From positions 186,001 to 250,000 of the forward strand of contig NZ_JAQKPV010000001.1 of NCBI RefSeq assembly GCF_028200735.1: 64,000 nt of DNA, given 5' to 3'. Origin of the DNA: Streptomyces sp. ACA25 (lineage in GTDB: Bacteria > Actinomycetota > Actinomycetes > Streptomycetales > Streptomycetaceae). Each line of letters starts with the position of its first letter. The stretch's first letter is position 1. The notes under the pieces are model-generated. The model had not been told where the DNA came from, did no database searches, and saw nothing but the letters and a program-made list of their open reading frames with translations. Of this stretch, positions 1 to 64,000 are shown piece by piece. A program made the translations under genes and the position numbers.

Positions 1-883
1 CCGGATGCGGCCACGGGTTGGCGGTGCAGGTGTGGCCGGTCCGTTCGCTCGTCAGGGACTTCGTCTGCTGCATCATCACCGGTGCCGGAGCGCCCTCGGC
101 CGGACAGTCGTGATGGTTGTACCCCAGCCGGTGGCCCACCTCGTGATTGATGAGCATCTCCCGGTACCCCCGGATATCCCCCGAATAACTCTCCGCACCC
201 TGCGCCCATCGCCAGGCATTGATCAGCAGACGCTCGGTCAGCGCCGAATCACAGGACACGTTGCTCACCGTCGTGTCCAGGCCCGACTTCGCACACCATT
301 GTGCCGTCGTCCCCGGACTGGCCAGCGTCACCACAAAATCGTGCTCACCCGAGGAAACCCGGGCGAAGCCACGCTCCCCTTTGTTCCCCCAGCTTCGTTC
401 ATCCCCCAGTATTCGATGCACCGCCGCTGCGAACATCTCCGGGTCGACCGGCAGCCCTTCCTCGACATCCACCCGGTAGCGCACCAGTGTCCGCGCCTCC
501 GGGTCCGTGAGCGCGGAACTCCCCGCCACCGGCCGCAGCGTCCCCGAACCCACCAGGTCCGGATCCAGCCGGAACGTCGCCCCCATCACCTCGTCGAGGT
601 CCCCCGGACCGGTGGCGCGGTCCCCGTCGGTGTCCTCGTCCGCCCCGGTACCGCCGCCGAGGCCCCCGCCGTCCAGCATCCGGTCGGCCACCACCAGTGC
701 GCCCACGGTGACCAGCGCCAGCCCCAGGGCGAGCGGGGCGCGTCCGGGCCACGCACGTCTTCCCCGGGCCGGAACTTCCGGGAAGCGGAACGTCCGGTCC
801 TCCGGGGGAAGGAACAGCGCTCCCCCGCCGCCCGGCCTCTCCCGATCCGCCGTCCCGCTTCCGCCGCACTGCCGGTGGTCCAT
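1..883 (-). CDS. DUF3152 domain protein, putative zinc metalloprotease (C-terminus cut by window edge)
   Basis: The frame opens at an ATG (881-883) preceded by a GAGAGGGG-type ribosome site and runs off the left end of the window, giving 294 codons without a stop. After a short Gly/Pro-rich cytoplasmic stretch there is one membrane segment (about residues 47-66, LALGLALVTVGALVV), then an extracellular DUF3152 domain. The visible C-terminal part carries HEVGHRLGYNHHDC, a zincin-like HExxH motif followed by a further His, then a Cys and a CTANPWPHP ending. DUF3152 proteins are widespread, membrane-anchored and poorly characterised in actinomycetes; protease activity is inferred from the motif. 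Family confidence is high, biochemical role unproven. Confidence 0.85.
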   Translation of the reverse strand, partial: MDHRQCGGSGTADRERPGGGGALFLPPEDRTFRFPEVPARGRRAWPGRAPLALGLALVTVGALVVADRMLDGGGLGGGTGADEDTDGDRATGPGDLDEVMGATFRLDPDLVGSGTLRPVAGSSALTDPEARTLVRYRVDVEEGLPVDPEMFAAAVHRILGDERSWGNKGERGFARVSSGEHDFVVTLASPGTTAQWCAKSGLDTTVSNVSCDSALTERLLINAWRWAQGAESYSGDIRGYREMLINHEVGHRLGYNHHDCPAEGAPAPVMMQQTKSLTSERTGHTCTANPWPHP

Positions 884-1213
884 CGTGTCCCCTCTCGTCC
901 TGCGTGTGTCTCCACCGCGGGGACGACGTCCCGTCCCCGCGGAATACGGCCGGAAAAGGAGCCGCCGCGCAGGGGTGAAGAGATTTCCGCGTCGCAGTGC
1001 TCCATTCGAGTGCCCCGGAAATTACGGTGCGGATTTCCCGGGCACAGCGCAGCGAGTGCCCCGGAAGGGTCGTCACATGCCGGAGAGACATCAAGAAAAG
1101 AACTGAAAGCAGGCATTTCCCCGTAAGGTACCGCGCCCACCACCCGACCGGCTGAATGTGTGCGTGCCGGCCGTCCGCGCGGGGCGGCAGCGGTGACGGT
1201 CCGGCGGCGGTCC
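884..1213. other. intergenic region upstream of the DUF3152 gene
   Basis: About 330 bases between the DUF3152 start and the 3' end of the sortase gene. The stretch around 1010-1110 is locally AT-richer than its surroundings (for example AAGAAAAGAAC near 1093) and may hold the DUF3152 promoter. I see no RNA gene, convincing small ORF or strong hairpin. Confidence 0.4.
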
Positions 1214-1900
1214 TCACTCCCCGACGGGGACGGCGGTCACCACGAGATTGCTCTGATAACCGCCCCGCTCGGGATCGAAGGTCCCGGTACAGGTGATGAG
1301 CGTGAGCACCGGGCTGCCGTCCCGCCGGAAGATCTCGTCCGGCAGCGCGTCCTTGGGATGCACTTCGCGTGCGGTCACCTCGTACGGGACCGGCTCGTCC
1401 TCCTCGCGGGCCACGGTGACCCGGTCCCCGGCGCGCACCGAGTAGAGCGCCGCGAGCGCCCCGAGGTCGCCGGTGCGGGAGTCGACGTGGCCGACCACCA
1501 CGGCGGAGCCGGTGTCCGAGCCGGGCACCGGGCCGAAGCGGTACCAACCCGCCCGGGCGGCGTCGTCCGGGACCTCCACCGTGCCGTCCGCCTCGACCCC
1601 CACCGGGTCGATGCGGGCGTCCAGGCCGACGCGGGGCAGGCTGAGGCGGACCGGCTCGGGCAGGGCAGCGGAAGCGCTGTCGGCGGATCCCGAGGAGAGC
1701 CCTCCTGCGGAGGGGCCGTTGCCGGGACCGCCGGGTGTGGGGTTCCGCTCCTGCTGGAGCGCCGGGTCCGGCCGGCTGCCGAACCCCTCCGGTTCCGCGC
1801 CTCCCGGCGGGCGCACCAGGAGAGCGAGCAGAAGCAGCACGCCGAGCAGGGCGGTCAGGGCGAAGACGGTGATCCATCCGTGCCGTCGCAGGTGAGCCAT
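1214..1900 (-). CDS. class F sortase
   Basis: A 228-residue membrane-anchored transpeptidase: one N-terminal membrane helix (about residues 11-30), a disordered Pro/Gly/Ser linker to about residue 80, then the sortase barrel. The catalytic set is visible: His138 in VVVGHVDS, Cys204 in LITCTG, and Arg212 in the ERGGYQSN segment. Class F sortases are actinobacterial enzymes that cleave sorting signals and attach proteins to the cell wall; their substrates are mostly unknown. It lies downstream of, and on the same strand as, a DUF4397 protein and an ECF sigma gene, an arrangement I recognise from other Streptomyces. DUF4397 is the obvious candidate partner, although I see no LPXTG motif in it. 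Confidence 0.9.
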   Translation of the reverse strand: MAHLRRHGWITVFALTALLGVLLLLALLVRPPGGAEPEGFGSRPDPALQQERNPTPGGPGNGPSAGGLSSGSADSASAALPEPVRLSLPRVGLDARIDPVGVEADGTVEVPDDAARAGWYRFGPVPGSDTGSAVVVGHVDSRTGDLGALAALYSVRAGDRVTVAREEDEPVPYEVTAREVHPKDALPDEIFRRDGSPVLTLITCTGTFDPERGGYQSNLVVTAVPVGE

Positions 1901-2072
1901 GCCGCTCCCTTCGGTGTGCGGTGTGCCGGCCGGGCCGGAGTGTTCCCGGACGCGGTGGTCGGCCGTCCGGCCCCGAGGGGAACCGGGGTGAGGGCCGGAC
2001 GGCCTGCCCCGGCCCGGACGTGACGTCCGGGCCGGGGCGGCTCGGTGGGGGAGGCGGACGGGCCGCGGTGGG

Positions 2073-2918
2073 TCAGTGCTGTTCGGCCCGGCGGCGCACG
2101 ACCAGCAGACCGGCGAGCACGGCTGCGGCAGCCGCCGTACCGGAAGCGGTCCACGCGGTCAGGGCGGTGGTGGAGTTGGTGCCGGACATGGTGCCGATCT
2201 CGCCGGCGTCCACTCCGTCGGGGGCGGAGTGCAGACCGCTGATCGTCTGCACCTGGAGGGCGAGCGTGTCCTCCTCTGCGCTGCCCCACGCATAGACGAT
2301 GGTGTTGGTGCCCTCGGCGATGTCGAGGTCGGCCGGGCCGAGCACGACGTCCTCGGTGCCGGCGAGCGTGACATCGGCCGAGACGGTTCCGGCGGGCAGG
2401 TCGGCGCTGATCTCGTCCGGGTTCTCCAGGCCCTCGAAGACCGGCTCGCCACCGGCCCGGACGTCGACCGCGGGGGCCGCGGCCACGTGGCGGACGGTCA
2501 GCCGACCGTCGCCGGCGGCTGTCTGGGACGTGTCGTTGACGTAGGCGTTGAGCTGCGGGTCGCCCTCGGCGGAGAGGTGGGCGACCACGGTGGCATTGTC
2601 CCCTGCGGACACGTCGACCGTCTCCTGCAGGGCCGGGTCGGCCTCATCGGGGTCGGCGCCCGCCTCGAATATCTCGAGGTCGTAGCTGCCCGGCTCCAGG
2701 TCCAGCGGATCCGTCAGCGTGCCGGGCTGGAAGTCCGGTATGAGCTCGTCGCCGTTGGCGTACACATCGACGCTGAGCCCCGGGACGCCGTGGAAGACGG
2801 ACACCGTGGCGGTGTCGGCGTCGTGTTCCGCTGCGCCGGCCGGTACAGCCAGGGACAGGCCGAGCGCACACGTTCCGACGCCTGCGACGAGGAGCGCTGC
2901 ACTGCGGGAGTTCTTCAT
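2073..2918 (-). CDS. secreted DUF4397 domain protein
   Basis: A 281-residue protein with a cleavable signal peptide (MKNSRSAALL, ending near PAGAAEHD), a DUF4397 beta-sandwich domain over most of its length, and a C-terminal membrane helix followed by a RRRAEQH tail. I chose the ATG at 2916-2918 because AAAGGGGAA lies just upstream and the signal peptide begins there; an in-frame start 39 codons further up has no signal-like sequence. The C-terminus (hydrophobic helix plus positive tail) resembles a wall-sorting signal without a recognisable LPXTG. It lies between the ECF sigma and the class F sortase genes, so surface display is likely. The binding function is unknown. Confidence 0.85.
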   Translation of the reverse strand: MKNSRSAALLVAGVGTCALGLSLAVPAGAAEHDADTATVSVFHGVPGLSVDVYANGDELIPDFQPGTLTDPLDLEPGSYDLEIFEAGADPDEADPALQETVDVSAGDNATVVAHLSAEGDPQLNAYVNDTSQTAAGDGRLTVRHVAAAPAVDVRAGGEPVFEGLENPDEISADLPAGTVSADVTLAGTEDVVLGPADLDIAEGTNTIVYAWGSAEEDTLALQVQTISGLHSAPDGVDAGEIGTMSGTNSTTALTAWTASGTAAAAAVLAGLLVVRRRAEQH

Positions 2919-3052
2919 GGGATTCCCCTTTGCGGTGATTCCACGGAGATGTGGAGCTTCACCCTCATATTCCGGATATGTTCTCCAGGTGGATGCAGTG
3001 CCGACGGGCTTTTTTCGTCGGTCCGTGCCGCGCACCCGGCGGCAGTTCCCAC

Positions 3053-3685
3053 TCAGCGGTCGGCCGCCACCGCCTCCAGGCCGCGGCGGAGCTGGTGCAG
3101 CCCCCGGCGGGCATGGCTCTTGACGGTGCCGAGCGGCATCCCCGTCCGCTCAGCCGCCTGCGCCTGGGTCAGATCGTCGAAGAACACCAGCCGCAGCACG
3201 CGCTGCTGGTTCTCGGGCAGCTTGGAGAGCTCCTGGGCCACCAGCACCCGATTCAGTACGGCCTCCGCGTGCTCGGTGCCGGCCGAGGACGGTTCCTGCC
3301 GGACGCCGGCCGCTCTGATGAGCTCCCGGCGGCGGGCCCGGGCGGCGAGGGCGTCCGCTATCTTGCGGCGGGTGATGCCCACCAGCCAGCCGGCGAACGG
3401 CCCACGCTCCGGACGGTAGCCCTGCCGCCCCCGCCAGGCCGCCAGGAAGACCTGCTGGGTGATGTCCTCCGCCTCCCGCTCATCCCCCAGTGCCCGGTAG
3501 GCGAGGGAGTGGACCAGGCCGCCCCACTGCCGGTAGCCGGCGGCCAGGGTCTTCTCGTCCTCGAAGAACCAGACCTCCGCGGGTCCCCCTCCCCGCTCCT
3601 CGAGAACATCCGTACCGAGGCCTGAGCCGGAGGGTGCGGGCGGCAGCGCCGCCGATCGAACGGGCCGACGAGTCACGAAATCCAC
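3053..3685 (-). CDS. ECF-type RNA polymerase sigma factor
   Basis: A group 4 sigma-70 protein of about 210 residues. Region 2 is seen in GDEREAEDITQQVFLAAWR and region 4 in LPENQQRVLRLVFFDDLTQ followed by GMPLGTVKSHARRG. The longest frame starts at a GTG (3695-3697) that directly abuts GGGAGGA; the GTG at 3683-3685 has better spacing from that site and is used here. No anti-sigma gene (ZAS or similar) lies next to it, which is unusual for this family. The neighbours are DUF4397 and sortase genes downstream and a divergent cobalamin-type MerR gene, so control may come from that regulator. Likely regulon: the adjacent surface-protein genes (inference). Confidence 0.85.
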   Translation of the reverse strand: MDFVTRRPVRSAALPPAPSGSGLGTDVLEERGGGPAEVWFFEDEKTLAAGYRQWGGLVHSLAYRALGDEREAEDITQQVFLAAWRGRQGYRPERGPFAGWLVGITRRKIADALAARARRRELIRAAGVRQEPSSAGTEHAEAVLNRVLVAQELSKLPENQQRVLRLVFFDDLTQAQAAERTGMPLGTVKSHARRGLHQLRRGLEAVAADR

Positions 3686-3805
3686 GACGCGGATCACTCC
3701 TCCCGGTGACAGCGGCCCGGCAGAGCCGGAACCGCTACTTCCTCATCGTGAGAGCGGGATGCGCATCCGGCAACTTGCATCGATTGTGCGTCGTATGCTG
3801 AGTGC

Positions 3806-4894
3806 ATGACCGCTCAGCCGTCCGTCCCCGGCACCCCGGCCGCCTCCGACGCTGCCGGCCTCACCACCGGCGCCGTGGCCCGGCGGATCGGCGTCGCCCC
3901 CACCACGCTGCGCTCCTGGGACCGGCGTTACGGAATCGGCCCCGCCGCACGCGAGAACGGCCGGCACCGGCGCTGGGCCCCGCGTGACATCGCCGTCCTG
4001 GACCTCATGAACCGGCTGACCGGCTCCGGCGTCCCACCGGCCGAAGCCGCCCGGCACGCACTCGCCCACGCCGAGGACGAGTCACCCCCGGACACCTCCG
4101 GCAGCCCGGAGACCCCCGGCGCACCGGACACTCCGGGCTCACCCCGGAAGGCCCGGCGGCGACCCGGCGGCGGCAACGCCCTCGCGCTGGGCAATGTCCG
4201 GCAGGAGTGCCGCGGGCTCGCCCGGGCCGCCGTCCGGCTCGACGCGCCGGCGGTGCAGACGATGCTCGAGACCGCGGTCACCGAGCACGGACTGCTGGTC
4301 GCCTGGGAAGAAGTGATCGTGCCGGCCCTGCGCGCAGTCGGCCTGAAGTGGGCTGTATCGGGAGAGCGTTATGTCGAGGTGGAACACCTGCTGTCCTGGC
4401 ACGTCTCCACCGTGCTGCGCGGACTGATGACCGGGCCCGTTCCGGATGCCCGGATCGCCCCGGTACTGCTGGCCTGCGCGCCGGAGGACCAGCACACCCT
4501 GCCGCTCGAGGCGGTGGCCGCCGGCCTGGCGCAACGCCACCTGCCCGTCCGCATGTTCGGGGCCGCCGTACCGGCCGAGGCGCTGCTGGAAGCCGTGCGG
4601 AGGACCGGGCCCACGGCCGTACTGCTGTGGTCGCAGTCGCGGACCACCGCGGACCAGGAACTGACCCGCCGGCTGGGTGACGTCGCCTGGGGAATCCGCG
4701 GGGCACGCACCCGGCCGGTGCTCATGCTCGCCGGTCCCGGCTGGGCCGGCCGGCCACCTCTCCCCGGCGCACTGCGCCCGACCGGGCTCAGGGACACCCT
4801 GACCAGTCTCCGCGCGGCCTGCGACCGCAACCGCGGAGCGGGCGCCCGGGCGGACAGGGCAGCCGCCGACCCGGCAGCCGCCCCCGCGCGCTGA
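3806..4894 (+). CDS. MerR-family regulator with a cobalamin-binding-type domain (LitR/CarH-like)
   Basis: 362 residues. An N-terminal MerR helix-turn-helix (about residues 11-75, LTTGAVARRIGVAPTTLRSW with the RYGIGP wing) is followed by a Pro-rich linker and a B12-binding-type module. W182 followed by E193-H194 resembles the W...EH motif of the four-helix cap of LitR/CarH photoreceptors. EDQH (residues 227-230) resembles the DxHxxG motif that supplies the lower cobalt ligand, but without the final Gly. In the known family, adenosylcobalamin holds a repressing tetramer that light breaks. The gene is divergent from an ECF sigma gene, as litR is from litS, but no carotenoid or photolyase gene is present. 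A light role is therefore inference only. Confidence 0.8.
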   Translation: MTAQPSVPGTPAASDAAGLTTGAVARRIGVAPTTLRSWDRRYGIGPAARENGRHRRWAPRDIAVLDLMNRLTGSGVPPAEAARHALAHAEDESPPDTSGSPETPGAPDTPGSPRKARRRPGGGNALALGNVRQECRGLARAAVRLDAPAVQTMLETAVTEHGLLVAWEEVIVPALRAVGLKWAVSGERYVEVEHLLSWHVSTVLRGLMTGPVPDARIAPVLLACAPEDQHTLPLEAVAAGLAQRHLPVRMFGAAVPAEALLEAVRRTGPTAVLLWSQSRTTADQELTRRLGDVAWGIRGARTRPVLMLAGPGWAGRPPLPGALRPTGLRDTLTSLRAACDRNRGAGARADRAAADPAAAPAR

Positions 4895-5148
4895 CGCCTC
4901 CTCAGCACCGGAACCCGTACGGGTCACCGCCGGCCCACAGACGCACGGACGAGCGTGCTGTCAAGCGGCTGATTCCGGCCAACACTCGAGGCGAATCTGC
5001 TCTCGTTGTTCCCACCGTGCTCGCTGAGCGGTACCTTCCCGTGGCAGCACGTCCGGATCCCGGACATGGCAGTGCCGTCGCATCGTTCTCCCGTCCCTGC
5101 CGCAATGGCCAGAACTGACCGGATTTCACCGGAAGGACCCCAGTCCCC

Positions 5149-6762
5149 GTGAGACGACCGCTCAACAGAAACCATGGCATCGTGGCCGCCCTCGCCGCCA
5201 CCGCGCTGACCGCTCCCCTTCTCCTCACCGCACCCGCCGCCGTCGCCCAGCCCGGTGCCGCACCCGCCGCCGCGGACCTCTCCCAGGCTTCGAAGGGCGG
5301 CAACAAGGATGCCAAGAAGGGCGAGCAGCTCGCCCGGAAGCTGGTCCGGAAGACCGACGCCGACGGTGCGTGGAAGCACCTGGAGGCGTTCCAGCGCATC
5401 GCCGACCGCAACGACGGCAACCGTGCCGCCGGTACGCCCGGCCACGAGGCATCGGCACGCTACGTCGGCAAGGCGCTGAGGGCTGCCGGCTACGACGTCA
5501 CCTACCAGTACTTCGACTTTCTCTACCGCGAGCCGATCACCGAACGGCTGCGGCAACTCACGCCCGAAGAGCGAGACATCGAGATCCGGCTGATGTCCCA
5601 CACCGCCAACTCCCCGGCGGGAGGCAGCGAAGCGGAACTCGTCGAGGTGCCCGTCAACCCCGAGACCGGCGCGGGCTGCCTGCCCGAGGACTTCGACGGC
5701 CAGTCGTACGAAGGCAACATCGCCCTGATCATGCGCGGCGCCTGCCCGTTCGCGGACAAGCAGGCCAACGCCGCCGAGGCGGGCGCGATCGGCGCCGTCA
5801 TCTACAACAACGTGGAGGGGCCGCTGAACGGCACCCTCGGCGCCCCCGGTGCGGGAGTCGTCCCGACCGGTGGCATCTCGCAGGAGGACGGCCAGGCGCT
5901 GTCCGCGGCGCTGGCGGCCGGTGAGCAGGTCGTCGTCGACCTCGAGATCGAGGAGCTGGCCGAGGAGCGCGTCACGCCCAATGTGATCGCCGAGACCCGC
6001 GGCGGGGACCCGTCCAACGTGGTGATGATCGGGGGACACCTGGACTCGGTCGCCGAGGGCCCCGGCATCAACGACAACGGCTCGGGCTCTGCCGGGGTCC
6101 TGGAGGCCGCGCTGCAGCTCGCGAAGGCCGACAAGAAGGGCAAGCACAAGAACAAGGTGCGGTTCGCGCTGTGGTCGGCGGAGGAGCTCGGGCTGCTCGG
6201 TGCCCACCACTACGTCGACACCCTGTCGGAGACGGAACGGGACAACATCGCCCTGTACCTGAACTTCGACATGATCGCCTCACCGAACTACGGCCTTTTC
6301 GTCTACGACGGTGACGGCTCGGAGGGCCTGTCGGCGCCAGGCCCGGAGGGCTCGGCGCAGATCGAGCACACCATCAACACCTTCATGACCTCGCGGGGCG
6401 AGGAGCCGCGTCCCACCGCCTTCAGCGGACGCAGTGACTACGGCCCCTTCATCGACGTCGGCATCCCGGCGGGCGGCACCTTCACCGGCGCCGAGGGCGT
6501 CAAGACCGAGGCCCAGGCCGAGCTGTGGGGCGGGGAGGCGGGTGCCTCCTACGACCCCTGCTACCACACGCCGTGCGACGACATCGGCAACGTCGACCGG
6601 ACGGCACTGGACGTCAACGTCAAGGTGATCGCTCACCTGGTCGGTGTCTACGCCTGGGACACCGCCTCGCTGGCCAAGCCGGTGCCGGACGGCCTTCCCG
6701 CCGACCCCGAGACCGCGGACAGCGGTGGCCTGCACGAACACGGCCACCGGGCGGATCACTGA
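5149..6762 (+). CDS. secreted M28-family aminopeptidase with PA domain
   Basis: 537 residues starting at a GTG behind GGAAGGACC. A signal peptide (about residues 1-33, ending AVAQPG) is followed by a linker, a protease-associated (PA) insert (about 150-260) and an M28 di-zinc peptidase core. The zinc ligands and base are all visible: His297 (GGHLDS), Asp309 (NDNGSG), Glu345-Glu346 (AEELG), Asp374 (NFDMI) and His473 (CYHTPCDD). This matches Streptomyces griseus-type aminopeptidases, which release N-terminal, mostly hydrophobic residues from peptides outside the cell. The C-terminus is His-rich (HEHGHRADH). It is monocistronic: a strong hairpin follows at 6813-6850. Confidence 0.92.
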   Translation: MRRPLNRNHGIVAALAATALTAPLLLTAPAAVAQPGAAPAAADLSQASKGGNKDAKKGEQLARKLVRKTDADGAWKHLEAFQRIADRNDGNRAAGTPGHEASARYVGKALRAAGYDVTYQYFDFLYREPITERLRQLTPEERDIEIRLMSHTANSPAGGSEAELVEVPVNPETGAGCLPEDFDGQSYEGNIALIMRGACPFADKQANAAEAGAIGAVIYNNVEGPLNGTLGAPGAGVVPTGGISQEDGQALSAALAAGEQVVVDLEIEELAEERVTPNVIAETRGGDPSNVVMIGGHLDSVAEGPGINDNGSGSAGVLEAALQLAKADKKGKHKNKVRFALWSAEELGLLGAHHYVDTLSETERDNIALYLNFDMIASPNYGLFVYDGDGSEGLSAPGPEGSAQIEHTINTFMTSRGEEPRPTAFSGRSDYGPFIDVGIPAGGTFTGAEGVKTEAQAELWGGEAGASYDPCYHTPCDDIGNVDRTALDVNVKVIAHLVGVYAWDTASLAKPVPDGLPADPETADSGGLHEHGHRADH

Positions 6763-6812
6763 CCGGCCCGCCGCTGACCGGGTGATGCCCTTCGGCCACC
6801 CGTGCCACGGCC

Positions 6813-6850
6813 CCCGCGGGCGCCGAGCCGACCGGCTCGGCGCCCGCGGG
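6813..6850 (+). terminator. hairpin terminator after the M28 peptidase gene
   Basis: A perfect 18-bp stem (6813-6830 with 6833-6850) closes on a 2-base loop; it is GC-only with no T-run. It lies 50 bases past the peptidase stop. Confidence 0.75.
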
Positions 6851-7000
6851 ACTGTCCGCGAGTACCCCCGGGCCGCCGGACCGCCGCTGCCGGGCACCCC
6901 GCGGCCATCGCCGTCCCCGCCCCGGGGCAATGCGCCCCCTCGCACCCGGGTGACCGCCGGACGGCTGCACCCGGCGCCGCAGTCCTTGTAGGCTCTCCGT

Positions 7001-7297
7001 GTGATCTTCAAGCGCATCGGCAACGGCAGGCCCTACCCTGACCACGGCCGGGAGAACACCCGGCAGTGGGCGGACGTCGCGCCACGTCCGGTCCGCCTGG
7101 ACCAGCTCGTCACGACCAAGGGCCAGCTCGACCTGGAAACCCTGCTCGCCGAGGACTCCACCTTCTACGGTGACCTCTTCGCCCACGTCGTGCGGTGGCA
7201 AGGCGACCTCTACCTCGAGGACGGCCTGCACCGGGCCGTACGTGCCGCGCTGCAGCAGCGCCAGGTTCTGCACGCACGGGTTCTCGAGCTCGACTGA
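7001..7297 (+). CDS. small conserved protein of the VapB-antitoxin-like annotation group
   Basis: 98 residues, GTG start. The protein (MIFKRIGNGRPYPDHG..., LDLETLLAEDSTFYGDLF..., VRWQGDLYLEDGLHRAVRAAL) matches a highly conserved actinomycete protein that automated pipelines often name a VapB-family antitoxin. No toxin gene lies beside it, and its conservation next to upp and tadA suggests a housekeeping role instead. A TAGGCT element at 6989-6994 ends only six bases before the GTG and no ribosome site is visible, so the mRNA may be leaderless. Function unknown. Confidence 0.8.
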   Translation: MIFKRIGNGRPYPDHGRENTRQWADVAPRPVRLDQLVTTKGQLDLETLLAEDSTFYGDLFAHVVRWQGDLYLEDGLHRAVRAALQQRQVLHARVLELD

Positions 7298-7427
7298 CAC
7301 CGACATCGCACCGGCGGGCGGGCCGACGGCCCGGAGGAAGCAACGGAACACTCCGTTCGGGGCATCCTGCACCCACGCGTTGATCATCCAGTAGGCATAG
7401 TCCGGTACCCCGGATTACGCTGCCTTC

Positions 7428-8075
7428 ATGAGCATGCTCACCCCTCCCGGCATGGGCGGTAAGAACTACCGCGTCACCGGTGACCGCTATCCCCGTATGC
7501 GGCGTCCGCGCCGTCGCGGCAGGACCGTCTTCGCCGTGCTCGGGGCCGTGACCGTGCTCGCACTCATCGCCTACGGGACCGTGCAGATCCTCGAGATGCT
7601 CCGCGGCGACGGCAGCGGCGAGCGGCCCAGTGCCGCGGCGGACCGGGACTGCGAGCCCGGCGCCACGGAGGACGTCGGCACCCAGGCGCAGCACGTCCCG
7701 CTCCCGGAGCCCACCACGATCACCGTCAACGTCTACAACGCCACCTCACGCGCCGGGCTGGCGCAGATGACCGCCGACGCTCTGGAGGAGCGCGGCTTCA
7801 CCATCGGTGAGGTCGACAACGCCCCCGAGGAACTCCTGGAAACGGTGGACGCCCCGGGCCTGCTGCTCGGCTCCGAGGCGGCCCAGGAATCCGGTGCGCT
7901 GACCGTGGTCGGAATGCACCTGGCGGATGCCAGTACCGGCCCCGCCGACCGGGAGGACGCTGAGATCGACCTGCTCATCGGCAACGAGTTCGAGGAGCTT
8001 GCCGAGGCCGAAGCGGCCGAGGAGCTGCGGGCCGCCTACACGCCACCGGCCCCGGAGCCCTCCCCCGGCTGCTGA
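7428..8075 (+). CDS. membrane-anchored LytR C-terminal domain protein
   Basis: 215 residues. A basic N-terminus (RRPRRRGR) precedes one membrane helix (about residues 33-54, FAVLGAVTVLALIAYGTVQI), an acidic linker, and a LytR_C domain. That domain starts TITVNVYNATSRAGLAQMTADAL and includes the GFTIGEVDNAPE segment. LytR_C domains occur at the end of LCP-type wall-polymer transferases, but here the domain stands alone without the catalytic LCP domain. A cell-envelope role is likely, with detail unknown. The gene converges with upp, whose stop lies 35 bases away. Confidence 0.85.
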   Translation: MSMLTPPGMGGKNYRVTGDRYPRMRRPRRRGRTVFAVLGAVTVLALIAYGTVQILEMLRGDGSGERPSAAADRDCEPGATEDVGTQAQHVPLPEPTTITVNVYNATSRAGLAQMTADALEERGFTIGEVDNAPEELLETVDAPGLLLGSEAAQESGALTVVGMHLADASTGPADREDAEIDLLIGNEFEELAEAEAAEELRAAYTPPAPEPSPGC

Positions 8076-8109
8076 GCGCGGCGGCCGGCGGCCGCCCCGT
8101 TCCAGCCGG

Positions 8110-8742
8110 TCAGGCCAGGCCGTACATCCGGTCTCCCGCGTCACCGAGCCCCGGCACGATGAAGCCGTGCTCGTTCAGCCGCTCGTCCACCGCGGCGGTG
8201 ACCACCGTCACCGGCGTGCCCGCGAGCTCCCGTTCCATCCGCTCCACGCCCTCCGGCGCGGCCAGCAGGCAGATGGCCGTGACATCGTCGGCGCCGCGGG
8301 CCATCAGCTCCTTGATGGCCACGATCAGCGTCCCGCCGGTGGCCAGCATCGGGTCCAGCACGTACACCTGCCGCCCCGAGAGGTCCTCCGGCATCCGGTT
8401 GGCGTACGTCGAGGCCTGCAGCGTCGACTCATCGCGGATCATCCCTATGAAGCCGACCTCCGCGGGCGGCAGCAGCCGCACCATGCCGTCGAGCATGCCG
8501 AGCCCGGCCCGGATGATCGGCACGACCAGAGGACGCGGGTGGGAGAGCCTGACTCCCGTGGTGGACGTCACCGGCGTCCGGATGTCCACCTGCTCGGTGC
8601 GGACCTTCCGGGTCGCCTCGTAGGCCAGCAGGGTGACCAGCTCGTCGGCCAGCCTCCGGAAGGTCGGGGAGTCGGTGCGCTCATCGCGCAGCGTGGACAG
8701 CTTGTGCGCCACCAGCGGGTGGTCGACGACGTGGATCCGCAT
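8110..8742 (-). CDS. upp: uracil phosphoribosyltransferase
   Basis: 210 residues, the usual length for this cytosolic pyrimidine-salvage enzyme (uracil plus PRPP gives UMP and pyrophosphate). It starts [20 protein letters not shown]; the PRPP loop [12 protein letters not shown] includes Asp130, and the C-terminal uracil-binding segment [18 protein letters not shown] is intact. I took the ATG at 8740-8742 because the family N-terminus begins there; the frame is open for another 100 codons upstream but that part is unlike the family. It is divergent from a small basic-protein gene, leaving about 130 bases for two promoters. Confidence 0.97.
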
Positions 8743-8875
8743 GGATCGGACACTATCGAACAACCCGGGGACCGGGTTCCGGACCATCCCCTTCCCCCAC
8801 GGGGGGCTCGGTACCAGGGGTGGACGAATACGATAATTCCAGGGGAGAGTGGTACGGGGAACGACGGGAGAGGAC

Positions 8876-9046
8876 ATGCCGCAACCCGGGACAGCCGAAC
8901 AGCCCGACCCCGGACGCAGACGCCGCCGGGCCGAATTTCTGCGCGAGTTGCACGAGGCCAAGGCCCTGCGCGAGCGGGTGCGTCCGCGCCGCGCCCGGAC
9001 CGCCCGGCTCCGGCAGGCCCAACGGATGCGGACATTCCGTTGGTGA
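8876..9046 (+). CDS. small basic conserved protein upstream of the tadA pair
   Basis: 56 residues, strongly basic ([43 protein letters not shown]), probably helical. The ATG is preceded by GGGAGAGGAC. A GTG nine codons upstream lies in the same frame but has a poorer site. A GATAAT-like -10 lies near 8831. It occupies the position between upp and the tadA-associated gene where other Streptomyces carry a similar short gene. Possibly nucleic-acid or ribosome associated because of its charge; function unknown. Confidence 0.65.
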
Positions 9047-9125
9047 ACCACTGAGTTACCCGACAGGCGGCCCCTTTTCTGCCACGATGCGAGGACGCAC
9101 TGCCGACCGAGTGGGGAGAGTCACG

Positions 9126-9653
9126 GTGTACTTCACGGCACTGCTCGCGCGGACCGAACACGGTTGGGAAGCGAGCGACACTGAGCTCGACGACGTGGAA
9201 AGCCTCGAGGAACTGGCCGAGCTGGCCAGGGCTGCCACACCCGACGACGAACCGGTTCTCGTCTGCATCGAGCAGGAGGGCGCCTGGTTCGGCCTCGTCC
9301 GGGTGGACGGCGAGGAAGACCCCCGGGTGTTCGTCTCCGACGCCGCGCGCGCCATGCGGAGCGCGTACGGCGAGATCCTGCTCACCGACGAGCTGACCGG
9401 CCGGGAGCCGGACGACCCGCGCCGGCTGGACCAACTGGTCGAGCTGGACGGCACCGAGGACGGCGAGTCCGCCGAGGACACCGCCGGCCCGGACGGGCCG
9501 GCCAGCGTCCCGGTCGGGCCGCTGGGCGATCCCGCGCTGATGGCGGACCTGGGCATCGACGCGGGCACGGTCCTGACGCTGTCCCCGGACAACGCGCTCG
9601 GCGAGATCGCCGACTCGCTCGGCTGTGCCGAGGTGCTGGAAGCGGTGCGGTGA
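9126..9653 (+). CDS. tRNA adenosine deaminase-associated protein
   Basis: 175 residues, GTG start behind GGGGAGAG. The protein is acidic (VYFTALLARTEHGWEASD..., EDGESAEDTAGPDG) and ends in a segment ALGEIADSLGCAEVLEAVR. It overlaps the tadA start by four bases (GTGA), indicating translational coupling. Actinomycete genomes keep this gene directly upstream of tadA, hence the family name; its biochemical contribution is not established. The frame is open further upstream, but family similarity starts here. Confidence 0.88.
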   Translation: MYFTALLARTEHGWEASDTELDDVESLEELAELARAATPDDEPVLVCIEQEGAWFGLVRVDGEEDPRVFVSDAARAMRSAYGEILLTDELTGREPDDPRRLDQLVELDGTEDGESAEDTAGPDGPASVPVGPLGDPALMADLGIDAGTVLTLSPDNALGEIADSLGCAEVLEAVR

Positions 9654-10123
9654 GCGATCCGCTGCGCGATCCCTGGGTGCCCGCGATGCGCCGGGCGCTC
9701 AAGGAGGCCGCGGCGGCCCTCTCCACCGGTGACGTCCCCGTCGGGGCGGTGGTGCTCGGCCCCGGCGGTGCGGCCGGCACCCCGCTGGGGCACGGCCGGA
9801 ACGCCCGGGAGGCGACCGGCGACCCCACCGCACACGCCGAGGTACTGGCCCTGCGGGAAGCGGCCGGCCGGCTCGGCTCCTGGCGCCTCACCGACTGCAC
9901 CCTGGTGGTCACCCTCGAGCCCTGCACCATGTGCGCCGGAGCACTTGTGCTGTCCCGGGTGGACCGGGTGGTGTACGGGGCTCCCGACCCCAAGGCCGGG
10001 GCTGCCGGCTCCCTCTGGGACGTGGTCCGCGACCGGCGGCTGAACCACCGGCCCGAGGTCGTCCCCGGCGTCCTCGCGCAGGAGTGCGGCACGCTGCTCA
10101 CCGACTTCTTCCGCGGCCGGTGA
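9650..10123 (+). CDS. tadA: tRNA(adenosine-34) deaminase / nucleoside deaminase
   Basis: 157 residues of the cytidine/deoxycytidylate deaminase fold. The zinc site and proton shuttle are visible: His62 and Glu64 in AHAEVLALRE, and Cys92 and Cys95 in EPCTMCAG. Further signature residues are in VVYGAPDPKAGAAGS. The enzyme converts adenosine-34 to inosine in the anticodon of tRNA-Arg(ACG); a tRNA-Arg with ACG anticodon is encoded at 17402-17474 of this window. It is translationally coupled to the preceding associated protein. Some family members act on free bases, so specificity is inferred. Confidence 0.92.
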   Translation: MSDPLRDPWVPAMRRALKEAAAALSTGDVPVGAVVLGPGGAAGTPLGHGRNAREATGDPTAHAEVLALREAAGRLGSWRLTDCTLVVTLEPCTMCAGALVLSRVDRVVYGAPDPKAGAAGSLWDVVRDRRLNHRPEVVPGVLAQECGTLLTDFFRGR

Positions 10124-10201
10124 CGCTGCTCCCGGGCAGCCTCCCGAGCCCGGCGGCAGCCGATTTCGACCCCGCCCGGCCCGTGGGCTAAGCTCTCTCC
10201 C

Positions 10202-10288
10202 GGTAGCGTGTCCGAGCGGCCGAAGGAGCTCGCCTCGAAAGCGAGTGTGGGGGCAACTCCACCGTGGGTTCAAATCCCACCGCTACCG
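10202..10288 (+). tRNA. tRNA-Ser (CGA)
   Basis: 87 bases with the long variable arm expected of class II tRNAs. The acceptor stem pairs GGTAGCG with CGCTACC, the anticodon loop reads CTCGAAA with anticodon CGA, and the T arm contains GGGTTCAAATCCC. CCA is not encoded. A strong hairpin terminator follows. Confidence 0.96.
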
Positions 10289-10305
10289 CCGCTGAAGTGC
10301 ACAAA

Positions 10306-10339
10306 CGCAGGGCCGGACCCACCAGGGTCCGGCCCTGCG
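10306..10339 (+). terminator. hairpin terminator after tRNA-Ser(CGA)
   Basis: A perfect 15-bp stem (10306-10320 with 10325-10339) and a 4-base ACCA loop. It sits between the tRNA and the convergent alkaline phosphatase gene, so it may work in both directions. Confidence 0.8.
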
Positions 10340-10418
10340 CACGTCTCCCGTCTCAGTTCCCGTCTCCCTGCCCCACCCCGCTTCGGGCCCGGCGAACCGC
10401 ACCGCCCCCGCAGGGACG

Positions 10419-12395
10419 TCAGCCCTCCCGCAGCGGGTCCAGTTGCAGCGCGTGCATCAGGACGAAGAACAGCTCGGTGTTGTCGAGGAAGCCGTTGACG
10501 CGCTCCGCCCCGGGACCGGAGGCGAAGACCGGCACGTCCTCCACCGTGTGGACGCAGTGCGTCTCCGGGTGCGGCAGGTTGCCGGTCCGCAGCTCGGCGT
10601 GCGGGTCCCTCCCCGGGTTGGCCACCGCCCGGCCGGTGTCCTCGTCCAGCAGCGCCGGCTGGCGCAGCACCTCTTGGTGCCGGAAGCCGTCCGTGTGATC
10701 GGGATGGCTCGCCCAGCCGAAGAACAGCTGCACGTCAGGGTCCGGGTCGTCCGGGAAGCCGTCACCGTCCGCGTCCGCGTAGGTCGGGAACCCGGCGTCG
10801 CCGTAGACACCGTTGGCCTGCCGGCCCGCCGCTGCCCGGCGGTCGTGGGTACCGACGATGCTCATCGAGTGACTGTGATCCGCGGTGGCCACGATCAGGG
10901 TGTCGTCCCGGCCCTCCGCCCACTGCCGGGCCACCCCGATCGCCCGGTCGAACTCGATCGTGTCGTAGAGCGCCCGTGTCCCGTCCAGCGGATGCTGCAT
11001 CTTGTCGATGGACGCCCCCTCCACCATGAGGAAGAAGCCGTTCTCGCTGCCTTGCAGGCAGTGCAGCGCCGCTTGCGTCATCTGCATGAGCGTCGGCTGG
11101 TCGTCCCACTCGCCCAGCACGTCCGGGTCCCGGATCTGCTGCCGGTCCAGGTACACGTCCAGGTTCCCGGTGTGGAACAGCCCGAGCAGCCGCTCCGGTG
11201 CCGAGGTCCCGGACACCGCCTGCTCCAGCTCCTTGGCCGTGCTGACGTGGCGGTACCCGAGCTCCTCGAACTCCGCGACCAGGTCACGGTCATCGTCCCG
11301 CGCGGAGCCCTCCGCCGATCGCGGCAGCATGGTGGCGAGCCCGCCGCCGAGAAGCACATCAGGACGCCGCTCCTCGCCGAGTGCCTGGTCCATGATCGTC
11401 GCGTACTGCTCGCGGTCCTGGGTGTGGGCGAAGACGGCCGCCGGGGTGGCGTCCTGGATCTCCGCGGTCGTGACCACTCCCACCCGCATCCCGCGGGCCC
11501 GCTTCAGCAGCTCCGCCATGGTCTCCACCCACGGATGGCGGTCCGGTTCCGGCTCGCTGCTGTCGTACACCCCCATGCTGTTCACGGACGCCTTGTGCCC
11601 GCACATGTACGCGGACATGGAGTTCGCCGAGTCAGTGGCGATGGAGTCCGCGCCGGACGTCCCCACCATGCCCCGGTACTGCATCCGGTCCATTTCCAGC
11701 AGTCCGTGGTACTTGCCCTCGGTCATGCCCCGGGAGAGCAGCCGGGCACCGGTGACGGCTGCCGCCCCCATCCCGTCCCCGAGGAAGAAGATGATGTTCT
11801 TGGCGCGCCGCCCGCCCGCCTCGGCGGTGATCACCTGGTGCGTCACCGTGGTGTCCGTGCTGCCGGTGACCGAGAGGACACCGGCCCGGACGGTGAACTC
11901 GCCGGCGTACGGATACCAGAGGTCGCGGTAGGTCACGGCGAGCACGCCGGGAGCGGGGCTGGAGCGCTCGGGCTCACCCATGATCACGGGGGCGGGTCCT
12001 TCGGGCCCCTCGACGGATATCTCCATCCGGGCTGTTCCCGGGTCCACGCCGGCCGCCTCCACCCGCAGGTCGAACCGCGCGCCGGCCAGGAAAGTGGCGC
12101 GGTCCAGCGGCACAATCCTGAGGCGGGGCTCCGCACGGCCGCGAATCCACGGCGTCGACCGGCGGGTGAAGGCGTGCGGCCCGTGCCCGGCGAGAGGCCC
12201 CGGGGCGGCCGCGGCCACCGGCCCGGCCGGTCCCGCACCCGAGCCCGGCCCGCCCGAGGCGGCGACCGCTCCGGCGCCCAGCCCGGCGATGGCCACACCG
12301 GCCACACCGGTACCGCTCATCTTGAACAACGACCGCCGGGTGAGCCCTCCGGTCCTTCCGCCGTCCTGACCGTTCCGCTGCCGCTCGCTGCTCAT
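10419..12395 (-). CDS. TAT-exported alkaline phosphatase (PhoA superfamily)
   Basis: 658 residues. The twin-arginine signal LTRRSLFKMSG (about residues 18-28) is followed by a hydrophobic Ala/Gly segment, so export is in folded form. A beta domain lies at about 95-195. The phosphatase core has metal-binding Asp207 (FFLGDGMG), the phosphorylated-serine motif TDSAN (Ser256), MVEGASIDKMQH and TADHSHS metal sites. It should release phosphate from extracellular monoesters. The start is the ATG at 12393-12395 behind GGAGAG; the frame continues open upstream without signal features. I saw no clear PHO-box repeats upstream, so phosphate control is not shown. Confidence 0.92.
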   Translation of the reverse strand: MSSERQRNGQDGGRTGGLTRRSLFKMSGTGVAGVAIAGLGAGAVAASGGPGSGAGPAGPVAAAAPGPLAGHGPHAFTRRSTPWIRGRAEPRLRIVPLDRATFLAGARFDLRVEAAGVDPGTARMEISVEGPEGPAPVIMGEPERSSPAPGVLAVTYRDLWYPYAGEFTVRAGVLSVTGSTDTTVTHQVITAEAGGRRAKNIIFFLGDGMGAAAVTGARLLSRGMTEGKYHGLLEMDRMQYRGMVGTSGADSIATDSANSMSAYMCGHKASVNSMGVYDSSEPEPDRHPWVETMAELLKRARGMRVGVVTTAEIQDATPAAVFAHTQDREQYATIMDQALGEERRPDVLLGGGLATMLPRSAEGSARDDDRDLVAEFEELGYRHVSTAKELEQAVSGTSAPERLLGLFHTGNLDVYLDRQQIRDPDVLGEWDDQPTLMQMTQAALHCLQGSENGFFLMVEGASIDKMQHPLDGTRALYDTIEFDRAIGVARQWAEGRDDTLIVATADHSHSMSIVGTHDRRAAAGRQANGVYGDAGFPTYADADGDGFPDDPDPDVQLFFGWASHPDHTDGFRHQEVLRQPALLDEDTGRAVANPGRDPHAELRTGNLPHPETHCVHTVEDVPVFASGPGAERVNGFLDNTELFFVLMHALQLDPLREG

Positions 12396-12902
12396 GAGGC
12401 ATCTCTCCAGTCCGCCGGAGGTGCCCCTGGGCCGGGCCGGGGGCACGTATGGGCTGTCGGGTACCGCACAACGTTCGGGGAGGCGGTGCGTCGGCGCAAG
12501 CACCCGAGGGCCGGACGGCGAGCCGTGACCGGGTGACCCGCAGCGCTCCGGCCGTGTACGGGACGGGCCGGTGACGGGCGGGGCCGGGCCCGACGACGAG
12601 CGGGGCGGGGGAAACAGCCCGGGGGGACAGGCCGTTTCCCCCGCGGGGACGGGGCCCCGGCCCGGACCGCGTCGGGGGAGCGCTGCCCGGACCACACAGG
12701 GGACCCGTCCGGGATCCGAGAGCACCTTGCCGGGCCTCGAACCCGCCTTCCATCCTGCCCGCCCGCTATGCCCGCAATGGTCGCCGAAGGGCCCAGGCCG
12801 CAGAGTCTTTGGTCCCGATCTCCCTGGCCCCGGAGTCCGGTCGGCTGGTTAGACTCACCCGACCGCACGGCAGGGGGCAGGCCCCGGGGGGAAGGCAGGA
12901 CG
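12396..12902. other. divergent intergenic region between the phosphatase and the small membrane protein
   Basis: About 500 bases. It must hold the promoters of two divergent genes. Near the right end, TAGACT (about 12849) is a plausible -10 for the small membrane-protein gene. The middle is very GC-rich (runs such as CGGGGCGGGGG near 12600) with no credible small gene. Confidence 0.45.
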
Positions 12903-13067
12903 ATGGCACAGGCCAAGAAGATCGCGCTCTACCTTCTCCTCGTCTTCATGCTGTACACGATCGTCACCTCCCCCACCCGTGCCGGGGAGATCGTCCAGAT
13001 CGGCTTCGAAGGCATATCCTCCGCCGCCCAGGCGGTCGGTGACTTCATGACACGACTGGTGAACTGA
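12903..13067 (+). CDS. small membrane protein upstream of the sigma pair
   Basis: 54 residues: MAQAKKIALYLLLVFMLYTI is a short basic start followed by a membrane helix, then an amphipathic tail (GFEGISSAAQAVGDFMTRLVN). The ATG lies behind GGGGGAAGGCAGG. A short T-tailed terminator follows, so the gene is its own transcription unit. It resembles a conserved short protein found at this location in other Streptomyces; function unknown. Confidence 0.75.
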   Translation: MAQAKKIALYLLLVFMLYTIVTSPTRAGEIVQIGFEGISSAAQAVGDFMTRLVN

Positions 13068-13096
13068 CCCGGTCGGCCCCCTCCTTTCCCCGTCGA

Positions 13097-13119
13097 AACC
13101 CCGTGATCGCGGGGTTTTT
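13097..13119 (+). terminator. rho-independent terminator
   Basis: A 7-bp stem AACCCCG/CGGGGTT with a 6-base loop is followed by TTTTT (13115-13119). It is one of the few classic T-tailed terminators here and separates the small membrane gene from the sigma gene. Confidence 0.85.
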
Positions 13120-13181
13120 CCGCGTTCCGGCTCTCCGCGACGGCACCAACACGTGCGGTAGCAGGTACTTGCACACAGCGG

Positions 13182-13194
13182 TGATGTCTTGTGA
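13182..13194 (+). promoter_or_regulatory. shared promoter-region box, copy 1 (upstream of sigF)
   Basis: TGATGTCTTGTGA lies about 25 bases before the sigma start and recurs with one mismatch at 14111-14123 upstream of the second sigma gene. Such a shared element in front of two paralogous sigma genes suggests a common promoter or operator; the factor is not identifiable from sequence alone. Confidence 0.5.
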
Positions 13195-13218
13195 TGCTAT
13201 GACCGCTTTTGCCGGTTG

Positions 13219-14037
13219 GTGAGCAATGAAGGGGTGGTCCGCAAGGTGGCGGCGACGCAGACCCGAGAGTCCCGCGGCGCGGAAGCCCGTGCACTTACCC
13301 AGGAGCTGTTCGAACAGTTGACCCACCTGGAACCCGGCACCGCCGAGCACCGGGGGGTTCGCGGCGCGCTGATCGAGGCCAACCTGCCACTCGTCCGCTA
13401 CGTCGCACTCCGTTTCCGCAGCCGCAACGAGCCGATGGAGGACGTCGTCCAGGTCGGCACCATCGGTCTCATCCACGCCATTGACCGCTTCGACACCGCC
13501 CGCGGCGTGCAGTTCCCCACCTTCGCCATGCCGACGATCACCGGTGAGATCAGGCGCTACTTCCGGGACCACGTGCGCACCGTCCACGTACCCCGGCGGC
13601 TGCACGAGCTGTGGGTGCAGGTGCACACCGCGACCGAGGATCTGACGGTGGCCCTCGGCCGTACACCGAACACCGCCGAGATCGCGGAACGCCTCCGCCT
13701 GCCCGAGGAAGAGGTGCTGGCCAGCCTCGAAGCCGGCCGGGCCTACCGGGTCGCCTCCCTGGAGGCCTCCCAGGAGCGGGAGGACGGCACCCCGGGGCTG
13801 ATCGAGCGGCTCGGGTACGAAGATCCGGAGCTCGCCGGAGTGGAGCACCGCGCGCTGGTGCGCCACCTGCTCGTCCAGCTCCCGGAGCGGGAACGGCGCA
13901 TCCTGCTGCTCCGCTACTACCGCAACCTGACCCAGTCTCAGATCAGCGTTGAGCTGGGGGTCTCCCAGATGCACATCTCCCGCCTGCTGAGCCGGAGTTT
14001 CGCTCGACTACGGGCAGCAAATCCACTCGAAGCGTAG
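13219..14037 (+). CDS. sigF: RNA polymerase sigma factor of the SigB/SigF/SigG group (SigF-like)
   Basis: 272 residues if the GTG at 13219 is used; TTG at 13216 and GTG at 13234 are alternatives and none has a strong ribosome site. Region 2 ([39 protein letters not shown]), region 3 ([19 protein letters not shown]) and region 4 ([33 protein letters not shown]) are complete. Its position next to tadA, directly upstream of a second paralog, matches the S. coelicolor sigF-sigN order as I recall it. SigF acts late in spore maturation. No anti-sigma gene is adjacent, but three RsbW-like ATPases occur in this window. The symbol rests on synteny and resemblance. Confidence 0.8.
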
Positions 14038-14110
14038 CCCGCTGGGGTGACACACTGTCGGAACCGCGCCCCCCGCTGTACCGTTTTATCGACAAGACGC
14101 TACGTCGTGT

Positions 14111-14123
14111 TGATGACTTGTGA
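14111..14123 (+). promoter_or_regulatory. shared promoter-region box, copy 2 (upstream of sigN)
   Basis: TGATGACTTGTGA is the same box as at 13182-13194 with one difference. It lies about 118 bases before the second sigma start, inside the 204-base gap between the two sigma genes. Confidence 0.5.
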
Positions 14124-14241
14124 CATTCTGCTAAAGCCGCGTTTGCCGCGGTGGCAGTTCCGGTATTCACGAGATGGTGCCTCTCTCTTCTCGTGTCCGG
14201 AGGGTGCCGCTGCGACCCGTCCACGACCTCAAGGGGGTGGC

Positions 14242-15108
14242 ATGTCCGTAGAACTGGGCAGCTCGAAGGTGCTCACCACGCACGGCACGCCGCACATTCC
14301 CGCGCCGCACATTCCCGCGCCGCAAGCTCCCGCGGAGTCCGACAACCTCGACACCCGCACCCTGTCCCGCTCCCTCTTCAAGCGGCTGGCCACGCTCGAC
14401 GCGTCCAGCCCGGAGCGGAGCTACGTCAGAGACACCCTCATCGAGCTGAACCTCCCGCTCGTACGGTATGCGGCAGCGCGCTTCCGCAGCCGCAACGAGC
14501 CGATGGAGGACATCGTCCAGGTCGGCACCATCGGCCTCATCAAAGCCATCGACCGCTTCGACTGCGAGCGTGGCGTGGAGTTCCCCACGTTCGCGATGCC
14601 GACGGTGGTCGGCGAGATCAAGCGCTTCTTCCGCGACACCTCCTGGTCGGTGCGCGTGCCGCGCCGGCTGCAGGAGCTGCGGCTGGCCCTGACCAAGACG
14701 AGCGACGAGCTCTCCCAGCGGCTCGACCGCTCCCCGACCGTGCCGGAGCTCGCCGTCGCGCTCGGGGTGTCGGAGGACGAGGTGGTCGACGGGCTGGCCG
14801 TCGGCAACGCCTACACGGCCAGTTCGCTGGACTCCCCCTCACCCGAGGAGGAGGGCGGCGAGGGCTCGCTGGCGGACCGCCTCGGATACGAGGACGCCGC
14901 ACTGGAGGGCGTGGAGTACCGGGAGTCGCTCAAGCCGCTGCTCGCCAGGCTCCCCGCCCGCGAGCGGCGCATCATCATGCTGCGGTTCTTCGCGAACATG
15001 ACGCAGTCACAGATCGGCGAGGAGGTCGGCATCTCCCAGATGCATGTCTCCCGGCTGCTGACCCGCACCCTCACTCAGCTGCGGGACGGGCTGACCGCCG
15101 AGGAGTGA
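14242..15108 (+). CDS. sigN: RNA polymerase sigma factor of the SigB/SigF/SigG group (SigN-like)
   Basis: 288 residues. The ATG at 14242 follows AAGGGGGTGG. The N-terminal tail has an exact small repeat (PHIPAPHIPAP), then regions 2-4 parallel those of the upstream paralog: [58 protein letters not shown] and GISQMHVSRLLTRT. Tandem paralogs of this group, the first SigF-like, point to SigN, which in S. coelicolor acts during differentiation. A strong hairpin follows. The frame extends 65 codons upstream, but that part is unrelated to sigma factors and crosses the putative promoter box. Confidence 0.8.
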   Translation: MSVELGSSKVLTTHGTPHIPAPHIPAPQAPAESDNLDTRTLSRSLFKRLATLDASSPERSYVRDTLIELNLPLVRYAAARFRSRNEPMEDIVQVGTIGLIKAIDRFDCERGVEFPTFAMPTVVGEIKRFFRDTSWSVRVPRRLQELRLALTKTSDELSQRLDRSPTVPELAVALGVSEDEVVDGLAVGNAYTASSLDSPSPEEEGGEGSLADRLGYEDAALEGVEYRESLKPLLARLPARERRIIMLRFFANMTQSQIGEEVGISQMHVSRLLTRTLTQLRDGLTAEE

Positions 15109-15112
15109 GCAC

Positions 15113-15142
15113 CCCGGACCGGCGGTGCACCGCCGGTCCGGG
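15113..15142 (+). terminator. hairpin terminator after sigN
   Basis: A perfect 13-bp stem (15113-15125 with 15130-15142) around a TGCA loop, five bases beyond the sigma stop codon. It lies between convergent genes. Confidence 0.8.
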
Positions 15143-15194
15143 ACCCGGAAGAATCTCCGGGCGGACTTCCAGGGCCCCGCGAGGGGCCACCTGG

Positions 15195-15398
15195 TCAGCT
15201 GAAGGCGAGCCAGGCCACCGCGGCGAGCGCGGTGATGCCCAGCGCGATACCGAGGATCACCCCGAGCCTCGGCCCTGCCGAAGCCGAGCGCCGGCGCTGC
15301 TCGGGCACCTCCTCATCGACGAATGCGCGGAACATCTGCGTGCTGCCCGCGGGGTCGGGGTCCTGCGGACCCTGCGGTGCGTGGGGGTTGTGAGCCAT
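15195..15398 (-). CDS. small single-span membrane protein
   Basis: 67 residues: a hydrophilic N-terminus (MAHNPHAPQGPQDPDPAGST), QMFRAFVDEEVPEQRRR, then one C-terminal membrane helix (LGVILGIALGITALAAVAWLAF). The frame extends far upstream without features; the ATG at 15396-15398 gives the compact tail-anchored form. It looks like a conserved short Streptomyces membrane protein with no assigned function. Confidence 0.65.
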   Translation of the reverse strand: MAHNPHAPQGPQDPDPAGSTQMFRAFVDEEVPEQRRRSASAGPRLGVILGIALGITALAAVAWLAFS

Positions 15399-15665
15399 GC
15401 CGGGGACATTAGCGAATGTCCCGCCCGATGGCACAGCCAGGATGCCCTTCGGCCACTCTCCCGGGTCCCGGGGCCGTCGGCGCACGCTCGTCTCCGCCGG
15501 GACTGACGCAGCGTGTGAACCGGGCCATCGGCCGCTGTCCGGCCGTCGCGGCGCTGAGTTCCGGAACCCAATTGGTCTGCACCAACCTCTTGCCGTGGGT
15601 CCCCGCACCCGCCGACGCTGGGTGCGCACAGCGTGTCCCCCCACAAGAGACGGACGTGACAGCCC

Positions 15666-16958
15666 ATGAAGGGTTTCCGGAAACACCGCTCCCGCCGCCT
15701 GCTCACCGCGGCGGCGGCGCTGGCAGTCGGCTGCACCCTGCTGTCCCCCAGCTCCCCGGCGCTCGGCGGGACGAACGACGCCGGCTCACCCGCCGCCGCC
15801 GGAGCGGAGGAGGCCGCCGGCACCGCGGTCACCTTCTTCGACGACTTCACCGGGCCGGCCGGTGCGCCGGTGGACAGCAGCAAGTGGCAGCTGGAGACCG
15901 GTGACAACGTCCACAACCACGAGCTGCAGTACTACACGGCCGGCAACGCCAACGCCGCGCTCGACGGCCAGGGGCACCTGGTCATCACCGCCCGGGAGGA
16001 GAACCCGGGGAATTACGACTGCTGGTACGGCCGCTGCGAGTACACCTCGGCGCGGCTGAACACCGCGGGCAAGTTCGCCGCGCAGTACGGCCGGGTCGAG
16101 GCCCGGATCAAGGTGCCGCGCGGCCAGGGCATGTGGCCGGCGTTCTGGATGCTCGGCGACGACTTCGCGGACATCGGATGGCCGCAGAGCGGCGAGATCG
16201 ACATCATGGAGAACGTCGGCTACGAGCCGGACACCGTGCACGGCACTCTGCACGGCCCCGGCTACTCCGGCGGCGGGGGGATCGGGACCGGCTACACCCT
16301 GCCCGGCGGCCGGCACTTCGCCGACGACTTCCACACCTTCGCCATCGACTGGGCACCCGACTCGATCACCTGGTCGGTCGACGGGAACGTGTACCAGCAC
16401 CGGACGCCGGCCGACCTCGGCGGCAACGAATGGGTGTTCAACAAGCCGTTCTTCCTCATCCTCAACCTCGCGGTGGGCGGTGAGTGGCCCGGCTACCCGG
16501 ACGAGACCACCGTCCTCCCGCAGGAGCTCGTCATCGACTACGTGCGCGTCACCACCGGCGACACCGGCGGCGGCACCGGCGGCGGGCCGGTCACCGGCCT
16601 GGCGGGCAAGTGCCTGGACGTCGCCGCGGCGAACAACGCCAACGGCACCCCGGTGCAGCTCTACGACTGCAACGGAACCGACGCCCAGCGGTGGACGGCG
16701 GAAGCCGACGGCACCCTGCGCGCGCTCGGCAAGTGCCTGGACATCGCCGACCGTTCCACCGCGGACGGCGCGACCGTCCACCTCTGGGACTGCCACGGCG
16801 GCGCGAACCAGCAGTGGGTGGTGAGCGCGGAACGCGACATCGTCAACCCTCTGGCCGACAAGTGCCTGGCCGTCCGCGACAGCAACCAGGCCAACGGCAC
16901 CCCCGTGCAGCTCTCCACCTGCGCGGGAACCCCCAACCAGAAGTGGAACGTCGCCTGA
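15666..16958 (+). CDS. secreted GH16 glucanase with C-terminal ricin-type lectin domain
   Basis: 430 residues. A signal peptide (RRLLTAAAALAVGCTLLSPS) is followed by a glycoside hydrolase family 16 domain (about residues 55-300) with the catalytic motif GEIDIMEN: Glu177 nucleophile, Asp179, Glu182 acid/base. A short Gly/Thr linker leads to a three-lobed ricin B-type (CBM13) lectin domain with repeated KCLDVA / QLYDCNG / QRW units. Family enzymes of this layout cut beta-1,3-glucans such as laminarin or fungal wall glucan outside the cell. Expression context: single gene ending at a bidirectional hairpin. Exact substrate not determinable here. Confidence 0.93.
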   Translation: MKGFRKHRSRRLLTAAAALAVGCTLLSPSSPALGGTNDAGSPAAAGAEEAAGTAVTFFDDFTGPAGAPVDSSKWQLETGDNVHNHELQYYTAGNANAALDGQGHLVITAREENPGNYDCWYGRCEYTSARLNTAGKFAAQYGRVEARIKVPRGQGMWPAFWMLGDDFADIGWPQSGEIDIMENVGYEPDTVHGTLHGPGYSGGGGIGTGYTLPGGRHFADDFHTFAIDWAPDSITWSVDGNVYQHRTPADLGGNEWVFNKPFFLILNLAVGGEWPGYPDETTVLPQELVIDYVRVTTGDTGGGTGGGPVTGLAGKCLDVAAANNANGTPVQLYDCNGTDAQRWTAEADGTLRALGKCLDIADRSTADGATVHLWDCHGGANQQWVVSAERDIVNPLADKCLAVRDSNQANGTPVQLSTCAGTPNQKWNVA

Positions 16959-16979
16959 CCACCGCTCCGCGCACACGCC

Positions 16980-17011
16980 GCAGGCCCCGCCGAGTGACCG
17001 GCGGGGCCTGC
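16980..17011. terminator. bidirectional hairpin terminator
   Basis: A perfect 12-bp stem (16980-16991 with 17000-17011) and an 8-base loop lie between the convergent GH16 gene and the small minus-strand gene. Confidence 0.8.
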
Positions 17012-17033
17012 GGCGGCGGGCGGGCCAGAGGGC

Positions 17034-17222
17034 CTACCGCTTCAGGGCTCGGTACCGCTTGAGGAGGGCCGTGATCCTGTCCGGGTTCGCCTCACCGTTC
17101 AGTTCGGTCAGAAGATCGTCGGGGCAGAGCTCGTAGTGGTCCCCCCACCACCGACGCCCCCTGTTGTCCCAGATGCGGTAACCACCTGGCACGCCTCTTG
17201 CCACGTACCGTCTCCTGCTCAC
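17034..17222 (-). CDS. small conserved hypothetical protein
   Basis: 62 residues, GTG start behind AGGGGACC. The sequence is rich in aromatic and basic residues (RYVARGVPGGYRIWDNRGRR, WWGDHYELCPDDLLTELNG, LLKRYRALKR). Similar short proteins with a GGxRIWDxxxRRWWG pattern are common in Streptomyces and have no known function. It is not a shadow frame: composition, start site and terminator placement all fit a gene. Confidence 0.7.
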   Translation of the reverse strand: MSRRRYVARGVPGGYRIWDNRGRRWWGDHYELCPDDLLTELNGEANPDRITALLKRYRALKR

Positions 17223-17352
17223 GGTCCCCTGTCACGGTCGCTGGTTGAGTCTTCCGGACCCGCCCCGGTCCCCCGGGGATCACAGTCGCGGGTCCGGATG
17301 CGGCGAGATGCCTCGGGCAGACCGGCCGGGACGACTGCTTGCGGCCATGAGT

Positions 17353-17382
17353 AAGCCCCTCCCGAGTGACCCGGAGGGGCTT
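17353..17382 (-). terminator. terminator downstream of tRNA-Arg
   Basis: A 10-bp stem AAGCCCCTCC/GGAGGGGCTT with a 10-base loop lies directly beyond the 3' end of the minus-strand tRNA-Arg gene. Confidence 0.75.
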
Positions 17383-17401
17383 GTCTCACTATCACACATG
17401 G

Positions 17402-17474
17402 TGCGCTCGGCAGGATTCGAACCTGCAACCTTCTGATCCGTAGTCAGATGCTCTATCCGTTAAGCTACGAGCGC
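17402..17474 (-). tRNA. tRNA-Arg (ACG)
   Basis: 73 bases. On the minus strand the acceptor stem pairs GCGCTCG with CGAGCGC, the anticodon loop is CTACGGA with anticodon ACG, and the T arm reads AGGTTCGAATCCT. A34 of this anticodon is the substrate of the TadA enzyme encoded at 9650-10123. CCA is not encoded. Confidence 0.96.
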
Positions 17475-17654
17475 TTGATCCCGGCCGTTTCGCTTGCCGG
17501 GGTGCGGTGCGGGAACAACATTACAGCACCTCCGGCCGACTGGTGAAATCCATTCCCCATACCAGCGCTGACCTGCAGAAACACCCTTCAGCGCGGCGCC
17601 TTGCGGCTCAGCCGGGCCCTCGCGCACGGCACCGCGGGCGGCCCGGGGACGACG

Positions 17655-17683
17655 GAAGCCCCGGCACTGTGTGCCAGGGCTTC
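17655..17683 (-). terminator. terminator downstream of tRNA-Ser(GCT)
   Basis: GAAGCCC pairs with GGGCTTC around an imperfectly paired centre. It lies about 20 bases beyond the 3' end of the minus-strand tRNA-Ser. The rest of 17475-17703 shows nothing else. Confidence 0.6.
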
Positions 17684-17703
17684 GCTCGCGATCGGTGACC
17701 GAG

Positions 17704-17793
17704 CGGAGGCTCCGGGATTTGAACCCGGGATGGGGGGTTACCCCAAACCGCATTAGCAGTGCGGCGCCATAGACCAGACTAGGCGAAGCCTCC
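17704..17793 (-). tRNA. tRNA-Ser (GCT)
   Basis: 90 bases with a long variable arm. On the minus strand the acceptor stem pairs GGAGGCT with AGCCTCC, the anticodon stem-loop CGCACTGCTAATGCG carries anticodon GCT, and the T arm has GGGTTCAAATCCC. CCA is not encoded. Confidence 0.95.
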
Positions 17794-17991
17794 TCGCACA
17801 CCCGCGCAACCGCAGTGTGCGTGGAAATAGTGCCACAGCCCGGTGGGCCGCAGCCAATCGGTTGTCACCCTACGGCGATCGGCCGGTCGAGTCGAGTTGC
17901 GCAACACATGCGCTACAGCGGCGTTAGCAGTGGAAGAGGGGCACAGACGTGTTCCCCGAGCTCCGCCCGACCGCACAGGAGATGCCCCACC

Positions 17992-18402
17992 ATGCTGTAC
18001 GAGCCCTTCGTCGCCGCGGCCCTCGCCGCAGCAGCCGCCACCATGCCCCTCTCCCCCGGCGCCGCCGGGCAGGACCCCGCGGCGGAAGCCGGACATCAGC
18101 TGACGATCACCGTCACCGACACGGGTGAACCCGAGCATGCTCAGGTTCACACCCTGCGGTGCGAACCGGCCGGCGGTGACCACCCCGAAGCAGCGACCGC
18201 CTGCGACGTGCTCGCCGAGCTCGAGGACCCCTTCAGCCCTGTCCCCCCGGACAGCCTGTGCACCTACATCCACGGCGGCCCGGCCACCGCCGTGATCGAG
18301 GGCACCTGGGCGGGTGAACCGGTGGATGCCGCCTTCGCCCGGACCAACGGCTGCGAGGTCGCGCGCTGGGACCGGCTGGTGCCCGTACTCCCTCACGTCT
18401 GA
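17992..18402 (+). CDS. SSI-family (subtilisin inhibitor-like) secreted protein
   Basis: 136 residues from the ATG at 17992 behind an AGGAG site. A short signal-like N-terminus (FVAAALAAAAATMPLSPGAAG) precedes an SSI-type domain: LTITVTDTGE, HTLRCEPAGGDHPEAATACDVL, a Cys-containing loop SLCTYIHGGPATAV, GTWAGEPVDAAFARTNGCEV. The four cysteines of the two family disulfides are present. SSI proteins are tight inhibitors of extracellular serine proteases. The reactive loop here differs from classical SSI (Cys-Thr-Tyr-Ile in place of Cys-Pro-Met-Val) and is slightly longer, so specificity, or inhibition at all, may differ. Confidence 0.8.
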   Translation: MLYEPFVAAALAAAAATMPLSPGAAGQDPAAEAGHQLTITVTDTGEPEHAQVHTLRCEPAGGDHPEAATACDVLAELEDPFSPVPPDSLCTYIHGGPATAVIEGTWAGEPVDAAFARTNGCEVARWDRLVPVLPHV

Positions 18403-18586
18403 AAAGCAAGATCCACGTGGTCCTGGCCACAGACCGGCGTCCGGCGGTGCGTGAGAATGGATGATGAACGCACCGCCGCGCCGCCCACCGCTGCCCGTAG
18501 ACTCCCCCCAAAGCGATGAGACGCACGGGGGTACGGACGGTATGCACGTGCGTCGAGAGCATGGGCCAGAAGGAGGAATCGACGCC

Positions 18587-21500
18587 GTGAGCAGCAGGCC
18601 AGCGAGAGGCGCTGCTCGCCTCGCCGCCATACTCGATGCTTTGCCCGACGCACTGTTGCTGGTCAACGGGAACGGCACCATCGTCAACGCGAACGCGATC
18701 GCCACGGAGACCCTCGAGGGCCCGGGCACGCCCTTGGTCGGCCGCGGGCTCCTCGACATCATTCCCGGCTTCGACCCCCGCCGGATTCCCGGCTCGATGC
18801 GCCGCCCCGACGACGACACGGGCACCCGGACCAAGCCGACCCGGATGGTCGCCCGGCGCACCGACGGCCGCGAGCTGCAGGTGGAGGTCACCAGCACCAA
18901 CCTCCAGGCCGGTCACACCCCGTACGCCTCCGCGATCGAGGCCGTCTTCGCCGACGACCACGACGGGGAGGAGCTGCTGATGCTCGTCGTCCGGGACCTG
19001 TCGGGGGCCCTGGACACCGAGGCCGAGCTCGTCCGCCAGCAACGGCAGACCGAGATGATCCTGCGTGCCTCGTCCGAAGGGGTGGTCGGCGTCGACACCG
19101 CCGGCCGGATCGTCCTCGTCAACCCGGCCGCCGCTCAGATCCTCGGCCACCGGGCCAGCCGTCTGGGCGGCGAGAAGCTGCACCCGCTGGCGCATCACTC
19201 GCGGCCCGACGGCAGCCCGCTGCCGTTCGAGGAGACCCCGCTGCACGACACTCTCACGTCCGGGCTCAAGCACCGGGTGCGCGGCCAGGTGCTGTGGACG
19301 AAGGACGGCCGTCCGGTGCCCGTCAACATGACGACCGCACCGGTCCGGGACGGGGATCAGCTCGTCGGCGCGGTGCTGGCGTTCACCGACCGCCGCCCCT
19401 TCGACGCCCTCGCCGCCCGGCACGCCCAGCTCCTCGCGGTGCTGGGCGAAGGCCTGCGCGGCCCGCTCGACCAGCTGCGCGGCGAGCTCACCGAGCTGGC
19501 CGCCGATCCGGCGGGGCAACTGTGGCCCGAGGCCAACCAGGTGCTGCACCACCTCGCCGCCGGCTACGCGCGGATGACGACCCTGGTGGACAACGTGCTG
19601 AGCTACCAGCGGCTGGACGAGGGCCGGGAGAAGCTGGCCCGGAAGCGGGTCTCGCTGGACTCCGTGGTCGCCGCCGGCGTGGAGGGCGCGACCGAGCTGA
19701 TCGGTCCGGGACGGGCGCAGTTCGCCGTGCATGCGCCGCCGATCGAGGCGGAGGTCGATCCGGACCGGCTCGCCCAGGCCCTGGCCCACCTCGTGGCGGA
19801 TGTCGCGGGGGTGGACGCCACCGGCAGGGCGCACTCCGGCCCGGCGGGCGACTCCACGATCGTGGTGGCGGCCGCCCAGCGCGGGGACGTGGTGCGGATC
19901 GAGGTGCGCGGCCCGCACAGCGGCGGCGACCCGGTGCACGAGCCCTTGGTGCGGGGGATCGTGCGGCAGCACGGCGGGGTGCTCCAGACCCACGCGGTGC
20001 CGGGCGCGGCCGGTGGCCGTGCCTACGTGCTGGAGGTGCCGATCAGCGCCAACGGCACCCCGGCCCCCGCCGTTGCGCCCGCCCGGGACACCGGCGGGGA
20101 GACCACCGTGATGCCGGTGCCCGTGCAGCCGATGCGCGGCGGCACACCCGCCGCGGCTTCCGGTGCTCCGGGGACCGGACCGCACGACACTCCCCCGGAG
20201 GAGCCGCCGACCGGCCGTCGGCGCAGAAGGCAGTCCGGCGAGGAGACGCCCGCGGAGCCGGTACCCGTCCCCGCGACGGGTGGCGGCCGCCGGAGGCGGG
20301 CGATGGCTTCCGCGGAGGGCGGGGACGAGGCACAGCCGGAGGAAGCCACCCCCGCGGAGGGCACCGCGCTGCCGATGCCGGCCGGCCCGTCCGCAGTGCC
20401 TGCCGAGCCGCCGACCGGCAGACGCCGGCGTGCTGCCGGGGCGCCGGAAGGGGACACCCTGGGCGGCCGTCCGGCGGAGAACGGCACCGCGCCGTCCATC
20501 GTCCCCGCACCGCCCCGGCCCGCACCTGCGCCCGCGCCCCCTCCCGCACCGGAGCCGGGACCGCAGCCCCGGCCCGAAACACCGCCCGCGGTCGAGAGCC
20601 CGGCTGCGCAGCAGCCCATAGCGCTCGGTCCGGCCTCCGAACCGGCCCCTGAGCCGGATCCTGAACTCCCGGCCGGGCAGCATCCCGCCCCGGCGGCGGC
20701 GCCCGCCACGAGCGCTGCCTCCCCTGCGGAGGCCGCCGCAGGACCTCCGGAGGAGGAGCCGGAGATCCGCCCGGCCGACCCCGTGGTGGTCGCTCGCAGC
20801 CCGATCCTCGACGGCTCCGCCCCGCCGCAGCCCTCGGCCAGGCGCCCCCACCAGGCGCTGCCGATGCCCGGCAGCGATCGTGCCGGAGGGGAGGCGCGCA
20901 CCTCGGGCGTCAATGTGCGCACCCTCGGCCAGGGCATCCCGGTGTCCCAGCTCACCGAGCACCGGCCGGGCAACCGTCCGCCCGCCGGGGCCGGGACGCC
21001 GCCGCACGGCACGGCACCCAGCCGGCGCCGCAAGCTCGCCACACCGCCGGCCGAGGACGCCCCGCGTCCCGCGCCGGCACCGCCCAGCGTCCCGCACCCC
21101 GCTTCCCGGGGCCGGGAGTTCACCATCAGCGCCCCGGCCGAGGGCTCCGCCGAAGGGCCGGAGCACCTGGACGGGCCGAACGGCGCCGTGGAGGTCACGA
21201 ACGGCCGCGGGCTGCGGCTGCCCGGACCTGCCGACGACGAGCTGCCGCCGGAGCCGCTGGACAATCCGCGCCGCCTGCTGGTCTGGCCGGAGCCGGATGT
21301 CTCCACCCAACAGGCCCTCACCGACCGGGGATACCGCCCGGTGCTGGTGCAGTCCCGGGAGGAGGTCGACGCCCAGATCGCGGCCTACCCGGCGGCGCTG
21401 TTCGTCGACCCGCTGACCGGCCCGATCACCCGCACCGCGCTCCAGTCGCTGCGGGCGGCGGCCGTCGCGGCCGAGGTGCCCGTCCTCGTGACCGCGGGGC

Positions 21501-21967
21501 TCGGCCAGGCGAGCCGGGAGGCCGCGTACGGCGCGGACCCGGCCGTGCTGCTGAAGGCTCTCGCGCCGCGGGACAGCGAGCAGCACCCGCCGCGGGTTCT
21601 GCTGGTGGAGGAGCAGCACACCATCGCGGGCGCCCTGCAGAGCTCCCTGGAGCGGCGCGGCATGCAGGTGGCGCACGCCGTGTCGGACAGCGAGGCGGCC
21701 GAGGTCGCGGCACAGATGCGCCCCAACCTGGTGGTGATGGACCTGAATCAGGTCCGACGGCGCCGGGCCGGGATCATCGACTGGCTGCGCGACAACGGCC
21801 TGCTGAACCGCACGCCGTTCGTCGTCTACACGTCGGCCGGTCTGGACCCGGCGCAGCTGTCCCAGCTGGCTTCGGGCGAGACGGTGCTGTTCCTCGCGGA
21901 GCGCTCCACCAGCGAGGAGGTACAGGCCCGGATAGTGGACCTGCTGGCCAAGATCGGTGCCGCCTGA
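18587..21967 (+). CDS. large PAS / histidine-kinase-like / receiver-like protein, probably catalytically degenerate
   Basis: 1126 residues from a GTG preceded by GAAGGAGG; an upstream ATG at 18461 would start before the TAGACT -10-like element near 18497 and is less likely. Order: two PAS-type domains (about residues 8-150 and 150-275), a DHp-like segment, an ATPase-like domain ending about 490, a roughly 420-residue Pro/Ala/Glu-rich region, and two receiver-like domains at the C-terminus (LLVWPEPDVS... and VLLVEEQHTIAGAL...). The place of the phospho-accepting His reads GEGLRGPL, with Glu288 where His is expected, and no DxGxG box is seen. The last receiver keeps an Asp (VVMDLN) but has LAER where a conserved Lys is normal. 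A scaffold role is likely. Confidence 0.75.
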   Translation: MSSRPARGAARLAAILDALPDALLLVNGNGTIVNANAIATETLEGPGTPLVGRGLLDIIPGFDPRRIPGSMRRPDDDTGTRTKPTRMVARRTDGRELQVEVTSTNLQAGHTPYASAIEAVFADDHDGEELLMLVVRDLSGALDTEAELVRQQRQTEMILRASSEGVVGVDTAGRIVLVNPAAAQILGHRASRLGGEKLHPLAHHSRPDGSPLPFEETPLHDTLTSGLKHRVRGQVLWTKDGRPVPVNMTTAPVRDGDQLVGAVLAFTDRRPFDALAARHAQLLAVLGEGLRGPLDQLRGELTELAADPAGQLWPEANQVLHHLAAGYARMTTLVDNVLSYQRLDEGREKLARKRVSLDSVVAAGVEGATELIGPGRAQFAVHAPPIEAEVDPDRLAQALAHLVADVAGVDATGRAHSGPAGDSTIVVAAAQRGDVVRIEVRGPHSGGDPVHEPLVRGIVRQHGGVLQTHAVPGAAGGRAYVLEVPISANGTPAPAVAPARDTGGETTVMPVPVQPMRGGTPAAASGAPGTGPHDTPPEEPPTGRRRRRQSGEETPAEPVPVPATGGGRRRRAMASAEGGDEAQPEEATPAEGTALPMPAGPSAVPAEPPTGRRRRAAGAPEGDTLGGRPAENGTAPSIVPAPPRPAPAPAPPPAPEPGPQPRPETPPAVESPAAQQPIALGPASEPAPEPDPELPAGQHPAPAAAPATSAASPAEAAAGPPEEEPEIRPADPVVVARSPILDGSAPPQPSARRPHQALPMPGSDRAGGEARTSGVNVRTLGQGIPVSQLTEHRPGNRPPAGAGTPPHGTAPSRRRKLATPPAEDAPRPAPAPPSVPHPASRGREFTISAPAEGSAEGPEHLDGPNGAVEVTNGRGLRLPGPADDELPPEPLDNPRRLLVWPEPDVSTQQALTDRGYRPVLVQSREEVDAQIAAYPAALFVDPLTGPITRTALQSLRAAAVAAEVPVLVTAGLGQASREAAYGADPAVLLKALAPRDSEQHPPRVLLVEEQHTIAGALQSSLERRGMQVAHAVSDSEAAEVAAQMRPNLVVMDLNQVRRRRAGIIDWLRDNGLLNRTPFVVYTSAGLDPAQLSQLASGETVLFLAERSTSEEVQARIVDLLAKIGAA

Positions 21968-22073
21968 CCAGCGGGAAGCGCGGGGCCGGGCTTTCGTGCA
22001 CCGCTCCGGGCGGTGTCCCGGGGGCCCGGCCCCGCGGCGCTCCTGAGCCCCGGAGCGCCGCCTGCCGGAGGCG

Positions 22074-23729
22074 TTACCTGCCGAGCTCGGTGACGTCCAG
22101 CTCGCCCTGGGCGTACTGGGCGCGCAGGACCTTCTTGTCGAACTTGCCGACGCTGGTCTTCGGCACGGTGGTGATCCTCGCCCAGCGCTCCGGCAGCTGC
22201 CAGCGCGCGATCCGGCTCTCCAGGAACTCCCGCAGCTCCTCGTAGGTCGCCGCCTCGCCGTCGGCGAGGACCACGGTGGCCAGCGGGCGTTCTCCCCAGC
22301 GCGCGTCCGGGACGGCGACCACGGCGGCCTCGGCGACGGCCGGGTGCGCCATCAGGTGCAGTTCGAGCTCCACCGAGGAGATCCATTCCCCACCGGACTT
22401 GATGACGTCCTTGGCACGGTCCGTGAGTGTCAGGTACCCGTCGGGCGAGATGGTGCCGACGTCGCCGGTGCGCAGCCAGCCGTCCGGACTGAACTTGTCC
22501 TCGGGCCGCAGCGCCTCCTCGCCCGGACCGCCGTAGTAGGCGGCCGCGATCCACGGGCCACGGACCTCGAGCTCACCGGCGGACACCCCGTCCCACGGCT
22601 TGACCTCACCGTCGGGACCGACCAGCCGTGCCTCGACGGAGGCCGGGAAACGGCCCTGGGTGACCCGGTACGGCCACTCCTCCTCGGGCGTGAGTCCGGG
22701 CGGCGGGTGCGCGATGGTGCCCAGCGGGGACGTCTCCGTCATGCCCCAGGCATGGCAGACGCGGACCCCGTGCTGTTCCTCGAATGCCTTCATCAGGGTG
22801 GGTGGGCAGGCGGAGCCGCCGATGGTGACGGTCTTCAGGGAGGAGATGTCGCGGGGCTTGGCGGTCAGCTCGGCCAGCAGGCCCTGCCAGATGGTGGGGA
22901 CGGCGGCGGCGTACGTGGGCCGTTCGGTCTCGATCATTTCGGCGAGCGGTGCGGGCTGCAGGAAGCGGTCCGGCATCAGCAGGTTGACGCCCGTCATGAA
23001 CGCGCCGTGCGGCAGACCCCAGGCGTTGACGTGGAACATCGGGACGACGGGGAGGTTGGTGTCGGCCTCCGTCAGGCTCATCGACTCGGCGAGGTTGACC
23101 TGCATGCAGTGCAGGTAGATGGAGCGGTGGGAGTACACCACGCCCTTGGGGTCGCCGGTGGTGCCGGAGGTGTAGCACATGGCGGCAGCGCTGCGCTCGT
23201 CCAGCTGCGGCCACGCGTAGTCGGTGGGCCGGCCGGCGATCAGGGCTTCGTACTCGTGGACGGCGGGGCGGCAGCCGTCGAGCAGCGAGGTGTCGCCGGG
23301 GCCGACGACGACCACGTGTTCCACCGGCGCCAGTTTCGGCAGCAGCGGCGCGAGGAGCGGCAGCAGTGAGCCGTTGACCAGGATCACCCGGTCCTCGGCG
23401 TGGTTGACGATCCAGGCCAGCTGCTCGGGCGGAAGCCGCAGGTTGAGGGTGTGGAGCACGGAGCCCATGGAGGGGATGGCGAAGTACGCCTCGACGTGCT
23501 CCGCGTTGTTCCACATCAGGGTGCCGACCCGGTCGCTGTCCCGGATGCCGAGCTCGTCCCGGAGCGCGTGGGCGAGCTGTGCGGAGCGCCGGCCCACCTC
23601 GGCGAAGGAGCGGCGGTGGGGCTCGCCCTCCCCGGTCCAGGTCGTGACCTGTGAACCACCGTGAATCGTCGCTCCGTGCCGCAGGATCCGGCTGACCAGA
23701 AGCGGTACGTCCTGCATTGTGCTGAGCAC
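22074..23729 (-). CDS. long-chain fatty acid--CoA ligase
   Basis: 551 residues of the ANL adenylate-forming superfamily: P-loop-like motif CYTSGTTGDPKGVVYSH, A5-type VCHAWGMTETSPLGT, WLRTGDVG with the adenylate-contacting Asp, and KDVIKSGGEWISS with the hinge, ending in TSVGKFDKKVLR with the catalytic Lys. It activates fatty acids to acyl-CoA for beta-oxidation or lipid synthesis. I chose the GTG at 23727-23729 (VLSTMQDVPLLVSRILRHG) because GGGAGG lies upstream and this matches the usual family N-terminus; an ATG five codons earlier is possible. Single gene; chain-length preference unknown. Confidence 0.93.
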   Translation of the reverse strand: MLSTMQDVPLLVSRILRHGATIHGGSQVTTWTGEGEPHRRSFAEVGRRSAQLAHALRDELGIRDSDRVGTLMWNNAEHVEAYFAIPSMGSVLHTLNLRLPPEQLAWIVNHAEDRVILVNGSLLPLLAPLLPKLAPVEHVVVVGPGDTSLLDGCRPAVHEYEALIAGRPTDYAWPQLDERSAAAMCYTSGTTGDPKGVVYSHRSIYLHCMQVNLAESMSLTEADTNLPVVPMFHVNAWGLPHGAFMTGVNLLMPDRFLQPAPLAEMIETERPTYAAAVPTIWQGLLAELTAKPRDISSLKTVTIGGSACPPTLMKAFEEQHGVRVCHAWGMTETSPLGTIAHPPPGLTPEEEWPYRVTQGRFPASVEARLVGPDGEVKPWDGVSAGELEVRGPWIAAAYYGGPGEEALRPEDKFSPDGWLRTGDVGTISPDGYLTLTDRAKDVIKSGGEWISSVELELHLMAHPAVAEAAVVAVPDARWGERPLATVVLADGEAATYEELREFLESRIARWQLPERWARITTVPKTSVGKFDKKVLRAQYAQGELDVTELGR

Positions 23730-23936
23730 CAGGGCCTCCCACATGTCCGCGCCATGACGCGAGGGTAAGTTTCTGGTGATTGTGCTGGCATACCAAGCGG
23801 TCTGTCACTACCTCCCACCGACGTTTTTCCCGAGAAGTGGGCAACGCACGGGGGCTCCCGGACGGCCGGTCGGCCCGGTGCCCGGAACCAATGGCCACGG
23901 GGGCGGCGTCGGGGATGAAGGGGTGGGTGCGCCGTT

Positions 23937-24506
23937 TCAGGCGGCGACGGTCCGCGCGGGGAACGCGGCCGTCACACCGGGGTCCGCGATCTGGGCGAGC
24001 TCAGCGTCCCGGCGGAGCTTGGCAAGCGCCCGGGACACCGCGCTCTTGACCGTGCCCACGGACACCCCGAGCACCTCGGCGGTACGGGCCTCGCTCAGGT
24101 CCTCGTAGTAGCGCAGCACCACCATGGCGCGCTGGCGCGGCGGAAGCCGCTGCACCGCCTGCCACATCGCCTCCCGGACCGCCTGCTGCTCCGCGGGGTC
24201 CGGGCCGGCGACGGGGTCGGGCTCAGGAAGCTCCTCGACGGCGTACTCGTCGACCCGGCGCTTGCGCCACTGCGAGGTGCGCGTGTTGACCAGCGCGCGC
24301 CGGACGTATCCGTCGAGCGCCCGGTGGTCCTCAATGCGCTCCCACGCCAGGTAGGTCTTGGTCAGGGCTGTCTGCAGCAGGTCTTCGGCATCACTGGGAT
24401 TGGCGGTCAGCGAGCGGGCAGTTCGCATCAGCACCGGGCCGCGGGCCTGCACGTATGTCGTGAAGGTCAGCGGTGCCACCGTCGAGGCGCTTCCTGGCGT
24501 GGTCAT
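23937..24506 (-). CDS. SigE-family ECF RNA polymerase sigma factor
   Basis: 189 residues. Region 2 (RTARSLTANPSDAEDLLQTA, LTKTYLAWERIEDHRALDGYVRR) and region 4 (LPPRQRAMVVLRYYEDLSEA, GVSVGTVKSAVSRALAKLRR) are complete, and the short size fits the SigE-like actinobacterial subgroup. The start ATG is right after TCTACCTTGTAGAGC, an interrupted palindrome (TCTAC-CTT-GTAGA) that may be an operator or part of the promoter, possibly giving a leaderless message. No anti-sigma gene follows. Target genes unknown. Confidence 0.9.
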   Translation of the reverse strand: MTTPGSASTVAPLTFTTYVQARGPVLMRTARSLTANPSDAEDLLQTALTKTYLAWERIEDHRALDGYVRRALVNTRTSQWRKRRVDEYAVEELPEPDPVAGPDPAEQQAVREAMWQAVQRLPPRQRAMVVLRYYEDLSEARTAEVLGVSVGTVKSAVSRALAKLRRDAELAQIADPGVTAAFPARTVAA

Positions 24507-24714
24507 GCTCTACAAGGTAGAAGCTGCGGCCCCTCCACGGGATCGGCCAGAGGTCGCGATGACCTCTCCCCCCCAGGGAGTAGAGGGGGTGCTGCCTCCA
24601 CCCCCCAGAGGTGGAGGGGGGTGGGCGACGGCCCTCAGGGGACCCTCAGGGATATACCTGATGATCGTCGCACGAACCGGGCCGGCGGCCCTGGCCGTCC
24701 ACCCCCGCGTACCG
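24507..24714. other. unusual C/G-run leader region upstream of the SigE-family gene
   Basis: This stretch has homopolymer-rich DNA (CCCCCCC near 24570, CACCCCCCAG and GGAGGGGGGTGGG near 24598-24625) with an internal inverted CTCCACC/GGTGGAG. It also has a short direct repeat CCCTCAGGG-ACCCTCAGGG at about 24631-24652. It would be transcribed as the leader or promoter region of the minus-strand sigma gene. No gene is evident. Confidence 0.4.
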
Positions 24715-24769
24715 GTGCGGTGGCCACTGGTCCGACACGCATCATGTGTCGTACCAGTGGCCACCGCAC
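24715..24769 (-). terminator. large inverted repeat, terminator of the 34-residue peptide gene
   Basis: A perfect 17-bp repeat (24715-24731 with 24753-24769), a 2-base mismatch, then a further 5-bp inner stem GACAC/GTGTC. It lies 46 bases downstream of the small minus-strand gene and upstream of the sigma gene, so it isolates the two. Confidence 0.75.
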
Positions 24770-24814
24770 GGTGCTCGGTCCACGGGCTGACCGGGTACCT
24801 CCCACGCATCTGCG

Positions 24815-24919
24815 TCAGTCGCTGCGCGACCGGGAGGGCCTCCTGACCCGCTTCGCGACCTTCTTTCTCACCAGACTGATCGCCAGTTTTCCTACCAGTG
24901 CGAAGAACAGTTTTTTCAT
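24815..24919 (-). CDS. 34-residue basic peptide (candidate small gene)
   Basis: ATG at 24917-24919, preceded on the minus strand by CCGGGAAGCAT, encodes a peptide that starts MKKLFFALVGKLAISLVRKK and ends VAKRVRRPSRSRSD. It has a hydrophobic N-terminal helix and a strongly basic tail. The start, an unusually AT-rich opening for this genome, and the large terminator 46 bases downstream all suggest a real transcription unit. It could be a small membrane or envelope peptide. No homolog is known to me; the call rests on these signals only. Confidence 0.45.
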   Translation of the reverse strand: MKKLFFALVGKLAISLVRKKVAKRVRRPSRSRSD

Positions 24920-25133
24920 ATGCTTCCCGGTGGGTACACATGGCCTTGCAGCCATCTCCGTGAGACGACGCGCGCGACGCGGCCCCGCAACCCCGCAACC
25001 GGCGTGCCGAACCGCGCACCCGCACCTTCCGCTCGCCTACGGGTAACCCGTCCCGCGCCGGCCAATCGGGTGAGCGGGTACCGTTTCGGTCACGCTCCCC
25101 GGAAGGTCCTGCCGAGCCATGCGGCGGGCTGCC

Positions 25134-25712
25134 TCAGAAGTTGGCCGCGGCGGCCTCCGCCACCTCGCGGGCATGAGGCTTGCCGCCCTGGATGGAATCC
25201 ACAAAGATGGCGATGAACGCACCGTCCACCAGCACCCGGAAGCGGCCGTCCTCGTGGTCGGCGATGGCCCGGAGCCCCACTCCGTCCACCTCCTCTTCCC
25301 CCTCCAGGACCCCGAGCGTGTCGAAGTGCTGCGCCGCTGAGATGTTCGGAAGCATGCCGTCGGTGAAGAGCCCGAGGCTGACCTGACCGCCCTTGCTCTC
25401 CACCCAGACGCAGTCCTGCATGACGGGTCCGGCCTGAAGGTCCTCACCAGGGCTGAAGGGGATGCCGAGGATCTCCTCGAGCTGCTCCGCGCTCAGCAGG
25501 TCGCACGGCCCCTTGTCCCCGGCATCGGACTTTCCCTCGTCCGCCCCGTCGGAAGCGTCCGCCTCCTCGCCCTCCCCGTTCTTCTCCCCGTCCTGGGCTT
25601 CCTCAACGGCACGGTCCTCACCCGCGGCGGCGTCCTCCGCCTGCTCGCTGCTTCCGCAGCCCGCCACCGCCACCAGCAGCGCGGCAGCCATCACCGCTCC
25701 CCGAACCCGCAT
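25134..25712 (-). CDS. DUF3558-type lipoprotein
   Basis: 192 residues. A lipoprotein signal peptide (MRVRGAVMAAALLVAVAGCG) has the lipobox Cys at residue 20 or close to it. A very acidic spacer (about residues 24-70) precedes a DUF3558 domain with CDLLSAEQLEEILG and a paired Cys in MQDCVWV. ATG 25710-25712 lies behind GAGGGAG. DUF3558 lipoproteins are common cell-surface proteins of actinomycetes without a defined role. The frame is open upstream, but only this start gives the lipobox arrangement. Confidence 0.85.
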   Translation of the reverse strand: MRVRGAVMAAALLVAVAGCGSSEQAEDAAAGEDRAVEEAQDGEKNGEGEEADASDGADEGKSDAGDKGPCDLLSAEQLEEILGIPFSPGEDLQAGPVMQDCVWVESKGGQVSLGLFTDGMLPNISAAQHFDTLGVLEGEEEVDGVGLRAIADHEDGRFRVLVDGAFIAIFVDSIQGGKPHAREVAEAAAANF

Positions 25713-25863
25713 GTTTTCTCCCTCAGTTGCCAGGCCACAAGCCCTCGGACGCCACCGGGCCCGGCTTCCAGGCCCTCGCGTGCCCCGCACAGTACGCCGA
25801 CGAGGACGACGCACAGCCCTCCCCGGTTCCGCCCCGGCGTCCCTGCGGACCCGGGCACGGCAA

Positions 25864-25896
25864 CGGCCCCTCACCGTTCTTGCTGGTCAGGGGCCG
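25864..25896 (-). terminator. terminator downstream of tRNA-Ser(TGA)
   Basis: A 12-bp stem with one mismatch (CGGCCCCTCACC with GGTCAGGGGCCG) and a 9-base loop, starting 18 bases beyond the tRNA 3' end on the minus strand. Confidence 0.7.
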
Positions 25897-25914
25897 TACG
25901 GCGGGGCGCGGTGG

Positions 25915-26001
25915 CGGAGGCTGTGGGATTTGAACCCACGGTGACATCGCTGCCACGACGGTTTTCAAGACCGTTCCCTTAGGCCGCTCGGGCAAGCCTC
26001 C
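25915..26001 (-). tRNA. tRNA-Ser (TGA)
   Basis: 87 bases with a long variable arm. On the minus strand the acceptor stem pairs GGAGGCT with AGCCTCC, the anticodon stem-loop GGTCTTGAAAACC gives anticodon TGA, and the T arm reads TGGGTTCAAATCCCA. CCA is not encoded. Confidence 0.96.
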
Positions 26002-26083
26002 CCGTGCCGGCGCTGTGGCGACGGCACGCGAATAGGGTAACGGCTTCCGCGCGTTGGGGCGGTCCCGTCCCCGTGGGCGCCGG

Positions 26084-27577
26084 TCAGTCTCCGACGCGGG
26101 AGTCCAGCGTGATCTCGACGGTGGTCTCCTGGCTGCCGCGCACATAGGTCAACTCGACCTCGTCACCCGGCTGGTAGGTCCAGATCTCGCTGATCAGGGT
26201 GGGGCCGCTGTCGATGACCCGGTCCCCGAAGCGGACGATGACGTCGCCGGGCTCCAGCCCGGCCTCGTCGGCCGGGCCGCCCGGGGTGACCACGGCGGCG
26301 TCATCGGCCCCCTCGGTGGAAACCTGTGCGCCGTTCCCGCTCTCGGCCATGTCCACCGAGACGCCGATCACCGCGTAGACCGGCTCGCCGGTCTCGATGA
26401 GGTCGCGGGCGACCCGGTCGGCCTGATTGACCGGGATGGCGAAGCCGAGGCCGATGCTGCCGGCCGGCTGGCCGAGACCGCCGGACGTCGACTGAATCGC
26501 GGAGTTCACCCCGATCACCGCCCCGTCGGCGTTCAGCAGCGGGCCGCCGGAGTTGCCGGGGTTGATGGAGGCGTCGGTCTGCAGCGCGCTCATGAAGGAC
26601 GAGCGACCGCCCTGCCCGTCGGTGGCGGCCACCGGACGGTTCTTGGCGCTGACGATGCCGCTGGTCACCGTCCCCGACAGACCGTACGGCGCGCCGATCG
26701 CGACCGTGGTGTCCCCGACGGCCACGTCGTCGGAGTTGCCCAGCGGCAACGGCTGGAGGTTTCGGTCCTCGGCACCGCTCAGCCGCAGCACCGCCACGTC
26801 GTAGCCCTCCGCGCCCCCGACGAGCTCCGCCTCGTAGGTCTCCCCGTCCGAGAAGGTGGCGGTCAGCGTCCCCCCGCGCGAGGCGCTGGCGACCACATGG
26901 TTGTTCGTGACGATGTGCCCTTCCTCGTCGTAGACGAAGCCGGTGCCGGTGCCGCCCTCGGTGTCACCATCGGCCTGGATCGTCACCACGCTGGGCAGCG
27001 CCTGCTCGGCGATACCGGCCACGGATTCGGGGGACCGCTCCCCCACGTTGCTCTCGCCGGGGGCTGACGTGACCGTGCTGGAGGAAGAGGTGTCGCCGCG
27101 CTCGGCCACCAGGTAGCCGAGGCCTCCGCCCACTCCACCTGCGAGCAGCGTCACCACGGCGAGGGCGGCGATCAGGCCGGTGCGCCGCTTCCGGGGTGGC
27201 GGGGGCGGCGGAGGGTACGCCCCCCAGGTGCCGCTCGCGGCATGCTGCTGGGGCGCACCGTACGGGGAGTAGTAGGCCGGAGCGGAGGCGGTCGGAGGGC
27301 CGGCGGGCGGGGGCGGAGACGTTCCGTCACCGGCCGGGGACGCAGGCTCGGGGGAGGCGGCGGGAGCGTGCGGAGGCGGGGGCGGAGGCGGGCCGCCGTG
27401 GCCGGCCGGAGGGCCGGCGGTCCCGTGCCGCGCACCGTCACGGCTCTCGTCGGCACCGCTCCCGCCGGCGGAGTGCTCGGCCCGGGCGGCGTCAGCGGCA
27501 TGCCGGTCGGCCGCCGGGGCACCGTCGTGGCCGGCCGGCTGCTCCGGGGTGCCGGCTCCCTCGTTCTCGGTGCTCAC
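26084..27577 (-). CDS. HtrA/DegP-like S1C serine protease with PDZ domain
   Basis: 497 residues from a GTG behind GAGGAGAAA. A long Pro/Gly/Ala-rich cytoplasmic N-terminus (about residues 1-145) is followed by one membrane helix (GLIAALAVVTLLAGGVGGGL), then the trypsin-like domain with the triad His (TNNHVV), Asp (YDVAVLRL) and Ser (GNSGGPLL). A C-terminal PDZ domain follows (PADEAGLEPGDVIVRFGDR). Membrane-bound HtrA proteins degrade or refold damaged envelope proteins. The gene is divergent from a glycerophosphodiesterase gene. All catalytic residues are present, so activity is expected. Confidence 0.93.
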   Translation of the reverse strand: MSTENEGAGTPEQPAGHDGAPAADRHAADAARAEHSAGGSGADESRDGARHGTAGPPAGHGGPPPPPPPHAPAASPEPASPAGDGTSPPPPAGPPTASAPAYYSPYGAPQQHAASGTWGAYPPPPPPPRKRRTGLIAALAVVTLLAGGVGGGLGYLVAERGDTSSSSTVTSAPGESNVGERSPESVAGIAEQALPSVVTIQADGDTEGGTGTGFVYDEEGHIVTNNHVVASASRGGTLTATFSDGETYEAELVGGAEGYDVAVLRLSGAEDRNLQPLPLGNSDDVAVGDTTVAIGAPYGLSGTVTSGIVSAKNRPVAATDGQGGRSSFMSALQTDASINPGNSGGPLLNADGAVIGVNSAIQSTSGGLGQPAGSIGLGFAIPVNQADRVARDLIETGEPVYAVIGVSVDMAESGNGAQVSTEGADDAAVVTPGGPADEAGLEPGDVIVRFGDRVIDSGPTLISEIWTYQPGDEVELTYVRGSQETTVEITLDSRVGD

Positions 27578-27740
27578 AGCTTTCTCCTCAGGTGCACGAC
27601 AGCAGGGAAGGACGCAACTCCGTATCACTCTGGCGCTACGGATATGCCCCCAGTGTTCCCCACTCGCTGTCAGACCGACGTAAATCCCGGGCGGGGCCCC
27701 ACCCGGCCGGGGACTGCTCGGCGAATGGCACGATGACGCG

Positions 27741-28511
27741 GTGACCACCGACATCTCCGTGATCGCGCACCGTGGGGCCTCCGACGACGCCCCCGAGCAC
27801 AGCCTGGCCGCCTACCGCACCGCGATCGAGGACGGAGCCGACGCCCTGGAATGCGACGTACGCCTCACCGCCGACGGGCATCTGGTCTGCGTCCACGACC
27901 GCCGTGTCAACCGGACCTCCAACGGGCGGGGCGCCGTCTCCTCGCTCGAACTCGCGCAGCTTGCCGAGCTCGACTTCGGTTCCTGGAAGGACCCCGCCGA
28001 GTCCCCGGACCGGGTGGATCCCGAACGCACCACCGTCCTCACCCTGGAACGGCTCCTGCACCTCCTCGCGGAGACGGAGCGCCCCGTCGAGCTGGCCATC
28101 GAGACCAAACACCCCACGCGGTGGGCGGGCGAGGTGGAACGGCGGCTGGTGGAGCTTCTGCACCGGCACCGTCCACCGGGGGAGGTGCGGGTGATGAGCT
28201 TCTCGGCCCGCTCTCTGCAGCGGGTGCACGCCGCCGCACCGCACGTGCCCACGGTGCATCTGACGCGCTTCCTGCTCCCCCGGTACCGGTCCGGCCGGCT
28301 CCCCCGGGGGACGGCGATCGCCGGTCCGAGCATCCGCATTCTGCGCCGGGACCCCGGGTACGTGGAGCGGGCGCACCGGGCGGGGCACCAGGTGCACGTG
28401 TGGACCGTGGACTCGCCGCAGGACGTCGAACTGTGCGCCGGGCTGGGCGTCGACGCCGTGATCACGAACCGCCCACGCACCGTGCGTGAGCAGCTCGAAC
28501 AGCTCGGGTGA
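27741..28511 (+). CDS. glycerophosphodiester phosphodiesterase
   Basis: 256 residues, GTG start. GDPD TIM-barrel signatures are complete: His10-Arg11 (AHRGAS), Glu37 and Asp39 (LECDVRLT) for metal binding, His52 (VCVHDRRVNRTSNG), with E/K positions in ELAIETKHP. It hydrolyses glycerophosphodiesters to glycerol-3-phosphate and alcohol. No signal peptide is present, so a cytosolic enzyme is likely. It ends just before a short perfect palindrome that may terminate transcription. Confidence 0.93.
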   Translation: MTTDISVIAHRGASDDAPEHSLAAYRTAIEDGADALECDVRLTADGHLVCVHDRRVNRTSNGRGAVSSLELAQLAELDFGSWKDPAESPDRVDPERTTVLTLERLLHLLAETERPVELAIETKHPTRWAGEVERRLVELLHRHRPPGEVRVMSFSARSLQRVHAAAPHVPTVHLTRFLLPRYRSGRLPRGTAIAGPSIRILRRDPGYVERAHRAGHQVHVWTVDSPQDVELCAGLGVDAVITNRPRTVREQLEQLG

Positions 28512-28514
28512 CCG

Positions 28515-28530
28515 GGCTTTGGCCAAAGCC
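28515..28530 (+). terminator. palindrome after the glycerophosphodiesterase gene
   Basis: GGCTTTGGCCAAAGCC is a perfect 16-base palindrome three bases past the stop codon. It is short for a terminator and could alternatively be a protein-binding site. Confidence 0.5.
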
Positions 28531-28664
28531 TGACAAGGCGTGCTCCGGCGCATTCGCTCGGTATCGGATCATTACGAACGAGTCAACAGATGTGGCGTGG
28601 CCGGTTTCCGTCGGCGGCCGTACGGGCATCGATCCTTTGGCGTGGGGCAAAGGAGGTCTCGGGG

Positions 28665-29096
28665 GTGACGTTGGTGTTCACACAACAGGTTCCGACGTCG
28701 TCGGCCATGTCAGTGCCCCACGGTCCGGCCGGAGTGGGTACGGCAAGGCGGCGAATGCGGAGCGAGCTGCGCAACCGCGGGGTACCGGATTCGGTCATTG
28801 ACGATGCCGTTCTGATTCTCTCGGAGCTGCTGAGTAATTCGTACCGTCATGCCCGTCCGCTGGAATGCGAGCACATCCGGGCATCGTGGAGACACGAGAG
28901 CACCGGAGAGGTGACGGTTTCGGTCACCGACGGGGGCGGCCCGACCCGGCCGCGGCCCTCGACCCCCTCGGTCACCGCACGTGGCGGTCGCGGGCTCACC
29001 ATCATCACGTCGCTCTGCCGGGACTGGGGTGTCCACGACACCGATGTGTCCGGCGCCGTGACGGTATGGGCCGTCCTTCCGGCCACCGGCGGTTAG
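28665..29096 (+). CDS. RsbW-like ATP-binding regulatory protein
   Basis: 143 residues from a GTG preceded by AAAGGAGGTC. It has the GHKL/HATPase fold of anti-sigma kinases: N box ILSELLSNSYRHA (with the Mg-binding Asn), G1 region VTDGGGPTRP, and G2 region ARGGRGLTIIT. Such stand-alone domains are numerous in Streptomyces and may bind sigma or anti-anti-sigma factors, or act as general regulators. No anti-anti-sigma gene is adjacent. The longer frame starting at 28590 lacks a ribosome site. Confidence 0.88.
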   Translation: MTLVFTQQVPTSSAMSVPHGPAGVGTARRRMRSELRNRGVPDSVIDDAVLILSELLSNSYRHARPLECEHIRASWRHESTGEVTVSVTDGGGPTRPRPSTPSVTARGGRGLTIITSLCRDWGVHDTDVSGAVTVWAVLPATGG

Positions 29097-29142
29097 GCTC
29101 ACGGCGACCCGCCGTACGCACCGACGCAGGAGCCGTTCCGTC

Positions 29143-30111
29143 ATGGCCAAGAAGCGCCGTCCCCAGACCCAGGCCGCCAGGCCGCAGCTCGACGGCCGGG
29201 ACATCCCCGTCGTCGGTGCCCGTGAACCCTGCCCCTGCGGCTCCAGCCGTCGCTACAAGGCCTGCCACGGACGCGCCGCCGCACAGGCCGCGACCGAGCT
29301 GGTGCGCCGTCCCTTCGAGGGTCTGCCCGGGGAGTGCGACTGGGTGGCACTCCGCGAGCTGGTGCCCGCCGCCACCGTCGCGCTCACGCTGAAGGACGAG
29401 CTGCCCGCGGACGTCCCGTCCGTCACCCTGGCCACCGTGCTACCCATGGCCTGGCCGGCGCTGCGACGCGACAGCGGAGCCGTGCTCGTGGGCCTCCAGA
29501 ACGACACCTCGACCGGTGACCTCAGCCGGGACCTGGCCGATGTGCTGCGGCGCGCCCTGACCGCGGCGCCCGGCAGCCCCGTGCCCGCGCAGCGCACGTC
29601 GGCCGACGGCTCCCGGCTGCAGGACCTTCTCGACCTCAGCGCGGCCTTCGAGCCCGAGGTGCACAGCGGATTCGAGTTCTGGCTGGAAGACGCCGGGCAG
29701 GCCACCGCTGAGGTGGCCGCTTCGCTGGAACGCGCCAACGAGGCGGCCGTGCCCACCGCGCGACTGCGCGGCGTGGACGCCGCCTACTGGTGCCGGACAC
29801 CGGAGAAGAACCACCTGCGCTGGGTGATGCCGCACGCCGAGGAGTCACTGATCGACGCCCTCGCCCGGCTGCACGCGGCGGGGAGCTCCTCTCTCGGGGA
29901 CGGCACCCGGCTGGTCGGCTCCTTCCGCGCCCACGGACTGACCGTTCCGGTCTGGGACCTGCCCGGCTCCATGGACGCGGACGCGTGCGAGAAGCCGGCC
30001 GCCGCCTTCGCCGAGCGGCTCGCCGAGGCGCTCGCGGTCACCGCTCCGCTGTCCGCGGAGGAGCGGAAGGCCCGCAGCGGGCTCACCAACCGTCAGATCA
30101 CGCTCAGCTGA
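29143..30111 (+). CDS. DUF5926 protein with N-terminal SEC-C zinc motif
   Basis: 322 residues. A basic start (MAKKRRPQTQAARP) precedes a SEC-C-type zinc motif with Cys-Pro-Cys and a later Cys-His pair (PCPCGSSRRYKACHG), then a large domain that is highly conserved in actinomycetes and is annotated DUF5926. The SEC-C motif in SecA binds zinc and contacts SecB or ribosomes; here the role is unknown. No membrane segments are visible. It is followed about 190 bases later by a terminator-like hairpin with a T-rich tail. Confidence 0.88.
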   Translation: MAKKRRPQTQAARPQLDGRDIPVVGAREPCPCGSSRRYKACHGRAAAQAATELVRRPFEGLPGECDWVALRELVPAATVALTLKDELPADVPSVTLATVLPMAWPALRRDSGAVLVGLQNDTSTGDLSRDLADVLRRALTAAPGSPVPAQRTSADGSRLQDLLDLSAAFEPEVHSGFEFWLEDAGQATAEVAASLERANEAAVPTARLRGVDAAYWCRTPEKNHLRWVMPHAEESLIDALARLHAAGSSSLGDGTRLVGSFRAHGLTVPVWDLPGSMDADACEKPAAAFAERLAEALAVTAPLSAEERKARSGLTNRQITLS

Positions 30112-30263
30112 GATTCGGCTGAGTCAGCGTCAGCAGGCAGAAAAAGCAACGGTGTTCGACGGACAGCCGGGCCGGCAGGGCGGCGGAGGCACCCCTGAGT
30201 GGTGATTCCAGTCACAACAGGCGTCTCACGCACGGACTTCGGCCACTGAGCGGGCGCGTGGGA

Positions 30264-30355
30264 TTTGCGAAAGCCCGAGGAGTTGTTACCTTTTGAAGTG
30301 AGCCCGGTCGCTGGTGCATCCCCCGTCGCCAGCGGCCGGGTTCTTTTCTGTCCGC
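30264..30355 (+). ncRNA. candidate short hairpin RNA with C-rich loop (or terminator) in a 309-base gap
   Basis: TTGCGA and TACCTT 16 bases apart (about 30266-30293) look like a sigma-HrdB promoter. Just downstream, GAAGTGAGCCCGGTCGCTGG starts an RNA that would fold with CCAGCGGCCGGGTT (one G-U pair), leaving a loop containing ATCCCCCG. The hairpin is followed by TTCTTTT. The arrangement could be a roughly 55-base small RNA, or simply the terminator of the DUF5926 gene. A C-rich loop can pair with ribosome-binding sites, which is why I note it. The rest of 30112-30420 shows nothing else. Confidence 0.4.
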
Positions 30356-30420
30356 CGGCCCGAGCCGCCCGGCCTTCCCGGTTGCGCCTCGGTCCGGATG
30401 CCGGTGCCGCCGGAATCCGC

Positions 30421-31113
30421 TCAGTAGGCGAGACGACTTCCGGTGTCGGGTGTGTTCAGGCCGGCCTCGATCGCCACGTCCAGCAGATCCGCTGCCGAAG
30501 GAAGCGCGATGCCCCCCTGGCTCGGCACGGGAGGCCGCTCCCAGCGCACCCCGGCGCCGCCGCCCGGAGGCGAGGACGGCAGCAGCGCGTATCCGCCCTC
30601 CCCGTGGAAGCGAAGCGCACTGGGCACCCGGTCGCGGGCGTGCAGCAGCTCTCCGAGCTCCGGAAGCCCGTACGGGGCGACCAGCAGCAGAAAGCGGGTG
30701 GGTGTCGCGACCACCGGACCTGTGTGCACCCCGCGGCGGTCCAGCTCCGACAGGGCCCAGGCGCCCGCAGCCGCCGGGAGGCTGAGCGCGCAGGGCGCCC
30801 GGCCACCGGTGGCCATCAGCAGGGGGGCCTGCGGCCACTGTGTCCACCACCAGCGCACCATCCGAGGGTCGGTGGTGGCCGCCAGCAGCCCGGGAATGCT
30901 GGGGTGAGCGCCGGGCACCACACAGCCCGGACGGGAGCACCCGCAGCTGCCGTCCGGGCGGGTCTCCACGCCGGGCACCACCGGCCACCCCCAGGACGCC
31001 GCACAGGTCAGCGCGGCGTTCCGGGCGGCCTTGGGCCGGCCGGGAGAGGCCACCGCCAGGAGGCGGGCCAGGAGAGAGCGTCGCTTTCCGAGCTTTCCGA
31101 GAGTCTCGCGCAT
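30421..31113 (-). CDS. bifunctional DNA primase/polymerase-like (prim-pol) protein
   Basis: 230 residues. It resembles the N-terminal prim-pol domain found alone in Streptomyces: NAALTCAASWGWPVVPGV, a Cys-rich loop GSCGCSRPGCVVPGAHP, WWTQWPQAPLLMATG, and HARDRVPSALRFHGEGGYALLPSS. The classical prim-pol metal-binding acidic pair is not obvious, so catalytic activity is uncertain. Free-standing copies of this type are core genes of unknown role. The gene faces away from the PP2C phosphatase gene, sharing a 570-base upstream region. Confidence 0.8.
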   Translation of the reverse strand: MRETLGKLGKRRSLLARLLAVASPGRPKAARNAALTCAASWGWPVVPGVETRPDGSCGCSRPGCVVPGAHPSIPGLLAATTDPRMVRWWWTQWPQAPLLMATGGRAPCALSLPAAAGAWALSELDRRGVHTGPVVATPTRFLLLVAPYGLPELGELLHARDRVPSALRFHGEGGYALLPSSPPGGGAGVRWERPPVPSQGGIALPSAADLLDVAIEAGLNTPDTGSRLAY

Positions 31114-31682
31114 GTACGCCCGTTCCTTTCCTTCGTGCCTGAGGGCCGGGACACAGCTGACCGGCTGGTCACCTCACATGGAACACAGATCGCCGTATGC
31201 AGCGGTTCGCGCGGTGGTACCCAGCCTGGGACGCGGTGAGCCGGATGAACAGAGGGTGAGGGGTGGCGAGCGATGGCGCTTTGTGCTCGCTCCCGCCTGT
31301 GCTGAAGCGCTGTTCGCACCAGGGCGGCGTGCTTGCCCGTCTTCTGCCAGGACGCCGGGGCCCGGCTGTCCGTTCCGCCAGGACCTGACCAGTCCTGTGG
31401 TTCTCCGGCCGAGTACCCAGTCTCTGCGGCACTACCGACCGTGGAGGAAGGACCAGTCGATCGTGCGCAGCCCGGACAAGCGTCTTTTTTCGCCAACCTT
31501 GCAGAGCGTCGGCCTGTCAACACCGAGTGTTCGCTTCACCTGGGCATCATCCCCCTCAACAGTTCATGCAGGAGATCTCGTCACTGGCGCGTGTGCATGC
31601 GGAATGTCCCCCCAGTGACTCACGTGACATGGGGGTTTGCAATGCCGTTGCGCCAAGCCCGACTCGACAAGAGTCGCCGCGT
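31114..31682. other. long divergent regulatory region between prim-pol and PP2C genes
   Basis: About 570 bases, AT-richer than the coding DNA around it, particularly 31480-31640 (for example GCGTCTTTTTTCGCC near 31481 and a CCCCCCAGTGACTCACGTGACATGGGGG hairpin-like region at 31600-31627). In-frame starts for the PP2C gene exist here (31527, 31629), but none has a ribosome site. It probably carries both promoters and a leader. Confidence 0.4.
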
Positions 31683-33065
31683 ATGAAGAGCTCACCGATG
31701 GCGAGACTGGCCGGAATTCACCTGCCTCTCTCCGCCCTGCCCCAGACTCCAGCACCCACCGACGACGCCGAGCCGGGTTTCCGCGGCCCCGGCGGGGTGC
31801 ACGACCGGCTCGCCTCGTGGATCTGTGATCTCACCACCCTGCACGACCTCACCGAACGGCTGGGGCGTACGGGCACCCTGGACGAGGCGCTGCAGGAGAC
31901 CCTGCGCGCCGGGGCCACCCTCGCCGGGGCGCGCCGCGGTCTCCTCTCCCTGAGCCCGGCCGACGGCACCGGCCCGGACCGGCTGGTCGGCCTCGGACTC
32001 GACCATGCCGAGCTCGGCGCCATCGAGACCGTTCCCCGCAGCTCGGCCTCCTATGCCCGGCTGCTGGACGCACTGCCCGGCAGCGGGGAGCCGCTCACCG
32101 AGATCGCGCACCACAACATCCCCCATGACGAGGGACTCGCGCCCAGGCATCGGGAGGTGGCCGCCCGGCTGGGCTTCGCCGCCAGCTACGCGCTGCCGCT
32201 CACCGCCGACGGGCACGGCCGGATCGGGGCCGCCGTGTGGCTCTACGACGAGCCCGGCCGGCCGGACGAGCGACAGCGCCACCTGCTCGCTCTGTACCTG
32301 CGTCAGGCCACCACGCACCTGGTGAACCGGATGGAGCTCACCCGGGCGCACTCGGCTGTGCAGGCCGTGCACGAAGGACTGCTGCCGAGCCGGCTGCCCC
32401 GGCTCCCGGGCGTCAGGATCGCTGTACGGCACCACACCAGGCCAGGCGGCGGCGGTGACTTCTACGACGCCCTGCCGCTGCCGGACGACGCACTCGGGTT
32501 CGCCGTCGGCAGCGTCACCGGCTCCGGCCCGAGCGCGGTGGCCGCGATGGGACGTCTCCGGGCAGGGCTGCGGGCCTACGCCGTCATGGAGGGCGAGGAC
32601 CCGGTCGCCGTCCTGTCCGATCTGGAGCTGTTGCTGCGCGTCACCGAACCGTCCCGGCTGGCCACCGCCCTCTTCGGGTACGCCGAGCCGCACACCCGCA
32701 AGCTGATCGTGGCCTCCGCGGGAAACCCCCCGCCGCTGGTGCTGGGGCCGGCGAGGGCGGAGTTCGCGGAGACCAGTCTGTCCGCTCCGCTCGGCATGCT
32801 CGCCTGCTGGGAGGCACCCAGCGTCGAGATCGATCTCGACCCGGGAGAAACGGTACTGCTCTACACCGAAGGGCTGCTGCAGCGCAGCGGGGAACCCATG
32901 GACCGCGCCTTCGCCCGGCTGCAGGCGGCCGCGGCCGGAGCCGGGCCCGCCGTGCGCGACGACCCGGAGGCGCTGGCCGACCACGTCCTGCACACCGTGC
33001 TGCCGGGGACGCTGCAGCCGCACGGCGCTCCGGAGGACGTCGTGCTGCTGGTCGTCCGGTTCTGA
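31683..33065 (+). CDS. GAF-PP2C (SpoIIE-type) phosphatase-like regulator
   Basis: About 460 residues from the ATG at 31683; ATG 31698 or upstream starts are possible, as no ribosome site decides. A GAF domain (about residues 60-215) precedes a SpoIIE-type PP2C domain. The first metal-binding Asp is present (GGDFYD, Asp259) and the C-terminal Asp (APEDVVLLVVRF) is present. However, the normal GDVxGxG reads VGSVTGSG, putting Ser277 where the second metal-binding Asp is expected. Such proteins normally dephosphorylate anti-anti-sigma factors in partner-switching pathways. Activity may be reduced or lost. Confidence 0.82.
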   Translation: MKSSPMARLAGIHLPLSALPQTPAPTDDAEPGFRGPGGVHDRLASWICDLTTLHDLTERLGRTGTLDEALQETLRAGATLAGARRGLLSLSPADGTGPDRLVGLGLDHAELGAIETVPRSSASYARLLDALPGSGEPLTEIAHHNIPHDEGLAPRHREVAARLGFAASYALPLTADGHGRIGAAVWLYDEPGRPDERQRHLLALYLRQATTHLVNRMELTRAHSAVQAVHEGLLPSRLPRLPGVRIAVRHHTRPGGGGDFYDALPLPDDALGFAVGSVTGSGPSAVAAMGRLRAGLRAYAVMEGEDPVAVLSDLELLLRVTEPSRLATALFGYAEPHTRKLIVASAGNPPPLVLGPARAEFAETSLSAPLGMLACWEAPSVEIDLDPGETVLLYTEGLLQRSGEPMDRAFARLQAAAAGAGPAVRDDPEALADHVLHTVLPGTLQPHGAPEDVVLLVVRF

Positions 33066-33222
33066 CCGGGGCCGGGGATCTGTCCCCGGTCCCGGTCCCG
33101 GAGCCGGGACGGAAGCCCGCCCGCCGGCCCCTGCCCACCTGCCCTGTCAGGGACGAGGGCCCCGCGCCTACGATGGAGACCGGTCCCAGACCGGTCCAGT
33201 CAGCATGCGAGGAGGCACCGAC

Positions 33223-34686
33223 GTGGCCGAGGAGCAGACTCCGGAGACCCCGGACACCAAGCCCGAAGAGCCGAACAAGCCGCGGAAGAACGGCCTCAGC
33301 CCGCTCGTCTCCGACGAGCTGGCAGAGAACATGAAGGGTGGCTGGGACGACACCGAGCTGCACGGGCTGGAGCCCATCGCCCAGGCGGGGCACACCGCGC
33401 GCCGCCGGGCGGCGCTCTCCGCCCGCTTCCCGGGCGAGCGCCTCGTGGTGCCCGCCGGCAAGCTGAAGACCCGCTCCAACGACACGGACTACCCCTTCCG
33501 TGCCTCCGTGGAGTACGCCTACCTCACCGGCGACCAGACGGAGAACGGCGTCCTGGTCATGGAACCCACCGGGAGCGGTCACGACTCCACGCTGTACCTG
33601 CTGCCTCGCTCGGACCGGGAGAGCGGCGAGTTCTGGCTGAACGGCCACGGCGAGCTGTGGGTCGGCCGCCGCAACAGCCTCACCGAAGCCGAACAGCTCT
33701 ACGGCATGCCCTGCGAGGACGTCCGTAAGGTCGCGGAGAAACTGGCGGAGGCATCCGGCCCGGTCCGCCAGGTCCGCTCCTACGACGCGGGCATCGAGGC
33801 CGCGCTCACCGACAAGGTCACCGCGGAGCGGGATGCCGAGCTGCAGACCTTCCTGTCCGAGCTGCGGCTGGTCAAGGACGACTTCGAGATCGCCGAGCTG
33901 ACCTTCGCCTGCGAGGCCACCGCCCGTGGTTTCGAGGATGTCGTACGCGTGCTGGACCGGGCGCGGGCCACCTCCGAGCGGTACATCGAGGGCACCTTCT
34001 TCCTGCGGGCCCGTGTCGAGGGCAACGACGTCGGCTACGGGTCCATCTGTGCCGCCGGCCCGCATGCCACGACGCTGCACTGGGTCCGTAACGACGGCCC
34101 GGTCCGGGACGGTGACCTGCTGCTGCTGGACGCCGGTGTGGAGACCAGGAACCTCTACACGGCGGACGTCACCCGCACGCTGCCGATCAGCGGCCGGTAC
34201 ACCGATCTGCAGCGCACCGTCTACGAGGCGGTGCTCCAGGCCCAGGAAGCCGGTATCGCGGCCGTGCGGCCGGGCGCGAAGTACCGCGACTTCCACCAGG
34301 CGGCACAGCGGGTGCTCACCGAGAAGCTCGTCGAGTGGGGGTTGCTGGAAGGACCGGTCGAGCGGGTTCTGGAACTCGGCCTCCAGCGCCGCTGGACGCT
34401 GCACGGCACCGGGCACATGCTCGGGCTGGACGTGCACGACTGTGCCACGGCCCGCCGCGAGTCCTACGCGGACGGCACGCTGGAGCCGGGCATGTGCCTG
34501 ACGGTCGAACCGGGGCTGTACTTCCAGGCCGACGACCTGACGGTGCCCGAGGAGTACCGGGGGATCGGCATCCGGATCGAGGACGACATCCTGGTGACCG
34601 AGGACGGCAACCGGAACCTCTCCGCGATGCTGCCGCGCCGGCCGGACGAGGTCGAGGCATGGATGGCGGATCTGCAGCGCGGCTGA
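33223..34686 (+). CDS. pepP: Xaa-Pro aminopeptidase (M24B, PepP type)
   Basis: 487 residues. GTG 33223 follows GCGAGGAGGCACC and fits the family N-terminus; the longer frame begins six codons earlier. An N-terminal creatinase-like domain (about residues 1-225) precedes the pita-bread M24 domain with the five metal ligands visible: LLLDAGVETRNLYTADVTRT (two Asp), HGTGHMLGLDVHD (His), EPGLYF (Glu) and IRIEDDILVT (Glu). It removes N-terminal residues preceding proline in the cytosol. It is followed by a strong hairpin terminator. Confidence 0.94.
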   Translation: MAEEQTPETPDTKPEEPNKPRKNGLSPLVSDELAENMKGGWDDTELHGLEPIAQAGHTARRRAALSARFPGERLVVPAGKLKTRSNDTDYPFRASVEYAYLTGDQTENGVLVMEPTGSGHDSTLYLLPRSDRESGEFWLNGHGELWVGRRNSLTEAEQLYGMPCEDVRKVAEKLAEASGPVRQVRSYDAGIEAALTDKVTAERDAELQTFLSELRLVKDDFEIAELTFACEATARGFEDVVRVLDRARATSERYIEGTFFLRARVEGNDVGYGSICAAGPHATTLHWVRNDGPVRDGDLLLLDAGVETRNLYTADVTRTLPISGRYTDLQRTVYEAVLQAQEAGIAAVRPGAKYRDFHQAAQRVLTEKLVEWGLLEGPVERVLELGLQRRWTLHGTGHMLGLDVHDCATARRESYADGTLEPGMCLTVEPGLYFQADDLTVPEEYRGIGIRIEDDILVTEDGNRNLSAMLPRRPDEVEAWMADLQRG

Positions 34687-34701
34687 GCGCCGCGAGGCAC
34701 A

Positions 34702-34738
34702 CTGGAGGGGCGGGCACCCGCGGTGCCCGCCCCTCCAG
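34702..34738 (+). terminator. hairpin terminator after pepP
   Basis: A perfect 16-bp stem (34702-34717 with 34723-34738) and a 5-base loop. The following 300 bases up to the next gene contain another GC hairpin near 34902-34925 and the sequestering stem described at 34987. Confidence 0.82.
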
Positions 34739-34986
34739 CCGGACCACGGACCGGCAGCCATGCGTCAGTTCGCTGCCGCGCTCCGTCACCGGACCGGGCG
34801 ACCGGGCAGGTGGCCGAGGTGTCAGCGGGCTCATTCCGGGTAGTGCGCCTCATCCGGGAACTCCCCCTCCGGCACAACCGTTGTCCGGATCCCCAGCCCC
34901 CGGCCGCTCCAGAGGAGCGGCCCCGGGCGTCAGAAAGGAGCACTGTTGTCCGCCCGATCGTCGGACCCGCCTGATCACAGTCCCCG

Positions 34987-35032
34987 ACCACCTCGCCAGC
35001 ACTTGACTGGCCGCGGCACACGGCGAGGTGGT
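34987..35032 (+). promoter_or_regulatory. stem that would hide the ribosome site of the first CNNM gene
   Basis: ACCACCTCGCC (34987-34997) is perfectly complementary to GGCGAGGTGGT (35022-35032). The right arm contains the GAGGTGG ribosome site of the ATG at 35038. In the mRNA this 11-bp helix would mask the site, so the leader may control translation. Confidence 0.45.
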
Positions 35033-35037
35033 GTCCG

Positions 35038-36375
35038 ATGAGTGCCGCGCTCGGCCTCCTCGCCGTGCTCGTCCTGATCGCCGGCAACGGCTACTTCGTC
35101 GCACAGGAGTTCGCCTACGTCGCCGCCGACCGGCTGGCGCTGGCCCGGGAGGCCGAGGCGGGGGACAAGCGGGCCGCTCGCGCCGTGCGGGTCCAGAAGC
35201 GGCTGTCGTTCATGCTCTCCGGCGCGCAGCTGGGCATCACCGTGACCAGTCTGGTGGTCGGCTTTCTCGCCGAGCCCGTCATCGCCCAGCTGCTCTCCCC
35301 CGTGCTGAGCACCGCCGGTGTCCCGGATGCGGCGGTGCGCGGTCTCGCGCTGACGATCGCCTTCGTGCTGGCGACCGCATTCCAGATGGTGTTCGGCGAG
35401 CTCGCGCCCAAGAACCTGGCGCTGGCCGTGCCGGAGCGGCTGGCCAAGTCGCTGGCGCTCTCCACTCTGCTGTACCTGAAGGTGGCCGGCCCGGTGATCC
35501 GGGTGTTCGATTCGGCCGCCAACAAGCTGCTGCACGGGCTCGGTATCGAACCGGCCCAGGAGCTGCTGCACGGGGCGACCGCCGAGGACCTCGGCCACCT
35601 GATCGTGGAGTCGCACCAGCACGGGCAGCTGCCGCAGCACACCGCGGATCTGCTGGACCACGCGCTGGAGTTCTCCGAGCGGACGCTCGGGGAGGTCATG
35701 GTGCCACGGGTGGACGTGGCCCACGTCCGGGCCGGCCGGCCGGCATCCGGGGTCATCGACCTGATCAGCCGGAACGGCCACTCCCATCACCTGGTGATCG
35801 GTGACCGGGTCGACGACATCATCGGGGTGATCGGCGTGCGCGAGCTGATGCGGCTGCCCGCCGACCGGCTGGACCACGTCACCGCGGGCACGCTCGCCCG
35901 TCGGGCGCTGCTGCTGCCCGACACCCTGCCGCTGCCACGGGCGGTCGAACAGATGCAGGCCGGCCGCGAGGAGTTCGCGGTGGTCATCGACGAGTACGGA
36001 GGGCTGGGCGGCATCGTCACCCTCGAGGACATCGCCGAGGAGCTGGTGGGCGAGATCGCCGACGAGAGCGACCGGGTCGTGGAGCTCGCCGTGGCCGACA
36101 GCACGGGCGGCTGGTCGGTCGACGCCGGCCGGCGCGTCGACGAGGTGTCGGAGGCCATCGGGATCCGGCTGCCGGAGGACGCCAGTTTCGAGACGGTGGC
36201 GGGCCTGGTGGTGGACCGGCTGGGGCGCTTCCCCGTCGTGGGCGATCGTCTCGACCTGGAGTTGCCGGACGGCGGCTGGGCCGTCATCGAGGTGCTGGCA
36301 CTGGACCGGCACGTGCCCGACCGAGTGCGCGTGGAGCGCGTGAGCGCGGCCTCCCGTGAGGAGCAGCCGTCGTGA
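35038..36375 (+). CDS. CNNM/CorC (hemolysin-family) membrane protein, first of a pair
   Basis: 445 residues: a DUF21 (CNNM) transmembrane domain with about four membrane segments in residues 1-190, a CBS pair (about 205-330; GEVMVPRVDVAHV, VIDEYGGLGGIVTLEDIAEE), and a C-terminal CorC_HlyC domain (DSTGGWSVDAGRRVDE...). Family members are linked to magnesium or cobalt export and homeostasis; the hemolysin name is historical. It overlaps the next gene by four bases (GTGA), so the two proteins are probably made together and may form a heteromer. Confidence 0.92.
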   Translation: MSAALGLLAVLVLIAGNGYFVAQEFAYVAADRLALAREAEAGDKRAARAVRVQKRLSFMLSGAQLGITVTSLVVGFLAEPVIAQLLSPVLSTAGVPDAAVRGLALTIAFVLATAFQMVFGELAPKNLALAVPERLAKSLALSTLLYLKVAGPVIRVFDSAANKLLHGLGIEPAQELLHGATAEDLGHLIVESHQHGQLPQHTADLLDHALEFSERTLGEVMVPRVDVAHVRAGRPASGVIDLISRNGHSHHLVIGDRVDDIIGVIGVRELMRLPADRLDHVTAGTLARRALLLPDTLPLPRAVEQMQAGREEFAVVIDEYGGLGGIVTLEDIAEELVGEIADESDRVVELAVADSTGGWSVDAGRRVDEVSEAIGIRLPEDASFETVAGLVVDRLGRFPVVGDRLDLELPDGGWAVIEVLALDRHVPDRVRVERVSAASREEQPS

Positions 36376-37397
36376 ATCCGCTGACCACCGTACTGATCAC
36401 GGTCGCGCTGCTGATCGGCAGCGGTTTCTTCGTCGCCGCCGAGTTCGCCCTGGTGGCGGCCCGCCATCACCGGATGGAACAGGCCGCGGCGGAGGGCCGG
36501 CGCGGGGCGCGCTCGGCCCTGGCAGGCATGCGGGAGGTGTCCCTCATGCTGGCCGGGGCGCAGCTCGGCATCACCGCCTGCACCCTGGGGCTCGGCAGTT
36601 TCACCAAACCCGCGGTCTCCCAGTGGGTGGAGCCCCTGTTCCTGGCCGTGGGACTGCCCACCCAGCTCAGCTACGGCGTGTCCTTCGTCCTCGCCATGGT
36701 GCTGGTGGTGTTCCTCCACATGGTGGTCGGTGAGATGGCCCCGAAGTCGTGGGCGATCTCCCACCCGGAGCGCTCGGCGATGCTGCTCGCGCCGCCGTTC
36801 CGTGCGCTCGTCAAGGTGGTGCGGCCCTTCATCTGGGTGCTCAACAAGGTGGGCAACACGGTGGTGCGCATGTGCCGGGTCACTCCGCGTGGAGACCTCA
36901 GCTCGGTGCACAGCCGGGAGCAGCTGACCCATCTGGTGGCCGAGTCCCATCGGCTCGGGCTGATCAATGAGACGGACTCCGGTTTGATCACCCGGTCGCT
37001 GACCGAGCCGCAGACGCCGGTCGGGGCCCTCCAGGTGCCGGCCGAGAGCATCGTGTCGGTGCCCGCGCACGCGGACACGCACACGATTCTCGCGGTCGCC
37101 GCAGCGGGTGATCACCCCCGGCTGCTGGTCCGGGAGGGACAGCAGGTGCTCGGTTCGGTGCACGCCCGGGACGCCATGGTGGCCCGGGCGCAGGGTCGTG
37201 AGGTGCGGGCCGCGGCGCTGGCCCGGGCGGTTCCCCGGCTCACCGCTGACGACACGATCGCCCACGCGGTGGAGCAGTTGCGGCACCACCGGGCGTCTCT
37301 TGCCGTCGTCCACGATGCCGACGGCCGGCTGACCGGGCTGATCAGCCTGGACGACCTGCTGGTGCGGCTGATCGTGGCACAGCCTCAGCCGGGCTGA
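36372..37397 (+). CDS. CNNM/CorC (hemolysin-family) membrane protein, second of a pair
   Basis: 341 residues, GTG start overlapping the stop of the first gene. The DUF21 membrane domain is present (LITVALLIGSGFFVAAEFAL, LMLAGAQLGITACTLGLGS), followed by a CBS pair (about 200-335) ending LISLDDLLVRLIVAQ. Unlike its partner it lacks the C-terminal CorC_HlyC domain, the usual difference between the two members of this actinomycete pair. Likely acts with its neighbour in divalent-cation handling at the cytoplasmic membrane. Confidence 0.9.
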   Translation: MNPLTTVLITVALLIGSGFFVAAEFALVAARHHRMEQAAAEGRRGARSALAGMREVSLMLAGAQLGITACTLGLGSFTKPAVSQWVEPLFLAVGLPTQLSYGVSFVLAMVLVVFLHMVVGEMAPKSWAISHPERSAMLLAPPFRALVKVVRPFIWVLNKVGNTVVRMCRVTPRGDLSSVHSREQLTHLVAESHRLGLINETDSGLITRSLTEPQTPVGALQVPAESIVSVPAHADTHTILAVAAAGDHPRLLVREGQQVLGSVHARDAMVARAQGREVRAAALARAVPRLTADDTIAHAVEQLRHHRASLAVVHDADGRLTGLISLDDLLVRLIVAQPQPG

Positions 37398-37404
37398 GGG
37401 CCCG

Positions 37405-37438
37405 CCGGTCCCGGCGGCAGGTGGGCTGCCGGGACCGG
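37405..37438 (+). terminator. hairpin terminator after the CNNM pair
   Basis: An 11-bp perfect stem (37405-37415 with 37428-37438) a few bases after the second stop codon. Confidence 0.75.
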
Positions 37439-37491
37439 ACGGCCCGGAGGGAGCGCCCGCGGAATGGTTCAGGGTGGCGACTGAGCAGACA

Positions 37492-37537
37492 TTGACGCGC
37501 GCATGGCATGTTGATACGTTTCAAACGGGAGCGCTCC
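37492..37537 (+). promoter_or_regulatory. promoter with LacI-family-type operator for the lectin/beta-helix gene
   Basis: TTGACG (37492-37497) and TACGTT (37515-37520) are 17 bases apart, a good vegetative promoter. GGGAGCGCTCC (37527-37537) sits over the expected transcription start. It is nearly the whole of the palindrome TGGGAGCGCTCCCA bound by CebR and related Streptomyces LacI-family sugar repressors. Repression released by an oligosaccharide is the natural inference. Confidence 0.6.
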
Positions 37538-37608
37538 TTTACCTCTTTCACTGGCGGACGCCCTTCGGGCCGCCGCCGGGCCGCAGGACAGCGGAAAGGA
37601 AACCCGGC

Positions 37609-39243
37609 ATGTCCCACGCTCCTCCCCCACACCCGCACCGAAGGCGCCGACGCGTCCGGCTGGCAGCCACCGTGACCGCGACCGTCAGCGCGGTGCTGCT
37701 GAGCCTGCTCGTGGCCGCCCCCGGACAGGCACAGCCCATCGACACCGGCACGTACTACGTGCTGCAGTCCCAGCATTCCGGCAAGGTCATGGAAGTCGAC
37801 GGCGGCGCACAGGGCGACGGCGGCGAACTCGTCCAGCGCACCCGCACCGACGCCGCGCACCAGCAGTTCCGGTTCCTCGACTCCGGCGGCGGCTGGTACC
37901 GGATCCAGGCCCGGCACTCCGGAAAGGTCCTGGACGTCTGGGACTGGAGCGAAGCCGACGGCGCCCGCATCGTCCAGTGGGCCGACCTCGGCGGTGCCAA
38001 CCAGCAGTTCCGCTTCGAGGACTCCGGCGGCGGCAATCACCGCCTGATCAACCGGCACTCGGGCAAGGCCCTGGACGTCTGGGAACGCTCCACCTCCGAC
38101 GGCGCACGCATCTCCCAGTACACCGACCTGAACGGCACCAACCAGCAGTGGTCGTTCCGGCCGGCCGACGGCAGCGGCGGCGGGGACAACCCGCAGAACT
38201 GCGGCGGCGGCTCCTTCCACGCGGAAGCCGTGCAGAGCGGCGGCAACTGGACCGCACGCAACGGCAACAACACCGTGTACACCGGTAACGACATGCTCGC
38301 CGCGATGCGCGCGGCGGTGAACAGCCTGAGCCCGGGCCGCACCTCACAGCAGCGCGTGGTCGTGCGCGGCTCCGGCTCGATGGCGGCGAACCAGTCGCTC
38401 GACCTGCCGAGCCACACCTCGCTCGAGGTCTGCGGAACGATCAACGCCACCGGCTCGGCCTCCGGCAGCAACGCGGTCATCCGCGCCCGGAACGTCACGA
38501 ACGTCGCCGTGCCGCACCTGACGGTCACCGGCGGGCCATGGTTCGGCATCTTCGTCCAGAACAGCAGCAACGTGCACCTGGGTCAGATCAACCTGCGGCT
38601 GTCCGGCGGCCTGGGCATCCGGGTGGACAACCACGGCAACCGCAACGTCCGCACCACCAATGTGCGGATGGACGACGTCTACGTCTCGGGCACCAACAAC
38701 CACGGCGTCGAGACGTACGGCGTCGACGGGCTGACCATCGGCACGGTCACGGCACGTGACACGGCCTACTCGGGGCTGCTGCTCAACGACACCATCAACG
38801 CCACAGTCGCCCGGGTCGACGCCCAGGGCGCCGGAACCGGGACCGGCTACGCGGCCTTCCGCATGGCGAACCGCAACGGGCGGGTCGGGGACAGCTACCC
38901 CACGAACATCCGGGTGGGCGAGGTCATCGCCCGGGGCGGCGGACGCGGCATCTTCTGCGTCTCCGAGAGCGGCGGCGCGGTCATCGACCGGATCGACATC
39001 GCCGGCACCGGGAACAACGCGATCCTGGTCGAGAACTGCTACAACGTGAACATCGGCGCCCAGGGCGGCACGGTCCGCGACCGTGACATCCGCATCGCCG
39101 CCCGGTCGGAGTTCCCCAACACCCGGGACATCACCATCCAGAACCTGACGGTGACGAACTCCGCCATCACCGAGAACCCCTGCGGGATCAACATCACCTT
39201 CCGCAACATCACCCGCGTGAACAGCTCACTGAACGTGTGCTGA
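37609..39243 (+). CDS. secreted ricin-type lectin + right-handed beta-helix protein
   Basis: 544 residues from the ATG behind GGAAAGGAAA. An unusually His/Arg-rich n-region (PPHPHRRRRRVR) leads into a signal peptide ending near GQAQP. A ricin-B-type lectin domain (about residues 43-190) has three repeats of the kind RHSGKVLDVWDW...NQQFRF. A right-handed parallel beta-helix (about 195-544) follows, of the pectate-lyase/polygalacturonase superfamily, with many Asn-rich turns and two conserved-looking Cys (YNCG.., NPCG) near the ends. Likely a polysaccharide-binding lyase or hydrolase; no catalytic set could be assigned with confidence. A LacI-type operator lies upstream. Confidence 0.85.
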   Translation: MSHAPPPHPHRRRRRVRLAATVTATVSAVLLSLLVAAPGQAQPIDTGTYYVLQSQHSGKVMEVDGGAQGDGGELVQRTRTDAAHQQFRFLDSGGGWYRIQARHSGKVLDVWDWSEADGARIVQWADLGGANQQFRFEDSGGGNHRLINRHSGKALDVWERSTSDGARISQYTDLNGTNQQWSFRPADGSGGGDNPQNCGGGSFHAEAVQSGGNWTARNGNNTVYTGNDMLAAMRAAVNSLSPGRTSQQRVVVRGSGSMAANQSLDLPSHTSLEVCGTINATGSASGSNAVIRARNVTNVAVPHLTVTGGPWFGIFVQNSSNVHLGQINLRLSGGLGIRVDNHGNRNVRTTNVRMDDVYVSGTNNHGVETYGVDGLTIGTVTARDTAYSGLLLNDTINATVARVDAQGAGTGTGYAAFRMANRNGRVGDSYPTNIRVGEVIARGGGRGIFCVSESGGAVIDRIDIAGTGNNAILVENCYNVNIGAQGGTVRDRDIRIAARSEFPNTRDITIQNLTVTNSAITENPCGINITFRNITRVNSSLNVC

Positions 39244-39256
39244 GCCGGTGACCGGG

Positions 39257-39304
39257 GGCGGAGGCCCCGACGGCGGGACATGTCCGGCCGTCGGGGCCTC
39301 CGCC
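39257..39304 (+). terminator. hairpin terminator after the beta-helix gene
   Basis: A perfect 18-bp stem (39257-39274 with 39287-39304) around a 12-base loop, 14 bases after the stop codon. Confidence 0.82.
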
Positions 39305-39408
39305 AGGTGGGCGCCTGCCCCCGGGCGGGGACAGCTCAGCGCGGCGCCGGTCCCGCCCATGACCGGGGTACGGGCACATGGCGCACATCGGCTCCGCCCG
39401 TGACGCCG

Positions 39409-39414
39409 TATGAT
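39409..39414 (+). promoter_or_regulatory. -10 element for the PAP2/DAGK gene
   Basis: TATGAT is a near-consensus -10 hexamer in otherwise GC-rich DNA, about 110 bases before the ATG at 39525. No clear -35 is seen at the right distance. Confidence 0.4.
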
Positions 39415-39524
39415 CCTTCCCCGCACGGCACCGTTCCGCCCGCGCCCCGGCCACCGGCCGGGTGCCCGCAACGACGGGAAGGGGCCGCGCACCACCTCAC
39501 CTCTCCAGGAAGGCGCGGTAGGAC

Positions 39525-41078
39525 ATGGGACGGGCACACGACCTCGACCTACGGCTGTTCGAGAAGGTCGCCGGCTCCCGGCTGCCCGGGATGGCGGTGC
39601 TGCCGCGCCTGACCCGCGCCGCCGACCACGGCAAGCTGTGGCTGGGCACCGCCGCGGTCATGGCTGCGACCGGCGGGCCCACCGCCCGCCGGGCAGCCCG
39701 GCGCGGGATCGGCGCCCTCGTCGTGGCCTCACTGACCGCCAACACCGTCATGAAATACGCGACCCGCCGCAGCCGCCCGCTTCTCGACTCCGTCCCCACG
39801 GTACGACGGCTCCCCCGGCCACCCCGCACCCACTCCTTCCCCTCCGGCCATTCCGCCTCCGCCGCCGCCTTCGCGGCCGGCGTCGCGCTGGAGTCCACCA
39901 GGCACGGGGCGCTGGTGGCGCCGGTCGCCGCCGCCGTCGCCGCCTCCCGTGTCTACGTCGGGGCGCATTACCCCGGTGACGTCGTGGCCGGAGTCGCACT
40001 GGGGCTCGGGGCCGCCGCCCTCACCTGCCGCTGGTGGCCGCCCCGCCCGGAGCACCACCGCATGACGCACCACCCCGCCGCGGCTCCGGCACTGCAAGAG
40101 GGCGCCGGCCTGATCGCCGTGGTGAACCGGAGCGCCGGGCCCGACAGCGCCCGGCCCCTGCTCCCGCCGGTCGAGCGGCTGCGCCTGCTGCTGCCGCAGG
40201 CAGAGATCATCGAGCAGTCCGCGGCGGACGACCTCGGTGACCTCCTGGACCGGGCGGCGCGAGACGCGGCAGCGAACGGCGGCGTGCTGGGAATCTGCGG
40301 CGGGGACGGCTCCGTGAACGCCGCGGCTGTCCGGGCCGCCGACCACGGCGTCCCCCTGGCCGTCTTCCCCGGCGGCACGCTGAACCACTTCGCCCTGGAC
40401 ACCGGGATACGCACCTTCGAGGACACCGCGCTGGCGCTCGGGCGGGGCGAGGCCGTGCGCGTGGACCTGGCCCGCGCCCGTCCCGCCGACGGCGCCTCCG
40501 GCCCGACCGTGCACTTCGTCAACACCTTCAGCGTCGGCCTGTACCCCGACCTGGTCCGGATGCGGGAACGGCTGGAGGGCCGGATCGGCAAATGGCCGGC
40601 CGCCGCCGTCTCGCTGACGCGGCTGCTGCGTACCGCCCGTCCGATGGAGATCTCGTTGAACGGCCGGCCGCAGAAGCTGTGGCTGCTCTTCGCCGGGAAC
40701 AGCCTCTACTCCCCGGAAGGACCGGCCCCCGCGCACCGGACCCAGCTCGACGACGGGCTGCTGGACATCCGCACCGTCGACGCGAACAAGCGGCTGGCCC
40801 GCACCCGGGTGGTCGTCTCAGCCCTGACCGGCACCCTGGGGCGGTCCCGCGTCCACACCGCCGCCCGGCTGCCGCGACTGCACCTCTCCGGGCTGCGGCA
40901 GGCCCGCGCCCTCGCCTACGACGGGGAGGCCGGTCCCGTCCCGGACACCCTGTACCTGGACAAGCGCGACGGCGCACTCACCGTCTACCGGCCGGCCACG
41001 GACGAGAGCGAGGCGCTGCAGCGCGCCCGCACCATCGCGGCGGGGGCGACCGCCGCGTACCAGCAGCGCGGCAGGTGA
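39525..41078 (+). CDS. bifunctional PAP2 phosphatase / diacylglycerol kinase-family protein
   Basis: 517 residues. The N-terminal PAP2 domain (about 1-180) shows the three phosphatase motifs KYATRRSRP, PSGHSASA and SRVYVGAHYPGD within membrane segments. The C-terminal diacylglycerol/lipid kinase catalytic domain (about 195-490) has the nucleotide loop GICGGDGSVN, FPGGTLNHFALD and DDGLLDIRTVD. The fusion would dephosphorylate a lipid phosphate and phosphorylate a lipid alcohol, suggesting undecaprenyl- or phosphatidate-type lipid recycling. Such fusions are common in actinomycetes; their substrate is unproven. Confidence 0.9.
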   Translation: MGRAHDLDLRLFEKVAGSRLPGMAVLPRLTRAADHGKLWLGTAAVMAATGGPTARRAARRGIGALVVASLTANTVMKYATRRSRPLLDSVPTVRRLPRPPRTHSFPSGHSASAAAFAAGVALESTRHGALVAPVAAAVAASRVYVGAHYPGDVVAGVALGLGAAALTCRWWPPRPEHHRMTHHPAAAPALQEGAGLIAVVNRSAGPDSARPLLPPVERLRLLLPQAEIIEQSAADDLGDLLDRAARDAAANGGVLGICGGDGSVNAAAVRAADHGVPLAVFPGGTLNHFALDTGIRTFEDTALALGRGEAVRVDLARARPADGASGPTVHFVNTFSVGLYPDLVRMRERLEGRIGKWPAAAVSLTRLLRTARPMEISLNGRPQKLWLLFAGNSLYSPEGPAPAHRTQLDDGLLDIRTVDANKRLARTRVVVSALTGTLGRSRVHTAARLPRLHLSGLRQARALAYDGEAGPVPDTLYLDKRDGALTVYRPATDESEALQRARTIAAGATAAYQQRGR

Positions 41079-41098
41079 CCGAGCGGCCCTGGCATGGC

Positions 41099-41146
41099 GG
41101 AAGCCCCGGAGCGCTGGTACCGCGTGGGTACCGCTCCGGGGCTTCC
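41099..41146. terminator. bidirectional hairpin terminator
   Basis: A 15-bp stem (41099-41113 with 41132-41146), followed by CCCCCTGTG on the plus strand, between the convergent PAP2/DAGK and DEAD-box genes. Confidence 0.78.
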
Positions 41147-41210
41147 CCCCTGTGTCCTCTGTCACCGCACCGGCGCCGGGTGATCCGGCCGCGCTACGGC
41201 TCCGGCCGTG

Positions 41211-42719
41211 CTACGCGGCGTTCCGGCGGGACCCGGAACGCTCCGAGAAGCTGCTCCAGCCGGCACCGTAGCCCGCACCGTAGCCCGCACCGGCGCCCGA
41301 GCCCGCACCGGCACCGCGGCGGGAGCGGGCCGGACGGCCGCGCTGGCCACGGCTGCTGCCGCCGCCGGACGAGGTGCGCCGGGGGCGCTCCACAACCGGT
41401 GCCTGCACGGTGATCGGAACGCCGGAGGGCTCCTGCGCACCGGTGATGCGGGTGAGCTCCGCGTCACTGGAGTGCACCTGGACGGTGCGGGGGGTGATAC
41501 CCGCGTCGGACATCAGGCGAGCCATCCCGTGGCGCTGGTTCGGCAGCACGAGCGTGACCACACTTCCGGACTTACCGGCGCGGGCCGTCCGGCCGCTGCG
41601 GTGCAGGTAGTCCTTGTGGTCCGTGGGCGGGTCCACGTTGACGACCAGGTCGAGGTCGTCGATGTGGATACCGCGGGCGGCGACGTTGGTCGCCACCAGC
41701 ACGGTGAGCTGGCCGCTCTTGAACTGTGCCAGCGTGCGGTTGCGCTGGGGCTGCGACTTCCCGCCGTGCAGCGCAGCGGCCCGGACACCGCTGGCCAGCA
41801 GGTCCCGGGTCAGCCGGTCCACCGCGTGCTTGGTGTCGAGGAACATGATCACGCGCTCCTCGCGGGCCGCGATGCGCTTCGTCGTTGTCGCCTTGTCGGT
41901 CGTCACGATGTGCAGCACGTGGTGGTCCATCGTGGTGACCGCGCCGGCCGAGGGGTCCACCGAGTGGACCACCGGGTCGGTCAGGAAGCGGCGCACCAGC
42001 TGGTCGACGTTACGGTCCAGCGTGGCGGAGAACAGCATCCGCTGGCCGTCCGCACGCACCTGCTGAAGGAGCGCGGTGACCTGCGGCATGAAACCCATGT
42101 CGGCCATCTGGTCGGCCTCGTCGAGCACGGTGATGCGCACCTCGTCCAGCCGGCAGTCACCACGCTGGATGAGGTCCTTCAGCCGCCCCGGAGTCGCGAC
42201 GACCACCTCGACACCGGTGCGCAGCGCGTTGGCCTGCCGGCCGATGGACATTCCGCCGACGACGGTGGCCATGCGCAGGTGCAGCGACCGGGCGTACGGG
42301 GAAAGGGCGTCGGTGACCTGCTGAGCAAGCTCCCGGGTGGGCACCAGGATCAGGGCCCGCGGCTGGCGCGGCTCGGCGCGGGTGCCGGCGGTCCTGGCCA
42401 GCAGCGCCAGGCCGAAGGCCAGCGTCTTGCCGGAGCCCGTGCGGCCACGGCCGAGGACGTCACGGCCGGCCAGCGTATTGGGCAGGGTGGCCGACTGGAT
42501 CGGGAAAGGCTCGGTCACGCCCTGCTGGGTGAGCGTCGCCAGCAATGCCGGCGGCATCTCCAGGTCGGCGAATGCCGCAACCGCCGGAAGGGCCGGCGTG
42601 GTGCCGGTCGGCAGTGCGAACTCGCGCGGCGGAGAAGAAGTCTTACGGCCGCGGCTGACGGGCGCGGAACGGGTGGGGCGCCCACGGGCGGGGCGGCTGG
42701 TACGGGTACGGCGGTCCAT
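41211..42719 (-). CDS. DEAD-box ATP-dependent RNA helicase
   Basis: 502 residues, ATG behind GAGGAAAGG. Helicase motifs are complete: Q motif (TEPFPIQSATLP), motif I GRTGSGKT, Ia PTRELAQQ, II VLDEADQM (DEAD), III SATLDRN, V ATNVAARGIHIDDLDLVVN, VI HRSGRTARAGKSG. The C-terminus is a Gly/Arg/Ser-rich tail with a short YGAGYGAG repeat, typical of RNA-binding extensions of RhlE-type helicases. It lies directly downstream of a cold-shock protein gene, separated by a terminator, suggesting a shared cold or RNA-structure response. Confidence 0.94.
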   Translation of the reverse strand: MDRRTRTSRPARGRPTRSAPVSRGRKTSSPPREFALPTGTTPALPAVAAFADLEMPPALLATLTQQGVTEPFPIQSATLPNTLAGRDVLGRGRTGSGKTLAFGLALLARTAGTRAEPRQPRALILVPTRELAQQVTDALSPYARSLHLRMATVVGGMSIGRQANALRTGVEVVVATPGRLKDLIQRGDCRLDEVRITVLDEADQMADMGFMPQVTALLQQVRADGQRMLFSATLDRNVDQLVRRFLTDPVVHSVDPSAGAVTTMDHHVLHIVTTDKATTTKRIAAREERVIMFLDTKHAVDRLTRDLLASGVRAAALHGGKSQPQRNRTLAQFKSGQLTVLVATNVAARGIHIDDLDLVVNVDPPTDHKDYLHRSGRTARAGKSGSVVTLVLPNQRHGMARLMSDAGITPRTVQVHSSDAELTRITGAQEPSGVPITVQAPVVERPRRTSSGGGSSRGQRGRPARSRRGAGAGSGAGAGYGAGYGAGWSSFSERSGSRRNAA

Positions 42720-42873
42720 GCGGATTTACCTTTCCTCGGGGCGGCACGCGCCCGGGAAGACTCCGCGGGCAAAGCCGGGCAGAGAATCGCAAGAACGAGC
42801 CGGTGAAATACGGGCACCGTGCCATGCCGGCTACGGGCCCAGGGCGGATCCATGCGGATCCGGCGCACGGGCT

Positions 42874-42902
42874 GGGGCCCGCACCCTCAAGGTGCGGGCC
42901 CC
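42874..42902 (-). terminator. terminator after the cold-shock gene
   Basis: GGGGCCCGCACC (42874-42885) pairs with GGTGCGGGCCCC (42891-42902) around CTCAA. It lies 22 bases beyond the cold-shock stop on the minus strand and upstream of the helicase gene. Confidence 0.82.
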
Positions 42903-42924
42903 AACTACGTGCTGCGTCCAGGCG

Positions 42925-43128
42925 TCAGGCCGGGACGATGTTCTCGGCCTGCGGGCCCTTCTGGCCCTGCGTGACGTCGAACGTCACCTTCTGGCCCTCC
43001 TGGAGCTCGCGGAAGCCCTGGGCGGCGATGTTCGAGTAGTGGGCGAAGACGTCAGCGCCGCCGCCGTCCTGCTCGATGAAGCCGAAACCCTTTTCCGCGT
43101 TGAACCACTTCACGGTGCCGGTAGCCAT
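42925..43128 (-). CDS. cold-shock protein (CspA family)
   Basis: 67 residues, a single OB-fold RNA/ssDNA-binding domain: [20 protein letters not shown] contains RNP1 (KGFGFI), and VFAHYSNI is RNP2. The segment [10 protein letters not shown] closes the domain. It is a typical Streptomyces SC7.0/ScoF-type RNA chaperone. The ATG follows AGGAGATC. The leader is unusually AT-rich and holds a short ORF and a terminator-like hairpin (43217-43268), so expression may be controlled after initiation. Confidence 0.97.
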
Positions 43129-43216
43129 ATTGATCTCCTCTACATAGGGGCATTACTGGGAACCCGCACTGTGCGGACTCCTGTGTCGCCGCAATGTCCC
43201 CATCCGGAGTGGCCGG

Positions 43217-43268
43217 AAAAACAAAAATGCGCCTGATGGTTGATCCGTCAGGCGCACACGAAGTTCAT
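43217..43268 (-). promoter_or_regulatory. attenuator-like leader of the cold-shock gene with a six-residue ORF
   Basis: Read on the minus strand, ATG at 43268 opens a six-codon ORF, MNFVCA, ending TGA at 43248. Its last three codons (TGCGCCTGA) are exactly the 5' arm of a 9-bp hairpin (43256-43248 with 43236-43228). The hairpin is followed by TTTTTGTTTTT, a classic intrinsic terminator pointing at the cold-shock gene 90 bases away. No minus-strand gene lies upstream that would need termination. A promoter-like TTGCCG followed by TACGTT lies further upstream (about 43325-43299). Ribosome position on the short ORF could open or close the hairpin. Confidence 0.5.
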
Positions 43269-43448
43269 GGGTACCAAAACTGCAACTGAAACCAACGTAG
43301 CACATCTGCCGGGGACACGTCGGCAAGCCCGGTGCGACACGGCCGCGACACCGGGGCCGGCCCGTTACGCCTTCGTTCCTTCCCGCGCGCGCCCGGGTGT
43401 GGGACTCTGGTTTCACCGGTCCCACCCTTCTCCCCATGCTGAGGCCCC

Positions 43449-43736
43449 ATGCGCTGCATCATCGCCGCTTACCCCTTCGACCTGACCATGAGCGAGGTGC
43501 AGCAGGCGATGAGCGGTATCAAGCCCGAACCCATCACCGGCGTGTCGGTCCGCATCGGTCGGCGCACCTACCCCGTCAAGCAGGTGGGCGCGGTCGTCAC
43601 CCGGCAGGACCGGCGCGACTTCACCGCCGCCGAGGTCTCCCGCGCGATGACCCGGCTCGGCTTCACCATCCTCCCCGCCCCCGCTGTCGCCGCCCCCCTC
43701 AGCGGCAGTGCCACCGGCATCGACCTGACGCTCTGA
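43449..43736 (+). CDS. SCO5918-family protein
   Basis: 95 residues: MRCIIAAYPFDLTMSEVQQA, MSGIKPEPITGVSVRIGRRT, YPVKQVGAVVTRQDRRDFTA, AEVSRAMTRLGFTILPAP. This matches the SCO5918 family, a short Streptomyces protein encoded beside the cold-shock and DEAD-box helicase genes, as it is here. Function unknown; the constant neighbourhood suggests a link to RNA metabolism or cold response. It is divergent from the cold-shock gene. Confidence 0.88.
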   Translation: MRCIIAAYPFDLTMSEVQQAMSGIKPEPITGVSVRIGRRTYPVKQVGAVVTRQDRRDFTAAEVSRAMTRLGFTILPAPAVAAPLSGSATGIDLTL

Positions 43737-43740
43737 GCCC

Positions 43741-43762
43741 GGTACGGCCGCGCGGCCGTACC
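43741..43762 (+). terminator. palindromic terminator after the SCO5918-family gene
   Basis: GGTACGGCCGCGCGGCCGTA plus CC is a perfect 22-base palindrome four bases after the stop codon. Confidence 0.75.
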
Positions 43763-44208
43763 CCGCCGACAGGTGGTGCCGAGGCGCCTTCCCTGCGCGT
43801 ACTTCCGTGCGCGTTCTTCCGTGCGGCCGCTCGGCGGCATTCCTCCCGCAGGTACGGGAGCGCAGCCGGCCGGCAGTGGACCGTGAGCCGTGCACCGGCT
43901 CCGGTCCCGGCTGCGGCGCACTCCGCCCCGGCTCGGACTCCACCTGTTCGGCCCTCCCGCCCCGTAACGCGGTCGCTCCCCGCTCAGTCCGCCCGGGCTT
44001 CGCGACGGACGGGGAGGTGCGACGGCGCTTGCCGAAGCCCGCGGCCGCCCGAAGCCCCATCAGCACCCACACCCCGTAACGCCCCACGTGTGGTGGCCCG
44101 GACCGACCGGGCGAACCGGCCCCCAGTCATTCCGGATGACGCGTCTGTGTAGCGTTGGGTGTGCGAACGTTCACGCGGATCGACGCACGGGGAGCGGCAA
44201 GGGAGCCC
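43763..44208. other. intergenic region, about 450 bases
   Basis: It holds a short imperfect direct repeat (GCGCGTACTTCCGT / GCGCGTTCTTCCGT at about 43795-43822). It presumably holds the promoter of the following acetyltransferase, near 44150. No convincing gene is seen on either strand. Confidence 0.4.
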
Positions 44209-44772
44209 ATGATCGAGATCTCGGAGCCGATCAAGACCAGTCGCCTGACCCTCCGGCCGTTCACGGAACGTGACGAGGACGACATGCTGGAGTTCGAGGC
44301 GCAGCCCGACGTGGCGCGCTACCTCTTCAACGAACCGCGGACCCGGGAGGACAACGCCCAGGAGCTCGCCACCCGGCAGCAGCAGACGGCGCTGCGCAAG
44401 GAGGGGGACACCCTGCTGCTCGCCGTCGATCTGGACGGCAAGGCGATCGGCTACGTGCTGCTCATCTGGCTCAGCGAGCAGAACAAGCAGGGAGAGTTCG
44501 GGTACGTCATGCACCCCGGTTTCCACGGCCGGGGCTACGCGACGGAAGCCTCCGTGGAGATGCTGCGGCTGGGCTTCGAGCAGCTCGGGCTGCACCGGAT
44601 CATCGGACGCTGCGACCCGCGCAACGATGCTTCCTACCGGCTGATGGAGCGGGTGGGGATGCGCCGGGAGGCACATTTCGTGGAGTCCGAGATCTTCAAG
44701 GGGGAGTGGGGCGGCGAGTTCGTCTACGCCATGCTGAAGGGTGAGTGGCGCGCTTCCCGCTGGGCGCAGTAG
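44209..44772 (+). CDS. GNAT N-acetyltransferase (RimJ/RimL type)
   Basis: 187 residues from the ATG behind CAAGGGAGCC; a TTG frame extension starts at 44155 but lacks a site. The single GNAT domain shows TSRLTLRPFTERDEDDM at the start, LLAVDLDGKAIGYVLLIW, the acetyl-CoA loop MHPGFHGRGYATEASVEMLR and the C-terminal NDASYRLMERVGMRREA. Related enzymes acetylate protein N-termini, amino acids or antibiotics; the substrate cannot be inferred. Confidence 0.9.
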   Translation: MIEISEPIKTSRLTLRPFTERDEDDMLEFEAQPDVARYLFNEPRTREDNAQELATRQQQTALRKEGDTLLLAVDLDGKAIGYVLLIWLSEQNKQGEFGYVMHPGFHGRGYATEASVEMLRLGFEQLGLHRIIGRCDPRNDASYRLMERVGMRREAHFVESEIFKGEWGGEFVYAMLKGEWRASRWAQ

Positions 44773-44850
44773 CCGATCTCTTCCGGGTGACCGTCCCCGC
44801 ACCGGCGGGGCCCCGTCGGGTGGGGCGCCGCCGATGCCGCACCCCGGCAG

Positions 44851-45729
44851 TCAGCTGTCGAGGGCCTCGCGGACCGCGGGCACGACCTCGTCGGCGAAGA
44901 CCGCCAGCTGCCGCTCGTGATCCTCGTCGGGCCAGTAGACGAAGGCGTTCATGCCGACGTCCCGCACCAGCGGCACGAGTTGCTCGGTCCACTGGCTCAC
45001 CGAGCCCTTGAACGGCTCGCCGGACTCCGGGCCGATCATGCCGTTGAGGTTGTAGACCTTGCGCAGGGCCGACGGGTCGCGTCCGGCATCCTCGGCCGCC
45101 CCGTTCACCCGCGCCACCGCGGCCGGCAGGCGGTCCAGGCCGAGGAAGCCGAGCGAGGGTATCCAGCCGTCGGCCAGGGCGCCGGTCATGCGCAGCATGC
45201 GCGGCCCGTAGGCACCCAGCCAGATCCCCAGCCCCGGGGTGGGTTCCGGCCCGGGGCGGGTCCCGGCGAGCGAGTAGTACGTGTGGTCGGTGGTCCGCAC
45301 CGACCGCTGCCCGCTCCACATCAGCCGGATGACCCCGACCGCCTCCTCCAGGGCGTCGGCGGCCTCTTTCCCGCTGCGCCGGGGACCGCCCATCGCCTCG
45401 ATTGCCTCCCAGAAAGCACCCGCGCCCAGGCCCAGTTGCACCCGGCCACCACCGGTGAGCACGTCGAGGCTGGCAACGGCCTTGGCCAGCATGGCCGGAG
45501 GGCGCAGCGGCAGGTTGGCCACGGTGGGCACGAACGTGATCCGCTGGGTGGCGGCCGTCAGATGGCTGATGAGGGTCCAGGTGTCGAAGAACGCACGCTG
45601 GTACGGGTGGTCCTGCACCGTCACCAGGTCGAGCCCGGCCTCCTCGGCCCGGCGGGCCAACCGCAAGGGAGCCCCCGGATCGGCCCAGGTGGGGTCGATG
45701 TTGGCGCCGAACAACACCGGGACAGTCAT
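44851..45729 (-). CDS. LLM-class flavin-dependent oxidoreductase
   Basis: 292 residues, ATG behind GTGGAGAAC. Luciferase-like TIM barrel of the F420/FMN type: LARRAEEAGLDLVTVQDHPY, RITFVPTVANLPLRPPAMLA, GGGRVQLGLGAGAFWEAIEA, WLGAYGPRMLRMTGALADGW. Actinobacterial relatives often use F420 or FMN to oxidise or reduce small molecules. The frame remains open 80 codons upstream, but that stretch has no family features. Convergent with the RimJ-type gene and divergent from the next GNAT gene. Confidence 0.9.
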   Translation of the reverse strand: MTVPVLFGANIDPTWADPGAPLRLARRAEEAGLDLVTVQDHPYQRAFFDTWTLISHLTAATQRITFVPTVANLPLRPPAMLAKAVASLDVLTGGGRVQLGLGAGAFWEAIEAMGGPRRSGKEAADALEEAVGVIRLMWSGQRSVRTTDHTYYSLAGTRPGPEPTPGLGIWLGAYGPRMLRMTGALADGWIPSLGFLGLDRLPAAVARVNGAAEDAGRDPSALRKVYNLNGMIGPESGEPFKGSVSQWTEQLVPLVRDVGMNAFVYWPDEDHERQLAVFADEVVPAVREALDS

Positions 45730-45839
45730 CTGTTCTCCACTTCGCTTGCCTTCTGCCCGTGAGGGCCTGCCGTCTTCCGACGGTAGGCGGACGGACGGGC
45801 CCCCGCCACGGGAGCGCCCGGGCCGGGCCGGTTCCGGCC

Positions 45840-45866
45840 GTGGCCGACCGTGGCCGACCGTGGCCG
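45840..45866. repeat. short tandem repeat
   Basis: GTGGCCGACC is repeated twice followed by GTGGCCG in the divergent region between the LLM oxidoreductase and GNAT genes. It may be slippage-derived or a cluster of regulator sites. Confidence 0.4.
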
Positions 45867-45955
45867 CTGTCGGCGCTCGGCCGGCGCGCAGGCGCCGCGC
45901 CGGCCGGCCGGAAACCTGATGCGGGCAGGCGGTGCGGTGAGGTGGAATCGGTGGC

Positions 45956-46822
45956 ATGACGAATGCTTTGCACACACCAGGAGTTGACGGACTGCGCGAG
46001 GTGGTGGACGTGCTGCGGGAGTGGCAGTACGAGGGGGCGCCGATGCAACTGCATCCGGGAGACCTGGGCTGGTTCTGGCGGTTCGGGGCGGAGGCGACAG
46101 CCGCCGCAGTACGAACGTGGAGCCGGGGCGGGCGGATTCTCGCCGCCGGACTGCTGGACGGCCCCGAGCTGCTGCGGCTGACGATCGCACCGGACGTTCA
46201 ACAGGACGAGGAGCTGGCGCGGCAGCTGGTCGAGGACGTCACCGATCCGGAGCGCGGCGTACTGCCGGAGGGAAAGGTGAACATCGAGGCGCCCATGGAC
46301 GCACGGGTCCAGGACCTGCTGTCCGAGGACGGCTGGCGGACCGACGAACCATGGATACCGCTGCGCCGCGACCTCACGGAGCCGGTCGAGGACCCGGGTG
46401 TGCGCATCGAGGCGATCGGGCCGGAGCGGGCGCACGCGCGGGCCGCCGTGCATCGGGCGTCGTTCGACAGCGTGAGTTTCACGGACGAGCGCTGGCACGC
46501 GATGGCGGCCGGCTCGCCGTACGCCGACGCCCGGTGCCTGGTCGCCCACGACGTCCGGGGTCACTCGGTGGCGGCGGTGACGGTGTGGTCGGCCGGTCCG
46601 GGGAAGCCCGGGTTGCTGGAGCCGATGGGTGTGCACCCGGAACACCGCGGTCACGGCTACGGCAAGGCGATCACCCTCGCCGCGGCGGCCGCACTCCGGG
46701 AGCTCGGCTCGTCGAGCGCGCTCGTCTGCACCCCGGTCTCCTACGCCGGAGCCGTCGCCACCTACAGGTCGGCAGGCTTCCGGCAGCGCCCCGAGGTCCG
46801 GGACCGGTACCGGGAAGCCTGA
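45956..46822 (+). CDS. GNAT-family N-acetyltransferase
   Basis: 288 residues, ATG start. The N-terminal half (about 1-140) looks like a degenerate GNAT repeat (DGLREVVDVLREWQYEGAPM, LDGPELLRLTIAPDVQQDEE). The C-terminal half is a full GNAT domain with the acetyl-CoA loop EPMGVHPEHRGHGYGKAITL and a TPVSYAGAVATYRSAGF ending. Tandem-GNAT proteins include mycothiol synthase and aminoglycoside-type enzymes; the substrate here is unknown. It is the last clearly core gene before the accessory region. Confidence 0.88.
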   Translation: MTNALHTPGVDGLREVVDVLREWQYEGAPMQLHPGDLGWFWRFGAEATAAAVRTWSRGGRILAAGLLDGPELLRLTIAPDVQQDEELARQLVEDVTDPERGVLPEGKVNIEAPMDARVQDLLSEDGWRTDEPWIPLRRDLTEPVEDPGVRIEAIGPERAHARAAVHRASFDSVSFTDERWHAMAAGSPYADARCLVAHDVRGHSVAAVTVWSAGPGKPGLLEPMGVHPEHRGHGYGKAITLAAAAALRELGSSSALVCTPVSYAGAVATYRSAGFRQRPEVRDRYREA

Positions 46823-47164
46823 GCCGTGCGTCCTCGGTTGAGCTTCCGTCCCCGGGCACGAGCAGGAGGCGCCCTGTCAGCTTGCCCCTTCGTCCCCACG
46901 GTCCTGCCCTTCGTCGAAGAACCGGCCTTACTTTGATCTACCGCCTCCTACAACGGCCTCGCCACAGTCCAGACCCGCAGCACAGCACAGCTACAGTCGC
47001 ATCGGGACGACTTAACCCTCTGACTCCCAGACCAGCTTCGGAACCCCAAGTGGACACACGACACACGGATCGCACCGAAGCAGAATGTCAGGAATGGCGG
47101 AAATGCACCTACGGCCAACAGCTCACCACACCCACGGCGAGCACAAAACCGCAGGTCAATTACC
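46823..47164. other. gene-free, lower-GC stretch at the start of the accessory region
   Basis: About 340 bases with visibly more A/T than the core (for example 46915-47160), no credible ORF and no strong hairpin. It leads into the CRISPR-like repeat pair and probably represents decayed DNA. Confidence 0.4.
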
Positions 47165-47277
47165 GTGGCGGCCACCCTCCGGGGTGGTCGAGGATCGCAA
47201 CCAGCTGATGCCCGCTCCGTCTCGCCAGCCTTCGTAGCGGGTGGCGACCACCCTCCGGGGTGGTCGAGGATCACAAC
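47165..47277. CRISPR. two-repeat CRISPR-like relic
   Basis: Two 37-base repeats (47165-47201 and 47241-47277), differing at two positions, flank a 39-base unique spacer. Each repeat begins GTGGCG, contains the palindrome GACCACCCTCCGGGGTGGTC (8-bp stem, TCCG loop; one base change in the first copy) and ends GATCGCAAC or GATCACAAC. Size, palindrome and ending are typical of CRISPR repeats. No third repeat is found 76 bases to either side, and no cas gene occurs in the window, so this would be an orphan remnant. Confidence 0.5.
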
Positions 47278-47396
47278 CAACGCGGGCCGTGCCGCAGGAA
47301 GCGCTGACCATGTGCTGGGGCACGGCCCGCAAGCGGTGCGCGAAGGTCCTCCAGGGCGAGCTGAAGACCGCGGTGGCCGCTACCGGGGACGACCGG

Positions 47397-48061
47397 GAGG
47401 GCGTGGACGTGGTCCTCGACGGCGGGTTGCTGGCTTTCGGGCACCCAGTTCCCGCTCCATGAGGAGCTATCGCGTTGGGGCGCGCCTGTGGGACTGCGGA
47501 GCCTGGTCGCCCCTTACTTGGAGTGGCGCGTGGCCACACCATCGACCTCAGCGACGGCGATCTGCGGCTCCGCCTCAACGACGACCAGCAGGCGGACGGC
47601 GAGGCGCTGCGGGCCGCGCTGGCCTCCTCGGAGCGGAGCACCGTCTGGACGGGCGTGGCCCTGCGCGGCAACGAGGGCGTACTGCCCTCGCTGGATCTGT
47701 GGCTGGTCAGCACCCTGTCACCCTGCGCGAGAATCCACACCAGCTCCCCCGGGGGGTGGAGCGAGGGCTGTCCGGAGGGACGATCGCCGCCGCCACCACC
47801 TGGGAGGGCGGCAGTCTCGCCTACCTCACCATCCGGCCGGAAGCGGAAGGCTTCGAACTCGGCGTGCACGCCTACGGCCCCGACCGCGAACGTCTCGCCG
47901 CACGCCTCGCGGACCGCATCCGCGCCTGGGACGACGGCGGCCACCGGGGCACGGTGGAACCCGTCGCCCACGTCTACCCCGCCGGGACCCCGGACGAACA
48001 GCTCGCCCCCGGGCAGGTCGTCGACAACCGCTACTCCCGGCTTGTCATCTCCGTCCCCTGA
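47397..48061 (+). pseudogene. decayed NUDIX-methyltransferase (FxLD-type) fusion remnant
   Basis: The first part (about 47397-47530) matches the C-terminal part of the NUDIX gene at 52879-53385, sharing for example GGGGCGCGCCTGTGGGACTG-like sequence and CGGAGCCTGGTCGCCCC. The rest (about 47531-48061) matches the last 540 bases of the methyltransferase gene 53425-54669 (LSDGD..RL..NDDQQADGEALRAAL in one frame, LAYLTIRPEAEGFELGVHAY in another). The join at GAGTGGCGCGT/GGCCACACC deletes the intervening NUDIX end and methyltransferase core. A frameshift lies near 47750 in a C/G run. No start is preserved, so it is not functional. Confidence 0.75.
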
Positions 48062-48235
48062 CGCTGCGCACCTCGCTGGGGGTGGCGGTGTCGGATTCCC
48101 AGAGGAGCTGCTTGCGGAGGGTGAAGTCCCTCAAGTCGGTGCGGTCGAGGTCGCCGTCGAGGAGTTCTTCGGAGGGACAGCCGAGGTCAGACTGTGCCGA
48201 CAGCGTCCGATGCAGGTCAGCGGGCCGTGATCGCC
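48062..48235. other. unassigned sequence between the remnant and the left 43-bp repeat
   Basis: On the minus strand an open frame reads DLGCPSEELLDGDLDRTDLR and on to WESDTATPSEV, with acidic, gene-like composition but no start or recognised family. It may be another decayed gene of the older insertion. Confidence 0.3.
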
Positions 48236-48278
48236 TCAGGAGGCGTGCAGGAGGGCGTCTTCGCGCCATTTGAGGATC
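48236..48278. repeat. left 43-bp direct repeat (probable att site)
   Basis: These 43 bases are identical to 62909-62951, where they form the last 14 codons plus stop of an RsbW-like gene. Here the same sequence is detached from any gene. Together with the integrase remnant at the other end, this marks a probable att site flanking a 14.7-kb island. Confidence 0.8.
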
Positions 48279-48316
48279 AAATGACCCCCGGTCCCCGCTG
48301 ACCTGCCCCTTCACCC

Positions 48317-48380
48317 CGAAAACCACCGCTGACCAGTGCAAACCCCCTCCGCAGGTTTCCACTGGTCAGCACGGTTTTCG
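48317..48380. repeat. imperfect inverted repeat inside the left island end
   Basis: CGAAAACCACCGCTGACCAG (from 48317) is mirrored by a near-complement at 48354-48380, giving about 27 bases per arm with few mismatches. It lies 39 bases inside the left repeat. It could be part of the attachment region or a terminator. The gap 48279-48715 has no gene. Confidence 0.55.
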
Positions 48381-48388
48381 ACCCCCGA

Positions 48389-48406
48389 GTGCACCAGATG
48401 TGCACT
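48389..48406. repeat. GTGCAC-type arm-like motif, left copy
   Basis: GTGCACCAGATGTGCACT matches 15 of 18 bases of GTGCACTGCATGTGCACT at 62807-62824. Both lie about 85-110 bases inside the 43-bp repeats, as integrase arm sites often do. Confidence 0.4.
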
Positions 48407-48715
48407 CCCCCCAGCGGCAGACCCTGCGCCACTCCACTACAACCCAACCACCCTGCCGACGCGCTCGAAGCCCTCCTCGCCAAATTTCCCGACCCCAGCT
48501 CAACGCTCCCGCAGGACGAACCCTGCCGCCGACCAGGAACCGCCACGCAGCTCATCGCGGACTACCGGACTGGCTCCACCGTCCTCCGACTTGCCGACCG
48601 CGTCACATCGGCCGCCAGATGGTGAGCAAGACGCGAAACGTTACGGCCTGCAGATGCGGCGGGGTGGTCGCACCAGGGGAACAGCATGATCGTGGCCAGG
48701 CTTTCGCGAATTACC

Positions 48716-49927
48716 TCAAGTCCTACCGGCAACCATGTAGTAATTCCAGTGCACCAAATGCCACTCCCCGTCCATTGATGAGGGGGTTGGTTCTCCATCG
48801 GGACTCTCGTACACCCAGCGAAGTTTCCCTTCTTTTTCCTCACCGCCAGCCATGAATAGCTTCACGCTCACGACACAAATGGCCGCAGTCCGATGATCGA
48901 TGAAATTGATTTCGAAGGATTCGAGGTCGAAACCTTCGTAGCTTTGTCTAATCAGTCGAGGAAAACCGTTGCCGTGAGCATCCCGCTCGCGATTATTTAC
49001 TGACTGTGCCATGCCCCCGTAATTCTTATTCCTCCAGGACGTCAAAAACCGGTCGGTCGCTTCGTAAGCCTTGTGACTGGTGAAGCCATCGGAGTCCTTC
49101 CCTAGATTCTCGGGCTGCCACTCATCAAGTGCGCGCTTCACTCGGCCATTGTCGGCGATCTTTTTGAAGGTATCAGCCCACGATGGCTGCTCCGGCTTTG
49201 GCCGACTGGCCTTCTCTTTTGCCTTCGCCCAGTCAACAACGGCGAACAGGTAGTTCCATGCCTTGGTAGCAACAACCTCATTATTGAAGTTGAGGATACT
49301 GCCATGAACGATTCCGTTCCTATGAAGCTCATAGACGGGGTTCTCGTTCGGCTTGGTCCTGCCTTTTGTGAAGACCTTATGGACCCTCGCAAGCCCTCTG
49401 TGGTGACCAATGATGCTATCCCAACCGTCAAGCTCTTCGGGCTTTCTGGCGTGAAGGCCACGCCTAACAGTTTCAAATTCGTTGACGAATCCATCCATCA
49501 CGCTCAGCAGTACGTGAGTGCATGCGTAGTATCGCCCAGCCTTATAGTCGTCCAGTGCATACCGAACGAGATGCTCGCGCTTGCGCAAAGCGTCCATGCT
49601 CCTAAGTCGGAGCATCATAAACTTCAGCGTATTCTCATTTTGGTAGTAGCCAATGAGACGCGCCTCGGCGGTAGCGGCGTCTGGTGCATCGTTCAAGATC
49701 TCTTCGATTTTCGTGATCGAAAGGTCATCGTGAAAGATCCAGTTTCGCTCTCCCAGTACGACGTAGAACCGATCTGCCAGGTCGCCAAGACGCTGGATCT
49801 GCTCTTGAAGCTCCTCGACGTTCAGTCGCCTTTCTTTGGGGATCAAGAATTGAAACAGCTTGACCCCTTTAAGTTGCTGCTTCAACTCGATGAAAGACGG
49901 TAGGTCGTGAGCGGATTCGTACGGCAT
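48716..49927 (-). CDS. low-GC HEPN-motif hypothetical protein
   Basis: 403 residues from the ATG behind GAGGAAC. Base and codon use differ strongly from the neighbours (many AAA/AAT/GAA-type codons), a sign of transfer. The protein has a coiled, charged N-terminus (LNVEELQEQIQRLGDLADRF) and a helical region DDYKAGRYYACTHVLLSVMD followed by Rx4H in LHRNGIVHG (Arg203, His208), the signature of HEPN ribonuclease domains. A second Rx4H (RNWIFH) is at 61-66. The C-terminal 150 residues are unassigned. HEPN proteins act in toxin-antitoxin and phage-defence systems; here function is inference. It ends near the left island end. Confidence 0.7.
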   Translation of the reverse strand: MPYESAHDLPSFIELKQQLKGVKLFQFLIPKERRLNVEELQEQIQRLGDLADRFYVVLGERNWIFHDDLSITKIEEILNDAPDAATAEARLIGYYQNENTLKFMMLRLRSMDALRKREHLVRYALDDYKAGRYYACTHVLLSVMDGFVNEFETVRRGLHARKPEELDGWDSIIGHHRGLARVHKVFTKGRTKPNENPVYELHRNGIVHGSILNFNNEVVATKAWNYLFAVVDWAKAKEKASRPKPEQPSWADTFKKIADNGRVKRALDEWQPENLGKDSDGFTSHKAYEATDRFLTSWRNKNYGGMAQSVNNRERDAHGNGFPRLIRQSYEGFDLESFEINFIDHRTAAICVVSVKLFMAGGEEKEGKLRWVYESPDGEPTPSSMDGEWHLVHWNYYMVAGRT

Positions 49928-49998
49928 GAAAGTTCCTCGAAAGCTTCGGGGCATGGCACCCGATGAGGCGATGCCCGTCCGGCAGGTGATTCTTCTGG

Positions 49999-50553
49999 CT
50001 ATTCGGTCGGTGCGGGCTTGGGAATAGCGCGCAGCATGGCTGTGAGGATAGGACCGTCGGCTGAAGGTTGTTGAGTGCTGATCTGGTGGTAGCCCCAGGA
50101 CTCGTAGAGGGCTTTGACCTTGCCGTTGCCGTTGAGGGGGTTGACCAGGAGGGTGACCTGTTGCTCGGGGCGGTGGGCGAGGAGTTCGTCGTGGATGCGA
50201 CGGGCGGAGCCGGTGCCGCGCCAGGGGATGCGGAGCATAATCTCTTTGAGGGCGACGGTGGGGGTGTCGGTGCAGCCTTCGGGGAGGGGGGTGGTCATGC
50301 GCTTCCACCAGCGGTCGTCGGGCTGGAGGGTGTTGACGTAGGCGTAGCCGATGGGTTCGTCGCCGTCGTAGCCGATGACGGCTTCCCAGCCTGGTTCCGC
50401 GCCGTGGCGGGCGAGGCGTTCGCCGTAGCGTTCGACGGAGTAGTGGGGCTGGTGGAGCTGGTCGGCGCGGACCTCGGCGTAGACGTCGATGAGCGTGGTC
50501 CACACGGTGTCGATGTCGGTTGCGTGACGCAGCTCGATGGCGTCTGAGGTCAC
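49999..50553 (-). CDS. GNAT-family N-acetyltransferase of the island
   Basis: 184 residues, GTG start behind GAGGAG and overlapping the stop of the upstream regulator gene (GTGA), so translation is coupled. GNAT features: IELRHATDIDTVWTTLIDVY, EAVIGYDGDEPIGYAYVNTL, a conserved-looking EIMLRIPWRGTGSARRIHDE loop, and LYESWGYHQIS at the end. Pairs of an XRE/TPR regulator with a GNAT protein recur next to Streptomyces peptide clusters; the GNAT may modify or protect against the product, but that is speculation. Confidence 0.85.
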   Translation of the reverse strand: MTSDAIELRHATDIDTVWTTLIDVYAEVRADQLHQPHYSVERYGERLARHGAEPGWEAVIGYDGDEPIGYAYVNTLQPDDRWWKRMTTPLPEGCTDTPTVALKEIMLRIPWRGTGSARRIHDELLAHRPEQQVTLLVNPLNGNGKVKALYESWGYHQISTQQPSADGPILTAMLRAIPKPAPTE

Positions 50554-51818
50554 TGCGGGCTCCTCGGGTTTGCGCGGGTGTACTGGTCCCAGGTGCGGGC
50601 GGGTTCGCTGGACGGGGCGGCGATGCGCAGGGCGTTGCCGAAGTCGTCGAGCATGGTGGTGACGCGGGGGTGCTGGCCGGTGGGGTCGGCGGGGATGGAC
50701 AGGGCGGTGGCCACGGCCGGTTCGATGTCGCCTTGGCCGAGCTGGGCGTGGGCGAGGCGGGCGGTGGTGATGGCGCGGGAGCGCTGCATCTCGGGGCGGA
50801 GCAGGGCAAGGCTGCGGTGGGCGTGGGCCTCGGCCTCGTCGTAGGCGCCGAGGGAGAGGCAGGCGGCGAGGGCGAGGCTTTCCAGTTCGGCTTGGTCGTA
50901 GAAGGCGTTGATCCAGACCGGGCGCTGTTCGCCGCTGCGGGCCTGCTGAAGGGCTTCCTGGGCGTGGCCGAGGGCCTGGCGGACGGCGCGGTGTTCGCCG
51001 GTGAGGCCGTGGATGGCGGCGTGGCGGGCGTGGCCGAGGGAGGCGAACAGGGGGTCGCGGCGGGCGATCGGCAGGCGGCGGGCGACGTCGTTGGCCGCGA
51101 GGGCGTCCGCCGGCCGGGCCATGTGGCGGTAGAGGCTTCCGGCGTGGGACCAGATGCGGAAGGCGATGGTGGGGTCGCCGGACATGGAGGCGAGGCTGGA
51201 CGCCCGGTCGAAGTGGCGCTGTGCGGCGTCGAAGCGGCGGCCGTCGATGGCGGCCCACAGGGCGCTGGAGGTGAAGGAGGCCGCGCAGCCGTAGAGAGCA
51301 CCGCGCACCCGCTGGGTGGCGGTGCCGCGCGCGAGCAGGGCCAGGGCTTCGCCGGCGAGGGCGGAGGCTTGGATTTCGATGGTGAGCTTGCCGCCGTAGC
51401 GGTGGTCGCTGGCGACGAGGACGGCGAACTTGCTGAGCAGTCGTTGCACATCGCTCATGCCGACGCGGGGCTGGACGGCGTACGCGGGAGCGGCGCTGAC
51501 GGCAGCGACGGCGGCTGCGGCGGTGGCGCCTATGAAGCGGCGGCGATGCACGGGGTCCTCCGGTACCGAACGCGAGGAGTCTCCTCGGGGAACGAAGCCC
51601 AGTTCGGTGACCGGGCAGTTGAATACTGCCTCTAAGGCTGCCCGCTGCCGTTGGTGCGGCCAGCGGGATTTTCCGGTCAGCCAGTTCCGGACCGTCCGGT
51701 CGCTGACCGTGCCCTCGTAACCGGCGGCCCGCAGGTCGGCGTTGACGGCTTCGGCCAGCTCAGCCTGGGTGAACCCTTCGTCATCCATGCGCTGCTTGAG
51801 GATTTCGTTGCCCTCCAC
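50550..51818 (-). CDS. XRE-type helix-turn-helix regulator with TPR-like domain
   Basis: 422 residues. The N-terminal HTH (about residues 5-75: LKQRMDDEGFTQAELAEAVN, GTVSDRTVRNWLTGKSRWP) is followed by a basic link and an Ala-rich hydrophobic stretch (RRRFIGATAAAAVAAVSAAP). A long helical repeat region of TPR kind follows (about 130-400). This architecture is frequent among Streptomyces regulators that sense small signals or peptides. It is divergent from the lanthipeptide operon, with 230 bases between, so it is the likely local regulator of that cluster. Confidence 0.85.
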   Translation of the reverse strand: MEGNEILKQRMDDEGFTQAELAEAVNADLRAAGYEGTVSDRTVRNWLTGKSRWPHQRQRAALEAVFNCPVTELGFVPRGDSSRSVPEDPVHRRRFIGATAAAAVAAVSAAPAYAVQPRVGMSDVQRLLSKFAVLVASDHRYGGKLTIEIQASALAGEALALLARGTATQRVRGALYGCAASFTSSALWAAIDGRRFDAAQRHFDRASSLASMSGDPTIAFRIWSHAGSLYRHMARPADALAANDVARRLPIARRDPLFASLGHARHAAIHGLTGEHRAVRQALGHAQEALQQARSGEQRPVWINAFYDQAELESLALAACLSLGAYDEAEAHAHRSLALLRPEMQRSRAITTARLAHAQLGQGDIEPAVATALSIPADPTGQHPRVTTMLDDFGNALRIAAPSSEPARTWDQYTRANPRSPQ

Positions 51819-52049
51819 AGCCTCACGGTAGCCACGTCATCGCGCTCCGCTGAACCGCTCGGCCCGCAAATTTCCGGTTGGCCGCACTGCACGGGCGGAC
51901 CGGTTTTCCTCCCGCTCCCCGGCTGTCGCTCGTTGAACTGGACACCTGCCGCCGCACCGGACGGCACCGACGACCGAGAGGAGGACGCCGCACTCGGCCC
52001 CCGAGCCGGGGCAGCAGCAGCCACCGCCGCTCACCACCACGAGGTCCTG

Positions 52050-52472
52050 ATGACCATCACCGCCACTGTCCGACTGACCGAGCGACCCAGATACAGCAGA
52101 ACCCTGCCGCGCGCGGCGAAGAGCGCCCGAGGGGCACGCACGCTGGTGCGCACCGCCCTGACCGCGTGGGGTCTGGATGGGATAGCCGGGGACGGCGAGC
52201 TGGTCGTCACCGAGCTGGTAGCCAACACCGTCGAGCACGCCAGGGGCCACCACGTCCGGGTCACCTTGACGCGGGTGGGGCCGGGCCGGGTGCGGATCGC
52301 GGTCGTGGACCTGTCCCGCACGCGGCCGGTGCGGCGTGCTGCCGGTGACGACGAGGTCCGCGGGCGCGGCCTGGCATTGGTGGAGGCGTTGACCGTCAGC
52401 TGGGGCACGGACTCCAAGCGGTGGGGAAAGGTCGTCTGGGGCGAGCTTGCGGCGGGGGTGGTCTGCCGATGA
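52050..52472 (+). CDS. RsbW-like ATP-binding protein of the island
   Basis: 140 residues from the ATG behind ACGAGGTC. HATPase features: N box ELVVTELVANTVEHA, G1-like VVDLSRTRPVRR (degenerate, without the usual DxGxG), G2 EVRGRGLALVEAL. The degenerate G1 suggests a binding rather than kinase role. It is the first gene of the plus-strand operon, coupled to the next ORF by ATGA. FxLD clusters often start with such a protein. A second RsbW-like gene hosts the island's attachment site. Confidence 0.82.
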   Translation: MTITATVRLTERPRYSRTLPRAAKSARGARTLVRTALTAWGLDGIAGDGELVVTELVANTVEHARGHHVRVTLTRVGPGRVRIAVVDLSRTRPVRRAAGDDEVRGRGLALVEALTVSWGTDSKRWGKVVWGELAAGVVCR

Positions 52473-52699
52473 GTGGGCGTCACCGTCGCAAGTTGCCGTC
52501 GGCCGACGGCCGGTTCGCCGGCGCCGTCATGATCGCGGCGAATCTGGTCGGTATCGGCGCGGTGTTGTATGTCGGCGATGCCACCGCTTCCGCGGCGGTT
52601 TCCGCGCCCGACCGTCCGTTCGCCGATGACCCGGACGAGCAGGGCGCTGCGCGCGCCGCTCCGGGCAGCCGCTGCCGTGACGGTACGCCGCTTTCCTGA
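52469..52699 (+). CDS. small hypothetical membrane protein
   Basis: 76 residues, start overlapping the previous stop (ATGA). A basic beginning (MSGRHRRKLPSADGRF) precedes one membrane helix (AGAVMIAANLVGIGAVLYVG) and a polar tail. It could anchor or escort another cluster product. No family is recognised. The coupling and hydrophobic segment support a real gene, though a short one. Confidence 0.55.
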   Translation: MSGRHRRKLPSADGRFAGAVMIAANLVGIGAVLYVGDATASAAVSAPDRPFADDPDEQGAARAAPGSRCRDGTPLS

Positions 52700-52789
52700 T
52701 CTGTCTGATTCACCCATGACGGCCGCCCTGCCTGTCCCACGTCCGGCAGGGAACGGCCGGGCCCGCACCCCCGAGCGGGCCTGCATCAC

Positions 52790-52839
52790 CCGCTTCCTCC
52801 GGGCCGGTGACCTCCATTTCCCCGGCCCGGAGGAAGCGG
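52790..52839 (+). terminator. strong hairpin before the NUDIX gene (terminator or attenuator)
   Basis: A perfect 18-bp stem (52790-52807 with 52822-52839) and a 14-base loop lie 39 bases before the NUDIX start and 90 bases after the small membrane gene. No T-run follows. It either ends the upstream operon or lies in the leader of the peptide operon as a control element. Confidence 0.6.
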
Positions 52840-52878
52840 CACCAGCCTTCTACGACCGACAGACCGAGGAGACCGACC

Positions 52879-53385
52879 GTGCACAACGAAGCCGACTTCA
52901 CCTCACCTCCCGGACGGCGCCTCGGAGCGCTGGCCCTCTTCCGCAACGACGACGGGCAGGTGCTGCTGGTCGAGAAGACGTACTGCGCCGGGCGGGGCCG
53001 GTGGGGTCTGCCCGGCGGGTGCGCCCATGCGGGCGAGCCCGCCGCTGTGGCGTGCCAGCGGGAGGCGCGCGAGGAACTGGGGCTGCGCATCGTTCCCGGC
53101 CGCGTGCTGGTCGTTCACCACATGCCCGCCGCCGGCACCAGCCGGGAAGGCGTGAACGTGGTCTTCGACGGCGGGCGGCTGGCCGCGGACACCCAGTTCA
53201 CGCTGAACGAGGAGCTGGCGTCGGCGCGTTGGGTCGCGCCCGTGGGGCTGCGGAGCCTGGTCGCCCCGTACACCGAGTGGCGCGTCACCGCCGCCCTGAA
53301 CGTCCTCGCCACCGACCCCGGGGCCGGCAGGCAGGACGGCGGCCCGGGTGTGCCGTACCTCGTCGGGCATGCCCCCGCAGCGTAG
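52879..53385 (+). CDS. NUDIX hydrolase of the lanthipeptide cluster
   Basis: 168 residues from a GTG behind CGAGGAGACC; the frame is open 24 codons further up. The Nudix box is complete: GCAHAGEPAAVACQREAREE followed by LGL. The family hydrolyses nucleoside diphosphate derivatives; why it is linked to lanthipeptide genes is not known. It precedes the FxLD methyltransferase gene by 39 bases. A truncated paralog is fused to a methyltransferase remnant at 47397-48061, so this pair has existed twice here. Confidence 0.88.
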   Translation: MHNEADFTSPPGRRLGALALFRNDDGQVLLVEKTYCAGRGRWGLPGGCAHAGEPAAVACQREAREELGLRIVPGRVLVVHHMPAAGTSREGVNVVFDGGRLAADTQFTLNEELASARWVAPVGLRSLVAPYTEWRVTAALNVLATDPGAGRQDGGPGVPYLVGHAPAA

Positions 53386-53424
53386 CCAGCCTGGCCGAAA
53401 CACGTCGCAATCAGGAGCAATCGC

Positions 53425-54669
53425 GTGACTACACTCCGCACAATGACGACCCAGACCACCCCCGAGGCCGCCGACATCACCGCCCTGCGAGAGGCCCTGG
53501 CCGACACGCTCCGCCAGCAGGGAGACATCCGCCGCGACTGCGTCGCGGACGCCTTCCGCACGGTGCCGCGCCATGTCTTCGCCCCACAGGCATCGCCGGT
53601 TGAGGCGTACGCCGACGACGCCGTGATCACAAAGACGAACGACCGCGGCCACCCCGTCAGTTCGGTGTCCGCCCCCTGGGTGCAAGCCCGGATGCTGGAG
53701 CTGTCCGGACTCGGGCCGGGCATGCGGGCACTGGAACTGGGGTCCGGCGGCTACAACGCCGCCCTGCTCGCCGAAGTGGTCGGGAAGGACGGCGAGGTGG
53801 TCAGCGTCGACATCGACCCGGAGGTGACCGAGCGGGCGAGCAGGCTGCTGGCGCAGACCGGCTACGACGACCGGGTCACGGTGCTGTGCGCCGACGGCAC
53901 CTATGGCGCGGGCGAGCTGGCGCCGGACGGCGGTTTCGACGCCATCGTCGTCACCGCCCAGGCGCCCGACGTGCCCCCGGCCTGGTCTGCCCAACTCGCC
54001 GAGAACGGTCGGCTGGTGGTCCCGTTGAGCTTCCGCGGCATCCACCAGGTCTTCTCCTTCGAGCACGAGGACGGGCACCTGGTCAGCCGGGGCCAGACCC
54101 GGTGCGGCTTCGTCGGTATGCAGGGCGACAACCGCCACGGCGGCCACACCATTGACCTCAGCGACGGCGACGTGCGGCTTGGCCTCAGCGACGACCAGCA
54201 GGCGGACGGCGAGGCGCTGCGAGCCGCCCTCGCCGCCGGGCAGGGCAGCACCGTCTGGACGGGCGTGGTCCTGCGGGGAAGCGAGGGCGTGCTGCCCTCG
54301 CTGGACCTCTGGCTGGTCAGCACCCTGGCGCCGTGCGCGAGGATCTACGCCAGCGCGCGGGGTGTGGAGCGCGGGCTGTCCGGTTGGACCATCGCCGCCG
54401 CCGCCACCTGGGAGGCCGGCACCCTCGCCTACCTCACCATCCGCCCGGCGGCCGATGGCTTCGAACTCGGCGTGCACGCCTACGGCCCGGAACGGGAACG
54501 GCTCGCTGCTCGCCTCGCGGACCGTATCCGTGCCTGGGACGACGGCGGCCACCGGGGTTCGGTGGAGCCGGTCGCCCGTGTCTACCCGGCCGGAACCCCG
54601 GACGATCAGCTCGCCCCCGGGCAGGTCATCGACAACCGCTACTCCCGGCTCGTCATCGCCCTGCCCTGA
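53425..54669 (+). CDS. FxLD-system methyltransferase (protein-isoaspartate methyltransferase-like)
   Basis: 414 residues, GTG behind CAGGAGC. The N-terminal two thirds (about residues 15-225) are a PIMT-like SAM methyltransferase: VSAPWVQARMLELSGLGPGM, the SAM loop LELGSGGYNAALLAEVVG, VVSVDIDPEV, DGGFDAIVVTAQAPDVP. A C-terminal extension of about 190 residues (HTIDLSDGDVRLGLSDDQQA..., LAYLTIRPAADGFELGVHAY) is specific to the FxLD system. PIMT-like enzymes in lanthipeptide pathways methylate a core Asp, leading to succinimide or isoaspartate. Here Asp57-Gly58 of the precursor is the obvious target (inference). Confidence 0.9.
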   Translation: MTTLRTMTTQTTPEAADITALREALADTLRQQGDIRRDCVADAFRTVPRHVFAPQASPVEAYADDAVITKTNDRGHPVSSVSAPWVQARMLELSGLGPGMRALELGSGGYNAALLAEVVGKDGEVVSVDIDPEVTERASRLLAQTGYDDRVTVLCADGTYGAGELAPDGGFDAIVVTAQAPDVPPAWSAQLAENGRLVVPLSFRGIHQVFSFEHEDGHLVSRGQTRCGFVGMQGDNRHGGHTIDLSDGDVRLGLSDDQQADGEALRAALAAGQGSTVWTGVVLRGSEGVLPSLDLWLVSTLAPCARIYASARGVERGLSGWTIAAAATWEAGTLAYLTIRPAADGFELGVHAYGPERERLAARLADRIRAWDDGGHRGSVEPVARVYPAGTPDDQLAPGQVIDNRYSRLVIALP

Positions 54670-54773
54670 CGCCGCGCCGCCTCACCGCCCTGGCCCCCTC
54701 GCTACTTCCCGGCATACGCGCCGGGGAGGACCCATCCCACCATTGCCTTCGTGCGAAGGAGCTGCTGACAGCC

Positions 54774-54983
54774 ATGACGCCACACAGCACCGCATCCGTC
54801 CTCGACGACGTTTTCGATCTCGACGCCCGCACCACTGACCTGTCTCTGCTCAACCCCTCGCTTGCCGATTCGGAGCCGTGCACCGGAGACAACTGCGGGC
54901 AGTCCCCGACCACCGGCCACACCACCGGCTGCGCCACCCCGGACGGCCCCATCGTGCCGGGCCTGGGGTGCAGCGCCCTGTAG
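54774..54983 (+). CDS. FxLD-family lanthipeptide precursor
   Basis: 69 residues, ATG with GAAGGAG upstream. The leader holds the defining motif FDLD at residues 14-17 (VFDLDARTTDLS). The C-terminal part is rich in Ser/Thr and has four Cys (36, 41, 53, 66): EPCTGDNCGQSPTTGHTTGC then ATPDGPIVPGLGCSAL. Dehydration of Ser/Thr by LanB and Cys addition by LanC would give up to four thioether rings. An Asp-Gly pair (57-58) lies between the third and fourth Cys. The leader cleavage site and any protease are not evident. Confidence 0.85.
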   Translation: MTPHSTASVLDDVFDLDARTTDLSLLNPSLADSEPCTGDNCGQSPTTGHTTGCATPDGPIVPGLGCSAL

Positions 54984-55067
54984 CAGCCGTCCAGTTCCCC
55001 CTCCGGGTGCGGCGCACCAGGCGTGCGCCGCACCCGGCAGGACCGCCTTCGTCCCGGGAGCCGCGTC

Positions 55068-57959
55068 ATGGTCCGAAGCGTGTTCCGCCACCAGCCGGTG
55101 GCCCTGGCGCGTATCCCACTGCGCCCGGCCGTTTCCGTGCCCGAGGAGGCAAGCGCCGGCCTGCTGGCCGAGGGCATTTTCCTGGCCAGCCGCGCCATGG
55201 GACAGGCTGCCGAGGCCACCCCCGCAGCCGACGACGCGCGCACGGCGGCCACGCGGCGCGCCTACGACATCCGCTCCCGCACCCGCACCACCCCGCACGG
55301 CGTCTTCGCAGCCGTCGCGCCCGCCAGATTCGCCGACCAGCCGGCCGTGCTGCGCCTCGGCGCGGCCCACCGGGCGATCACCACGCCCAGCGCCGCCTGG
55401 CTGACGACCGTCGCGGACCGGCTCCTCGACACCGGCGACGTGCTGCTCTCTCTGACCCTGACCACCAACAACCTGGTGCGTCGGCGCGGCGACCGGCTGG
55501 AGGCCGAACACCCCGCATCCACCGGCGCCAAGCCCCAACGCAGCAGCATCCGCGCAACTGTTGTGGCCCTGTGGCTGCTCGACATCTGCCGCGACGGTGC
55601 GCCGGGGGCACGCGTACTGGGCGGGATGACCGCCCGCTACCAGGCGGTCGATGAGGCGACGATCCGCGCCACCGTGCGGCAGATGATCCGTACCGGCTTC
55701 CTGCTGACCGACCTCCTCCCCGGCTCCATACGCGCCGATCCGCTTGGCCATCTCCTCGCGCGGCTTCCGCCCGCCGCCGCGCTGCGCCGGGATCTGGAAC
55801 GACTGCGCGAACTGCTCGACGGGGCTGACGCTCTGCCGCCCGGCACGCCCGAGCGGCTTCCGTTGCTGCGGTCCGCCCGCGACGCGGCCGACGCCTTGGC
55901 CACGGTCGAACGCCCCCTGACCACGGACACCCTGGCCGACGCCTCCCTCGTCCTGCCCCACGCGCTCGGGCAACAGACAGCACAAGCCGCCAGCCTCCTC
56001 TGGCAGATCAGCCAGCTCACCAGCCCCGCCGCTGAGTACCACGAGAAGTTCCTGCGCGCCTACGGCCGCTACCGGCTGGTGCCGTTGCTGGAGGTCGTCG
56101 ACCCCGCTACCGGCATCGGTCCGCCCGGCCAAGCCGACGACCTCACCACCCAGGGCGACCTCGACCCTCGCCGCGCCGCACTCCTCGCCCGCTTGCTGGC
56201 CCAGGCCACCGCACGGGGACAGACGGAGATCACCGTGGACGACGAACTGGCGCACCGGCTCGCGCACGGCGTCCGCGCCGAACCACCGGCAACCGCCGAA
56301 ATCCACGTGCGGCTGCTGCACGACGGTGACCAGCTGCGGCTGGCCGTCTGTGACGCCGGCTCCCAGGACGCCGGCACGGCCGCCGGGCGCTTCGCCCCCT
56401 GGCTGCCCCAACTCGCCCCCAGCAGTACCGACGCGGCGGACGGGGCACCGATGGTCGCCGAGATCGTCTGCCGCCCACGCACCGGCCCGACCGCCGCACT
56501 CGCAGTCGAGACCGGATTCGCCCTGCGCCGCATCCCCCTCGGCGTGCCCCCACGCAAGGGAGACCTGCTCCCGGAGGATCTGCTGGTCGGCTCCGCCGGC
56601 CACCACCTGGTCATCTGGTCCGCCCGGCATCAACGCCCTGTCCGGCCAGTGCTGTTCAGCCGCCTCGCCGCCGACCTGCTGCCCCCGGCCGCCCGTACGC
56701 TCCGTCTGATCGGCCACGCCGGACATCGACCCTGGCACACCTGGTCGTGGGGACCGGCCGCGTACGCCCCGTACACCCCCCGCGTCCGCTACCGGAGCGT
56801 CATCCTCGACCCGGCCCGGTGGCGACTCCCCGAAGACCTGATCGATGCCCCCGCCCACCGCCGCACCTGGACCAAGGCGCTGACCGCCTGGCTCGCCGAC
56901 GCCGTTCCCGCCCCGCCGGACATCGTCGTGGTCCAGGAGTCCGACCGGCAGATCCCTTTGGACCTGCGGCGAGAGGAGGACCGTGAACTCCTACGACGGT
57001 CTGTGCGACGCGGAGCCCGAGCCCTCACTGAACCCCTGAGCAAACCCGGCACCACCGACGCGCCTGTCGATGGGCCGCACGGCCGACACGTCATCGAACT
57101 CGTCATCAACCTCACCCGGCGCCACGGCCCCTCGGCACAGCACCTCGACCCACGCACCCGGCCGCGTCCCGGACCTGCCACCAGACACCTGCCCGGCGGA
57201 CCGTGGCTCTCCGCTGCCCTCCCGGTCCCCGCCGTCCACCAGGAGAGCGTGCTCCGTCAGCTTCCCGAAGTCCTCGCCCCTGCAACGGAACACATCCACC
57301 GCTGGTTCTGGCTGCGCTACCACACACCCGCCCTCGGCGACCATCTGCGCATCCGCGTTCACGGCGCCCCCGAGGCCCTCGCCGCCCACGTCCTCCCGCT
57401 GCTGGCCACCTGGTGCACCACGCTCGCCGCCGAGCATCTCGCCGGAGGAATGGTGCTCGAACCGTACGCACCGGAGACCGAACGTTACGGCGGCCCCGAC
57501 GCGATCGGCGCCGCAGAGGACGTATTCGCCGCCGACAGCGCCTTCGCCGCGCGCTGCCTTGCTCTGACCGACGCGCTACCCGACCGGCTGCTGATCGCGG
57601 CCACATCGGCGGCGGACATCGCCCGCACGGTGGCCGACCAGCCCCGCCTCGCCCTGCGCGGTCACGGCCTGTCCGCGGCCGACCGCCGCGCCCGCGAAAC
57701 CCTCCGGCCCCGCCTGCGCACAACCCGCACCGACCCGGCCTCCCTCATCCCCGCAGACCTGGCCGACGCCATGGCTGCACGACACCAGACGCTCACCGCC
57801 TACCGCCCCACCCTTACCGACCCCGACGTGGCCGACCTCTGTGCCTCCGACCTGGTCCATATGCACTGCAACCGCCTCCTCGGACCCGACCCCGCCCACG
57901 AACGGGTCACCCGCTCCCTGGCCACCGACCTCTTCCACGCCCATGCCCACCAGCACTGA
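55068..57959 (+). CDS. class I lantibiotic dehydratase (LanB)
   Basis: 963 residues from the ATG behind CCGGGAGCC. The N-terminal glutamylation domain (about 10-660) is recognisable from RRAYDIRSRTRTTPHGVFAA, FLRAYGRYRLVPLLEVVDP and the VVQESDRQIPLDLRREEDRE segment. The C-terminal SpaB_C-type elimination domain (about 695-950) contains WLSAALPVPAVHQESVLRQL, WFWLRYHTPALGDHLRIRVH and GMVLEPYAPETERYGGPDAI. It uses glutamyl-tRNA to activate core Ser/Thr and then eliminates glutamate to give dehydroamino acids. The gene overlaps lanC by 17 bases. Confidence 0.93.
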   Translation: MVRSVFRHQPVALARIPLRPAVSVPEEASAGLLAEGIFLASRAMGQAAEATPAADDARTAATRRAYDIRSRTRTTPHGVFAAVAPARFADQPAVLRLGAAHRAITTPSAAWLTTVADRLLDTGDVLLSLTLTTNNLVRRRGDRLEAEHPASTGAKPQRSSIRATVVALWLLDICRDGAPGARVLGGMTARYQAVDEATIRATVRQMIRTGFLLTDLLPGSIRADPLGHLLARLPPAAALRRDLERLRELLDGADALPPGTPERLPLLRSARDAADALATVERPLTTDTLADASLVLPHALGQQTAQAASLLWQISQLTSPAAEYHEKFLRAYGRYRLVPLLEVVDPATGIGPPGQADDLTTQGDLDPRRAALLARLLAQATARGQTEITVDDELAHRLAHGVRAEPPATAEIHVRLLHDGDQLRLAVCDAGSQDAGTAAGRFAPWLPQLAPSSTDAADGAPMVAEIVCRPRTGPTAALAVETGFALRRIPLGVPPRKGDLLPEDLLVGSAGHHLVIWSARHQRPVRPVLFSRLAADLLPPAARTLRLIGHAGHRPWHTWSWGPAAYAPYTPRVRYRSVILDPARWRLPEDLIDAPAHRRTWTKALTAWLADAVPAPPDIVVVQESDRQIPLDLRREEDRELLRRSVRRGARALTEPLSKPGTTDAPVDGPHGRHVIELVINLTRRHGPSAQHLDPRTRPRPGPATRHLPGGPWLSAALPVPAVHQESVLRQLPEVLAPATEHIHRWFWLRYHTPALGDHLRIRVHGAPEALAAHVLPLLATWCTTLAAEHLAGGMVLEPYAPETERYGGPDAIGAAEDVFAADSAFAARCLALTDALPDRLLIAATSAADIARTVADQPRLALRGHGLSAADRRARETLRPRLRTTRTDPASLIPADLADAMAARHQTLTAYRPTLTDPDVADLCASDLVHMHCNRLLGPDPAHERVTRSLATDLFHAHAHQH

Positions 57960-59211
57960 CGAAGCGGCCCGGCAGGCCCTGGCGGTAGCCCACGCCCTCC
58001 GCGACCCCGAACGCGTCACGGCGTCCCTCACACCCCAGGCCGCCGCGACCCTCTGCGACGGTCTCGCCGGAACCGCGCTGCTACACGCCTGTCTTGCCCG
58101 CGCCGACCCGCAGTTCGCCACCGCCGCCGCCCAGCACTGGGAGGCCGCAGCCCGCCTCGGCCGCAACACCCCACCGGACGGCATCCACACCGGCCCTGGC
58201 GCCCTCGCCGCCTCCCTCATCATCGGCACCGCCTACCTCCCCGACCCCGGCTCCTACGCCGACACCACCCGCAACGCCACCGCCTGGCTGTCCGCCCGCG
58301 CCGAAGGACTCGCCCTTCACCAGCAACGGCGCACCGCCCAGGGAAGACCCGGCGCACCCTGGGCGGTCTACGACGCCATCAAGGGCTTGGCAGGCATCGG
58401 CCGCGTACTCCTCGCCGCGCACGCCACCGGCCACCGCAAGCAGGCGCAACCGGGCCTCACCGCCACGCTTACCACCTTGACCGCCATCCTCCGCACCCGG
58501 CACGGCCAGCTCCCCGGCTGGTGGCTGCCAGCCGAAGACCACCCGTCCGGCGTCACCGTTCATGCCTCCGGAGCCGCCACCACCGGCCTCTCCCACGGCG
58601 CCGCCGGCCCGCTCGCCCTGCTCGCCATCGCCTACACCGCCGGCCGCACCGTCCCCGGCCAGGCAGAAGCCATTCGCACCACCGCCACCTGGCTGACCAC
58701 CCACCGCGACGCCGACGGCTCCTGGCCACCACACATCAGCGGCGACACGCTCGACCACCCACCGACCCCCGTCGCCCCACGCTCACCCGGAAGGCGCGAC
58801 GCCTGGTGCTACGGCACCCCCGGCATCGGTCGCGCCCTCACCCTCGCCGGCCACGCCCTGACAGACCCGACCCTGACCACCGCCGGACGCACCGCCATCG
58901 ACCGCCTTGCCGAACGCCGGCCCACCGCCTGGGACACTGAAGGCCCCACCCTCTGCCACGGAACAGCCGGAACCCTCCAAGCCGCCACCCGAACCGGCCA
59001 CCCGGCGGTGGCGGCACAAGCGGCCGAGCACATCACCGCACTCCACGACCCCGACCGCCCCTTCGGCTTCCCCCACATCGAAGCTGGCGTCCGGTTCGAC
59101 AACCCCGGCTTCCTGACCGGCGCCGGTGGGGTGGCCCTCGCCCTCGCCGACCACACCGGACTACTCTCCGACCCCACCACCGCCTGGGACTCCCTGCTCC
59201 TCCTGTCATGA
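57943..59211 (+). CDS. lanthionine synthetase C family protein (LanC)
   Basis: 422 residues, starting inside the end of the dehydratase gene. The double-helical toroid repeats are visible, with the zinc ligands Cys289 (AWCYGTPG) and Cys338-His339 (LCHGTAG), plus conserved His218 (GLSHGAAG). It catalyses Michael-type addition of Cys thiols to dehydroamino acids in the precursor encoded at 54774-54983. With all metal ligands present it should be active. It is the last clear gene of the operon. Confidence 0.93.
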   Translation: MPTSTDEAARQALAVAHALRDPERVTASLTPQAAATLCDGLAGTALLHACLARADPQFATAAAQHWEAAARLGRNTPPDGIHTGPGALAASLIIGTAYLPDPGSYADTTRNATAWLSARAEGLALHQQRRTAQGRPGAPWAVYDAIKGLAGIGRVLLAAHATGHRKQAQPGLTATLTTLTAILRTRHGQLPGWWLPAEDHPSGVTVHASGAATTGLSHGAAGPLALLAIAYTAGRTVPGQAEAIRTTATWLTTHRDADGSWPPHISGDTLDHPPTPVAPRSPGRRDAWCYGTPGIGRALTLAGHALTDPTLTTAGRTAIDRLAERRPTAWDTEGPTLCHGTAGTLQAATRTGHPAVAAQAAEHITALHDPDRPFGFPHIEAGVRFDNPGFLTGAGGVALALADHTGLLSDPTTAWDSLLLLS

Positions 59212-59212
59212 C

Positions 59213-59353
59213 ATGATGCGTGGTCGCGCTCGCAGGAAAGGGTTGGTGGGAACGGACGAGCTGCTGGTGGCCCTATCAGTCCCGAGGGCCAGCTACGCCC
59301 GTGGAGTGACATCCGCCACCGTGGCCGTTGGCGCGGCGGCACTGGCGAGGTGA
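59213..59353 (+). CDS. short ORF resembling a Clp N-domain fragment
   Basis: 46 codons starting two bases after the lanC stop. The stretch RRKGLVGTDELLVALSVPRA resembles one helix pair of a Clp/ClpC N-terminal repeat (..HLLLALL..), the rest (SYARGVTSATVAVGAAALAR) does not. Probably a decayed fragment left when the cargo joined the helicase gene, or a chance ORF. Confidence 0.3.
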   Translation: MMRGRARRKGLVGTDELLVALSVPRASYARGVTSATVAVGAAALAR

Positions 59354-59363
59354 TGACCGTGCG

Positions 59364-61961
59364 CTATGCCACGGTGATCGGGAGGCTGGTCACCAGGGCG
59401 AGCCACTGGCTGGGGAGAGCCTGTCGCTTGCTGAGGAGGTTTGCGACGACAGGCCGGGCATCTATGGGCTCCATCCGGCTGGTTTGGGACCGGATCGCTC
59501 CCCAGGCGGCCAGCACTCGCTCCGCGATCTGCTGGATCGGTTCGGGCGTCACCAGGAACAACGGCCTGCCGGTCGCGACCAGCCTGGCGTCATGGGCCAC
59601 ATCGGTCTGGGGGGTGACGAACAAGATCACCGACCCTTCGGGGACCTCACGATCGGTTACTCCCGCCGCGTAGTTCAGGTGCGTCAGTGCCTCGCGTACC
59701 TTTCTGGAAGCGATCTTTGAGCCTGTGGCCCCGGACTTGGCCTCGATCGCGAGCCAGAAGTGTTCGCCGAACATCCACACGGCGTCGGGCTCAGAGTGCG
59801 CGGAGGAGCGTTGCAGGACTTCGGCTCCCATGAGCTCGCCCAGCGCGATCAAGCCGTGCTCGAAGAGGGTGCTGTCGGTCTGCCCCAGCCCGTCCCTAAT
59901 CTTCTGCTCCAGCGCCAGCGGCTTCATATCGGTTCGCAGCGCGTGGTCGGCGATTTGGTCGATCACCCACTCGTCCAGGGGGTCGAGCGCGGTTACCTCA
60001 GCCTGGCTGTCCGGAGTGAGGAGGGCTATCGCGTCGAGGTTCAACTCGCTCAGCCACTGTGTCCCCTGTGCGGAGACGCGCGCGTCATCGAAGGACCGGC
60101 CCGCCACTCCCGCCCAATGAGACCCACCTGCGCCTTGAGCCGCTAGGACGGCCCAGGCCCCGGCGAGGTACTGCCACAGCGCGCGGTAGTGGCTGTCGCC
60201 GCCGGCGAGCGCTTCGATCGCTTTCCGTGCGCGTTCCACGGCCCTTTCCCAGTTGTGGTGCCACGCCGCGTTGGCAGCCTCGACCTCAAATCGGGCTGCA
60301 GTCTGCAAATGGGGTGTGCCCTCCGGTACACGGTGTGGCCGGTCGTCGGTCTGTTCGCGCTCACGGACGAATTCGTCGACCTGGGCCCAGTCGGCGCCCC
60401 CGGCGGAGACGGTAGCCAGAGCCTCCCGTAGTCCGGCCTCCGAGAGGTCCTCCTGTTCCAGGCCGAAGTTGATCTCTGCGCGGATCTCGGCGGGCATGGT
60501 GTCCAGGTGGGTCGCGCAGAACTGCTGCAGGTCGCGTCCGAGCATGATGATCGCCGCGCGGTCCTCGCTGCCGCGGGTCGCCCTTCCGGCTCCTTGGATG
60601 AGTCGGGTGCGGATCCGCTCGTTCAGTACCGTGTCGGCCCCGAGGCTCTCGTAGAGAAACCGCTCTTGCAGGTGAGCACCGGTCGGGCAACCGTGCATGA
60701 CGATGAGCCGACAGGTGTCGCCGGGAAGGTCGATCCCGTCGTACCGGTTGGCGGCAGCCAGCAGCCCGCGCTCGGCGTCGCGGAACTCCTCCGGAGCATC
60801 GTCCGCCTCGCCCGTGGCCCACTGCGGCATGCCGACCGGGGCCACCACCTTGACCAACTGCGTGCGCTCCTTTTCGCTGCGGGCGATCACCAGGGCCTTG
60901 CCGAAGGCGTCGATCTGCTCGCGCACGAACCCGTGAAGCCTGTCGTCGCCGAGGCCAGGGGTGAGGCTGGGGAAGCAGAAGAAGCGCCTGCCGTTGCCCT
61001 CCTCGGGGTTGTCGCTTTCCGCATCGGAGGCGAGAGCAACGGGGTCTAGTTCGATCCGATCGATCCGCCGTCGTCCGAAGGCGCGCTCCAACTCTCCGCC
61101 TGTGCCGAGCGTGGCTGACATGTAGATCCGCTGGGCAGCGTCCTCGAACTCCTTGTGCGACAGAGTGGGAGGTACCACCGGCCGGATGAAGACCTCGTCG
61201 CTGTTCACGTAGACCAGGCACGCCGCCAGCCCGGTGTGCCCTAGCTTCTCGTAGGCGAAACGCCACCGCGGCTTATAGACCAGCGCCTGCTCTAGAACCT
61301 GCTCCAGCTTCGAGGCGGCCAGTGTCGTTTCGGCGACGCCCGCGAGGTACACGCGGCCCGCTGTGCGGTGATGCAGTCGCCTTGCAACGGCGGCGCTGAA
61401 GGCACCGCAGCCTGTGAGCACCTCGACGACCTGGTCATACGTCGCGCTCTCCCAGCGACGCTCGATGCGCACGCTCCAGGTAGAAGCGACCGGGCTCTCT
61501 GCCGCGTGCGCGTCGTCCAGAACGATGGCCTGCGGTGCCATCTTCGGACTGGAGTTGAACACAGCGTTGAACGTCGCGAAGGCCACAGCCTGCTTCCGCA
61601 CGAAGCGCAGGTCCGTCCCAGCCCATTCCGTGTGCTTGCCGGTCAGGTCCACCGCCGGTACGCCGTAGAGCTCTGCTAACCGGGCGGCCTGCTGGGCAAG
61701 CTGCCGGGTCGGCGCCAGGTAGGCCACACGCTCGTTCTTGCTGCGACGCCGCCACTCCGCGATCAGGCAGCCCACAAGGGTCTTCCCCGACCCGGTGGGC
61801 ATCTCGAACGCCAGATCCTTGCTCCCGAGCTTCTCCATGTACGCGCCCAAGACGCTTCGCTGGCGCGCATGGAGCTTGTCCGGCGCCTCAGGTCGACGCT
61901 CCAACTGCTTGAACAGGGCCATCGGCGACTCCGCGCCCGCCGCAGGTGTGCTGTTTTTCAT
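59364..61961 (-). CDS. DEAD/DEAH-type helicase with C-terminal PD-(D/E)XK-like nuclease motif
   Basis: 865 residues from ATG 61959-61961 (no good ribosome site; a start 12 codons upstream is possible). Superfamily 2 motifs: I MPTGSGKT (57-61), Ia APTRQLAQQ, II LDDAHAA (DDAH, 149-152), III MSATLGTG, VI QGAGRATRG. A middle helical region is followed by a C-terminal domain in which EPDAVWMFGEHFWLAIEAKS supplies Pro-Asp (725-726) and Glu-x-Lys (740-742), the core of PD-(D/E)XK nucleases. Helicase-nuclease fusions are frequent in phage defence and restriction. It lies between lanC and the integrase remnant, within the island. Anti-phage activity is inference. Confidence 0.8.
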   Translation of the reverse strand: MKNSTPAAGAESPMALFKQLERRPEAPDKLHARQRSVLGAYMEKLGSKDLAFEMPTGSGKTLVGCLIAEWRRRSKNERVAYLAPTRQLAQQAARLAELYGVPAVDLTGKHTEWAGTDLRFVRKQAVAFATFNAVFNSSPKMAPQAIVLDDAHAAESPVASTWSVRIERRWESATYDQVVEVLTGCGAFSAAVARRLHHRTAGRVYLAGVAETTLAASKLEQVLEQALVYKPRWRFAYEKLGHTGLAACLVYVNSDEVFIRPVVPPTLSHKEFEDAAQRIYMSATLGTGGELERAFGRRRIDRIELDPVALASDAESDNPEEGNGRRFFCFPSLTPGLGDDRLHGFVREQIDAFGKALVIARSEKERTQLVKVVAPVGMPQWATGEADDAPEEFRDAERGLLAAANRYDGIDLPGDTCRLIVMHGCPTGAHLQERFLYESLGADTVLNERIRTRLIQGAGRATRGSEDRAAIIMLGRDLQQFCATHLDTMPAEIRAEINFGLEQEDLSEAGLREALATVSAGGADWAQVDEFVREREQTDDRPHRVPEGTPHLQTAARFEVEAANAAWHHNWERAVERARKAIEALAGGDSHYRALWQYLAGAWAVLAAQGAGGSHWAGVAGRSFDDARVSAQGTQWLSELNLDAIALLTPDSQAEVTALDPLDEWVIDQIADHALRTDMKPLALEQKIRDGLGQTDSTLFEHGLIALGELMGAEVLQRSSAHSEPDAVWMFGEHFWLAIEAKSGATGSKIASRKVREALTHLNYAAGVTDREVPEGSVILFVTPQTDVAHDARLVATGRPLFLVTPEPIQQIAERVLAAWGAIRSQTSRMEPIDARPVVANLLSKRQALPSQWLALVTSLPITVA

Positions 61962-62806
61962 GATGAAAGCCACATAGAACAGCACACCACAAATCACCCG
62001 GACCTATGACTGAAACCTGAGCGCGCCGCCAATTTGCTACATCGGCGAGCCCAGTCAACGAGCTCGCGGCTCAGGATCCATCACCCGGTATCCGGCGCGT
62101 CAACCTCGTCATCACGGATCTGTACGGTGATCGCTGGTCTGCCGGGCCGGTTCCAGTGCGGTGGGAAGGTGGCCTTCGGGTGCGGGCTGCGTCAGGGCGA
62201 GGTTCTCGGCGTCGCGGTCGAGGACCTGGACTCCAAGCAGCGTCTGGTACGCGTCAACCGGCAGATCAAGCTGGTGCGCTCCACGATGGTCTTGTCGCTG
62301 CCGAAGGGTGAGCGGGTGCGTACCGTCCCGATGCCCGACGAACTGGCGAGGGCTCTCAAGGCCCATATGAAGGCGTACCCGCCGAAGGAGATCGCCCTGC
62401 CGTGGGCCAAGCCGGACGGCGCGGAGCGGAGGTTCCGGTTGCTGTTCACCACGGAACAGGGCAAGGCGTATCACCGGAGCGTGCTGAACGAGGGCGACTG
62501 GAAGCGTGCCCTGGTCTCGGCCGGGGTGATACCGCCGCGCGAGAAGGGGGCGCCGCGCTTCGCCGCTGCCCCGGAGGACGGGATGCACGCGCTCCGTCAC
62601 GCGTACGCCTCCGTGCTGCTGGACGCGGGAGAGACGATCAGAGCCCTCGCCGAGTACCTCGGGCATTCCGACCCCGGCTTCAGGCTGCGCACGTACACGC
62701 ATCTGATGCCGGCGAGCGAGTCGCGGACGCGGAGGGCGATCGATGCCGCCTTCGCGTCGGGGGGAGGTGAGGGCGAGGGCTCCGGCGAGGGGGAATCCGC
62801 AACGGT

Positions 62807-62824
62807 GTGCACTGCATGTGCACT
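62807..62824. repeat. GTGCAC-type arm-like motif, right copy
   Basis: GTGCACTGCATGTGCACT, 84 bases inside the right repeat, is paired with the similar motif at 48389-48406. It lies in the 3' part of the integrase frame, where attP arm sites would be expected. Confidence 0.4.
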
Positions 62825-62908
62825 GGCCGCCTGGTCCGGGGCCGGGGGTGCGGCCGAGGCGGGGCCGGGCGGCCGGTTCCTGGGCAGGTCAGGCAGGGTG
62901 CGGGCGGG

Positions 62909-62951
62909 TCAGGAGGCGTGCAGGAGGGCGTCTTCGCGCCATTTGAGGATC
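62909..62951. repeat. right 43-bp direct repeat (probable att site, 3' end of host gene)
   Basis: Identical over 43 bases to 48236-48278. It codes for ILKWREDALLHAS and the stop codon of the RsbW-like gene on the minus strand, so insertion restores the gene end, the usual strategy of integrases that target the 3' end of a conserved gene. Confidence 0.8.
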
Positions 62952-63343
62952 TTGTCGAAGGAGACGACCGCGCCGCCGCTGCCGGGCTGGTTGGCGAACC
63001 GGACCCGGTCCGAGAGGGCCTCGATGAGCCGCATGCCCCGGCCGTGCTCCCGGTCCGCCTGACCGGCCGGGAGGGCGGGGGCGTCCGGCGGGAACCCCGG
63101 GCCCGAGTCGGTGACCTCGATGCGGCACATGTCTCCGTGGATGGAGGCCGTGACCCGGTAGAACTGTGACCGGTCGCCTCCGTGCTGGACGGCGTTGGCG
63201 CAGGCTTCGGACAGGGCCACCGAGAGTTCGTGCGAGATGTCCGCGTCCACCCCCGCCGTCTCCATCGCGCCGAGCAGCAGCCGGCGGGCCAGCGGGACGC
63301 TGGACGCGTCGCGCCGGAGTTGGAGAGACCACCAGATGCTCAT
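62909..63343 (-). CDS. RsbW/SpoIIAB-like ATP-binding protein (island attachment gene)
   Basis: 144 residues from the ATG behind GGAAGGG; the frame extends 56 codons upstream without features. A complete HATPase set is present: N box ALSEACANAVQHG, G1 VTDSGPGFPPD, G2 EHGRGMRLIEAL, and the C-terminal GGAVVSFDKILKWREDALLHAS. Proteins of this type are serine kinases or anti-sigma-like regulators. The last 43 bases form the right direct repeat of the island and remain in frame, so the protein is intact. Confidence 0.9.
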   Translation of the reverse strand: MSIWWSLQLRRDASSVPLARRLLLGAMETAGVDADISHELSVALSEACANAVQHGGDRSQFYRVTASIHGDMCRIEVTDSGPGFPPDAPALPAGQADREHGRGMRLIEALSDRVRFANQPGSGGAVVSFDKILKWREDALLHAS

Positions 63344-63647
63344 CCCGCATCCCTTCCAGAGCTTCTCCGCCCGCGGCGCGGCACAGCGAGAGGCCGAGTC
63401 GCCGCAGCTGATCAGCCGCGGATGCGTGATGTCACGCACACCTCCCGGCCGCGGCCCGACACACCCAGGTATTGCCGAGCGGCGGCAACCGTAAGCGTGG
63501 GGTGGGCACAACTCCCCCCATTCGGTGGATGTACTGAACCGAAGAGTCGATATAGCGATGCTCCATTCAGAGTGATCTGTGGAGCAGATGTGCGGATTTC
63601 GGGGCGATCACACCGGTCAGGGACCGCGGTGCGATGATGTGGGGGTC
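63344..63647. other. divergent promoter region
   Basis: About 300 bases between divergent genes; the part from 63530 to 63600 is AT-richer (for example GTCGATATAGCGATGCTCC) and likely holds promoters. No RNA gene or small ORF is convincing. Confidence 0.4.
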
Positions 63648-64000
63648 ATGCGTGCCGGCCCGGGGTTGCGACTGCTGCGGGCCGCGGTCTTCGCCGCGGC
63701 CTGCGTCGTGCTTGCCGCAGCCGGCCACACCTTCGCGGCCGGCCCTGGCGTGCCACCGGGCTCACTGGCCGCCGGCTGGCTGCTGGTCTTCCTGGTCACC
63801 TCGGTGCTCGCCGGGCGGGAGCGCCGCTCGCTGCCGGCCATCGCGGCCTTCCTCACCGCCGCGCAGCTCGCGCTGCACACCCTGTTCGGCCTCGGCCGGA
63901 CCGGGCACGGCGGACCGGCCCAGGAGACCACCGACACGCTCCTGTGCCACGGCCACGCCGCCGGGCTGAGCAACGCGGACGCCGCCCGGCTGGGGCACGA
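63648..64000 (+). CDS. membrane protein, N-terminal part only (cut by window edge)
   Basis: The ATG at 63648 follows GATGTGGGGGTC and the frame stays open to the end of the window (117 codons). The visible part has three hydrophobic helices (LLRAAVFAAACVVLAAAGHTF, LAAGWLLVFLVTSVLAG, SLPAIAAFLTAAQLALHTLF) and a His-rich loop (LLCHGHAAG). It resembles a conserved Streptomyces integral membrane protein of unknown function; the remainder lies outside the window. Confidence 0.7.
   Translation, partial: MRAGPGLRLLRAAVFAAACVVLAAAGHTFAAGPGVPPGSLAAGWLLVFLVTSVLAGRERRSLPAIAAFLTAAQLALHTLFGLGRTGHGGPAQETTDTLLCHGHAAGLSNADAARLGH

Follow-up and report, generated by a model that had tools for sequence, protein, structure and literature searches.

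Does the exact repetition of the 3' end of an RsbW-like gene, at a distance from the gene itself, mark the borders of a genomic island, and what kind of element would have left it there? This question arises from a window of 64,000 nucleotides (the whole stretch of DNA analyzed here), for which a preliminary description had proposed a 14.7-kb island. According to the analysis presented below, the interval 48279-62908 very probably belongs, in decayed form, to a group of integrative mobilizable elements (IMEs) residing at the end of the RsbW-like gene.

The 43-bp repeats and their target gene

The two copies of the 43-bp repeat are exactly identical (Table 1). Only these two matches occur in the window at up to three mismatches, against none in 100 shuffles, and the whole genome (5.43 Mb) possesses exactly two copies, also at up to three mismatches. 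The right copy forms the final 43 bases of the RsbW-like gene, stop codon counted in, while the left copy is situated inside no callable gene. The perfect repeat flanking the interval, the gene end at its right border and the detached position of the left copy were therefore all as first described. The target protein contains a HATPase_c_2 domain; its description as anti-sigma-type was only a family guess, with all NCBIfam matches below cut-off. A protein gene instead of a tRNA gene had been considered a less usual target. Such sites are indeed a minority but are known in Streptomyces, where 14 of the 51 integration sites in the account of PMC9513070 used here are in protein genes.

Table 1. 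Features of the pepP-rsbW locus in the window. Offsets are given relative to the att core start.
Feature	Position	Strand	Basis or remark
pepP-like gene (aminopeptidase P), anchoring the conserved locus on the left	33205..34686	+	Pfam Peptidase_M24 and AMP_N
CNNM/CorC gene pair, older insertion common to near relatives	35038..37397	+	domain scan
Eroded second FxLD cluster, of which NUDIX and methyltransferase parts remain	47294..48068	+	similarity to 54142-54657
Right-arm motif GCAGGTCAG, outside left repeat	48212..48220	+	-43
Left copy of the 43-bp repeat (attL or the att of a tandem junction)	48236..48278	+	core 48255-48278
Left-arm motif CTGACCTGC	48298..48306	+	+43
Element left end homologous to G208 left end	48328..48406	+	76% over 79 bp, E=7e-10
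Second arm motif CTGACCAG	48329..48336	+	+74
403-aa gene, low G+C stretch	48716..49927	-	R-x4-H stretch by eye only
184-aa gene	49999..50553	-	55% protein identity to GNAT-like gene of G208 element
NsdA-family TPR regulatory gene	50550..51818	-	NF053720, E=2e-83
NUDIX gene	52807..53385	+	domain scan
FxLD-system methyltransferase	53425..54669	+	TIGR04364, 406 bits (cut-off 320)
Candidate lanthipeptide precursor, 69 aa	54774..54983	+	leader FDLD and Cys/Thr-rich tail, by eye
LanB lanthipeptide dehydratase	55023..57959	+	true start probably later
LanC cyclase	57841..59211	+	overlaps LanB as listed; probable true start further downstream
DEAD/ResIII helicase	59364..61997	-	PADLOC candidate defence model PDC-S28
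Remaining catalytic half of a tyrosine integrase	about 62106..62756	+	Phage_integrase, E=7e-14
Right-arm motif GCAGGTCAG	62884..62892	+	-44
Right 43-bp repeat (attR), 3' end of RsbW-like gene	62909..62951	+	core 62928-62951
RsbW-like target gene (HATPase_c_2)	62909..63343	-	Pfam domain match

Related elements at the same gene end

Four further genomes, G208 (22.5 kb), S. aculeolatus (33.1 kb), S. kronopolitis (14.9 kb) and S. ipomoeae (over two contigs), were found to have an element at the end of the RsbW-like gene, and both att copies are on one contig in three of the four. All four elements possess full-length integrase frames, relaxase and DUF3631 genes, and paired att sites sharing the core. 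These occupied sites support the reading of the window interval as an island. The module beside attR is arranged in the order relaxase, (MobC-like), DUF3631, HTH, and integrase. Relaxase was recognized by homology in all four elements; the Pfam Relaxase model matched those of G208, S. aculeolatus, and S. kronopolitis and did not match that of S. ipomoeae. The window integrase remnant is 72-75% identical to the four integrases over the catalytic half, and these are its nearest rows by path in the integrase tree. A branch setting the five same-site integrases apart from the rest was recovered in only 54% of bootstrap trees, and the smallest group with good support to which the window integrase belongs also takes in four integrases that use another gene.

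The five elements share a 24-bp att core, GCGTCYTCGCGCCATTTGAGGATC and close variants. Element-side motifs are present at near-fixed offsets across the elements and are kept at both ends of the window island. TGACCTG is found at +44 in four of five attL sites (CGACCTG in the fifth) and in none of 48 relatives within 80 bp downstream of the RsbW-like gene. The second arm motif is positioned at +73 in G208 and S. aculeolatus and is inexact in S. kronopolitis and S. ipomoeae. The left end of the window element is homologous to the left ends of two other elements. Paired att copies showed 12 nucleotide differences, distributed over three elements and all 12 synonymous, and the encoded gene end showed no amino-acid difference between paired copies in any of the five. 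This is a clean example of an element leaving the protein of its host gene intact.

A genus survey at up to three mismatches, a threshold which misses more diverged sites and oppositely oriented contig-split elements, revealed at least two att matches on one strand in 20 of 382 genomes. Among the 19 whose matches were placed (positions in G192 were left out), element-scale pairs were present only in the genome of the window and G208; the remaining genomes had their matches on separate contigs or spaced by 238 kb or more. This suggests that the element is either rare or often diverged. In 72,556 plasmid records, the closest integrase matches (5 records at E<=1e-30) were less than 60% identical, as were all relaxase relatives, which occurred on 131 records at E<=1e-20.

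Decay of the window element

The tyrosine integrase remnant expected beside the right repeat was confirmed by its domain match. Its alignment with the 433-aa G208 integrase covers about residues 194-433; about 193 N-terminal residues are missing, so the window lacks the functional integrase of a canonical IME. No relaxase was found among the scanned window ORFs, and the island thus also lacks the relaxase of its own that a canonical IME has. Queried against the window, 14 mobilization genes taken from the four relatives gave no match at E<=1e-3, and the place of these genes is occupied by the helicase gene. Like a canonical IME, the window has att repeats flanking a specific target site and no T4SS or FtsK-type transfer gene among the ORFs scanned. 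The scanned ORFs of G208 were likewise free of FtsK matches, and a Tra gene of the AICE type was seen in neither. G-x4-GK[S/T] serves as a search motif for FtsK-type transfer genes. Frames of at least 250 codons with this motif were not found in the window, G208, and the S. ipomoeae pieces, and one candidate each was found in S. aculeolatus and S. kronopolitis, in a scan that misses variants such as that of the window helicase and beside domain scans of a subset of ORFs. Judged from its gene content, the window element is decayed, having retained att sites and cargo and lost recombination and transfer genes. CIMEs, decayed cis-mobilizable elements which keep their att sites and which another element in tandem with them can mobilize, have this composition.

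Cargo of the island

The lanthipeptide cluster proposed as cargo was recovered as a predicted FxLD-type class I cluster, with LanB, LanC, FxLD methyltransferase and a putative precursor with an FDLD leader. The precursor has no NCBIfam match and shows 92% DNA identity to G210. Three elements, those of the window, G208 and S. ipomoeae, have an FxLD methyltransferase that scored above the cut-off, and the FxLD cluster is the cargo of three of the five elements (split over two contigs in S. ipomoeae). A fourth element carries a radical-SAM protein and two aminoacyl-tRNA synthetases. The window FxLD genes are 84-93% identical in DNA to those of G210, which are at another locus, compared with 74-83% for the core genes of the locus. 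In the 32 kb read at the G210 copy, nothing matched an integrase and no att site was convincing, suggesting that the FxLD cluster also moves by other means. The cluster loci of G210 and G145 were considered as elements at the RsbW-like site and rejected, both being at other loci.

R-x4-H is the HEPN motif. The HEPN-like label given to the 403-aa gene was not upheld, as it had no Pfam, PADLOC, or clear PDB support, and its structure model (mean pLDDT 38) was too low for use. The 184-aa gene has no Pfam match of its own and is 93% identical in DNA to G210:C11. The NsdA-family gene is 50-51% identical to a gene of the G208 element. The helicase part of the proposed helicase-nuclease was verified; its defence model, PDC-S28, is named in one paper of the literature searched. 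In the window, the lanthipeptide cluster is thus accompanied by a candidate defence gene.

The pepP-rsbW interval and rival explanations

An empty site had been suggested as a check of the island. In relatives, pepP adjoins the RsbW-like gene with a gap of 53-182 bp, under 200 bp, in 19 of 48 loci with both flanking genes, as measured between alignment ends in relatives of other species, none of which is an island-free genome of the same species. Such closely spaced flanks represent empty sites and thus favour the island reading. A second gene-end copy (up to nine ungapped substitutions) was found in none of 49 fetched loci of up to 20 kb each. The interval 34687-62908 is an insertion hotspot. 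Of 55 loci, 8 have the CNNM/CorC pair after pepP, with identities of 69-76%; a ninth case, L094, with 36-40% identity and another arrangement, is excluded from this count. A 39-nt repeat pair at 47165-47279 was examined as a possible CRISPR and rejected; it has two genome copies, and 4 of the 381 other genomes searched have a single diverged copy each.

The left repeat is probably a tandem junction and not the border to the ancestral chromosome, and the variable region is wider than the island. The FxLD remnant to its left is 84-89% identical to 54142-54657 (87% over 54142-54677) and 90% identical to G210:C11 over 537 bp. The stretch 47294-48235 is probably the eroded end of an older element, with which the left repeat forms the junction. 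This tandem reading is based on one 9-base motif and the FxLD remnant; a matrix scan of the window for an additional att site on the left side of 48236 came back empty, and the 167 bp preceding the repeat have no counterpart in the other elements. It is also conceivable, at low probability, that one larger island covers 34687-62908 and the repeat at 48236 is only an internal landmark, since the whole pepP-RsbW interval varies from 53 bp to about 12.9 kb in the 48 relatives, the FxLD remnant lies inside it, and G208 and S. aculeolatus also have 15-16 kb between pepP and the left att. However, the right side of the left repeat has the anatomy of an element end homologous to other left ends, the CorC pair is an older insertion common to relatives, and no integrase was present among eight ORFs scanned between 37474 and 46822.

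An island that is still active, its excision being catalysed in trans or by some integrase that escaped detection, would fit the identical repeats and the intact core and arm motifs. This is rendered very improbable by the genome search (E<=1e-40), in which the remnant is the sole close integrase match, and by the lack of window matches to the genes for relaxase, MobC-like protein, DUF3631, and HTH protein that the relatives carry. Least credible of all is an origin of the second 43-bp copy by ordinary duplication or gene conversion, without site-specific recombination. Short repeats do arise in this way and the FxLD genes are themselves partly duplicated, but the geometry, the core, the arms and the integrase recur in four other genomes, again at the RsbW-like gene.

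Proposed mechanism

For the favoured reading, a decayed IME copy at the RsbW-like gene end, the sequences directly show the repeats, the arm motifs, homologous elements at this site, the cargo and the decay; the recombination mechanism, the replication and mobilization functions and the order of events are inferred. The tyrosine integrase would recombine the 24-bp core common to the element and the last codons of the RsbW-like gene. The element would supply its own copy of the gene end, which restores the RsbW-like protein without change, while the host end that it displaces would stay at the opposite border. The attR-side module of full-length relatives may enable excision and replication as well as helper-dependent mobilization. 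Of this module the window has only the integrase catalytic half, with the helicase gene in its place, leaving a fossil of att sites and cargo, movable at best in trans. The window element probably integrated into the att site of the earlier related element whose eroded end is seen at 47294-48235. Tentatively, the family may represent a distinct Streptomyces mobilizable lineage specialized on the last codons of one regulator, with a coding-faithful end copy, and preferentially shipping peptide-natural-product clusters, though we regard this as somewhat doubtful.

Comparison with known systems

As canonical IMEs are described in the passages of the IME review used here (PMC5704250), the relatives resemble them in the tyrosine integrase, relaxase, often a MobC-like gene, repeats flanking at a gene 3' end and the absence of any FtsK/T4SS gene seen. 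The window copy differs, having lost relaxase and half the integrase. Those passages know a single canonical actinobacterial IME. The window island resembles a CIME in its att sites and cargo and, as CIMEs are depicted there (PMC5704250), in tandem accretion with decayed neighbours, and differs in its recognizable integrase half and natural-product cluster. With the AICEs pSAM2, SLP1, and pMEA300, as far as the account consulted describes them (PMC3218068), the family shares the tyrosine integrase, Streptomyces hosts, reported tandem arrays, and DUF3631, which is a RepAM-type replication protein there. AICEs are defined in that account by an FtsK/SpoIIIE Tra gene and use mostly tRNA 3' ends (PMC3218068), whereas the present family has a relaxase and a protein-gene target. 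The scab-associated TR1 (an IME) in aviX1 (PMC10711302) and CR/PAISt in bacA (PMC4057263) are, in the portions of these papers drawn upon, likewise tandem elements at protein-gene 3' ends in Streptomyces; they differ in target gene and cargo, the att comparison being limited to an 8-bp palindrome (PMC4057263). Tn6104 of Clostridioides difficile, as summarized in the review (PMC5704250), is an IME with lantibiotic cargo, compared here by description and not by sequence; its host belongs to Firmicutes, while the class I cluster of the window is of the FxLD type and includes an isoaspartate-type methyltransferase.

No report of an RsbW-like gene as integration target was found in the open-licence PMC literature searched (supplements aside), which does not prove its absence. 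The family provides a further integration site in a protein-coding gene; its core and arm motifs are defined, and by them such elements can be found and delimited. The site could perhaps be used for integration of Streptomyces vectors. Methyltransferase-containing families are the largest among class I lanthipeptides in the part of PMC7268733 consulted. The present elements link this common actinobacterial type to mobilizable elements, which could help to explain the spread of the clusters.

Direct repeats and the probable integration target

Sequence comparison within the window showed that the 43-bp direct repeat claimed in the preliminary description is exact at both places. The whole 5.43-Mb genome contains exactly two copies; no further copy was found elsewhere in the window with 3 mismatches allowed, and shuffled controls gave 0/100. 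Judging from its relatives, the genome is probably that of a Streptomyces. The right copy is, as claimed, the 3' end, including the stop codon, of a minus-strand gene, which carries a HATPase_c_2 domain. The nearest NCBIfam families of this target gene are RsbA, RsbW and SpoIIAB, in keeping with the earlier label 'anti-sigma-type', but every score is below cut-off and the label is therefore a fair guess only. A partial second match to the RsbW-like gene, with the same 24-bp att core at 1 mismatch, was seen on another contig of one genus genome (G003:C3:231890-232108).

Features of the window and paired att copies in related elements
Feature	Genome	Position	Distance between att copies	Exact repeat
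Variable interval	Window	34687-62908		
CorC-like pair	Window	35038-37397		
39-nt palindromic repeat, two copies	Window	47165-47203, 47241-47279		
Eroded FxLD remnant	Window	47294-48068		
Left repeat	Window	48236-48278		43 bp
403-aa gene	Window	48716-49927		
Helicase	Window	59364-61997		
Right repeat	Window	62909-62951		43 bp
Paired att copies	G208		22.5 kb	28 bp
Paired att copies	S. aculeolatus		33.1 kb	24 bp
Paired att copies	S. kronopolitis		14.9 kb	46 bp

Occupied and empty sites in related genomes

The integrase remnant matched 220 of 382 genus genomes at E<=1e-40. Outside the window, the 29 best loci are L144-L172. One of them, in genome G208, has its full-length integrase 84 bp away from the RsbW ortholog's 3' end. 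In 24 others, 66-76 bp separate the integrase end from the 3' end of a different protein-coding gene, in one the distance to that gene is 401 bp, and three loci are too short to place. No tRNA was detected by ARAGORN in any of the 29, each at most about 3.5 kb long. With the G208 integrase as query, 7 loci were found in named genomes, three of them at the RsbW-like gene end (S. aculeolatus DSM 41644, S. ipomoeae 91-03 and S. kronopolitis CGMCC 4.7323). The second att copy of S. ipomoeae is on a separate contig, and its element is inferred to continue across the two. Beyond the left att, pepP is found at about 16 kb (G208), 15 kb (S. aculeolatus) and 2.5 kb (S. kronopolitis). An element-scale att pair was found among the 382 genus genomes only in the window's own genome and G208, with G192 unplaced and the scan blind to diverged or contig-split sites.

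The region of pepP and the RsbW-like gene was usable in 55 loci of the same genus, onto which window genes were placed. Both flank genes are present in 48, one being missing in 7 (contig ends or no match). Empty sites, the proposed check of the island, were found: between alignment ends the two genes are 53-182 bp apart in 19 of the 48, and no second gene-end copy was found in any of the 49 relatives' loci containing the RsbW-like gene. In the remaining loci of the 48, 386 bp to about 12.9 kb separate them. The CorC-like pair follows pepP in 8 of the 55 loci (69-76% identity) and is thus an older insertion common to relatives. The whole window interval from pepP to the RsbW-like gene is therefore an insertion hotspot. 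The island described earlier stands as its final part, the variable region being wider.

Att sites and element ends

In coding orientation, the final 13-14 residues encoded by the two att copies agree in 5/5 elements. The copies do not differ in the window or S. kronopolitis; in G208 they differ at 4 nucleotides, in S. aculeolatus at 2 and in S. ipomoeae at 6. All 12 differences are synonymous; the element-borne gene end has thus itself been under coding constraint. Left att sites possess TGACCTG at +44 from the core in four of five elements and CGACCTG in the fifth. The right sites have GCAGGTCAG at -44 (window, G208, S. aculeolatus) or -55 (S. kronopolitis); that of S. ipomoeae has CAGGTCA at -64. 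None of the 48 relatives with enough sequence has TGACCTG in the 80 bp downstream of the RsbW-like gene. The left end of the window element is homologous to its counterparts in G208, at 76% over 79 bp (E=7e-10), and in S. aculeolatus, at 69% over 130 alignment columns (E=4e-6). S. ipomoeae gave only a weak match on the reverse strand (E=0.008), and S. kronopolitis no match.

GCAGGTCAG recurs at -43/-44 outside the left repeat of the window and of G208; the other three elements lack it there. Because of this outer motif and the eroded FxLD remnant, the simplest reading of the left border would be a tandem array of elements whose left member has since decayed. A third att site was not detected, and the 167 bp that border the left repeat on its left matched nothing else.

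Integrase phylogeny and putative mobilization module

A tree of 37 catalytic domains was constructed, in which target labels denote a match anywhere in the locus. Measured by path, the four rows closest to the window integrase are the other integrases from the RsbW-like site. Bootstrap support for a branch that sets these five apart is only 54%, and the smallest well-supported group to include the window row has 10 rows, 4 of them using the other target gene. Sister integrases (L145-L172, L240, L241) target a different conserved protein-coding gene at its 3' end; this gene ends ...GHQPYCLVWP. Its tail matched in 30/36 related loci (in L243 about 7 kb from the integrase), and its 100-residue tail has no Pfam match.

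In the four relatives the order before attR is relaxase, DUF3631, HTH and integrase. DUF3631 is described as the RepAM-type replication protein of AICEs (PMC3218068). The S. ipomoeae relaxase is assigned by homology only (47%), with no Pfam match. A MobC/NikA-like gene adjoins the relaxase, over a Pfam cut-off in S. aculeolatus and S. ipomoeae and under it in G208; none was seen in the S. kronopolitis element. Fourteen relaxase, MobC-like, DUF3631 and HTH queries from relatives gave no match in the whole window at E<=1e-3, and only the catalytic half of its integrase remains. The window copy is thus a decayed, CIME-like member of the element family.

In Streptomyces, integration at protein genes is already known, as are tandem accretion and decay (PMC9513070, PMC10711302). 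Firmicutes IMEs with lantibiotic genes are also known, such as Tn6104, listed in a review that knows of one canonical actinobacterial IME (PMC5704250). No description of the RsbW-like gene as integration target was found in the open-licence literature.

Cargo genes

The FxLD methyltransferase exceeds the TIGR04364 cut-off in the window, G208 and S. ipomoeae. LanB has Pfam matches in all three, and LanC in the window and G208, with similarity only in S. ipomoeae. Actinobacterial lanthipeptides with this methyltransferase type form the largest class I families (PMC7268733). The S. kronopolitis element carries glycosyltransferase-like genes. That of S. aculeolatus (L253/L254) carries a radical-SAM protein, AsnRS- and MetRS-like genes and a gene whose product matches cupin below threshold, possibly a peptide-natural-product cluster with self-resistance synthetases. 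The window cluster shares 84-93% DNA identity with a cluster at another locus of genome G210; core genes of the rsbW locus reach 74-83%, and the difference speaks for horizontal exchange of the cluster. The G210 copy has no integrase match and no convincing att within the 32 kb read, so the element is not the sole vehicle.

The helicase between LanC and the integrase remnant matches PADLOC candidate PDC-S28 (E=1e-96), placing a candidate defence gene beside the lanthipeptide cluster; colocalisation of lanthipeptide and defence genes is reported for class II clusters (PMC12715929). The 403-aa gene, without Pfam or PADLOC matches, lies in a stretch of 53-57% G+C against 71% for the window and is likely of foreign origin. 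The two copies of the 39-nt palindromic repeat, 76 bp apart, have a CRISPR-like look. Elsewhere in the genus, a single diverged copy occurs in each of 4 other genomes. As another match to the same intergenic stretch lies some 300 bp from the G369 copy, the pair is probably a conserved intergenic element.
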